Source: Sphingosinicella sp. (GTDB taxonomy: Bacteria; Pseudomonadota; Alphaproteobacteria; Sphingomonadales; Sphingomonadaceae). From it: a DNA stretch of 34,785 bases. A program made the position numbers and the translations under genes. Positions 1 through 34,785 of this stretch are shown in pieces (position 1 is the first letter of the stretch; each line of letters starts with the position of its first letter). The stretch covers positions 1 through 34,785 of the forward strand of contig JAEULI010000026.1 in assembly GCA_016793845.1 (NCBI GenBank), read 5' to 3'. The notes below the pieces were generated by a model. The model saw only the letters and a program-made list of their open reading frames with translations, was not told the DNA's origin and made no database searches.

Positions 1-607
1 AGCTGTCGGTGCGGCGGTTGGTATCCTGCCAGAAGAACTGATCGATGAGATAGCCGTGCGCGGCGTGCAGCTCGACGCCGTCGAAACCGAGCCGGAACGC
101 GGAGGTGGCCGCCGAAACGAACGCTTCGACGACGGCATCGATATCGGAGAGCGACATCGGCTCGGCGCCCTTCCACGGCATGACGCCCGGCCCGCCGACC
201 ATGCCCGAGGGGCCGACCTGATCGCCCCGGAGACCGCCCTCGCCTTCGAAGACGCCTTCGACAGGGGCCGGCGCGATGAGGCCCGCGTGCCAGAGCTGCG
301 GCACCATGCGCCCGCCCGCCGCGTGCACTTCGCGAATGACGCGCGCCCAGCCGTCCAGAGCCTTCTCGCCGTGGAAACGCGGCACGTTGTCGTCGATGGA
401 CGCGCCGGCATGATCGATGAACGTGCCTTCGCTGATGATGAGCCCGACGCCGTTCTCGGCGCGGCGGCGATAGTAGCGCGCCACCTCGGGGCCGGGGACG
501 CCGCCCGGCGACAGCGAGCGCGTCATCGGCGCCATCACGACGCGGCTGGAAAGATCGAGCGTGCCGTGCCGGAACGGCCGGAACAGGACCTCGGCGGCGT
601 CCGTCAC
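1..607 (-). CDS. NADH:flavin oxidoreductase (Old Yellow Enzyme family), 3' end beyond window
   Basis: Only the first 202 residues are present; the C-terminal part lies beyond position 1. The reading frame shows the family signatures: VVMAPMTRS near residue 23, SEGTFID near 59, and [17 protein letters not shown] ending in NRRTD near 200. H181 and H184 are the pair that binds the substrate carbonyl in this family. Members bind FMN and reduce activated C=C bonds with NAD(P)H; some are 2,4-dienoyl-CoA reductases, which would fit the beta-oxidation neighbours. The start is inferred as GTG at 607, giving a GTGA overlap of 4 bases with the stop of the acyl-CoA dehydrogenase, so translational coupling is likely. 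No good Shine-Dalgarno is seen. The substrate cannot be told. Confidence 0.85.
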
Positions 608-1920
608 TGTCCGGCCCAAAGGTAATGGGCATTGCCAGGCTGCAGGTGCCCGAAACGGCCTTCAACATCGGGAAGCCCGAGCACGTCCGCCGTGCCGCCC
701 GTGCGCGACGGATCGGTCTGGAGCTGGCGGCGGATTTCGAGGCGGCCGATCTGGTTGCGGTGCACCTCGTCCGGCCCGTCCGCGAGGCGCAGCAGGCGCG
801 CGGTCGCATAGGCGGCGGTGAGCAGGTGATCGGAGCTGGTGCCGCCGCCGCCGAACATCTGGATCGCCCAGTCGACGATCTGGCAGGCGGCAGTGGGTGC
901 GGCGACCTTGATCATCGCGATCTCGGACTTCGCCACCTTGTTGCCGACCGTATCCATCATCCACGCCGCCTTCAGCGTCAGGAGGCGTACCTGCTCGATC
1001 ATGATGCGCGCGCTTGCGATGCGTTCGAGCGTGACGGTCTGCCGGGAAAGCTCGCTGCCGAACGCCACGCGCCGGTCGGCGCGGCGGCACATGCGCTCGA
1101 GGATGCGCTCGCAGAGGCCGATGAGACGCATACAGTGATGAATGCGGCCCGGCCCGAGGCGGCCCTGCGCAATCTCGAAGCCGCGCCCTTCGCCGAGCAG
1201 CATGTTGCTGGCCGGAACGCGCACGTTCTCGAACACCACTTCCGCCGCCCGGTCCGGCACGCCGTAGAAGCCGAACACCGGGAGCGGCCGGATCACGCGG
1301 ACGCCGGGCGTGTCCTTCGGCACGAGGATCATCGACTGCTGGCGATGCCGGTCCGCGCCGTCCGGATCGGACTTGCCCATGAAGATGATGATCTTGCAGC
1401 GCGGATCGGTGGCGCCCGTGGTGTACCACTTGCGGCCGTTGATCACGTAGTCGTCGCCGTCGCGGATGATCGAGCTGCCGATGTTGGTCGCGTCCGAAGA
1501 GGCGACCTCGGGCTCCGTCATCGCGAAAGAGGAGCGGATCTCGCCGGCGAGGAGCGGCGTGAGCCACGCCTCGCGCTGTTCCGGCGTGCCGTAGCGCCAG
1601 ATGGTTTCCATGTTGCCGGTGTCGGGCGCCGAGCAGTTGAACACCTCGGGCGCCAGCAGCGAGCGGCCCATGATCTCGCAGAGCGGCGCATAATCGAGAT
1701 TATGCAGGCCCGCGCCAAGCTCCGCATCGGGCAGGAACAGGTTCCAGAGCCCGGCCTCGCGCGCGATCGGCTTCAGCTTTTCGACGATCGGCAGCACCGC
1801 CCACGGCCCCAGCCGTTCCGCTTCCGAATAGAAGGTCCATTCGTTCGGATAGATGTGCTCCGCCATGAAGTCCTCGAGGCGGGCCTTGTAGTCGAGAACC
1901 TTCGGGGACATTTCGAACAT
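604..1920 (-). CDS. Acyl-CoA dehydrogenase (ACAD10/11-like)
   Basis: A 438-residue flavoprotein that introduces a 2,3-double bond into an acyl-CoA. The FAD/substrate segment [12 protein letters not shown] is at residues 132-143, and [11 protein letters not shown] follows near 163. The C-terminal helical domain carries [14 protein letters not shown], in which E385 aligns with the catalytic base of the ACAD11/FadE-like group. The length is slightly above the usual 380-400. The start is ATG at 1920, with a weak GAAAGG about 11 bases upstream; the methionine at residue 4 is a possible alternative. The gene is third in a minus-strand operon after the hydroxyacyl-CoA dehydrogenase and the SDR, and it overlaps the next gene by 4 bases. 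Chain length and branching preference cannot be told. Confidence 0.93.
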
Positions 1921-1960
1921 AACGGGAGGAGCCTTTCAGGGCGCGGGAAACGGATTGCGG

Positions 1961-2740
1961 CTATTGGCGCGCGGAGGTGCCGCCATCGATGACGAGGACG
2001 CTGCCGTTGCAGTAGGACGCCTCGTCGGAGGCGAGATAGAGGCAGCCGTTCGCCATTTCCACCGGCGTGCCGGGGCGGCGCATCGGCGCGAGCTGATCGG
2101 CCACCACCGGATCGTCGAAGATGCCGACGACCGACGCCACCATCGGCGTATCGATGAAGCCCGGCGCGATGCAATTGGCGCGGATATTGTCCTTCGCGTA
2201 GCTGACGCAGAGCGAGCGCGTGAGATTGATCATGCCCGCCTTCGCCGCCGTGTATGCGTGCGCCGCCGACAGCCCGAGCAGGCCCGAGATGCTGGTGACG
2301 CCGACGATGGCGCCGCCGCCCGCGGCGATCATCTTCGGCAGCACGGCGCGGGCCATCAGATAATAACCGTCGAGATTGATGCCGATCACCTCGCGCCACT
2401 TGTCGGGCGCGGTGTTGACGGTGTCGTTCATCGAGCCGGGGCTCTTTTCCGCCCAGCTGTAGCCGACGCCTGCGGCATGGACGAGAATATCCACCTTGCC
2501 GAACGCCGCGATAGCGGCGGCGACCACGGCATCGGCGCTTTCATCCTTGCTGAGATCGGCGACATGGATGGCGCCCATGCCCGCCGGCACATGCGAAAGG
2601 CTCTCCTCCAGCGTGGCCAGCGTGCGGCCGGCGCCGAGCACCTTCGCGCCCTCTTCGGCGAAGCGCTCCATGCACGCGCGGCCGACGCCGGTTCCGGCGC
2701 CGGTGATGATCGCGACCTTGCCGTCCAGTCTTCCCGCCAT
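1961..2740 (-). CDS. Short-chain dehydrogenase/reductase
   Basis: A 259-residue classical SDR. The cofactor motif TGAGTGVG is at residues 13-20, HAAG (the NNAG position) at 88-91, and the catalytic set is S150, Y163 and K167 (YTAAK). The end, CLYLASDEASYCNGSVLVIDGGTSA, is typical of classical 250-aa SDRs that oxidise hydroxy groups or reduce keto groups with NAD(P). The start is taken at ATG 2740 because GGGGAGTGG sits 4-5 bases before it; the frame stays open upstream to 2860, but that extension has no SDR character and overlaps the neighbouring gene. It lies between the hydroxyacyl-CoA dehydrogenase and the acyl-CoA dehydrogenase in one operon, so a hydroxyacyl-CoA or a ring alcohol is a reasonable substrate class. 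Confidence 0.92.
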   Translation of the reverse strand: MAGRLDGKVAIITGAGTGVGRACMERFAEEGAKVLGAGRTLATLEESLSHVPAGMGAIHVADLSKDESADAVVAAAIAAFGKVDILVHAAGVGYSWAEKSPGSMNDTVNTAPDKWREVIGINLDGYYLMARAVLPKMIAAGGGAIVGVTSISGLLGLSAAHAYTAAKAGMINLTRSLCVSYAKDNIRANCIAPGFIDTPMVASVVGIFDDPVVADQLAPMRRPGTPVEMANGCLYLASDEASYCNGSVLVIDGGTSARQ

Positions 2741-2813
2741 GATCCACTCCCCAATACTGGCGCCCGGCCGTTTCCCGGCTGGGCATGGTTTGCATTCTTT
2801 CGGCCGATCCCGG

Positions 2814-3671
2814 TCAGGACCAGCCTTTTCGGCCCTTCCCGCCCACAAGACCTGCGGCAACCCGCGTTTTCAGCAGTGGGCGGGGGCGAAAGCGCTCGCC
2901 ATAGGCATCGAACATGATCTCCTGCGCTGTGAGGCACAGGCTGGATGTGGTCGCATCCATCAGCTCGAACGGCCCGAGCGGATGGCCAAGCCCGAGCTTG
3001 CAGGCGGTGTTGAGGTCCTCGACGCTGATCACCTCCTCCTCGACGAGGCGCACCGCCTCTATGAGGAAGACGTGCAGCACGCGGTTGACAGCGAAACCGG
3101 CGACATCCTTCACGCGGATCGGCACCTTGCCGGTGCTTTCGGCGAGCGCATACGCGGCCTTCACCGTCTCCTCGGCCGTGTCGAAAGCCGGGATCACCTC
3201 GACCAGCTTCATGCGGCTGACCGGCGAGAAATAATGCATACCGATGACATGCGGACGCCGCGCCTCCGACACGCGCGAGGCGAGAACCGAGATCGGGATC
3301 GTGGAGGTGTTGGTGGCGATCATCGCGCCCGCCGGCAACGTCTCGTCGAGACGCTGCAGGATATCCGCCTTCACCTCGAGGTCTTCGAACACGGCTTCGG
3401 TGGCGATCGTGCAGGCCTTGAAGTCCGCGATATCGACCGTGGTGCGGATGCGAGCGGGCGTGCTTTCCGCGAGCGCCGCATCGTAGAAGCCGCGCGCGAC
3501 GCCCTTCTCCAGAATGCCCGCGATTCGGGTCACCGCACGGGCGAGTGCCGCCTCGTCGCGGTCGAGCAGCAACACGGACTTGCCGGCAAGCGCCTGCACG
3601 AGCGCGATTTCCGCGCCCATCAGCCCAGCCCCCACGATGCCTGTCGAATGTTGTTGCACAATCCGCCCCAA
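2814..3671 (-). CDS. 3-hydroxyacyl-CoA dehydrogenase (Hbd/PaaH type)
   Basis: A 285-residue NAD-dependent dehydrogenase converting L-3-hydroxyacyl-CoA to 3-ketoacyl-CoA. The Rossmann motif GIVGAGLMGAEIA is at residues 11-23, ATNTSTIPI at 119-127, GMHYFSPV has the catalytic H146, its partner is E158, and HPLGPFELMD lies in the C-terminal dimer domain. It is single-domain, without a fused hydratase. The C-terminus is slightly short, ending GRKGWS where relatives usually continue to GKGFYDY. The start is uncertain: TTG at 3671 has no clear ribosome site, while GTG at 3659 follows GGGGCGG closely. One operator copy (3651-3661) lies across this start. It is the first gene of the minus-strand operon, divergent from the enoyl-CoA hydratase. 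Confidence 0.92.
   Translation of the reverse strand: MGRIVQQHSTGIVGAGLMGAEIALVQALAGKSVLLLDRDEAALARAVTRIAGILEKGVARGFYDAALAESTPARIRTTVDIADFKACTIATEAVFEDLEVKADILQRLDETLPAGAMIATNTSTIPISVLASRVSEARRPHVIGMHYFSPVSRMKLVEVIPAFDTAEETVKAAYALAESTGKVPIRVKDVAGFAVNRVLHVFLIEAVRLVEEEVISVEDLNTACKLGLGHPLGPFELMDATTSSLCLTAQEIMFDAYGERFRPRPLLKTRVAAGLVGGKGRKGWS
3651..3661. promoter_or_regulatory. Candidate GntR/FadR-type operator, copy 1
   Basis: Perfect inverted repeat TTGT-TGC-ACAA. It overlaps the first codons of the minus-strand hydroxyacyl-CoA dehydrogenase. Copy 2 starts exactly 30 bases away, about three helical turns. FadR-subfamily GntR proteins are known to bind the general form TNGT-N3-ACNA. Confidence 0.6.
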
Positions 3672-3680
3672 TAGCCAATG

Positions 3681-3691
3681 TTGTATGACAA
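3681..3691. promoter_or_regulatory. Candidate GntR/FadR-type operator, copy 2
   Basis: Perfect inverted repeat TTGT-ATG-ACAA in the divergent region between the hydroxyacyl-CoA dehydrogenase and the enoyl-CoA hydratase. The symmetry extends to a 17-base element with only one mismatched pair (3678-3694). It lies 18 bases upstream of a possible -35 for the plus-strand gene. Confidence 0.65.
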
Positions 3692-3709
3692 TATCGTTTT
3701 CTTGATCGC

Positions 3710-3739
3710 TTGAAACCGATCATGCAAGCGAAATATGAC
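3710..3739 (+). promoter_or_regulatory. Possible promoter of enoyl-CoA hydratase
   Basis: TTGAAA (3710-3715), an 18-base spacer and TATGAC (3734-3739). Against the vegetative consensus this is 5/6 and 4/6. It would start transcription near 3746, leaving a short leader before the ATG at 3773. Confidence 0.4.
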
Positions 3740-3772
3740 CCGGCGACGGGCACGACCTTTGTGGGAGGAAGC

Positions 3773-4561
3773 ATGGCCGAAGCCACCGCCGCGGCGGTTA
3801 CCGTGGAACGCATCGCCGACCATATCGCGCTGGTGACGCTGCGGAGGCCGGAGGCGCGCAATGCCGTGAACGCGGCGGTGACGGCGGGCCTGAGAGATGC
3901 GGTGAGGACCATCGAGAGCGACCCCGACATCTGGGCCGCCATCGTGACCGGCGAAGGCGGCAAGGCGTTTTCGGCGGGCGCCGACCTCAAGGCCGTCTCG
4001 GACGGCGGTATGGGCGGGCTCGTCGATCCGGAATGGGGCTTCGCGGCGTTCGTTCACGCCCCGCGGGACAAGGTTTGGATCGCCGCGGTGGACGGCGCGG
4101 CCATGGCCGGCGGCTTTGAGATCGCACTGTCATGCGACATGATCGTCGCCTCGGAAGACGCGCGCTTCGCGCTGCCCGAGGTGAAGCGCGGCCTCGTGGC
4201 GGCTGCGGGCGGCATCTATCGCCTGCCGCGCACACTGCCCCGCGCGCTCGCGTTCGAACTCATCGCGACGGGCGAACCCATCGACGCCGAGCGCGCACTG
4301 GCGTTCGGCCTCGTCAACCGCGTAGTTCCGAAGGCGGACGTTTTGGGCACGGCGCTTGATCTCGCACAGCAGGTCTGTGCGAATGCGCCGGTCGCGGTTC
4401 GCGAAAGCCTGAAGGTGGCGCGGCGGGCCTTCGACGAAACCGATCCACGGCTGGGTGCGCTCAGCCTCGCCGCGCAGGACGTGATCATGCAGACGGAAGA
4501 CTTCGCGGAAGGACCGCGCGCGTTTATCGAGAAGCGCGCGCCGCGCTGGGCAGGACGCTGA
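3773..4561 (+). CDS. Enoyl-CoA hydratase (crotonase family)
   Basis: A 262-residue crotonase-fold enzyme adding water to a 2-enoyl-CoA. The oxyanion-hole segment AFSAGADL is at residues 65-72, and MAGGFEIALSCD at 111-122 has the first catalytic glutamate E116. The second glutamate is E136 in FALPEVKRG. Both acidic residues are kept, which favours true hydratase activity over dehalogenase or isomerase members. ATG 3773 is chosen because GGGAGGAAGC directly precedes it; the frame is open from 3710, but that extension would run over the predicted promoter. The GntR regulator follows 110 bases downstream on the same strand. With the divergent operon it completes a set of acyl-CoA dehydrogenase, hydratase and hydroxyacyl-CoA dehydrogenase. 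Confidence 0.92.
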   Translation: MAEATAAAVTVERIADHIALVTLRRPEARNAVNAAVTAGLRDAVRTIESDPDIWAAIVTGEGGKAFSAGADLKAVSDGGMGGLVDPEWGFAAFVHAPRDKVWIAAVDGAAMAGGFEIALSCDMIVASEDARFALPEVKRGLVAAAGGIYRLPRTLPRALAFELIATGEPIDAERALAFGLVNRVVPKADVLGTALDLAQQVCANAPVAVRESLKVARRAFDETDPRLGALSLAAQDVIMQTEDFAEGPRAFIEKRAPRWAGR

Positions 4562-4671
4562 TCTGCAATGTATTTACCAGAGAAACGCAATAGAATAGGA
4601 CGCGCCAATAGCTTGGCAGCGTAGCAAACCGATGAACAATTGAGCCAGGCCGGAAAGCGAAAGACAAGGCG

Positions 4672-5412
4672 ATGGGGTTGCTCGCTCAGAAAAAAGCAAA
4701 GCGCAGCGCGGCCGAGCCCGAAAAGGCCGCCGCAAGCGACAGCGCAAGCTCGCCCGACAAGGTGGTGGATGCGATCCACCGCGGCATCCTCGCCGGTCGC
4801 TATGTCCCCGGCCAGAAGCTGATCGAAGCCGATCTCACACAGAGCCTTGGCGTCAGCCGGGGGCCGGTGCGCGAGGCGCTGAAGCGGCTGGACGCGGAAG
4901 GTGTCGTCGAGCTGACCCGCCACCGCGGCGCATATGTGCGCTCGCTGACCCGCATCGAGGCGGTGGACCTGCTGGAAATCCTGGAGCTGCTGACCAGTTT
5001 CATCGCACGCATCGCCGCCACCGCCGTGGCGCGCAAGCGCACGATGGGTGAGCAGAACGCCCGCGAGCTGGAAGAAGCCTTCCATCTGCTGGAACGCTTC
5101 AAGGACCCGACGCTGGAGAACGCGGCCTTCCTGGAACAGCGCAGCCATTTCTATGACGCGCTGATCGCGGTGGGCGAGAATTCCCAAATCCAGTCGGTAA
5201 TGCCGATGATGCGCATCCACCTGCTGCGCCTGCAGGTGCAGCCGTTCTTCAACTCCGAGGACCGGCAGGACCGGCTGAACGAATATGCCGCGATCACCGT
5301 CGCCGTGCTCGGCGGCGACAAGGCCGGCGCGCAGAAGGCCATGCGTTATCACATGACGCATATGCGCCAGCGGATCGCGCAGCTTCCCGACGAAGCCTTC
5401 GCCCGAGGCTGA
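4672..5412 (+). CDS. GntR-family transcriptional regulator, FadR/FCD subfamily
   Basis: A 246-residue regulator. A variable, charged N-terminal tail of about 28 residues is followed by a winged helix-turn-helix (about 29-92, with LTQSLGVSRGPVREALKRLDAEG as recognition region and HRGAYVRSL as wing). An all-helical FCD ligand domain spans about 95-235. In FCD proteins the ligand is usually a small carboxylate or acyl-CoA, often with a metal held by histidines; candidates here are in HFYDALIAVGEN, MRIHLLRLQ and MRYHMTHM. The start is ATG 4672, with AAGG five to eight bases upstream. The perfect TTGT-N3-ACAA elements nearby have the operator form of this subfamily, so it probably controls the divergent blocks around it. 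No such element was seen in its own 110-base upstream gap. Confidence 0.93.
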   Translation: MGLLAQKKAKRSAAEPEKAAASDSASSPDKVVDAIHRGILAGRYVPGQKLIEADLTQSLGVSRGPVREALKRLDAEGVVELTRHRGAYVRSLTRIEAVDLLEILELLTSFIARIAATAVARKRTMGEQNARELEEAFHLLERFKDPTLENAAFLEQRSHFYDALIAVGENSQIQSVMPMMRIHLLRLQVQPFFNSEDRQDRLNEYAAITVAVLGGDKAGAQKAMRYHMTHMRQRIAQLPDEAFARG

Positions 5413-5421
5413 AATCGCCGA

Positions 5422-6156
5422 CTATTCGAGCAGGGTTTCGCGCAAGGTTTCGATATCCTTCGGCGACAGGCGCAACACGGCGTCCGCATAGCCGGTGATA
5501 TCGCCGTATTGCCGTGTCAGCTCATCGAACATCGCGCCCAGATAGGCCGGATCGGCATCCAGAATCGGCGACCAGAGCGCTTCCGATGACGCCAGCTCCT
5601 GCCCCGCATAGGCGAGGAACATCGCGCGCGTCAGCGGCCGGGCGGCATTGCTCTGTACGAAATCGGCCATGATCGCGTCGCGGTCGACCCCCAGCAGCGC
5701 CAGCAGCAACGCCGATGCGACACCAGTCCTGTCCTTTCCCGCCGCGCAGTGGAACAGCAGCGGCGTGCGGCCCCGCACGATGTGGCCGAACAGCACCCGG
5801 TAGGCTTCCGCCTGCGCGATCGGCATCGTGCGGTAGATATCGCGCATGGCATCGCTGCCCGAAGCGCCGCCAAGGCACAGATCGAGCAGCGGACGGGGAT
5901 CACCCAGACTCTCCGACGCCATGCGCCAGTGGGGAATCACTTCAAGCAGCGCAGGCGTCGGTCCATGCAGACGTTCCGGGTCCGAACGCAGATCGACGAC
6001 GAGCGAGAGGCCAAGCCCAAGAATCGCCTCCACCGCGGCAGGCGAATAACGCGAGAGACTGCCGGAACGAAACAGAAGGCCGGCCTTCACGCGGCGCCCG
6101 CCAAACCCCGGTTTTCCGCCCAAATCCCGCAGATTATAGGCCCCTTCGATCATCAT
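5422..6156 (-). CDS. Tyrosine-protein phosphatase-like (CX5R, DSP/PTP fold)
   Basis: A 244-residue cysteine-based phosphatase. The N-terminal NLRDLGG at residues 8-14 and the P-loop HCAAGKDRTG (C137, R143) are typical of the bacterial tyrosine/serine phosphatase group that also includes lipid and small-molecule phosphatases. Aspartates that may serve as general acid lie upstream (VVDLRSDPERLHG). The start is ATG 6156 (or the adjacent 6153), preceded by AGGGAAGGG; a TTG at 6189 is in frame but has no ribosome site. It is convergent with the GntR gene (9-base gap) and divergent from the phosphotransferase operon, with a candidate operator in the shared promoter region. A role in hydrolysing a phosphorylated intermediate made by that operon is possible but is inference. 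Confidence 0.85.
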   Translation of the reverse strand: MMIEGAYNLRDLGGKPGFGGRRVKAGLLFRSGSLSRYSPAAVEAILGLGLSLVVDLRSDPERLHGPTPALLEVIPHWRMASESLGDPRPLLDLCLGGASGSDAMRDIYRTMPIAQAEAYRVLFGHIVRGRTPLLFHCAAGKDRTGVASALLLALLGVDRDAIMADFVQSNAARPLTRAMFLAYAGQELASSEALWSPILDADPAYLGAMFDELTRQYGDITGYADAVLRLSPKDIETLRETLLE

Positions 6157-6191
6157 CAGCACCCTTCCCTCAGCATCACTCGACATCAAGA

Positions 6192-6202
6192 TTGCGCTAC
6201 AA
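6192..6202. promoter_or_regulatory. Candidate GntR/FadR-type operator, copy 3 (one mismatch)
   Basis: TTGC-GCT-ACAA, with symmetry of the form ATTG(C/T)-N3-(G/A)CAAT over 6191-6203. It shares the GCT centre with the copy at 30635. It lies 36 bases upstream of the phosphatase start and 27 bases upstream of the -35 proposed for the plus-strand operon. Confidence 0.5.
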
Positions 6203-6229
6203 TTTTGTTTTTTGAAATAGCCCTAAGGG

Positions 6230-6258
6230 TTGACATGAGCACCCGTTCAGTGTTCAAA
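6230..6258 (+). promoter_or_regulatory. Possible promoter of the phosphotransferase/carboxylase operon
   Basis: A consensus TTGACA at 6230-6235, a 17-base spacer and TTCAAA at 6253-6258 (3/6 to the -10 consensus). It stands in the AT-richer gap between the divergent genes, and transcription would begin near 6265. The weak -10 would suit an activated or regulated promoter. Confidence 0.5.
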
Positions 6259-6312
6259 TTTTGACGCAACAAAGATCAAGCCGCGGCTGGACATGCGGCG
6301 ATGGGGAGGACC

Positions 6313-7047
6313 ATGGCGGTACTTTACACGGACCGGGATCGATATGGGCGCGCGCCAGCATCTCCGCTCGTGGAGGCCGTGCAGAACAGCGTGCGCGATC
6401 TCGTGCGCCGACGCTGGGCGGAAAGCGGCGACGACTGGTCCGACTTCGTGTTCGGCTCCTCCGAACGGCTGGTGACCAAGGCCGATATCGAAGCCATCGA
6501 GACGCGCATCCTCGCCACCGGCTATCGCTTCGCCTGGTCCTCGATCCTGTCGCAGCGGGACCGGCCCGAGGCCTATACGTCGGGGGACGCCGGCGACAAT
6601 CCCGATTTCAGCTTCGAGCATCCCGAAGCCGTCACCGAAGCCCCGGACGCCGAAGGCCGCGCGCAGCGCGGTACCGGCGACAACGTGGTGATGCGCGCGA
6701 AGAACACGCAGGGCGTCGCGCTCTATGTCCGCACCAGCGAGCGGGTCGTCGACCTGATGAAAAACGGCGTGCCCGAGGACAGCATCGCCATCATCGACGA
6801 TAGCGGCGGCACGCTGACGGCGCCCATTCTGGAAAAATTCAAGGGCGTAATCTGCGCCGGCGGCACGGTCCGCTCCCACCTTGGCATCCTGACGCGCGAA
6901 TACGGTATCCCCTGCCTGATGAACGCGCGGATCAGCGGCATCCGGAACGGCGACCGCGTCGAGATCGAAACGAGCGCCGCGGCACGCACCGCCGAATCCT
7001 ATCAAAGCGGCGTCGAGATGCCGGCCCGCGTCTGGAAACTCGCATGA
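6313..7047 (+). CDS. Stand-alone PEP-utilising enzyme mobile (phosphohistidine) domain protein
   Basis: A 244-residue protein. The N-terminal 120 residues are not recognised. The C-terminal half is a phosphohistidine swivelling domain as in PEP synthase and pyruvate phosphate dikinase: a leading segment near 145-180, then GGTVRSHLGILTREYGIPC at 183-201 with H189 in the position of the phosphorylated histidine, then the closing GDRVEIE strand. It has neither an ATP-grasp nor a PEP/pyruvate barrel, so it must work with partners. The start is ATG 6313 because GGGGAGGA precedes it; an in-frame ATG at 6301 lies before that site. It overlaps the next gene by 4 bases (ATGA). Split dikinase systems such as phenylphosphate synthase are the nearest known logic; identity with those is not claimed. 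Confidence 0.85.
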   Translation: MAVLYTDRDRYGRAPASPLVEAVQNSVRDLVRRRWAESGDDWSDFVFGSSERLVTKADIEAIETRILATGYRFAWSSILSQRDRPEAYTSGDAGDNPDFSFEHPEAVTEAPDAEGRAQRGTGDNVVMRAKNTQGVALYVRTSERVVDLMKNGVPEDSIAIIDDSGGTLTAPILEKFKGVICAGGTVRSHLGILTREYGIPCLMNARISGIRNGDRVEIETSAAARTAESYQSGVEMPARVWKLA

Positions 7048-8573
7048 ACCGCCCGAGCTACGCCGATATCCTCGAGGCGAACAACCTGATGCAGTCCATC
7101 GGGGACGAGACCTACTGGCTGTGCCTGACGCGCACGGTGCAGGAATCGAAGCTGTTCCCGGTTTCGGCCTACATCATGTTCTCCTACGTGAACGCCTTCT
7201 ACCGCTACCCGTCGCTGCTGCGGAAGATCGAGGCGCGGATGCCGGCCGAGGAGATCGCCGATCGCAGCCGCAACATGGGCATCAAGATCCAGAACTCCCA
7301 CATGGGCTGGTGCCTGCCGGCATTCTACCTGCTGGGGCGCGAATGGCTGATCTCGCTCGGCCTGCTGCGGCCGCAGGACGCGCTGGAGGACGTGATCTAC
7401 GTGCTCGATTTCTGGAAACGCTTCCAGCTTTCCTGGCACCGCAACAGCGGCCATCGCACCAACCGCGAATACGGCCACCGCGCCCAGATTCTCCCTGACC
7501 GCCGCCTGGAAATCTTCCGCGACGACATGTTTGCCTGCGAACCGGGCGACGATCTGCACGCCGCCGCGCACGCCTTCATGGCGACGGCCTCGCAATACGG
7601 CTTCCTCGTCTCCTGCGAGAGCCGGATCAGCCTCACCAACTCCGGCCCCTACCGGATCGACGACCACCACGAAATGCTGGTCCGCGACTTCATGGACATG
7701 GCTGAATGCTCGCTGCCATGGCTGGACGGTGTCGCTGCGGACGTGCCGTACAATAATTTCACCGTCGCCATGTCGGTACGCGATTGCCATTTCCACCTCG
7801 TCGACGACTGGGGCAGCTTTGAATCGACACCGGGCTTCACCGCCGACAAGCTCGCCGGTGTCGGCCTCTACACCTCCGATCCGCTCACCGAGGGCTTCGT
7901 CCCGCTCGGCATGGGCTCGCGCGAAGAATTGACCGAAACGTTCCGCGAACTGAACGACATCCTGAAGGATGCCACCAACAAGCTGTGGATGCGCATGGCC
8001 GACTGGACGCGCGATCAGCTTCTGGAAGCCGGCGCGCTCATTTATTTCGCCGTCGTCAAGGACCTCGCGCACGTCGCTGGCGTGTTCGAGGTCGAGGACT
8101 GGATGGAGATCGATCCGCGTGCCGAACGGTTCCGGCCGCTGTTCAACGACGAATACGGCAATGTAGCGCTCGGCGAACTCGTCGCCGGCCTCACTTTCCC
8201 GAACCAGCAGGCCTCGCCGTTCACGATGATGCAGCATTCGGACAGGCCGACGCGCATGTTGACCCCGATTCCCTACTCGGTGCTTTCGGGCGAGGACTAT
8301 GTGCCGACGTCCGGCCCGATCCAGCGCGGCACGACGACGCTCGATCCCAAGGTCGATCGCTATTGCACCTCGCGCGGACGGCTGACGCTCGAGGAATACA
8401 ACCGTCTGGCACAGGAGCACGTGCCGGAGGTCTGCTCCGACAAGTATCGCTACCTCTGCGAGACCTGGCTCAAATACAATGCGCACACCCCGCTCGCCGA
8501 CGAACTCTACAAGGTCGAACAGCGCCAGTCGCGGACGCTGAAGGATCGCGGCGTGCGGAAGGGCGAAGCCTGA
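7044..8573 (+). CDS. Unrecognised 509-aa protein in phosphotransferase operon
   Basis: I do not recognise a family. The protein has no signal peptide and no membrane segment, and is rich in aromatic residues. A histidine-rich stretch, WHRNSGHRTNREYGHRAQ, lies near residues 134-151, and a second polar cluster, VRDCHFHLVDDWGSF, near 248-262. The size and soluble character fit a catalytic or acceptor-binding subunit. It overlaps both neighbours (ATGA with the mobile-domain gene, one base with the acyl-CoA ligase), which implies equimolar, coupled expression. Since the dikinase-like protein of this operon lacks an acceptor-binding barrel, the simplest inference is that this subunit binds the molecule to be phosphorylated. 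A purely structural or carboxylase-associated role cannot be excluded. Confidence 0.85.
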   Translation: MNRPSYADILEANNLMQSIGDETYWLCLTRTVQESKLFPVSAYIMFSYVNAFYRYPSLLRKIEARMPAEEIADRSRNMGIKIQNSHMGWCLPAFYLLGREWLISLGLLRPQDALEDVIYVLDFWKRFQLSWHRNSGHRTNREYGHRAQILPDRRLEIFRDDMFACEPGDDLHAAAHAFMATASQYGFLVSCESRISLTNSGPYRIDDHHEMLVRDFMDMAECSLPWLDGVAADVPYNNFTVAMSVRDCHFHLVDDWGSFESTPGFTADKLAGVGLYTSDPLTEGFVPLGMGSREELTETFRELNDILKDATNKLWMRMADWTRDQLLEAGALIYFAVVKDLAHVAGVFEVEDWMEIDPRAERFRPLFNDEYGNVALGELVAGLTFPNQQASPFTMMQHSDRPTRMLTPIPYSVLSGEDYVPTSGPIQRGTTTLDPKVDRYCTSRGRLTLEEYNRLAQEHVPEVCSDKYRYLCETWLKYNAHTPLADELYKVEQRQSRTLKDRGVRKGEA

Positions 8574-10051
8574 TGCAGGTCGGCTCCCTCATCCGCCGCG
8601 CGGCGATGCATTACAAGGATGCGCCCTGCCTCGTCGAAGACACGCGCATCGTCACCTTCCGGGATTTCGACAGGCTCACCGATCAGCTCGGAAATGCACT
8701 GCTCGCGACCGGTCTCAAGCCCGGCGACCGCGTCGGCGTGCTGCTGCCGAACGGTATCGATTGCCTCGTCGCTTATTATGCACTGGCGAAATCGGGGCTG
8801 GTGCGCGTGTCGCTGAACACGCGCGAGACGCCCGACAATCATGCCTACAAGCTCGCCGACAGCGGCAGCCACGCCGTGATCTGCGGCGACGAGGAAATCG
8901 TTCCCGAGACACTCGACTTCGTGTTCCGTCCCGACGAGATCGCCGAGATGACATCGACCGGAGCGCAGACACCCTGCGCCGTCGATCGCGATCTGGAGGC
9001 TCCCTACCGCCTTGGCTACACGGGCGGCACCACAGGGCGGCCCAAGGGTGTGACGCTGACCATGCGCGGCGAGACCGCCGAACTTTCCGCCTTCCTCACC
9101 GATCTGATGCCAGACATGCGGCAGGGCGATACTTTCCTGCACGCAGCGCCCATCGCCCACGCCTCGGGCGCGTTCTTCCTGCCCGCGCTCGTGCGCGGCG
9201 TGCGGTCGCTGGTGATGAAGAAATTCGATCCGGCCTCGTTCATCGCGCTCGCCGAGGCCGAACAGGCTTCGATGACCTTCCTGGTGCCGACCATGCTGGC
9301 GATGATCATGGAGCAGCCGGCCTGCGAAAGCGCCGATCTCAGCCTGCGTCGCATCGCCTATGGCGCCTCCCCCATCGCCGAGACGCTGCTGCGCAAGGGC
9401 GAGGCGCGCTTTGGCAAGGTATTTGCGCAGACCTATGGCCAGGCCGAAAGCCCGATGGTGATCACCTGCCTGAAACCCGACGAGCACGACCGCGTCGGAT
9501 CGTGCGGGCGCCCGTTCACGACGGTGGAGGCCGGCATCGTCGACGACGACGACAATTTCCTCGCGCCCGGCGAGATCGGCGAGATCGTCTGCCGGGGCAC
9601 GCAGCTGATGGCCTATTACTGGGACCGGCCCGAAGCGACGGCCGAGGCGTTCCGCAGCGGCTGGCTGCACACCGGCGACATCGGCCGCATGGACGAGGAC
9701 GGTTTCTTCTACATCCTCGACCGCAAGAACGACATGCTGATCTCCGGCGGATACAATGTCTATCCGCGCGAGGTGGAGGACGTGCTGCTCGCCTATGACG
9801 GCGTCGTCGAGGCAGCGGTCGTCGGCCTTCCCGACGAGAAATGGGGCGACCGCGTGATCGCCGTCATTTCCGGCCGCGACGGGATCGACGGTGATGCGGT
9901 GCTCGCGTTCGTGAAGACGAAGCTCGCCAACTACAAGCAGCCGAAATCGATCGAGATCTGGACGGAGCTGCCGAAAAGCGGCGCCAACAAGATCCTGCGG
10001 CGCGAGATCCGCGACACCATAGCCGCCCGCCCGATGGCGGCGGCGCAATGA
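8573..10051 (+). CDS. Acyl-CoA ligase (AMP-forming, ANL superfamily)
   Basis: A 492-residue adenylating enzyme that forms an acyl-CoA from a carboxylic acid, ATP and CoA. The P-loop-like YTGGTTGRPKGV is at residues 149-160. An aromatic-A5-type segment, AQTYGQAESP, lies in the middle, then GWLHTGDIGRMDEDGFFYILDRKNDM with the ribose-binding Asp and hinge, SGGYNVYPREVE, and the C-terminal catalytic lysine in SGANKILRRE (about K473). ATG 8573 shares one base with the preceding stop (TGATG). The acid cannot be read from the sequence. Its place between phosphotransferase genes, upstream of a biotin carboxylase and a thiolase, suggests that it activates the carboxylated product. The next gene overlaps by 4 bases. 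Confidence 0.93.
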   Translation: MQVGSLIRRAAMHYKDAPCLVEDTRIVTFRDFDRLTDQLGNALLATGLKPGDRVGVLLPNGIDCLVAYYALAKSGLVRVSLNTRETPDNHAYKLADSGSHAVICGDEEIVPETLDFVFRPDEIAEMTSTGAQTPCAVDRDLEAPYRLGYTGGTTGRPKGVTLTMRGETAELSAFLTDLMPDMRQGDTFLHAAPIAHASGAFFLPALVRGVRSLVMKKFDPASFIALAEAEQASMTFLVPTMLAMIMEQPACESADLSLRRIAYGASPIAETLLRKGEARFGKVFAQTYGQAESPMVITCLKPDEHDRVGSCGRPFTTVEAGIVDDDDNFLAPGEIGEIVCRGTQLMAYYWDRPEATAEAFRSGWLHTGDIGRMDEDGFFYILDRKNDMLISGGYNVYPREVEDVLLAYDGVVEAAVVGLPDEKWGDRVIAVISGRDGIDGDAVLAFVKTKLANYKQPKSIEIWTELPKSGANKILRREIRDTIAARPMAAAQ

Positions 10052-10665
10052 TCGGAACCGTCATGAGCCCCAGCCATCTCGTGCTCCACGGCCTTGCCAT
10101 CAAAAAGCACGCCGATGCCGGCGACATCGCCGGGCTGATCGGCCTTGCCGCCGACGATACGGCGCGGCGCCTCGACGACGCCGTGGCGAGCGGCCGCGCC
10201 GTGCAGGTGAACGGCAAGTACCTGCTGACGCCGCTCGCGCGCATCGCGCTCGAAAGCGATTATTCGCGGCACTATGCCGACATTCGCGAGGATGCGGATT
10301 TCTTCGCGGCCTATGAGGCGTTCGAGCGGATCAACGTGCAGTTGAAGGCGCTGATCACCGACTGGCAGACGATGGACGTGGGTGGGCAGCGTGTCGCCAA
10401 CGATCACAGCAACAGCGCACACGATGCGAAAGTGATCGACCGGCTCGGCGAGCTTCACGAACGCGCGGATGCCATTCTCGGCAAGCTGGCGGCGGGCCTG
10501 CCTCGCCTCGACTATTACCGCCGCAACCTGCTCGTCGCGCTCGAGAAGGCCGAGGACGGCGCCATCGAGTGGGTCAGCGACGCCAAGATCGAGAGCTATC
10601 ACACGTTGTGGTTCGAACTGCACGAGGACCTGCTGCGCATCGTCGGCAGAGAGCGGGCGGAATAG
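10048..10665 (+). CDS. Unrecognised 205-aa protein with winged-helix-like N-terminus
   Basis: No family is recognised with confidence. Residues 7-70 look like a small winged helix (SPSHLVLHGLAIKKHADAGD, then a two-helix segment and a VNGKYLLTPLAR wing-like hairpin). Residues 75-200 are mostly helical and strongly charged (AYEAFERINVQLKALITDWQ, then ELHERADAILGKLAAGLPRL). It begins at ATG 10048, overlapping the ligase stop by 4 bases; ATG 10063 is an alternative. It ends four bases before the dikinase-like gene. Despite the winged-helix look, the tight coupling between ligase and dikinase genes argues for a small structural or regulatory subunit of the phosphotransferase rather than a free transcription factor. 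This is inference. Confidence 0.8.
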   Translation: MIGTVMSPSHLVLHGLAIKKHADAGDIAGLIGLAADDTARRLDDAVASGRAVQVNGKYLLTPLARIALESDYSRHYADIREDADFFAAYEAFERINVQLKALITDWQTMDVGGQRVANDHSNSAHDAKVIDRLGELHERADAILGKLAAGLPRLDYYRRNLLVALEKAEDGAIEWVSDAKIESYHTLWFELHEDLLRIVGRERAE

Positions 10666-10669
10666 GCCG

Positions 10670-12409
10670 ATGGCGATCCCGCTCGGAGACTGGGTTCTCG
10701 CGCTCGACGGCAGCACGCTGCCGGACAAGGCGCTGATCGGCGGCAAGGCGTGGTCGATCGCGCGCATGGGCGCGCTCGGCCTCCGCGTGCCGCCGGCATT
10801 CGTCATCACGACGCGGGCGTGTGCGCACTATCTTCACGAAGGGTCGGAACCCGCATCGCTGGCGCGCGAGATCGCTGCGGGGATCGCGTGGCTCGAACAA
10901 CAGACGGGTCGCCGCTTCGGCGCCGGTCCCAGCCCGCTGCTCGTCTCCGTCCGTTCGGGTGCACCCATTTCGATGCCGGGCATGATGGACACCGTGCTCA
11001 ACCTCGGTATCACCGATGAAACCGAAGCGCAGCTCGCGGCGGAATGCGGCGACGCCGGCTTCGCCCGCGACACGCACCGCCGGTTCCTCGATCTTTATGC
11101 ACACATCGTGCTGAAATCGGAGGCGGCACTGGCCGTGGACGGCCATCCTGCGGACTGGCGGAACGCCATCGCCGCCGGTGCCGGGGAATCCGTACCGGAC
11201 GCGGTCGAGGAGCAGCTTGCGCGCGCGGTGCACGCGGTCTTCGAATCCTGGAATTCGCGGCGCGCGCGGCGCTACCGCGAGCATCACGATATTCCCCACG
11301 ATCTCGGCACCGCCGTGGCCGTGCAGGCGATGGTGTTCGGCAACATGGACGAGAACTCCGGCACCGGCGTTCTGTTCAGCCGCAATCCGTTGTCGGGTGA
11401 ACCCACGCCCTACGGCGAATATCTCCCACGCGCGCAGGGCGAGGACATCGTTTCCGGCAAACACACGCCGCAACCGCTCGAAGCGCTGCGCACGCACCTG
11501 CCCGACGTCCACCAGGAACTGCTGACCGCCGCAAGCCTGCTGGAGGACGCAGGGGGCGACGTTCAGGATATCGAATTCACGCTGGAAAAGGGCATCCTGT
11601 ACCTGCTCCAGACCCGCGCCGCGAAACGCGCACCGCGCGCGGCCGTGAAGATCGCCGTGGACATGGTGGCCGAGGGCAAGATCGACCCGTCCGAGGCGCT
11701 CGCGCGCGTCTCCAGCGAACAGATTCGCACGTTGCTGAGCCCGCAGCTCGCCAGCGGCGCCGCGCAGGGCGCCGAGATCGTCGCACGCGGAGAGGCCGCT
11801 TCGCCCGGCGTTGGCACCGGCGTGGTCGTGCTCGATTCCGACGAGGTCGAACGGCGCGCGGCGAACGGCGAGGCTGTCGTGCTGGCACGCGCCACGACCA
11901 GCCCCAACGACCTGCACGGCATGATCGCCGCGCGCGCCATCCTGACCGAACAGGGCGGATCGACGAGCCACGCCGCCGTCGTCGGCCGCGCGCTCGGCCG
12001 GCCGTGCGTCGTCGGCTGCGGCGCGGGCAGCCTCGGCGCGCTTGCCGGCGAAACCGTCACCGTCGATGGCCAGAACGGCATCGTCTATCGCGGCGCGCTG
12101 GACGTGGTGACGCCGCATGAAAACGACGACGCGGCGCTGCGGCAGATCGCGGCCTGGGCCGCGCATCAGTCCACGGTGCTGGTGACAACCGCGCAGAGCA
12201 ATGGCGCAAGCATCCGTTTCGACGAGAACATCGAACAGACCGAAGCGCTGATCGCGGCGCTGGAACCCGGCGCGACCGTGGAAGGCGCGCTGTTCGCGAA
12301 TGACGACAAGGCCGTGCGGGCGGTGATCGCGGCAGGCGCGGCGACGATCGTGACCTCGCCCGCGCTTCCGGCCCTTCTGGCGGCGGCGCAGGCCGCTGGC
12401 CGCGAATGA
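10670..12409 (+). CDS. Pyruvate phosphate dikinase-like protein lacking the PEP/pyruvate domain
   Basis: A 579-residue protein colinear with the first two domains of pyruvate phosphate dikinase (normally about 880 aa). The ATP-grasp half shows GGKAWSIARMGALGLRVPPAF (24-44), VRSGAPISMPGMMDTVLNLG (94-113), MVFGNMDENSGTGVLFSRNP (221-240), YGEYLPRAQGEDIVSG, and DIEFTLE with E302 and LLQTRAAKR with R316. The mobile domain has LTEQGGSTSHAAVVGRALGR with phosphohistidine H434. After residue 495, where the barrel should begin, there is only an unrelated tail of about 85 residues. It should therefore phosphorylate H434 from ATP but needs another subunit for the final acceptor. ATG 10670 follows the previous stop by four bases. 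Confidence 0.9.
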   Translation: MAIPLGDWVLALDGSTLPDKALIGGKAWSIARMGALGLRVPPAFVITTRACAHYLHEGSEPASLAREIAAGIAWLEQQTGRRFGAGPSPLLVSVRSGAPISMPGMMDTVLNLGITDETEAQLAAECGDAGFARDTHRRFLDLYAHIVLKSEAALAVDGHPADWRNAIAAGAGESVPDAVEEQLARAVHAVFESWNSRRARRYREHHDIPHDLGTAVAVQAMVFGNMDENSGTGVLFSRNPLSGEPTPYGEYLPRAQGEDIVSGKHTPQPLEALRTHLPDVHQELLTAASLLEDAGGDVQDIEFTLEKGILYLLQTRAAKRAPRAAVKIAVDMVAEGKIDPSEALARVSSEQIRTLLSPQLASGAAQGAEIVARGEAASPGVGTGVVVLDSDEVERRAANGEAVVLARATTSPNDLHGMIAARAILTEQGGSTSHAAVVGRALGRPCVVGCGAGSLGALAGETVTVDGQNGIVYRGALDVVTPHENDDAALRQIAAWAAHQSTVLVTTAQSNGASIRFDENIEQTEALIAALEPGATVEGALFANDDKAVRAVIAAGAATIVTSPALPALLAAAQAAGRE

Positions 12410-12915
12410 AAGGACAACAACGGGTGGGAAACATTTCCACGAACGATATCCAGTCGCTGATCCAGCTCTTCGAGAAGAGCGACTGGCGCGAAATGCATCT
12501 GATTCTCGGCGAGACCGACCTGTTCCTCAGCAAGGATCGGAATGCCCAGACCCAGATCTCGCTGACGACGGCGTCCCCTTCGGTGCCCGCGCCCTCCCAC
12601 CGCGCATCGGTTCCGGCGACGCCCGTTGAGACGCCCGATCCGAAGCCGCACGGCAGCAAGATTCCGGCCGGCTGGACGCTGGTGAAGGCGCCGAGCCTCG
12701 GCACGTTTTATCGCGCGCCGAAACCGGGAGCGCCGATGTTCACCGAAATCGGCGCGCAGGTCGCCGCGGATTCGGAGCTTTGCCTCATCGAGGTGATGAA
12801 GCTGTTCACGACATTGAGGGCGGGAACGCACGGCACCATCCGCGAGATTTACGCGAAGGACGGCGAACTCGTGGAATTCGATCAGCCGCTGTTCCTGATC
12901 GAGCCCGATGCCTGA
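12406..12915 (+). CDS. Biotin carboxyl carrier protein (AccB type)
   Basis: A 169-residue carrier. A short N-terminal helical region is followed by a Pro/Ala/Thr-rich linker (about 50-85) and a biotinyl domain. The AccB-type thumb is visible as LGTFYRAPKPGAP (98-110), and the biotin attachment site is EVMKLF with K132. It carries carboxybiotin between the biotin carboxylase and the carboxyltransferase that follow. ATG 12406 overlaps the dikinase stop (ATGA). A GTG at 12424 is preceded by AAAGGA at good spacing and would give a 163-aa protein, so either start is possible. It overlaps the carboxylase gene by 8 bases. It is probably a dedicated carrier of this operon rather than the housekeeping acetyl-CoA carboxylase subunit, given the type of carboxyltransferase beside it. 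Confidence 0.95.
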   Translation: MKGQQRVGNISTNDIQSLIQLFEKSDWREMHLILGETDLFLSKDRNAQTQISLTTASPSVPAPSHRASVPATPVETPDPKPHGSKIPAGWTLVKAPSLGTFYRAPKPGAPMFTEIGAQVAADSELCLIEVMKLFTTLRAGTHGTIREIYAKDGELVEFDQPLFLIEPDA

Positions 12916-14293
12916 TACCGCGCCACCGAATGGACGGCTGTTCGTCGCGAACCGGGGCGAGATCGCGCTTCGGGCCATTCGCGCCGCGCAGGCGCTCGGC
13001 ATGGAGGCCGTGCTCGGGGTTTCGGTGGCGGACCGCGACGGGCTCGGCGCGCGCACCGCGAACCGCTGCGTCGTGCTCGGCCCGGCGCAGGCGCGCGATT
13101 CCTATCTGAATGCCGGACTGATCGTGCACGCCGCCGTCAGCACGGGGTGCACCGCGCTTCATCCCGGTTACGGCTTCCTCTCCGAACGCGCCGAACTCGC
13201 CGAACTTTGCGCACAGGAAGGCATCACCTTCGTGGGCCCTACGCCGGAATCGATCCGGCAGGTGGGTGACAAGATTTCGGCGCGGGCGATGGCGCGGGCC
13301 GCGAACGTTCCGATGACGAGCGGCACCGATGCCGTGGAAGACGTGGCACACGCCCTGAAGCTTGCCGAGGAAATCGGCTATCCCGTGATCACCAAGGCTT
13401 CGGCCGGTGGCGGCGGGCGCGGCATGGTGGTGGCGCGCAATGCCGAGGAGCTGGCCGGCGCCTTCGATCAGGCGGTGACGACGGCGCGCGAAGCCTTCGG
13501 CGACGGGACGCTGTTCATCGAACGCTATGTCGAGGTGGCGCGGCACATCGAGGTGCAGGTGATCGGCGACGGCAGAGGCGGCGTCGTGCATTTCGGCGAA
13601 CGCGATTGTTCGATCCAGCGGCGCTACCAGAAGATGATCGAGGAAGCCCCGGCGGCGATCCTGTCTCCGGCGGTCCGCGCGCGCCTTCACGAAGCCGCCG
13701 TGCGCCTGCTCGCCTCGATCAACTACCGGAACGCCGGCACGGTCGAATTCCTCTACGATACGACCACCGAGGAATTCTTCTTCATGGAGGTGAACGCCCG
13801 CATCCAGGTGGAGCATCCCGTTTCCGAGGCGATCACCGGCGCCGATCTCGTGCAGGCGCAGCTGAGGCTCGCGACAGGTGCCGTGAAGGGCTTCGCCCAG
13901 AAGGATGTGCACACAGCCGGGCACGCCATCGAAGCGCGGATCATCGCGGAGGACCCCGACCGCGACTTCATCCCCTGCCCCGGCCGCATCACCCGCTGGG
14001 ATCCGCCCTCGGGCGAAGGCATTCGCGTCGATACGGCGGTCGAAAGCGGCACGATGATCCCGCCTTATTACGACAGCATGATCGCCAAGCTGATCGTGCA
14101 CGGCAACACGCGCGCGGAGGCCATAGACCGCCTCGCCGCCGCGCTCGACGATTTCACGGTCGAGGGCATCGCCACCAACATCCCGCTGCTGAAGGTCATC
14201 GTGGCGCACGAGGACTTCCGCTCGAACACCATCAATACGCGCTGGCTGGAAACGGTGCTGCTTCCCGCCTTCCGCGCTGAGCAAGGACGCTGA
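12908..14293 (+). CDS. Biotin carboxylase
   Basis: A 461-residue ATP-grasp enzyme that carboxylates biotin on the carrier using bicarbonate and ATP. NRGEIALRAIRAA is at residues 15-27, HPGYGFLSE at 85-93, and GDK with K121. K163 precedes the glycine loop ASAGGGGRGM (164-173). FGERDCSIQRRYQKMIEEAP and FMEVNARIQVEHPVSE follow, with the metal-binding Glu and Asn, the bicarbonate-site Arg and the catalytic Glu all kept. The closing segment has the usual IPPYYDSMIAKLIVHG. It is a stand-alone BC subunit of normal length. It starts at ATG 12908, inside the end of the carrier gene, and the carboxyltransferase gene begins two bases after its stop. Confidence 0.96.
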   Translation: MPDTAPPNGRLFVANRGEIALRAIRAAQALGMEAVLGVSVADRDGLGARTANRCVVLGPAQARDSYLNAGLIVHAAVSTGCTALHPGYGFLSERAELAELCAQEGITFVGPTPESIRQVGDKISARAMARAANVPMTSGTDAVEDVAHALKLAEEIGYPVITKASAGGGGRGMVVARNAEELAGAFDQAVTTAREAFGDGTLFIERYVEVARHIEVQVIGDGRGGVVHFGERDCSIQRRYQKMIEEAPAAILSPAVRARLHEAAVRLLASINYRNAGTVEFLYDTTTEEFFFMEVNARIQVEHPVSEAITGADLVQAQLRLATGAVKGFAQKDVHTAGHAIEARIIAEDPDRDFIPCPGRITRWDPPSGEGIRVDTAVESGTMIPPYYDSMIAKLIVHGNTRAEAIDRLAAALDDFTVEGIATNIPLLKVIVAHEDFRSNTINTRWLETVLLPAFRAEQGR

Positions 14294-14295
14294 AA

Positions 14296-15750
14296 ATGGC
14301 GCATGTTGAATTCCTCGACCAGACCATCCGCGACGGCCAGCAGAGCCTGTGGGGCATGCGGCTTCAGGCCGGCATGGCGCTGCCCGCCGCCTCGTGGCTC
14401 GACAAGGCCGGCTTTCGCGTCATCGATCTCACCGGCTCCAACCATTTCGAGGTGCTGATCCGGCATTGCCGGGAGAACCCGTGGGATATGATGGACGCGC
14501 TGGTGGAAGCGATGCCGCGCACGGTGCTGCGCTCGGGTATGCGCTCCAACGCCTCTGTGACGTTCCGCACGACGCCCGACGCGCTGATGGATGCGTGGAT
14601 GCGCCAGCTCAACGTGCATGGCGCGCGTAGCTTCTGGATCTACGACGTGCTGTTCAACATCGACAAGATGCTGCGGCTGGCGAAGGTGGCGAAGGAGTTC
14701 GGTTCGGAGGTCGCGGGCGCGATCATGTTCACGCTCTCGCCCGTGCACAGCGACGCCTATTACGCGGACAAGGTCGACAAGCTTTCGGCATCCGATGATA
14801 TCGACACGATCCTGCTCTACGACACCGCGGGCGTGCTGGAGAAAGAGCGGCTTTCGACATTGCTTCCCGCGATCGTCTCGAAGGCACGCGGCAAGCCGAT
14901 CGAATTCCACGCCAACAATATCCTCGGCCAATCCGGCAAGGCTTACCTCGACGCTATCCCGCTCGGCGCCACCATCCTGCACACCGCCAGCCGTCCGATG
15001 GCGAACGGCCCGTCGGTGCCTTCCACCGAAAGCGTCGTCGCGAACATCGAACTTCTGGGGCACACGCACAGCCTCGACAAGAACCTGTTCGCGCCCGTCG
15101 CCGATCATTTCGAGCGTGTCGGCAAGGCGGCGGGTTTCCTCGTCAACCAGCACAACGAATACAACGTGCTTTCGACGCTGCACCAGATTCCGGGCGGCAT
15201 GGTCGGCACGCTGAAGGCGCAGCTCGCGCAGCACAACATGTCCGACCGTTTCGAGGACGTGCTGAAGGAAGTCGCCGTCGTGCGCCGTGAACTCGGCTAT
15301 CCGGGCATGGCGACGCCGTTCAGCCAGCTCGTCGGCATCCAGGCGGTGCTGAACGTCGTGAAGGGCGAGCGCTACGCTATCATCCCCGACGAGATCGTCG
15401 AGTACGCCGCCGGCTATTACGGCGAGACGGTCGCGCCGATCGACCCCAACGTGCTCGACCGCATCATGCAGAGCCCGCGCGCGAAGGAGGTGCTCGACAA
15501 TCCGCCCGAGCAGCCGACGATCGAGGAGCTGCGAAAGCGTTACGGCACCGACAATGACGATGAGCTGATCCTGCGCGCGCTGATGCCCGAATCCGATCTC
15601 CAGAAGATGCGCGAGGCAGGGCCGCTTAAGCGGACCTATCCGCTGCTCTCTTCGCCCGAGCTTGAGGAAGTGGGGTGGCTGATGAAACTCGCGAGCCTGC
15701 CCGTTGTGCAGTTCAAGAACGCCGAGATGGCCCTGACGCTGAGGCGCTGA
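14296..15750 (+). CDS. Carboxyltransferase subunit, pyruvate carboxylase/oxaloacetate decarboxylase-like, with altered metal site
   Basis: A 484-residue protein with an HMGL-like TIM barrel (about 5-265) and a PYC/OADA domain (IPGGMVGTLKAQL, about 298-310). Its relatives move CO2 between carboxybiotin and the methyl group of a 2-keto acid. The first signature is kept as DQTIRDGQQS with D13. The lysine that is carbamylated and binds metal in the family motif KDMAG is replaced by tyrosine here (Y175 in LLYDTAG). The HxH pair is H205-A-N207, so the second histidine is lost. The segment ANGPSVPSTE also differs from MSGxTSQP. It is probably a carboxyltransferase for an uncommon keto or enol substrate; loss of activity is less likely because it is locked into a complete operon. 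AAGGA precedes ATG 14296. Confidence 0.9.
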   Translation: MAHVEFLDQTIRDGQQSLWGMRLQAGMALPAASWLDKAGFRVIDLTGSNHFEVLIRHCRENPWDMMDALVEAMPRTVLRSGMRSNASVTFRTTPDALMDAWMRQLNVHGARSFWIYDVLFNIDKMLRLAKVAKEFGSEVAGAIMFTLSPVHSDAYYADKVDKLSASDDIDTILLYDTAGVLEKERLSTLLPAIVSKARGKPIEFHANNILGQSGKAYLDAIPLGATILHTASRPMANGPSVPSTESVVANIELLGHTHSLDKNLFAPVADHFERVGKAAGFLVNQHNEYNVLSTLHQIPGGMVGTLKAQLAQHNMSDRFEDVLKEVAVVRRELGYPGMATPFSQLVGIQAVLNVVKGERYAIIPDEIVEYAAGYYGETVAPIDPNVLDRIMQSPRAKEVLDNPPEQPTIEELRKRYGTDNDDELILRALMPESDLQKMREAGPLKRTYPLLSSPELEEVGWLMKLASLPVVQFKNAEMALTLRR

Positions 15751-15753
15751 CGG

Positions 15754-16950
15754 ATGCGCCGCGCCGTCATCGTCGATACCGTTCGGACGCCGTTCGGACG
15801 CGGGCGCGCCGGCGGCGTGCTCGACGGAATCCATCCCGTCGATCTCTATGCCAATGTGCTGCGCGGCCTCGTCGCGCGCACCGGCATCGATCCGGCGCTG
15901 GTGGAGGATGTCATCACCGGCTGCGTGATCCAGGTCGGCGAGCAATCGGGCAACATCGGGCGCCATGCTGTGCTCGCAGCGGGCCTTCCGGAAAGCGTGC
16001 CGGCGGTGACGCTCGACCGCAAGTGCGGCTCGGCGCAGCAGGCCTGCGATTTCGCCGCGCAGGGCGTGATCGCCGGAGCCTATGACGTCGTCATTGCCGG
16101 CGGCGTCGAGATGATGAGCCTCGTGCCGATGCGCGCCAACCGCCTTGGCAGGGATACGGACGGCGTCCAGTTGAAGCAGCGCTATCCGGAGGGGCTGGTC
16201 CGGCAGGGCATCTCCGCCGAACTGATCGCCGCGCGCTGGGGCATCTCGCGCGCCGAGATGGACGCCTTCTCGCTGCGTTCGCACACCCGCGCCGCAGCAG
16301 CCGAAGACGCGGGGCTGACGGCGCGCGCGGTCGTGCCGGTCGACGTTCCCACGGCGGACGGCGGCGTGCGGAGTGTGACACACGACGAGGGTCTGCGCCG
16401 GGACACGACGCTTGAACGCCTCGCCAATCTGAGGCCCGCGTTCGAGGACGAAGCCATGCTGCGGCGCTATCCGCAGATCCGCTGGAGCGTCACCGCCGGC
16501 AATTCCAGCCAGGTGACGGACGGCGCTAGCGCGACGCTGATCATGGAGGAAGCGCTCGCCCGGCGGCTCGGCCTCAAACCCCGCGCGGCGATCACGCACT
16601 TCGCGGTCGCGGGCGACGACCCGATCCTGATGCTGACCGCGATCATACCCGCCACCCGCAAGCTGCTGGCGCGCGCGGGCCTCGGCGTGGACGATATTTC
16701 GACGTTCGAAGTGAACGAGGCGTTCGCCTCGGTTCCGCTCGCCTGGCAGAAGGATCTCGGCGCCGATCCGGAACGGGTGAACGCTTATGGCGGCGCCATC
16801 GCGCTCGGCCATCCCGTCGGCGCATCGGGCGGGCGGCTTCTCGCCAACCTGCTGACCACGCTTGAAGAGACGGGCGGGCGCTACGGTCTTCAGACCATGT
16901 GTGAATCCGGCGGCATGGCGAACGCGACGCTGATCGAACGGCTGCAATGA
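15754..16950 (+). CDS. Thiolase (acetyl-CoA acyltransferase)
   Basis: A 398-residue degradative-type thiolase that cleaves a 3-ketoacyl-CoA with CoA to acetyl-CoA and a shortened acyl-CoA. The nucleophile is C91 in [28 protein letters not shown] (about H353) and the second cysteine in [10 protein letters not shown] (about C383) complete the active site. The length is typical. It begins three bases after the carboxyltransferase stop. In this context the likely substrate is the CoA ester of the beta-keto acid formed by the carboxylase and the ligase, by analogy with acetone and acetophenone degradation. A general beta-oxidation role together with the genes at 1-4561 is the alternative. Confidence 0.94.
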
Positions 16951-16960
16951 GACAGGACAG

Positions 16961-17947
16961 ATGACCACACGCAACGACTGGACCCGGCGGGAAATCGCCG
17001 CGCTGTTCGACATGCCGTTCAGCGACCTCCTGTGGGAGGCGCAGACGGTGCATCGCCGCCATCACGACAGCAACGCCGTGCAGCGCTCCACGCTGCTGTC
17101 CATCAAAACGGGCGGCTGCGCGGAGAACTGCGGCTATTGCAGCCAGTCGGCGAGCCACGACACGGGGCTGAAGGCCTCGAAGCTGATGGATGTCGACGCG
17201 GTGGTCGCGGCGGCTGCCGAAGCGAAAGCGGCGGGATCCGAGCGTTTCTGCATGGGCGCGGCATGGCGGAGCCCGAAAGACCGCGACATGGACGCGGTCG
17301 TCGCCATGGTCCGGCGCGTGAAGGCGCTCGGCCTTGAAACCTGCATGACGCTCGGAATGCTGAGCGACGACCAGACGCGCCGGCTCGCCGAAGCGGGCCT
17401 CGATTATTACAATCACAACATCGACAGCGCGCCCGAATATTACGCAAACGTGGTGACGACACGCACGTATGACGACCGGCTGGAAACGCTGGAGCGCGTG
17501 CGCGAGAACGGCATCGCCGTCTGCTGCGGCGGCATCATGGGCATGGGCGAAAGCCGTACGGATCGCGTGGGCTTCATCCATGCGCTCGCGACATTGCCGG
17601 AACACCCCGCGAGCGTGCCGATCAACCAGCTCGTGCCCATCGCGGGAACACCGCTCGGCGACATGCTGATGGGCACGCCGCTCGCGCAGATCGACGAGAT
17701 CGAATTCGTGCGCACGGTAGCAGTTGCACGCATCGCCATGCCCGCTGCGGTGATCCGGCTCTCCGCGGGCCGTGAGAGCATGACAGACGCAGCGCAGGCG
17801 CTGTGTTTCCTCGCCGGCGCCAACTCCATCTTCACTGGCGACCGGCTGCTGACGACCGGAAACGCCGGCACCGACCGCGACGCCGCGCTGTTCGCCAGGC
17901 TGGGAATCAAATCCGCAGCCGCGGAGAAGACGGCAGCGGCGGCATGA
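16961..17947 (+). CDS. bioB: Biotin synthase
   Basis: A 328-residue radical SAM enzyme that inserts sulfur into dethiobiotin. The SAM [4Fe-4S] cluster ligands are C53, C57 and C60 in [13 protein letters not shown]. The [2Fe-2S] sulfur-donor ligands are C97 ([10 protein letters not shown]), C128 (LETCMTLG), C188 (IAVCCGG) and the arginine of [20 protein letters not shown] and [12 protein letters not shown] are also typical. It sits 10 bases after the thiolase with AGGA before the ATG. No other biotin genes accompany it, so it most likely boosts the last step of biotin supply when the biotin-dependent carboxylase of the same operon is made. It overlaps the next gene by 4 bases. Confidence 0.97.
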
Positions 17948-18633
17948 GTGCCCGCCGCATCGAGGCGATCGTTTTCGATGTCTACGGCACGCTGCTCGAT
18001 GTCTCCGCCATCGGGGCGAACGCGGATGCTGCTTTCCCCGGTCACGGCGCCGCCATCGCGGCGTTGTGGCGGCAGAAGCAGATCGAATACACGATGCTGC
18101 GCACGCTCGGCGATCGCTACGCCGATTTCCTGCAGGTGACGCACGACGCGCTCGGCTTCACGCTCGAGCAGCTGGGCCTGCCGCGGGATTCAGGAACGAT
18201 GGCCGCGCTGCTTGCCGATTACCGTCACCTGCGGCCGCATCCCGAAACGCTCGCGGCGCTCACCGCGCTGCGCGGGACCGGCCTCGGCATGGCGGTCCTG
18301 TCGAACGGAACCCCAGACATGCTGGAGGACGCGCTCGGCAACGCCGGCGTGCGCGATCTCCTCGATGCGGTCCTCAGCGTCGATCCCCTGCGCCGCTACA
18401 AGATCGCGCCGGATGTCTATCGGCTGGGAACCGACCACTTCGGCCTCCCGGCGAGCGCCATCCTGTTCGTTTCGTCGAACGGCTGGGACATCGGCGGCGC
18501 GGGCTGGTTCGGCTACACGACGTTCTGGATCAATCGCGCCGGCGCGGCGACCGAGCGGCTGGGCATCACCCCCGATTTCGTGGGCCGTTCCCTTGATTGT
18601 GTTCGCCGATGGGTCGGCGAACACAATCGCTGA
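17944..18633 (+). CDS. Type II haloacid dehalogenase-like HAD hydrolase
   Basis: A 229-residue HAD-superfamily protein close to L-2-haloacid dehalogenases. [10 protein letters not shown] has the nucleophile D12. [41 protein letters not shown] and [17 protein letters not shown] match the signatures of that subgroup, including Arg, Ser-Asn and Lys positions important for halide release. In the usual KPxP motif the first proline is replaced (KIAP). The reaction would be dehalogenation of a 2-haloacid, though many family members act on other small acids. It is the last gene of the plus-strand operon, starting at ATG 17944 inside the bioB stop. Its final codons form a perfect hairpin. Why a dehalogenase is here is not clear. 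Confidence 0.85.
18595..18628. terminator. Perfect 15-bp hairpin between convergent operons, inside a gene end
   Basis: The arms 18595-18609 and 18614-18628 are exact inverted repeats with a 4-base loop (TGGG). The structure encodes the last residues of the dehalogenase and lies 16 bases from the stop of the convergent minus-strand gene. No T-run follows on either side, so this may be a bidirectional transcript-end stabiliser or a Rho-assisted stop rather than a classic intrinsic terminator. Confidence 0.55.
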
Positions 18634-18643
18634 TGAGCACGCG

Positions 18644-19330
18644 TTAGTTCCCGGAGAAAAGACGTCCCTCGGGATTGGGAACGTCGCCTATCGGGAGCGC
18701 CTTGACGCCCTCGGGCAGGGGCCCGTCTTCGCTCCTGAGGTCGAGATGGATGGTGGAATTGATCTTCCAGAGACCATCCACCTTCTTGTACGTCTGATAA
18801 TACACGGCCCATTGCCTGTGCTGCAGGCCGGGCTGGATGACGGTTCCCTTAGGGTCGCCCGGCTCGTCTTTGCCGGAATAGAAAACGTACGACGCCTGCC
18901 AGATTCCGCGCGCGGTCGTCGGCGACAGGATTTCGATCTCCGCGCCGAAGCTGTGAAAGAGGCTGTGCACGCGGCTGGACGTCATGCCTGTCGCGTTCAG
19001 ATGGTCGTACCATCCTTCCGTTCCGGCCACGACCTTGCCCAAAGTGCCGTTCCAGTAATCCGACTCTTCGGTGAACAGCGATGTCCAGCATTTCCAGTCG
19101 CGCTGGTTGATGCAGCGCGTGTAGCGCAGCGGGATCTGGCGGATTTCTTCAAGCGCGAGCAGCTTGTCCACCGGCGACATCTTCGCGAGGTCCGGCGTCG
19201 GCTTGGCATCTCGGAACATCTCGATCGTTTTCTGCCGCCACGCGGCGGCATCAGGCGGTGTCTGCGCCATCGCGGCGTCTCCCCATAGCGCAAAGCCGAT
19301 CAGCGCGACCTGCGTGATCCTTTTCAGCAT
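18644..19330 (-). CDS. Exported SnoaL/NTF2-like protein
   Basis: A 228-residue protein with an N-terminal signal peptide (MLKRITQVALIGFALWGDAAMAQ, cut after about residue 22). The mature part is an NTF2-like alpha+beta cone: a helical start EEIRQIPLRYTRCINQRDWKCW, LFTEESDYWNG, then strands including SPTTARGIWQASYVFYSG and YYQTYKKVDGLWKINSTIHL. NTF2-like proteins include isomerases, hydratases and non-catalytic binding proteins; no catalytic set can be read here. ATG 19330 follows GGGGAGGTGAG. It is the last gene of the long minus-strand operon. It differs clearly from the four tandem NTF2 proteins upstream. Confidence 0.85.
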   Translation of the reverse strand: MLKRITQVALIGFALWGDAAMAQTPPDAAAWRQKTIEMFRDAKPTPDLAKMSPVDKLLALEEIRQIPLRYTRCINQRDWKCWTSLFTEESDYWNGTLGKVVAGTEGWYDHLNATGMTSSRVHSLFHSFGAEIEILSPTTARGIWQASYVFYSGKDEPGDPKGTVIQPGLQHRQWAVYYQTYKKVDGLWKINSTIHLDLRSEDGPLPEGVKALPIGDVPNPEGRLFSGN

Positions 19331-19365
19331 TTCTCACCTCCCCAGAATTTATATGCGTAAAGCGC

Positions 19366-19962
19366 CTATTTCGCGCCGGCCCGGCTGGTGAACAGCGGCT
19401 TTGCCGAAGCGTAGACGCGGTCGCCGGTCAGATCGCCGTTGCCGTTGGCCATGTTCGCCGCCGCGAAGAAGGCGACATTGCCGACATTGGTTTTCGGCGC
19501 CGTCCATGTGAAGGTCCACGCATAGCTTCCGGTCTTGCCCATGCCGGTGGCCTTGCCGCCGATGCTGCCGTGCTCGATGTACTGCCGCCCGGCCGCAGTC
19601 TTCTTCTGCGTAGTCTTGTCGAGCGCCGCGAAATCGCCAGCCGCCACATAATTGGGCGTCGAAAGCGCCGTGAGTTGGAAGCCCCAGCGTTTCGCCGTGG
19701 GATGCTTCAGCTGGAGCGTGATCGTATAGCTCTTCCCCGGCTGATACACCGGCGGCACGCCCTGCAATTCCACGCGGCCGAGCTTGTCGGGATTCAAGGC
19801 ATAGTCGATGTGACAGGACTGGCAGGTCATTTCCGGCTCGGCGCCCTTCATGCCCGGCGCACCCGTGAAGCCGGGAATCGGCCCTTCCGAATTGGCGAGC
19901 GCGGCACCGGTCATCGTGACCGTCATCGTCGCGGCGAAAATACAGGAACGCAGACCATTCAT
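19366..19962 (-). CDS. Exported CxxCH protein, Reeler/choice-of-anchor-V-like
   Basis: A 198-residue protein with a signal peptide ending near ALA-NS (residue 24). A single haem-type motif, CQSCH, lies at residues 47-51, preceded by GFTGAPGMKGAEPEMT. The rest is a beta-rich domain (YQPGKSYTITLQLKHPTAKRWGFQLTALS, later YAWTFTWTAPKTNVGNVAFFAAANMANGNGD). This layout, a GAP...CxxCH entry followed by an Ig-like Reeler fold, resembles choice-of-anchor-V proteins. Covalent haem c is likely but is inferred from the motif. It could accept electrons from the exported oxidoreductases encoded nearby. The start is ATG 19962 with GGAGG nine bases upstream. It begins one base after the alpha/beta-hydrolase stop. 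Confidence 0.8.
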   Translation of the reverse strand: MNGLRSCIFAATMTVTMTGAALANSEGPIPGFTGAPGMKGAEPEMTCQSCHIDYALNPDKLGRVELQGVPPVYQPGKSYTITLQLKHPTAKRWGFQLTALSTPNYVAAGDFAALDKTTQKKTAAGRQYIEHGSIGGKATGMGKTGSYAWTFTWTAPKTNVGNVAFFAAANMANGNGDLTGDRVYASAKPLFTSRAGAK

Positions 19963-19963
19963 A

Positions 19964-20641
19964 CTATGAAACCTCCGCAAACGTTCTTTTCCCGAGCCGG
20001 GCGCAACCGCGAACCCAATCCTCGATCGTAATCCCGTCGTCCGCATTCCCAGCGGTCACTGATGCGCAGCGGGCTTGCAGCGCTTCGGCTGTCGCGGCGC
20101 GCAACGCCGGCGGCACAATGCTGTCCTTGCGGTGCACGAGCGTGACCGGCAGACCGCCGAGATCGTCGCTGGGCAGCACCCAACCCGAAATCTCCGGCAG
20201 ATAGCCATCGAAAGCGAGCACGCCGTCGATGAACTCCGGGATCACGCCCGCGAGCGTCACCGCCAGCGCCGCGCCCTGATCCCAGCCGATCAGCAGGATC
20301 GGCACGCCCGCGGGCACACGTTCCCGCACATCGTGGACGAACTGCTCCACCTGGAAGAGGGAATCCCCGAATGTCGCGGGCTCGGGCTGCGCCGGCCCAT
20401 AAACGAAGAACCATGCGAAATGCTGGTTCTCGTCCGGCCCGTACATTCGGGGATTGAGCGCGCGCCAGGCCTTGGGAACGACGACCTGACAATGCGCCTT
20501 CAAACCTGAAAGCCGCGCATCCGTATCGCGGCCGTCCTCTCCTTCCGGATGGAATGCAATGACGATGGCCTCCGGTGCATCCCGTTCCGGTTTGCTTTCC
20601 CGATAAACCAACGCCGCTGCCGTCACACCCGTACCTTCCAC
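19964..20641 (-). CDS. Alpha/beta-hydrolase-like protein with Asp at the nucleophile position
   Basis: A 225-residue protein resembling the carboxylesterase/phospholipase group: an IVIAFHPEGED strand-loop near 26-36, the nucleophile elbow LLIGWDQGAALAV at 116-128, FDGYLPE, and the acid loop VTLVHRKDSIVPP. The usual GFSQG elbow reads GWDQG, so D121 replaces the serine. After H170 there is no histidine where the catalytic one is expected. Either it uses an aspartate nucleophile, as in epoxide hydrolases and haloalkane dehalogenases, or it is a non-catalytic binding protein. No signal peptide is seen. The start is GTG 20641 with AAGGATGAT before it; GTG 20626, preceded by GGAAGG, is an alternative. 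Confidence 0.8.
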   Translation of the reverse strand: MEGTGVTAAALVYRESKPERDAPEAIVIAFHPEGEDGRDTDARLSGLKAHCQVVVPKAWRALNPRMYGPDENQHFAWFFVYGPAQPEPATFGDSLFQVEQFVHDVRERVPAGVPILLIGWDQGAALAVTLAGVIPEFIDGVLAFDGYLPEISGWVLPSDDLGGLPVTLVHRKDSIVPPALRAATAEALQARCASVTAGNADDGITIEDWVRGCARLGKRTFAEVS

Positions 20642-20677
20642 ATCATCCTTAGACAGGATTCCGGCTGAACCCGGAAT

Positions 20678-22438
20678 TTACGCGTCGTCGTTGATCGGCG
20701 CGGTCGCAAGATGATTGCCCGCAATGTAACCGAACGTCAGCGAGAGCCCGATGGTGGCGCCGCCGCCCCAATAAGCGCGTCCCGAAGGCGAGGCGATGCA
20801 ATTGCCGGCGCCGTAGAGACCCGGAATGGGCTCGTTGGCGATCGACAGCACCTGCGCGTTCTCATTGATCATCGGGCCGCCATTGGTGTCCGCGCTGCCC
20901 GAGACGAGCAGGATCGCGTGATAGGGGCCCTTGTCCGCGATCGGATACATCGTCTTGTTCGGCTTGTCGTTCGCCGCGATCGATTCCGGCCCGCCGAAGC
21001 GTTCATGCCATTGACGATCATAGCCGAACGAGCCGCGCGCGAAATCTTCGTCATTGCCGGTTTCCGCGAAGCCGTTGAAGCGCTTGATGGTCGCCTTCAG
21101 GTTGGGCAGGAAGCTCTCGTCGAGCTGGAAACCGCCGATGCGCGGACCATGCTCGGTCAGGCGCTTGCGGATCGCGTCGGCAAGCGCATCGAGCGTGGGC
21201 GCCGTGATGATATAGGGTGCGGTCGCACCCTTCGGCGGCAGCGGATAATGGCCCTGCGCGTGATCATAGGCCCGCTGGTCGAGAATCTGCATCAAAACGA
21301 GGTTGGTCCACTCGTTCTTGTTCGGATCGTAGTTGAAATGCACCTCGCCGCGGTCGCTGTAGGGGCGCTTCTCGTTGACGACGCGCTGGCCGTATTTGTT
21401 GACCATCACCATGCTGTCGCCGATGACACCCCACACGTCGGTTGCAAGGCCGGGGGTCTGCAACACCTGATCGAGCACGAGCTGGAAACGCCAGCCGTTC
21501 TGCATGTTGCCGAGCTTCGCGCCGATGGCAGAAGCCATGTAGACGAGATCGCCCTGATTGGTCATCGGGCCGCAGCTGCCGAACACGGGGCCGCGCTGGA
21601 AGTTGAGGCGCAGTTCCTCGTTGAGTGTAAAGCCGCCCGATCCGAAATGGACACCCCGTCGCGCGCGGAACGAAATCTGCTTGTCGTCCGAATCCGTGGC
21701 GATCACACCGACGACGGCGCCCTTGCTGTTGGTGACGAGCTTGGTGACGCGGTGCTCGAGCTGGATCGGCGAGCCCTTCTTCGCCAGCCAGTCACCCATC
21801 TGACGGATCGTGTCAGCGCCGCCGCCCGTGATGGTGCCGGGCGCGACATCCACCTTGGTCCAGATCAGGCGGCCCTGCGGTGCCTTGTTCTCGGGCGCGG
21901 CTTCCCAATAATCGTAGGAATCGTCTTCGCGGGTCTGGAGCGCGCCGAGCTTTTCGAAAAGTTCGACGGCGGGCGCGGCATTATCGTACATTGCCGCCAT
22001 CTGCTTCACCGACAGCGCCGGAATGCCGTAGTTCTCGGCGTTCACGTCGTAGAGCTGCGTGAACGAATAGCGCGCCATGTAACGGATGCAGTCCTCGCGC
22101 GGGTCCTGAATGCCCTTCGCGCGCATAAAGCGGTTGTTGGGAATCCAGTAGCCGCCGCCCGAGCGCGCGGTGGCGCCGCCGGCCACGGGTGCCGCTTCCA
22201 GCACTGCGACTTTCAGGCCGCGCGACACGGCCGTCACCGCGCCCGCGAGCGCGGCGCCGCCGGAGCCGACGACCACGACATCGACTTCATGATCCCACTT
22301 GCGCGGCGTGGCGCCCTGCGCGGCGCCGACGACAAGCGAACTGCCGCCGACGGCGGCGATGGTGGTTCCGCCCGCGGCGCGGATGAAGCTGCGGCGATCC
22401 ACGCGGGATGGCGGACGTTGGCTCTTGCTCTCAGACAT
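20678..22438 (-). CDS. Tat-exported FAD-dependent oxidoreductase (fumarate reductase/3-ketosteroid dehydrogenase-like)
   Basis: A 586-residue flavoprotein. A twin-arginine signal, DRRSFIRAAGG (R15-R16), with a hydrophobic stretch to about residue 43, indicates folded export to the periplasm. The FAD-binding fold starts VDVVVVGSGGAALAGAVTA (52-70), followed by the AAPVAGGATARSGGG loop. The end has NGGPMINENAQVL and LYGAGNCIASPSGRAYWGGG, as in the family of fumarate reductase flavoproteins and 3-ketosteroid delta-1-dehydrogenases. It probably oxidises or reduces a C-C bond next to a carbonyl; direction and substrate are not readable. ATG 22438 is chosen because GAGGGAGT precedes it. It lies after two exported NTF2 proteins in the operon. 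Confidence 0.9.
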   Translation of the reverse strand: MSESKSQRPPSRVDRRSFIRAAGGTTIAAVGGSSLVVGAAQGATPRKWDHEVDVVVVGSGGAALAGAVTAVSRGLKVAVLEAAPVAGGATARSGGGYWIPNNRFMRAKGIQDPREDCIRYMARYSFTQLYDVNAENYGIPALSVKQMAAMYDNAAPAVELFEKLGALQTREDDSYDYWEAAPENKAPQGRLIWTKVDVAPGTITGGGADTIRQMGDWLAKKGSPIQLEHRVTKLVTNSKGAVVGVIATDSDDKQISFRARRGVHFGSGGFTLNEELRLNFQRGPVFGSCGPMTNQGDLVYMASAIGAKLGNMQNGWRFQLVLDQVLQTPGLATDVWGVIGDSMVMVNKYGQRVVNEKRPYSDRGEVHFNYDPNKNEWTNLVLMQILDQRAYDHAQGHYPLPPKGATAPYIITAPTLDALADAIRKRLTEHGPRIGGFQLDESFLPNLKATIKRFNGFAETGNDEDFARGSFGYDRQWHERFGGPESIAANDKPNKTMYPIADKGPYHAILLVSGSADTNGGPMINENAQVLSIANEPIPGLYGAGNCIASPSGRAYWGGGATIGLSLTFGYIAGNHLATAPINDDA

Positions 22439-22487
22439 GATCACTCCCTCGGATGCGCTGTTCGTTCGACTATGTCGGCGGTGGTTC

Positions 22488-23489
22488 TCAGCCTCCGCTC
22501 AACACTTCGGCGAGATGCCGCGTGTCATTGTATTCCTTGATCTCGTGGATAAGGCCATCCCTGACCGTGAAGAGAAACTGGTAGCGGTTCTCGTAGGCCC
22601 TGCCCTTGTGCGTGCCGCGCGAGAGCGCCTCGATCGCCACCTTGTCCCGCTCGGCGGCAACGCCCGGCACGGCATTCGGCTGGCTCGGCTGATGGTTGCT
22701 GTAGGCCGTACGCGGGCCAAGCGCGTCACCCTTCAGCCGTTCATCGTCGAAGACCGTGAGCGAGAAATTCTGGAATCCGGCCGGGATGCCGTTGATCACC
22801 TGGATCGCAGTGGCGCGGTCCATGCCCGGCTTGGGGTCGCTCGTCGGCACGATCCAACGCACATCCTCCGCGAGCAGCTTGCCCGCGGCATCGCCGGCCC
22901 CCTTCGCCACCGCATCGAGGAAGGCGAGCGCGATCCGCGTGTTCGCGGCACGGTCGTCGTTCACCTTGGCGGCGGTATCGAGATAGTGCCGCGCTTCCAG
23001 CAGCTTGCCGTCGGCATCGAAGCGGTAGAGCAGGTGATAGCGGTTCTGCGTCTTGGTGCCGTCCTTGAGATTGATGGCCGACAGCATCTCGATGGCGACG
23101 CGGTCGTCCTGCGCGGTCGTATGCAGAATACGGTAGGTGCTGCCTGTCGCATACCGATCCGCCTGATCCACCGTGATCCGCCGGATATAATCGGCTTTGT
23201 CGCCGCGGTGGAAGCGGTCCCACTGCGTGGTCGGCGTTACCCACGTGAAATTGTCGGCAAGCATTCCACCGAGTTTTCGGGCTCCGCCTGCCGCGTCGCT
23301 CCATGACTGCACCTGCGCTTCGATTTCAGCGCACGCGGCCTTCACGTTGCGCTGCTCGGCGCGCGTCAGTTCCGTCGTCGATGGCTTGCAGGGCTGCGTC
23401 TGCGGCTTAAAGGCCGCATGGGCTGGCACCGAGAGAAGCGCGGCAGCCAACGCGAGTGGCGCGGCCCTGATGATCCAGCCCCTGGTCAT
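22488..23489 (-). CDS. Exported tandem NTF2/SnoaL-like protein, paralogue A
   Basis: A 333-residue protein with a signal peptide (MTRGWIIRAAPLALAAALLS, cut after PAHA near 25). Two NTF2-like units follow. The first (about 45-190) contains RNVKAACAEIEAQVQSW, NFTWVTPTTQWDRF and LKDGTKTQNRYHLLYRFDAD. The second (about 195-325) contains LLAEDVRWIVPTSDPKPG and ENRYQFLFTVRDGLIHEIKE. It is the most divergent of the four tandem paralogues in this operon, lacking the GNRVATEM motif of the others (DDRVAIEM instead). The start at 23489 gives a proper signal peptide; an ATG at 23507 overlapping the previous stop by one base is an alternative. No catalytic residues can be assigned. Confidence 0.85.
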   Translation of the reverse strand: MTRGWIIRAAPLALAAALLSVPAHAAFKPQTQPCKPSTTELTRAEQRNVKAACAEIEAQVQSWSDAAGGARKLGGMLADNFTWVTPTTQWDRFHRGDKADYIRRITVDQADRYATGSTYRILHTTAQDDRVAIEMLSAINLKDGTKTQNRYHLLYRFDADGKLLEARHYLDTAAKVNDDRAANTRIALAFLDAVAKGAGDAAGKLLAEDVRWIVPTSDPKPGMDRATAIQVINGIPAGFQNFSLTVFDDERLKGDALGPRTAYSNHQPSQPNAVPGVAAERDKVAIEALSRGTHKGRAYENRYQFLFTVRDGLIHEIKEYNDTRHLAEVLSGG

Positions 23490-23506
23490 TTCCCGTTCTC
23501 TCTCCA

Positions 23507-24442
23507 TCAATACAGCTTCGAGACAGCGTCTTTTGTCTGCGCAAAAGCCGCCTGCGTGTCGCCGTACTGGTTGATCCGCGCGATCTTCATGTCCTTGATC
23601 AGCAGCATGAAGTGGTAGACGTTGCTGTAGGGGGCGAGCGCGCTCGTCGTGCCGCCCGACGTCGCTTCCACCGCCACCCGTTCGCCCTGGATGACGATAT
23701 TTTCGGGCTTCACGGTGAAATGAAGACCGCCGACCGCGTTCTGCAGCTTGTCGAGTTCGGCGACAGCTTCGCCCTTGTTCATCGACACGACGCCGTTGCC
23801 CGCGCGGCGAACTTCCCACGTCGCGTTGTCGGCAAGCATGTCGCGCACGAGCGCCGTGCCGCTCGACGACATGGCCTCGAAGAAGCGGAGCACTTCCCGC
23901 TTGATCGCCTGATCGTAATCCCAGGTATGGATCTCGCTGTCCTGGAACAGGCGATACTCCTGAATCTTCCCGGCATCGTTGAAGAAGAAAAGCTGCTGGT
24001 AGCGGTTGGTGTAGGGCTCGCCGTCCTTGGTGTAGATGTCGGCGATCATTTCAGTCGCCACGCGGTTGCCCTGCGCCGTCGTCGCGAAGATCTCCACCTT
24101 GCTGCCCGGCTTGTACATGTCGAACTGCCGCTCGACCACGAGCTGCACGTAGGTCTCGCGCGTTCCGTACTGCTGGGCGGAGGGGTCGGCGACGGGCACG
24201 AACCATTTGAAGTCGTCCGCCTGAATCGCCTCCAGGCGCCGGCGGCCCTCGTCGGCATTCGCCCATCCGGCGACCGCAGCGGCCATCTGCTCGCACGCCG
24301 CCTTCACATTGCGGACTTCCTGCGGCGTCAGGCTCGCGCCCGGGTCTTCGCAGGTTCCGGCGGCCGCTGGCACGGCGCCTAGGGCGGCAATCGCCGCGCC
24401 CAGAAATCCGGCGAGCGCCGTGCTCTTCATGGTCAGCCTCAT
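23507..24442 (-). CDS. Exported tandem NTF2/SnoaL-like protein, paralogue B
   Basis: A 311-residue protein with a signal peptide (MRLTMKSTALAGFLGAAIAA, cut after PAAA near 29). The first unit shows RNVKAACEQMAAAVAGW, LEAIQADDFKWFVPVADP, PGSKVEIFATTAQGNRVATE and KDGEPYTNRYQQLFFFND. The second unit, from about residue 180, starts IKREVLRFFEAMSSSGTALV with DMLADNATWEV and ends IKDMKIARINQYGD. The first unit is very close to the two cytoplasmic paralogues upstream, so export was gained or lost within one family. ATG 24442 has GGAAGGGG upstream; ATG 24430 is an alternative. It follows the aldehyde dehydrogenase by 17 bases. Confidence 0.85.
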   Translation of the reverse strand: MRLTMKSTALAGFLGAAIAALGAVPAAAGTCEDPGASLTPQEVRNVKAACEQMAAAVAGWANADEGRRRLEAIQADDFKWFVPVADPSAQQYGTRETYVQLVVERQFDMYKPGSKVEIFATTAQGNRVATEMIADIYTKDGEPYTNRYQQLFFFNDAGKIQEYRLFQDSEIHTWDYDQAIKREVLRFFEAMSSSGTALVRDMLADNATWEVRRAGNGVVSMNKGEAVAELDKLQNAVGGLHFTVKPENIVIQGERVAVEATSGGTTSALAPYSNVYHFMLLIKDMKIARINQYGDTQAAFAQTKDAVSKLY

Positions 24443-24459
24443 TCCGCCCCTTCCCGCGC

Positions 24460-25980
24460 TCATCCGATCGCCGTGGTGACGGCCTTGGTTTCGAGATAGT
24501 TGGACAGCACCGCCTGCCCCATTTCGCGACCCCAGCCGGATTGCTTGTAGCCGCCGAACGGCAGCGATGCGTCGAACACGTGATAGCAATTGACCCACAC
24601 GGAGCCCGCGCGAAGCTTGTGGGCGATGCCGTGCGCCGCCGCGACGTCGCGCGTCCACACGCCGGCGGCGAGGCCGTAGATGCTGTTGTTGGCTTCGGCG
24701 ATCAAGCGGTCGTCGGCTTCCTTGAAGGGCATGGCGACGAGGACGGGTCCGAAGATTTCCTCCTGCACCACCTTCATGTCCGGCCGCGTGTCGACGAGCA
24801 CCGTGGGTTTCACATAATAGCCGGCACCCTCGAGCGCCTCGCCGCCGCACAGAGCCCTCGCGCCCTGTTCCTTGCCGGAACGCAGGAACCCCGAGACGCG
24901 ATCGAACTGCACGTCGGAAACGAGCGGCCCCATCTCCGTGTCGTCGTCGAGGCCGCAGCCAAGCTTGATCTTGCCCGCTGCCGCCGCGATGCCATCGACG
25001 ACACGGTCGAACACCTTCTCCTGCACGTAAAGCCGGCTGCCGGCGTTGCAGCATTGCCCGTGGTTGAAGAAGATCGCCGCCGTGGAACCGGCGATGGCGG
25101 CGTCGATATCCGCGTCTGCAAGGATGATGTTGGGCGATTTGCCGCCAAGTTCGAGGCTGACCCGCTTCAGATCGCGCGCGGCCGCCTGCACGATGAGCTT
25201 GCCGACTTCGGTGGAGCCGGTGAACGCCACCTTGTTCACGTCCGGATGCGCGGCGAGCGCGGCGCCGGCGGTTTCCCCGAAGCCAGGCACGATGTTCACG
25301 ACGCCGGCGGGCATCCCCGCTTCCATCAGGATATCGCCGAGCCGCAGCGCCGACAGCGGCGTTTCCTCGGCGACCTTGAGGACGACCGTGCAGCCCGTGG
25401 CAAGCGCCGGCGCCAGCTTCCATGCCGCCATCAGCAGCGGGAAATTCCACGGAATGATCTGCCCGACGACGCCGATCGCTTCCGGCCGCGTGTAGGAGAA
25501 ATAGTTGCCGGGTGCGGCAAGCGCCGAGATCGGGATCGTCTTGCCCTCGATCTTGGTGCACCAGCCCGACATGTAGTGGAACATGTCCGCCGCCAGCGGC
25601 ACGTCCGCCGCGCGCGCCACGCTTGCCGGCTTGCCGTTGTCGATGGATTCGAGCTGCGCCAGCTCGTGCAGATTCTCGAGGATCAGGTCGCCGACCCGGT
25701 GCAGCAGCTTGCCGCGCTCCGAGGGCGTCATGCGCGACCACGGGCCGCTTTCGAATGCCTTTCGCGCCGCGCGCACGGCACGATCGATGTCCTCCGCCGC
25801 GCCTTCCGCGACATTGGCGATGATCTTGCCGGTCGCGGGATCGCGAACCTGAAAGGTCTTGCCGGACGCCGCTTCCACCCATTGCCCGTCAATGAGCATG
25901 GGCCGCGTGCGTCCGATCCAGCCCTGCAGATGCGCGGTGAGGCGGGAGATGTTTTCGCTGACCGGGGTACCCATATCCAT
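24460..25980 (-). CDS. NAD(P)-dependent aldehyde dehydrogenase
   Basis: A 506-residue ALDH-superfamily enzyme that oxidises an aldehyde to the acid. PWNFPL carries the oxyanion N179, VLKVAEETPLSAL the cofactor-binding K202, FTGSTEVGK the cofactor loop, and SLELGGKSPNI the general base E277. GQCCNAGSRLYV has the nucleophile C311, and EEIFGPVL is present. There is no signal peptide, so it works in the cytoplasm. GGAGAAGAGCG precedes ATG 25980. It sits in the middle of the NTF2 operon, between two cytoplasmic and two exported NTF2 paralogues, so the aldehyde is probably an intermediate of the same pathway. The substrate is unknown. Confidence 0.95.
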   Translation of the reverse strand: MDMGTPVSENISRLTAHLQGWIGRTRPMLIDGQWVEAASGKTFQVRDPATGKIIANVAEGAAEDIDRAVRAARKAFESGPWSRMTPSERGKLLHRVGDLILENLHELAQLESIDNGKPASVARAADVPLAADMFHYMSGWCTKIEGKTIPISALAAPGNYFSYTRPEAIGVVGQIIPWNFPLLMAAWKLAPALATGCTVVLKVAEETPLSALRLGDILMEAGMPAGVVNIVPGFGETAGAALAAHPDVNKVAFTGSTEVGKLIVQAAARDLKRVSLELGGKSPNIILADADIDAAIAGSTAAIFFNHGQCCNAGSRLYVQEKVFDRVVDGIAAAAGKIKLGCGLDDDTEMGPLVSDVQFDRVSGFLRSGKEQGARALCGGEALEGAGYYVKPTVLVDTRPDMKVVQEEIFGPVLVAMPFKEADDRLIAEANNSIYGLAAGVWTRDVAAAHGIAHKLRAGSVWVNCYHVFDASLPFGGYKQSGWGREMGQAVLSNYLETKAVTTAIG

Positions 25981-26013
25981 CGCTCTTCTCCGCGTTCTTT
26001 TGTGTTTGGTCGC

Positions 26014-26808
26014 TCAGGCGGCCAGATCCGCGATGGATCGGCCGCTGCTGAATTCCTCGATACCTGCAATCCGATCGCCCTGGAGCGTGGCGACCAGAGA
26101 ATGGACGACACCATCGCCCAACGTCACCTCGATCGAGGCCACCGCCTCTTCGGCGATCAGGCCTTCGGGTATGATCTCCAGCGTCAGAGCGCGCTTCGCC
26201 TTCGCGGCCTGCGCGAGGGCGGCAACGGCATCGACATCAAGACCAGCGGCACCGTTTGCGGGTAGCCAACGGAAATCCTCGGTCACATGTGCCTTGAGGG
26301 CCCGTGCGTCGCCCGAGCCAAGCGCCGCGATGAACGCGCGCACGGCACGCTCGCACGCGGCGAATGCGTCCGTCACGATGACGGCGGAGTCCATGTAAAC
26401 GCGGTACTCCTTCACCTGCCCCTTGTCGTTGAACTTGAAGAGCTGGTGATACCGGTTGCGATAGGGCGAGCCGTCCTTGCGGACGATGTCCGAAAGCATC
26501 TCGGTGGCAACGCGGTTGCCGTGGGCCGTATGCGCGAAAATCTCCACCCGGCTACCGGGCTGGTAATTCTCGTGTTGGAACACGGTCACATAATCGATGT
26601 AGTCCTGCTTGCTCCCCCGCGCCTGTCGCGCCGGATCGGATGTCGGCACGAACCAGACGAAATCGTCGGCAAGCACGGCATCAAGACGCTGACGCCCTTC
26701 GGCACGATCGCGCCAGCCGGCCATCGCCGCGTCGAGCTGTTCATAGGCGGCGGCGACATTGCGGCGCTCCTCCGGCGTAAGGCACGTATCGATATCCTGC
26801 TCGACCAT
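26014..26808 (-). CDS. Cytoplasmic tandem NTF2/SnoaL-like protein, paralogue C
   Basis: A 264-residue protein without a signal peptide. Unit 1 has RRNVAAAYEQLDAAMAGW, LDAVLADDFVWFVPTSDP, PGSRVEIFAHTAHGNRVATE and KDGSPYRNRYHQLFKFND. Unit 2 (about 145-260) is shorter and more diverged, with VTEDFRWLPANG and VHSLVATLQGDRIAGIEEF. ATG 26808 is chosen because GAGGACAG precedes it; an in-frame ATG at 26832 overlaps the stop of paralogue D. It is 33 bases upstream of the aldehyde dehydrogenase. The function is unknown: the conserved tryptophan and aromatic face of unit 1 could form a hydrophobic binding pocket, as in other NTF2-like enzymes. Confidence 0.85.
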   Translation of the reverse strand: MVEQDIDTCLTPEERRNVAAAYEQLDAAMAGWRDRAEGRQRLDAVLADDFVWFVPTSDPARQARGSKQDYIDYVTVFQHENYQPGSRVEIFAHTAHGNRVATEMLSDIVRKDGSPYRNRYHQLFKFNDKGQVKEYRVYMDSAVIVTDAFAACERAVRAFIAALGSGDARALKAHVTEDFRWLPANGAAGLDVDAVAALAQAAKAKRALTLEIIPEGLIAEEAVASIEVTLGDGVVHSLVATLQGDRIAGIEEFSSGRSIADLAA

Positions 26809-26831
26809 CGTCTGTCCTCTGATGCCGTCCA

Positions 26832-27728
26832 TCACACTTCGGGGAGGAATCCTCCGCGCACATACTCGCGGATTTCTGTGATCTTGCCGCCGATCACGCG
26901 GCCGGCATGGCTGGCCTCCTGCGGCTTTTCGGTCTTGATAACGAAATGATGCGTGGCGCTGAATGGTTTCCCGTCGCGGATATCCGTTCCCGAAACCGTC
27001 GCGCGGACAGTGACGTAGTTGCCGCGAATGATCGGGCTCCGATAGACCTCATCGAAACCGAGGCCGGTCGTATTCGATTGCAGCCGTTCGATCCGATCGA
27101 GCGCTTTAGCCTTGTTCAGCGTAACGATATCACCGCCGCGGGCAGGAAAAGACCAGGTTGCGTCATCCTTCATCAGATGACGCAACCCAAGAGTACCGCA
27201 TGTCGACAGCGCATAAAGGAAATCGTCGGCGATTTTCTTCGTCGCCTTGTTGTCATCGCGAATGAAGATCGCGGTATCCATGTAAAGCTTGTAGACGGCG
27301 ACCTTGCCCTGAGAATTGAACTCGAACAGCTGCTGATAACGGTTCGTATAGGGCGTGCCGTCTTTCATCACGATATCGGAGATCATCTCCGTCGCAACGC
27401 GATTTCCCTCGGCAGTGACATCGAAAATCTCGACCTTGCTGCCGGGAATATAGTGATCGAACTGAAACTCAGTGACGAGCTTGATGTATTCCTCGCGCCC
27501 CTGCTTCATCTCCGTATGAGGATTGGAGGACGGCGTGAACCAGACGAGGTTTTCGTCCTGAATGGCCTCCAGCCGGCGCCGGCCTTCGGCCGCATCGCGC
27601 CAGCCTGCCATGGCGGCATCCATCTGTTCACAGGCGGTCGCGACGTTGCGCCTTTCATCGGCGCTGAGTTCGCGGCCGCCTGTTGCCATTGCTCTCTGAA
27701 GCAGGTCGTCGACATCGTGCTGTATCAT
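26832..27728 (-). CDS. Cytoplasmic tandem NTF2/SnoaL-like protein, paralogue D
   Basis: A 298-residue protein without a signal peptide. Unit 1 shows RRNVATACEQMDAAMAGW, LEAIQDENLVWFTPSSNP, PGSKVEIFDVTAEGNRVATE and KDGTPYTNRYQQLFEFNS. Unit 2 (about 155-290) starts ATKKIADDFLYALSTCGTLG with LMKDDATWSFPARGGD and ends GGKITEIREYVRGGF. It is the best-preserved two-unit member. ATG 27728 has AAGGA about eight bases upstream. Its stop is next to an in-frame ATG of paralogue C, so the two are probably co-translated. Its unit 1 is almost the same as that of the exported paralogue B. Confidence 0.85.
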   Translation of the reverse strand: MIQHDVDDLLQRAMATGGRELSADERRNVATACEQMDAAMAGWRDAAEGRRRLEAIQDENLVWFTPSSNPHTEMKQGREEYIKLVTEFQFDHYIPGSKVEIFDVTAEGNRVATEMISDIVMKDGTPYTNRYQQLFEFNSQGKVAVYKLYMDTAIFIRDDNKATKKIADDFLYALSTCGTLGLRHLMKDDATWSFPARGGDIVTLNKAKALDRIERLQSNTTGLGFDEVYRSPIIRGNYVTVRATVSGTDIRDGKPFSATHHFVIKTEKPQEASHAGRVIGGKITEIREYVRGGFLPEV

Positions 27729-27775
27729 CCAACCATCCTTGCGAATGCCGACGCCTGCTTCATGCCCTCTCGCGA

Positions 27776-28327
27776 CTATTCCTTCGATTTGAAGTCGGCC
27801 TGACCGTTCACGAGGTCGACCGGGAAGGAATTATGCTCGACGAGAATATACCAGCGCCCGTCGATCTTCTTGAGCCACGAGGTTGCACGGTTCGTGAAAT
27901 CGACGAGATGCTGCAGCTTGGGATCTTTCGGCTTCGCCGTGTAATGATCGAAGTGCATCGCGAAGGCGTAGTCACCAACGACCGTAACCTGAAGTTCGGT
28001 CGCGTCGCCCGTGCCCGAGCCCGGCTCGATCATCGAGAACCACAGCTTCCAAGTGTGCTCCGCACCTTCGCGTCCGTGGAAAGCGCGCGGCGTGCTGACA
28101 TCGAGATAGATGAAGCCTTCGGGGGCGTAGGCCTGCGCTACGGCCGCCGCATCCTCGGCCTTCACCGCGGCCATCAGATCGGCGAACAGTTTGCGGATCG
28201 CAGCCTCGTCCTCGGCGGTCGATGCCGCTGTCGCCTTCTCCGCCGGAGCCGTCTCCGTGGGCGCCTGCGAGCAGGCGGCAACGGAAAGCAGAGCCCCGGA
28301 AAGTACGGCCAATGCCAGTCTCATCAT
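27776..28327 (-). CDS. SnoaL/NTF2-like lipoprotein
   Basis: A 183-residue protein with a lipoprotein signal peptide: MMRLALAVLSGALLSVAACS, with the lipobox cysteine C19 in VAAC. A Thr/Ala-rich linker (20-38) leads to a single SnoaL-like domain: AIRKLFADLMAAVKAEDAAA, YAPEGFIYLDVSTPRAFHGR, AFAMHFDHYTAKPKD and TSWLKKIDGRWYILVEHNS. It resembles DUF4440/ketosteroid-isomerase-like proteins, which assist with small hydrophobic ligands, and is tethered to a membrane facing the periplasm. AGGGAGA precedes ATG 28327. It is the second gene of the operon, directly after the TonB receptor, where substrate-binding lipoproteins often sit. Confidence 0.87.
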   Translation of the reverse strand: MMRLALAVLSGALLSVAACSQAPTETAPAEKATAASTAEDEAAIRKLFADLMAAVKAEDAAAVAQAYAPEGFIYLDVSTPRAFHGREGAEHTWKLWFSMIEPGSGTGDATELQVTVVGDYAFAMHFDHYTAKPKDPKLQHLVDFTNRATSWLKKIDGRWYILVEHNSFPVDLVNGQADFKSKE

Positions 28328-28373
28328 GAAATCTCCCTCTTCAAATCAACTGCGCGTGGAACGCACGAACATC

Positions 28374-30500
28374 CTAGAAGTGCACACCGAAGGTAATGCC
28401 ATAAGTGAGAGGTGCCAGCGGATGACCCATCGCACCTTCGCGGCGGACCGATTTCTGCTCGTTCTTCTCGTCCAGCAGGTTCTTGCCCCACAGCCGCACG
28501 TCCCAGTTGCCCGACGTCGGTGTGAACAGCAGCGATGCGTTCACGAGATTCTGGGAGGGCGACACGAGGTCGTTCTGGTAGTTGCGGTAGATCTTGCTCT
28601 TGTAAGCGTAGGACAGGGCCGGTGTGAAAGTGCCCATCGCGCTTTCCATCTCATACTGGATGTAAGCGAAGGCCGAATACTTCGGCGCATTGATCATCTG
28701 GTTGCCGGAGGCATCCCCGACAACTGTCGTGTAGCCGCCGCCGACTTCCGGAACATAGAACTGCGCGTCGGCATATTTCGTATATTCGGTGTCGAGGTAA
28801 GAGAACGCGAACTGCATCGACAAATTGTCGACGGGCGCGGTGTTCACTTCAAGCTCGAAGCCTTTCACCCGCGCCTTCGCGGCATTGGTCTGCACGGTCA
28901 CGGCGTTCTGAACGACGTTTACCTGCAGATCCTTGTAATCGTACCAGAACGCGGCGGCATTGATCTGAAGCCGCCGATCCAGAAGATCGGATTTGATGCC
29001 GACTTCATAGGCCTGCATCTTTTCCGGCTTCACCGCCGCCGCCGCAGCGTTTCCGGTGTTGAACTGACCCGAGTTGTAGCCGGTGCTGACCGTGGCATAG
29101 GCCATGATATCGTCGGTGAAGTTGTGGTCCAGCGTGACACGATACGTCGGCTGGCTGAAGTTCTTCTGCTGATAGAAGACCGTGCCCGCAGTGCCGTTGA
29201 CATCGGTGTGGCCATCGACCGTCCGCTTGTCGAACGTATAGCGGCCACCGAGCGTGAGGTTCGTGGTCTCCGCCAGTTCGAAAGTGACCTCACCGAAACC
29301 GGCGAGCGAACGCGCACGGGTATGCCCGAACACCTCGATGAACGCACCGCCGACGGCCGTACCTTCGAGTTCGATCGGCGTGAAAGCGGCTTCCATATCA
29401 AGATAATAGAGGCCGACAATCCAGCGCACGCTTTGTTCCGCAGGCGAAAGCAACTGGAACTCCTGCGTGAAGCCTGACGCGTTCTCGAAAATATCGCCTT
29501 CGAGCGTTTCCAGAGCGCCGCCGTCGGAGTCGTAGGCCCAGAGCGTGTCGACATCGGTATACGCCGTCAGCGAGCGGAAGGTCGCTGCGCCGAAATCGTG
29601 CGAAATACGCAGATTGAGCGACCACACGTCGGTTTCCGTGAACGATTCGAAGCTCTCGTTGACATCGTAGAAGCCCGCCGGCGGCAATGCGCCGTTGAGG
29701 CCCACAGTGCCGCGAAGCAGCCTGTTTTTCGTCGCCTCGTTGTGGTTGGTGAAATACTGGCCGGTGAGGATGATGTCGGTGTCCGGCGTCGGCGTCCAGC
29801 CGAGCTTGGCGCGGATGTCGAAGGAATCGCCGTCATAGGCGTCCGAGCCGGTGTTGACGTTCTTGCCCCAGCCATCCATCTGATTGCGATAGGCGACCGC
29901 GACATTCGCCGCGAGCGTGTCCGTAAGGGCGGTATTCCCGTAGAACTGCGCGTCGATCGTGTTGTAGTTGCCATAGCCGACGCTCGCATCGACTGCGGTA
30001 TCCTGCGACGGATCGCGCGTGATGATGTTGATCACGCCGCCGTTCGCATTGCGGCCGAACAGCGTGCCCTGCGGGCCTTTCAGCACCTCGATGCGCTCGA
30101 CATTGTTGAGGTTGAAGTTGGCCTGCAGCGGGCTGATCAGCAGCACGCCGTCGACAAACAGACCGACCGACGACTCGTTGCCGGCCGTCGAGATGATGGA
30201 GCCGATACCGCGAATATAGGGGCTGCCGGCCTTGCCCGACTGCCAGTCCAGCGACGGAACCGCGGTCGAGAGCTCTTCCGTGCTCTGAACGCCGCGCGCT
30301 TCGGCGCCTGCGCCGGAAAGCGCAGAGACGGTGACCGGCACATCCTGGAGTCGTTGTTCGCGCTTCTGTGCGGTAACGACGATTTCCTCGACGCCGCCCG
30401 TGGACACGTTGTCGCCTGCCGCCTGCGCCAGCGCAGCGTGGGAAATACCGGTGAGCACAGTGGCTATCGCAAGCCGGGAAACGAGCATTCTGGTGCGCAT
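28374..30500 (-). CDS. TonB-dependent outer-membrane receptor
   Basis: A 708-residue receptor. The signal peptide is cut near residue 25 (ALAQA), the TonB box EEIVVTAQKR is at about 38-47, and the plug domain runs to about 160 (YIRGIGS, SVGLFVDGVLL, VERIEVLKGPQGTLFGRNANGG, VINIITRDP). A 22-strand-type barrel follows, closing with TYGITFGVHF and the terminal phenylalanine. This subgroup is greatly expanded in sphingomonads and takes up hydrophobic or complex organic compounds as well as siderophores. GGGGAGAG precedes ATG 30500. It is the first gene of the 12-kb minus-strand operon, so the system probably begins with active import of the substrate. A candidate operator lies 135 bases upstream. 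Confidence 0.95.
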   Translation of the reverse strand: MRTRMLVSRLAIATVLTGISHAALAQAAGDNVSTGGVEEIVVTAQKREQRLQDVPVTVSALSGAGAEARGVQSTEELSTAVPSLDWQSGKAGSPYIRGIGSIISTAGNESSVGLFVDGVLLISPLQANFNLNNVERIEVLKGPQGTLFGRNANGGVINIITRDPSQDTAVDASVGYGNYNTIDAQFYGNTALTDTLAANVAVAYRNQMDGWGKNVNTGSDAYDGDSFDIRAKLGWTPTPDTDIILTGQYFTNHNEATKNRLLRGTVGLNGALPPAGFYDVNESFESFTETDVWSLNLRISHDFGAATFRSLTAYTDVDTLWAYDSDGGALETLEGDIFENASGFTQEFQLLSPAEQSVRWIVGLYYLDMEAAFTPIELEGTAVGGAFIEVFGHTRARSLAGFGEVTFELAETTNLTLGGRYTFDKRTVDGHTDVNGTAGTVFYQQKNFSQPTYRVTLDHNFTDDIMAYATVSTGYNSGQFNTGNAAAAAVKPEKMQAYEVGIKSDLLDRRLQINAAAFWYDYKDLQVNVVQNAVTVQTNAAKARVKGFELEVNTAPVDNLSMQFAFSYLDTEYTKYADAQFYVPEVGGGYTTVVGDASGNQMINAPKYSAFAYIQYEMESAMGTFTPALSYAYKSKIYRNYQNDLVSPSQNLVNASLLFTPTSGNWDVRLWGKNLLDEKNEQKSVRREGAMGHPLAPLTYGITFGVHF

Positions 30501-30634
30501 GTTGATTCTCTCCCCAAAAATCCAGGGGAGGACCCGACCTCCCCCGCGTTTATTTCGTGATGGCTCAAGGCCACCCGATCTTTGCGTGCGACCATATCAA
30601 AGAAAATGACCTTGGCAAGAGTGATATGGCAAAA

Positions 30635-30645
30635 TTGTGCTACAA
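30635..30645. promoter_or_regulatory. Candidate GntR/FadR-type operator, copy 4
   Basis: Perfect inverted repeat TTGT-GCT-ACAA; the symmetry extends one base each way (30634-30646, ATTGT/ACAAT). It lies in the 209-base divergent region between the TonB receptor and the 2Fe-2S subunit gene, in a locally AT-rich segment. It has the same centre as the copy at 6192. Confidence 0.65.
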
Positions 30646-30709
30646 TCAGTTAGCACAGGTCTCTACAACGATACGCAGATTGGTGCATTTGTGCGGGTGG
30701 AGGGATACG

Positions 30710-31168
30710 ATGCGTTTTCGGTTGAACGGCATTGCGCGGGAACACACCGGTCCTTCTGAGATGCCTTTGTTATGGTATGTGCGTGACCTGGCGGGGTTGA
30801 CGGGAACGAAGTTCGGTTGTGGTCTGGGGTTGTGCGGTGCGTGCACGGTGCACGTGGAGGGTACGGCGATGCGGTCGTGCCAGCTTCCGATGTCAGCGGT
30901 TGAGGGTCAGTCGGTGACGACGATCGAGGGCCTGTCGGCGGCGGGCGACCATGCGGTGCAGCGGGCGTGGCGCGAGCACGGCGTCGCGCAGTGCGGCTAC
31001 TGCCAGTCGGGCCAGATCATGCAGGCCGCGGCACTCATCGCCGAGACACCGAAGCCCACCGACGCGGACATCGACGCCGCGATGAGCGGCAACATCTGCC
31101 GCTGCGGCACCTACGCGCGCATCCGCGCCGCGATCAAGGCGGCAAGCGCGGCAGGAGTGGAGGCATGA
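30710..31168 (+). CDS. iorA: 2Fe-2S subunit of isoquinoline 1-oxidoreductase-like enzyme
   Basis: A 152-residue xanthine-oxidase-family iron-sulfur subunit. The first cluster ligands are C37, C42, C45 and C57 ([17 protein letters not shown]...C). The second cluster uses C95, C98, C130 and C132 ([12 protein letters not shown] and [12 protein letters not shown]). It passes electrons from the molybdenum site of the partner subunit to an acceptor. ATG 30710 is chosen because GGAGGG lies six bases upstream; the frame is open from 30557, but that part crosses the operator and has no family similarity. The first 70-75 codons favour G- or T-ending codons (GGT, TTG, one TTA) and then switch to C-ending ones, unlike the neighbours. 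It overlaps the next gene by 4 bases. Confidence 0.92.
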
Positions 31169-33453
31169 AGGCCGAGACGTTCGACCGGATCGACAACATC
31201 AGCCGCCGCGGGCTTCTGGGCGCGGGCGGCGCGTTCGTGCTCGCGATGGGCCTGCCGCGCGCGGCGCTGGCAGAGGCTGCCGAGCAGCCAAAGTACGGCG
31301 CCGACGGACAGAGCGGCGGCTGGCGCGACGACCCTACGCTGTTCGTGGCGATCGGCGAGGACGGCACGGTGACCATCACCTGCCACCGCGCCGAGATGGG
31401 CCAAGGCATCCGCACCAGCCTTGCCATGGTGATCGCCGACGAGCTCGAGGCGGACTGGAGCCGCGTGCGCATCGAACAGGCGGTGGGCGACGAGGCGCGC
31501 TACGGCAACCAGAACACCGACGGCTCGCGCAGTATGCGCCACCTGTTCACGCCGCTGCGCCGTTGCGGCGCCGCGGCACGCACGATGCTGGAAGCCGCCG
31601 CCGCAAAGCGCTGGGGCGTGAGCGTCGGCGAGGTTGCAGCAAACCTGCATGAGGTGGTGCACCACCCGAGCGGCCGCAGGCTCGGCTACGGCGCGCTCGC
31701 GAAGGACGCCGCGGCGCTCGCCGTGCCCGATCGGAGCACGGTGACGCTGAAGGCGCCGGCGGCGTTCCGCTACATCGGCCGCGATGTGGCTTCCGCGGAC
31801 GGCGTTGCCATGACCACGGGCCGCGCGGGCTACGGCATCGACGCGCGCCTGCCGGACATGCTCTACGCCGTCATCGCGCGGCCGCCCGTCTACGGCGGCA
31901 AGGTGAAGAGCGTCGACAAGGCCGCAGCGCTCGCGGTGCCCGGCGTCGTCCGGATCGTCGACCTGCCCGCGCCGACGCTGCCGTCCGTGTTCCAGCCGCT
32001 CGGCGGCATCGCCGTGCTCGCGGCGAACACGTGGGCGGCGATCAAGGGCCGCGAAGCGCTCACCATCGCGTGGGACGACGGGCCGAACGCCGCCTACGAC
32101 TCGGACGTCTACCGCGCCGAGCTCGAACGCGCGGCGCGCGCGCCGGGGCAGATCTCGCGCAGCGACGGCGATGCGGAGGCCGCGCTCGGCAAGGCCGCAA
32201 GGCGCATCGAAGCCGAGTATTACATCCCGCATCTCGCGCAGGCGCCGATGGAGCCGCCGATGGCGCTCGCGCGCACCGGCGCGGACCGCTGCGAGGCGTG
32301 GGCCTGCACGCAGGACCCGCAGGCGGCGCGCGACCTCATCGCCGAGGCGCTGAAGATCCCGGTCGCCGATGTGACCATCCACCAGACGCTGCTCGGCGGC
32401 GGGTTCGGGCGCAAATCGAAGCCCGACTACGTGCTCGAGGCGGCGCTGCTCAGCCGCGCGACGGGCGGCAAGCCCGTGAAGGTGGTGTGGACGCGCGAGG
32501 ACGACCTTCATCACAGCTACTTCCACACCGTCTCGGTCGAGCGGCTGGAGGGCGGGCTCGACGCGGCCGGCCGCACGGTGGCGTGGCGGCACCGAAGCGC
32601 GGCGCCCTCGATCGGCTCGATCTTCGGGCCGGACCCGAAGCACCAGCTGCCGTTCGAGCAGGGCATGGGGCTGCGCAACGTCGCGTTCGCGGTTCCCGAC
32701 TTCCGCGCCGAGACCTGCGCGGCGACCGCGCACACGCGGATCGGCTGGTTCCGCTCGGTCTCCAACATCCCGCACGCCTTCGCGGCGCAGTCGTTCGTCG
32801 CCGAGCTTGCCGCCGCGGCGGGGCGCGATCCGAAGGACTATCTCCTCGCGCTCATCGGCCCGGACCGCACGATCGATCCCCGCGCGATGGGCGACACCAC
32901 CAACTACGGCGAGGACCCGGCGCGCTACCCGGTCGACACCGCGCGGCTGAAGGCGGTGATCAATGCCGCCGCCAGGGGCATCGGCTGGGGCCGGACGCTG
33001 CCTCCGGGTCGCGGGCTCGGCATCGCCGCGCACTACAGCTTCGTCAGCTACACGGCCTGCGCGATCGAGGTCGCGGTGACGGACGGGCAGCTTACCGTCG
33101 AGCGCGCCGACATCGCGGTCGACTGCGGCCCGCAGGTGAACCCGGACCGGATCCGGTCGCAGATGGAAGGCTCGGTGGTGATGGGGATCAGCCTCGCCAC
33201 GCTCGGCGAGATCACGTTCAAGGAGGGCCGCGTCCAGCAGGACAACTTCGACGGCTACGCGCTCACCCGCATCGATGCCGCCCCGAAGATCACGGAGGTC
33301 CACCTCGTCGGCGGCGGCAACTGGAACGCACCCCCAGGCGGCATCGGCGAACCCGGCCTCCCGCCCGTCGCACCAGCCCTCTGCAACGCCATCTACGCCG
33401 CAACCGGTAAACGCATCCGATCACTACCCATCAATGATCAAATACAAAACTGA
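31165..33453 (+). CDS. iorB: Molybdopterin-binding subunit of isoquinoline 1-oxidoreductase-like enzyme, Tat signal
   Basis: A 762-residue large subunit. It starts with a twin-arginine signal, [14 protein letters not shown] (R14-R15), so the heterodimer is probably exported with its cofactor in place. Molybdopterin-binding segments seen are [13 protein letters not shown] (near 76-88), [44 protein letters not shown] and the C-terminal [15 protein letters not shown] with the catalytic glutamate. Relatives hydroxylate N-heterocycles or oxidise aldehydes with water as the oxygen source. No third cytochrome subunit is encoded next to it; the CxxCH protein at 19366 is a possible partner. The last 30 codons become A/C-rich (AAA CGC ATC CGA TCA CTA style), the mirror of the skew at the start of iorA. 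Confidence 0.93.
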
Positions 33454-33485
33454 ATCCCTGAGAAACGCCTGACCCGTGTCGCCAC

Positions 33486-33509
33486 CCCCGGCTGTGTGTC
33501 TCGCCGGGG
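33486..33509. other. GC-rich hairpin between iorB and porin gene
   Basis: CCCCGGC (33486-33492) and GCCGGGG (33503-33509) can pair around a 10-base loop. It is followed by an A-rich leader, not a T-run, so it is not an intrinsic terminator on the plus strand. It may mark a transcript end or stabilise the porin mRNA. The rest of the 91-base gap shows only the porin ribosome site GGAGAAG. Confidence 0.35.
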
Positions 33510-33544
33510 ACATCCACAAAATAAAAAAGGATTGGAGAAGATTG

Positions 33545-34735
33545 ATGCGTCCCTATTTTGCTGCGGCCCTCTCGCTGGTTGCGTTCCCCGCATTTGCCTC
33601 GGAAGGTCACCTTCCGCACGGCCACACGCACAGCCGGGGCGAGATCGACGAGAGCCATGGACCGTTGCTGCTTCAGGCGACCTATACGGGCGAGGTGATG
33701 TCGAACGCCTCCGGCGGTATCAAGCGCGGCAGCCGCTATCTCGACAATCTCGACATCGTCGCCGAGGCCGACCTTGAGGCGATTGCCGGATGGAAGGGCG
33801 CGAGCGTCCACGTCTATGGCCTCTACAACAACGGCAAGTCTTTCAGCGAGCTCGCCGGCGACGCGCAGACGGCGAGCAATATCGAAACGGGCGTGCAGGC
33901 GTTCCGGCTCTACGAGGCATGGATCGAACAGAAATTCGTGGGCGGCTCGCTGAAGGTCGGCCTCTACGATCTCAACTCGGAATTCGACTCGCTTGATGCC
34001 TCCGGCCTGTTTATCGGCAGCCCACACGGTATCGGCACCGATTTTGCCCAGACAGGTGAAAACGGCCCTTCGATTTTTCCGTCGATATCGCTCGCCGCGC
34101 GCATTGCCATCGAGCCTGCGGAAGGCTGGGTGGTGCGCGCCGCGGTACTCGACGGCGTTCCCGGCGATCCCGATCGCCCGAAGCGCACCGCCGTGAAGCT
34201 GGGCAATGGTGATGGGGCGCTCCTTGTCGCCGAAATCGAAGCACCTCTGCCGCATGGGCGGCTTTTGTTCGGTGGCTGGAGCTACACGGCGCGTTTCGAC
34301 GATCATGCAGGAAACAGCGACCGCGGCAATGACGGCCTCTATGTGCGCGGCGAAACCGCATTGTTCGAGGAATCAGGGGATCCCGCGCAGGGACTCGCCG
34401 CCTTCGCCCGCCTCGGCATCGCTGACGGGCGTTTCAATACGTTCGGCAGGTTCGCAAGTGCCGGCCTCAATTACACGGGGCCGTTCAAGGGCCGTGACGA
34501 GGATCAATTGGGCTTCGCGGTTGCCGCGGCGTTCACTGGGGATGCATACAAACATGCTGTTCCGGCGGATAACGCTGAGGTCGCCTTCGAACTGACCTAT
34601 CGTGCGCCTGTCGCATCGTGGCTGTCACTTCAGCCGAGCGCGCACTACATCATCAATCCCGGCGCCGATCCGACCGTGCGCAATGCACTCGCCTTCGGCC
34701 TCCGGGCAGAAATCTCGTTCAACATTCTGGGCTGA
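33545..34735 (+). CDS. OprB-like carbohydrate-selective porin family protein
   Basis: A 396-residue outer-membrane protein. The signal peptide MRPYFAAALSLVAFPAFA is cut near residue 18. The mature N-terminus is histidine-rich (HLPHGHTHSRGEIDESHG). The barrel shows alternating strands with typical OprB features: YLDNLDIVAEADLEAIAGW, ASVHVYGLYNNGKSFSEL, FRLYEAWIEQKFVGGSLKVG, FDSLDASGLFIGSPHGIGTD and LSLQPSAHYIINPGADPT, with a C-terminal RAEISFNILG. OprB-like porins let sugars and other small polar molecules diffuse through the outer membrane. GGAGAAG precedes ATG 33545. The strong terminator right after it ends the transcript with iorAB. Confidence 0.88.
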   Translation: MRPYFAAALSLVAFPAFASEGHLPHGHTHSRGEIDESHGPLLLQATYTGEVMSNASGGIKRGSRYLDNLDIVAEADLEAIAGWKGASVHVYGLYNNGKSFSELAGDAQTASNIETGVQAFRLYEAWIEQKFVGGSLKVGLYDLNSEFDSLDASGLFIGSPHGIGTDFAQTGENGPSIFPSISLAARIAIEPAEGWVVRAAVLDGVPGDPDRPKRTAVKLGNGDGALLVAEIEAPLPHGRLLFGGWSYTARFDDHAGNSDRGNDGLYVRGETALFEESGDPAQGLAAFARLGIADGRFNTFGRFASAGLNYTGPFKGRDEDQLGFAVAAAFTGDAYKHAVPADNAEVAFELTYRAPVASWLSLQPSAHYIINPGADPTVRNALAFGLRAEISFNILG

Positions 34736-34740
34736 CATAA

Positions 34741-34780
34741 AAGCCCGGCCTGCGCTGGCGCAGGCCGGGCTTGTCGTTTT
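34741..34780 (+). terminator. Strong intrinsic terminator after the porin gene
   Basis: A 15-base perfect inverted repeat (34741-34755 and 34758-34772) with a very small loop is followed by a T-rich tail (TTGTCGTTTT). It begins five bases after the porin stop codon. Confidence 0.9.
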
Positions 34781-34785
34781 CGCAT

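Follow-up and report, generated by a model that had tools for sequence, protein, structure and literature searches.

What pathway is encoded by an operon that unites a pyruvate phosphate dikinase (PPDK) lacking its PEP/pyruvate-binding barrel with a biotin-dependent carboxylase, a CoA ligase and a thiolase? The window, by which we mean the whole 34,785-nucleotide stretch of Sphingosinicella DNA analysed, contains eleven genes at 6301-18633 whose ORF calls leave intergene gaps of -8 to +10 bases (in operon order -4, -1, -4, +4, -4, -8, +2, +3, +10, -4). Gene identities were assigned from ORF calls and Pfam/NCBIfam scans, which confirmed the genes listed in a first-pass annotation as overlapping or at most 10 bases apart. 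The operon runs from swv to the HAD gene in the order given below, where its neighbours are included:

604..1920, minus strand, acyl-CoA dehydrogenase (ACAD), with cluster members in 14 clustered sources, the window included
2814..3671, minus strand, 3-hydroxyacyl-CoA dehydrogenase (3HCDH), 77% conserved in Sphingobium estronivorans
3710..4561, plus strand, enoyl-CoA hydratase (ECH), 75% conserved in S. estronivorans
4672..5412, plus strand, GntR/FCD regulator, 73% conserved in S. estronivorans
5422..6189, minus strand, divergently transcribed phosphatase of the Y_phosphatase3 family (PF13350, E 1.7e-60), P-loop HCAAGKDR
6301..7047, plus strand, swv (P0001), stand-alone phosphohistidine swivel protein, PF00391 at residues 159-222
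7044..8573, plus strand, u509 (P0002), 509-aa orphan family, proposed acceptor-substrate-binding subunit
8573..10051, plus strand, AMP-forming acyl-CoA ligase of the AMP-binding family (Pfam/NCBIfam)
10048..10665, plus strand, u205 (P0004), 205 aa, MarR-like winged-helix N-terminal domain (about residues 1-80) plus a helical part
10670..12409, plus strand, barrel-less PPDK, ATP-grasp plus swivel (PPDK_N and PF00391), proposed phosphoryl donor
12406..12915, plus strand, biotin carboxyl carrier protein (BCCP; Biotin_lipoyl), biotin motif VMKL at residue 130
12908..14293, plus strand, biotin carboxylase subunit (BC; Pfam/NCBIfam)
14296..15750, plus strand, PYC/OADA-type carboxyltransferase (CT; PYC_OADA domain) with an altered metal site
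15754..16950, plus strand, thiolase of the acetyl-CoA C-acyltransferase type (Pfam/NCBIfam)
16961..17947, plus strand, biotin synthase BioB, motif CAENCGYC (TIGR00433, 393 bits against a cut-off of 225)
17944..18633, plus strand, HAD hydrolase, haloacid dehalogenase type II (TIGR01428), motif DVYGTL

The ten genes at 6301-17947 recur in identical order in S. estronivorans AXB (G248), with 56-90% protein identity, and a large part of the set also recurs in other bacterial classes. Judged from the sequences, this conservation is beyond chance, and the gene identities, the conserved catalytic motifs and the persistence of the genes as a set can be read there directly. Much of the set surrounds u509 in 80 loci of Proteobacteria and Actinomycetota, of which 74 contain swv, 71 u205, 54 PPDK and 52 CT; where the fetched sequence extends 9 kb or more to both sides of u509 (46 loci), swv and u205 are each found in all 46, PPDK in 37 and CT in 39.

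The operon PPDK scores 715 bits against a cut-off of 456 for the short-form PPDK, PRK05878 (NF004531), and shares with that form an ATP-grasp domain and a GGSTSHAA swivel, the His434 of which is conserved in 54 of 54 alignment rows (some genomes present twice). Unlike it, the operon protein has no PEP/pyruvate barrel: the Pfam scan returned only PPDK_N and PF00391, without PF02896, and the alignment to its best PDB match stops at residue 538 of 874 in PPDK. Hence no PPDK reaction is expected of it. In swv, the swivel histidine is His193 (numbering from 6301) within GGTVRSHLG, conserved in all 122 ungapped alignment rows (some genomes present twice). Pfam/NCBIfam scans assigned neither u509 nor u205 to a family. 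The AF2 model of u509 has a pLDDT of 93; Foldseek found no match to it in the PDB at E 0.001, and no match that could be used was obtained for the RIF-binding domain fold of rifampin phosphotransferase, a result that does not speak against that fold. Between the u509 profile and a five-sequence HpeH-type profile hhalign gave 0.6%, both being low-diversity profiles. With neither a detectable HpeH relation nor a PDB match, the role of u509 is deduced from its position only, and u205 is proposed to be an adaptor or regulator.

In the CT, the metal-site Lys is replaced by Tyr175 and the second His by Asn207. Across the clade, the carbamoyl-lysine position holds Tyr in 39, Glu in 23 and Lys in 4 of 66 alignment rows, so that the clade has replaced this metal ligand; D13, H205 and T340, which we take to be the catalytic Asp, the first His of the metal site and the biotin-site Thr, are invariant (66/66). 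The operon CT falls in a clade apart from Hpe-type CTs (100/99; midpoint-rooted tree) and shares 35% identity with its counterpart in an Hpe/Acv-type cluster. The NCBIfam names, pyruvate, phosphate dikinase and acetyl-CoA carboxylase subunits, would suit an ordinary operon for PPDK and a pyruvate or acyl-CoA carboxylase, without unusual chemistry, but we regard this as very improbable given the missing barrel, a separate 904-aa PPDK-type frame in the source genome, the altered metal ligands and separate clade of the CT, and the frequent company of swv and u509.

The closest studied relative of the operon carboxylase is HpeCBA. In the recently described Hpe/Acv pathway for the lignin compound acetovanillone, the phenol is phosphorylated, the acetyl group is carboxylated by the biotin enzyme, and dephosphorylation, CoA activation and cleavage follow; in Hpe the phosphate, placed on the phenol, persists on the carboxylated product until a phosphatase takes it off, and HpeCBA requires it, so that hydroxyphenylethanones are acted on only once phosphorylated (PMC9618137). 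Hpe comes from Rhodococcus rhodochrous GD02, and its counterpart in Sphingobium SYK-6 is AcvABCDEF. As these clusters are described there, the operon resembles them in its ATP dikinase with a swivel domain, like biotin carboxylase made of three components, phosphatase, overlapping genes, CoA ligase (AMP-binding) and C-C cleavage yielding an acyl-CoA; it differs in having no HpeH/HpeI and instead a split swivel, u509, u205 and a barrel-less PPDK. Moreover, its phosphatase belongs to Y_phosphatase3 (PF13350) whereas that of Hpe is the NagD-like HAD HpeD, it cleaves by thiolase whereas Hpe uses the hydrolase HpeF, and its Lys-replaced CT lies in a different clade. No hpeH was found in the 80 u509 loci at 30% identity over 200 aa, and, taking an HpeH-type kinase to be about 600-650 aa with a substrate domain and a C-terminal swivel, the two PRK08296 matches in the source genome (83% complete) are both swivel-sized. 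On its sequence features (u509 with no detectable HpeH-type relation, an unrelated phosphatase, a different CT clade), the operon is not Hpe.

Its architecture, with the ATP-grasp apart from the acceptor-binding part and a His swivel between them, is nevertheless like that of the two-component phenolic dikinases HpeHI, CreHI and PpsAB and of rifampin phosphotransferase (PMC12167813), and the swivels of swv and HpeH-type proteins align with an hhalign value of 97.1%. In contrast to those systems (PMC12167813), the operon dikinase is PPDK-like with a second swivel of its own, and the acceptor domain is not detectably related. Like the acetone and acetophenone carboxylases, the operon presumably serves to carboxylate a ketone at the expense of ATP, after which the product is activated with CoA and cleaved, but these carboxylases are biotin-free HyuA/HyuB enzymes and the ten operon proteins scanned include no Hyu subunits.

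We now put forward, with about even confidence, that the operon encodes a ketone-degradation pathway working like Hpe/Acv with a different modular kinase. Specifically, ATP would phosphorylate His434 of the barrel-less dikinase (10670-12409), and the phosphoryl group would pass, probably via His193 of swv (6301-7047), to the hydroxyl of a hydroxy-ketone bound by u509 (7044-8573), with u205 as a helper or regulator of the phosphotransfer. The phosphate would be a tag and not a leaving group. BC and BCCP would form carboxybiotin, with which the PYC-type CT would carboxylate the carbon adjoining the ketone, and the phosphate would be removed by the Y_phosphatase3 protein (5422-6189) or, in other lineages, by SurE or a HAD enzyme. 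The acyl-CoA ligase would generate a beta-ketoacyl-CoA for cleavage by the thiolase; the neighbouring ACAD, ECH and 3HCDH may complete breakdown of the product by beta-oxidation, and BioB may provide biotin. We infer the step order, the tag position and the ketone, as well as the swivel-to-swivel relay that is a step of this proposal.

The first-pass outline of phosphotransfer, biotin carboxylase, CoA ligase and thiolase acting as a unit agrees with a conserved gene set and with Hpe, which runs the same sequence with a like carboxylase (PMC9618137). Its statement that no such pathway had been described stands for the exact enzyme set, of which we found no published description in the open-access literature, but not for the scheme: the phosphorylate-carboxylate-cleave logic has its precedent in Hpe/Acv, and it is the phosphate-transfer machinery that is largely different. 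If the proposal is true, ketone phosphorylation before carboxylation is a catabolic strategy wider than the few described Hpe/Acv clusters, spanning Proteobacteria and Actinomycetota, and it gives a function to the orphan family u509 and to barrel-less PPDKs annotated with a reaction not expected of them. Why such pathways phosphorylate at all, left open for Hpe (PMC9618137), would become a testable question.

The chemistry first suggested was another one, in which the ketone itself becomes an enol phosphate by the action of the dikinase module, and this pre-formed enol is then carboxylated by carboxybiotin and loses its phosphate. An enol phosphate is the native product of PPDK and PEP synthase, and replacement of the carbamoyl-lysine ligand of the Lewis-acid metal in the CT clade is what might be expected of an enzyme relieved of enolisation. 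However, the pyruvate/PEP barrel, the seat of enol chemistry, is missing, and a phosphatase, superfluous for an enol phosphate, frequently lies close by: of the 46 loci (out of 80) whose fetched stretch contains CT together with PPDK, 28 have Y_phosphatase3 or SurE. Against the phosphate-tag pathway, neither PF13350 nor SurE was found in the other 18, among which a HAD with DWDGT occurs in L087, L093 and L097 and a partial phosphatase-family frame in L080; the phosphatase family near u509-type loci varies by lineage. Acetone carboxylases make their own enol phosphate, and u509 relatives also lie near related HyuA/HyuB genes (acetophenone-carboxylase superfamily) in 4 of the 80 loci and in G016, whose HyuB has an Acetone_carb_G domain (PF08882, E 1.2e-6). 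This proximity also speaks for a ketone as the substrate of the phosphate-tag pathway, although for the gamma-locus HyuA/HyuB the best-scoring model is that of caprolactamase subunits, with scores below its cut-off. In Hpe, moreover, the phosphate stays on (PMC9618137).

The carboxylase also occurs without the kinase. Among 296 sampled genomes of the order, a CT at least 59% identical is present in seven, five of which contain u509. The observation that the first-pass annotation named as refuting it, carboxylase homologues regularly occurring apart from the phosphotransferase genes, is thus partly borne out by the other two, G210 and G224 (99 and 100% complete). There, BCCP adjoins a CT with the same Tyr/Asn metal site, a BC 60-63% identical lies on the same contig, u509 is unmatched, and PPDK matches are confined to frames of about 900 aa. 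In G210, CT and BCCP belong to a gene row that also comprises a pair of thiolase-like genes, one OB_ChsH2 gene, an ECH gene and two for ACAD, and tblastn indicates a similar row in G224. Rhodococcus opacus L015 has a 47% identical CT, yet swv, u509 and PPDK are all unmatched in 19 kb. Taken together, these CTs suggest that carboxylation may not need a phosphate tag. Still, the frequent phosphatase and the two genomes with a close CT and no kinase fit a retained tag better than an enol phosphate, which we consider rather improbable.

The same rows speak for a further alternative, in which kinase and carboxylase serve one pathway at different intermediates: the carboxylase would take a ketone or acyl-CoA that bears no phosphate, while the kinase would prime another step, for example hydroxyl loss by phosphorylation and elimination. 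Also in its favour, 15 loci among the 80, most of them titled as gammaproteobacterial MAGs, have swv, u509, u205 and Y_phosphatase3 with no PPDK in the fetched stretch, most with an SDR behind. The recurrence that favours the phosphate-tag pathway extends, however, to 12 genomes chosen for their loci, namely L022, which has a whole cluster, and 11 proteobacterial MAGs whose fetched u509 locus lacked PPDK: CT is present in 10 of the 12 and a 55-64% identical PPDK in nine. In G539, the one inspected, a second cluster distant from u509 unites PPDK, BCCP, BC, CT and thiolase. Against separate intermediates stand the 46 stretches with CT and PPDK beside u509, the full-length CT immediately behind u205 in L042, L043 and L051, and the phosphate requirement of HpeCBA (PMC9618137). 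We rate this reading as unlikely, though less so than the enol phosphate.

Returning to the phosphate-tag pathway, copy numbers point to a modular kinase. Copies of swv equal copies of u509 in 31 of the 32 loci L069-L100, the exception (L098) being cut by a contig end, and of the 20 with at least three swv-u509 pairs, 18 have a single PPDK and two, both cut by contig ends, have none; one paralogue pair in L070 is fused, swivel to u509. We tentatively suggest, at somewhat less than even confidence, a PTS-like relay that constitutes a new class of modular small-molecule kinase, in which the His of a barrel-less PPDK, charged from ATP, passes phosphate to a separate swivel and on to a substrate bound by u509, whose family has no recognised fold, duplicated swv-u509 acceptors share one donor, and ketones are primed for one or the other of two carboxylase types that are unrelated. 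For G016, the role of donor would fall to a PEP-binding barrel in place of the ATP-grasp. If this relay is true, other short "PPDKs" may be misnamed donors.

It should be noted that the HAD gene at 17944-18633 and the divergent tyrosine-phosphatase-family gene at 5422-6189 were missing from the first-pass gene list. Within the 46 kb compared on the S. estronivorans contig, the former has no counterpart among the matches, and is thus probably not core, and no relative of the latter was found, a point against the proposed pathway. The longest swv frame starts at 6301, while aligned relatives favour 6313, the start first annotated, which may be the true one.

The operon is real and conserved, and the gene list of the first-pass annotation was borne out by the open reading frames and by Pfam and NCBIfam scans, with intergenic gaps of -8 to +10 bases. 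The window is the whole of a 34,785-base contig, one of 187 in a genome that is 83% complete. Motifs are present in the biotin carboxyl carrier protein (BCCP; VMKL), BioB (CAENCGYC), the stand-alone phosphohistidine swivel protein (swv; His193), the short pyruvate phosphate dikinase (PPDK; His434) and the product of a phosphatase gene beside the operon (HCAAGKDR):

5422-6189, minus strand: PF13350 phosphatase gene, divergent from the operon

The 509-residue protein (u509) and the 205-residue protein (u205) matched no Pfam or NCBIfam family. The dikinase scores above the cut-off of the short 'PPDK' model PRK05878 and has no PEP/pyruvate barrel; since the genome encodes another PPDK-type frame of 904 residues elsewhere, the short PPDK is probably not the housekeeping copy. 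The missing barrel, the separate PPDK-type frame and an altered carboxyltransferase (CT, described below) led us to reject an ordinary PPDK/pyruvate carboxylase operon. The best reading is a ketone pathway that combines phosphate tagging by a modular kinase with biotin-dependent carboxylation, for which we infer the substrate, the position of the tag, the relay and all activities. The PF13350 gene is proposed as the phosphatase candidate in place of the terminal HAD gene, which was dropped as it scores as a type II haloacid dehalogenase and, like the window's ACAD and phosphatase, has no match among the hits in Sphingobium estronivorans. That species and Novosphingobium rosa are listed in the family of the window organism. 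Strain AXB of S. estronivorans also carries the operon, at 56-90% identity, and the neighboring GntR, ECH, 3HCDH and SDR genes are common to S. estronivorans at 72-77% identity. Scans of the window for tRNAs and, at gathering scores, for Rfam families found nothing.

The logic of such a pathway is known from the published hydroxyphenylethanone/acetovanillone (Hpe/Acv) pathway. In the Hpe pathway the phenol is phosphorylated by HpeHI; HpeCBA accepts the ketone for carboxylation only once it is phosphorylated and leaves the phosphate in place, HpeD takes it off, and HpeE and HpeF are proposed for activation and cleavage (PMC9618137). A second paper describes HpeHI as related to rifampin phosphotransferase and made up of two components (PMC12167813). 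The claim that no described pathway has this enzyme set apparently holds for the genes but not for the logic: the set as such is apparently undescribed, no description being found in the open-access literature searched, a search outside which most subscription papers lie.

Within the order, u509 is rare, occurring in 6 of 296 genomes with the window's own and one distant match included. When named genomes were scanned with an alignment of nine u509 sequences, 103 stretches encoding relatives came up, and companions were counted around the best 80 of these 103 by identity thresholds (45% for the ligase, for example), as protein clustering partly lumps swv, u509 and u205. The counts were 74/80 for swv, 71/80 for u205, 54/80 for the short PPDK, 52/80 for CT and 48/80 for biotin carboxylase (BC). 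The acyl-CoA ligase was found at 40 of the 80, a figure that omits the more distant ligase (33-38% identity) of reordered sphingomonad clusters, and a phosphatase, sought with three PF13350 queries and one SurE query, at 48; Rv3169-like proteins followed at 21, HyuA/B at four, BioB at one and HpeH at none of the 80. Where flanks of 9 kb or more were available on each side (46 loci), swv and u205 were always present, CT in 39, PPDK in 37, BC in 36 and a phosphatase in 31. That every cluster has a phosphatase is not supported by the count, 28 of 46 loci with CT and PPDK. Fifteen loci, mostly gammaproteobacterial MAGs by title, combine Y_phosphatase3, swv, u509 and u205 with no PPDK, some having CT and most an SDR. 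Among 12 picked genomes (11 without PPDK at the u509 locus and one with the whole cluster), 10 encode CT and nine PPDK; in G539, the only one of the 12 inspected, PPDK, BCCP, BC, CT and thiolase lie in a row at a second place.

An actinobacterial form of the cluster, which includes OB-fold, thiolase, tyrosine phosphatase and SRPBCC genes, is found on plasmids of Rhodococcus pyridinivorans P23 and of R. oxybenzonivorans S2-17 (pRB98 in the latter). Plasmid pSA1 of Novosphingobium resinovorum holds the parts of the cluster in a different order. That the parts are kept despite reordering argues for a functional unit. Estrone as substrate, suggested by the name S. estronivorans, was set aside because the cluster is far too widespread, and no paper on such genes was among those listed by an open-access search; for benzophenone-3, suggested by R. 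oxybenzonivorans S2-17, the papers listed likewise included none on these genes. An Rv3169-family protein (NF053593) is encoded in many of the actinomycetotal loci L069-L091, with further Rv3169-like proteins near L054, near L067 and close to G539's second cluster. The titles of records named as Klebsiella pneumoniae or Bifidobacterium breve MAGs (L040, L048, L094) look wrong: L040 and L048 have the cluster order of the gammaproteobacterial MAGs, and the CT of L094 groups with Nanopelagicales.

The operon encodes two separate swivel domains, one within PPDK and the other swv. All 122 swv rows that are ungapped keep the swivel histidine (one row with a gap was omitted), and all 54 PPDK rows keep theirs, although these counts, like those of the CT residues and tree below, are inflated by three genomes present twice (L016/L021, L018/L054 and L019/L061). 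We conclude that swv and u509 form a module: of the 32 loci L069-L100, 31 have as many copies of swv as of u509, and among the 20 with at least three swv-u509 pairs, 18 have one PPDK. The further paralogue pairs in L069-L091 lie beside the main cluster, at roughly 2.4-8.3 kb of each locus; two such pairs (three in L081) are present in 20 of the 32 loci. One paralogue in L070 is a swivel-u509 fusion. In genome G016, three overlapping frames encode in turn a distant relative of u509 (22-25% identity), a swivel and a PEP-binding barrel, the contig ending just upstream. The module counts, the fusion and the G016 arrangement suggest an acceptor-binding role for u509 and an exchangeable donor. The G016 row (L020, 2120-16322) has as neighbors a CoA-transferase, a protein of the Rv3169/DUF7064-7065 kind, a HyuA-like frame and a HyuB frame with an Acetone_carb_G domain; the row is possibly a PEP-driven kinase near an acetone-carboxylase-type enzyme.

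In hhalign comparisons swv matches the swivel of HpeH-type proteins (97.1%, E 6e-11), and no match was found between u509 and the substrate domain of these proteins (0.6%); both of the latter profiles are low in diversity, so a distant relation may exist. AF2 models were built from alignments of 54 of 77 available sequences for u509 and 53 of 70 for u205, the window included. The u509 model (pLDDT 93) gave no Foldseek match at E 0.001 (best E 0.86) and no VIA match above Z 2.4 (best, 93 residues at 5.4 A), and rifampin phosphotransferase is absent among its listed structure matches, which is not evidence for a new fold. Structure matches of the u205 model (pLDDT 94.5) cover its N-terminal part only, where residues 1-80 resemble MarR-type winged helices at Z about 12.

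By its best PDB match (E 2.7e-58) the CT resembles PYC/OADA enzymes. Where the two top-scoring solved sequences, the beta subunit of a pyruvate carboxylase and the alpha subunit of an oxaloacetate decarboxylase, have the lysine that serves as carbamoylated metal ligand, the window's CT has Tyr, and it has Asn for the second His of H-x-H. Across 66 CT rows (window included; rows with stops or of 350 residues or fewer omitted), the lysine position is Tyr in 39, Glu in 23 and Lys in four, the last being the four plasmid stretches L011-L014, in which neither swv nor u509 gave a hit; the second His is Asn in 36 and His in 30, and Asp13, His205 and Thr340 are kept in all 66. A midpoint-rooted tree of 73 rows, 70 of them different, separates 65 rows from eight (support 100/99), the eight being L011-L014 and four Hpe-type CTs; the Hpe-type row of G123 was not included, and L012 and L015 are among flagged long branches.

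The first-pass annotation inferred an enol phosphate intermediate; that this type of carboxylase can occur without the kinase speaks against such an intermediate being obligatory. In G210 and G224 the CTs keep the Tyr and Asn and fall within the 65-row side with moderate support (88/81), BCCP adjoins CT and BC is on the same contig, and PPDK matches are found only in frames of about 900 residues. In R. opacus (L015), the 19 kb around a CT of 47% identity with Glu at the lysine position gave no hit to swv, to u509 or to PPDK. The kinase-less rows of G210 (L178, 2682-11847) and G224 (L179, 2091-11309) hold, besides CT and BCCP, two genes of thiolase type, OB_ChsH2, ECH, two ACAD genes and one gene with a metallo-beta-lactamase fold, by a family scan of L178; the arrangement recalls steroid side-chain clusters. 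A Rhodocyclaceae MAG (L066, 16019-20418) has three tandem CT genes with 52%, 51% and 58% identity to the window's and no BC hit counted. The window itself, 3' of the operon (18644-34735), encodes several SnoaL-like proteins, a TonB receptor, a Fer2 and molybdopterin oxidoreductase pair and an OprB porin, and an FAD protein (20678-22444, minus strand) whose matches to 3-ketosteroid dehydrogenase models fall short of the cut-offs.

Hpe/Acv-type clusters are present in G019, G030 and G123, three genomes from the same family as the window, and were assigned by gene order and family from the description in PMC9618137 without a reference HpeH or HpeB sequence. Their genes are, in order, HpeH-, HpeI-, BCCP-, CT- and HpeD-like, with a BC hit in G123 only and none in the other two (L145, L146). 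They differ from the window in kinase and phosphatase and, for G019 and G030, in CT clade; direct membership of the window operon in Hpe/Acv was rejected on kinase, phosphatase and cleavage enzyme. The G019 cluster ends with a BioB (L145, 13608-14585) 66% identical to the window's; acquiring a biotin synthase of their own may be a wider habit of carboxylase operons. Plasmids of P. putida YC-AE1 (L011, 5883-11365), Sphingomonas bisphenolicum AO1 (L013, 5972-11357) and Novosphingobium humi (L014, 5929-11317) carry biotin carboxylase clusters that include a HAD gene and a CT of the Hpe side, with its Lys retained. The annotations of L011 and L013 list no HpeHI. A Tm-1-like ATP-binding protein, annotated in these two and recognized by eye from the frame sequence in L014, precedes all three clusters; as two of the three hosts are bisphenol A degraders, it may represent yet another type of kinase, the third, with 4-hydroxyacetophenone as its substrate.
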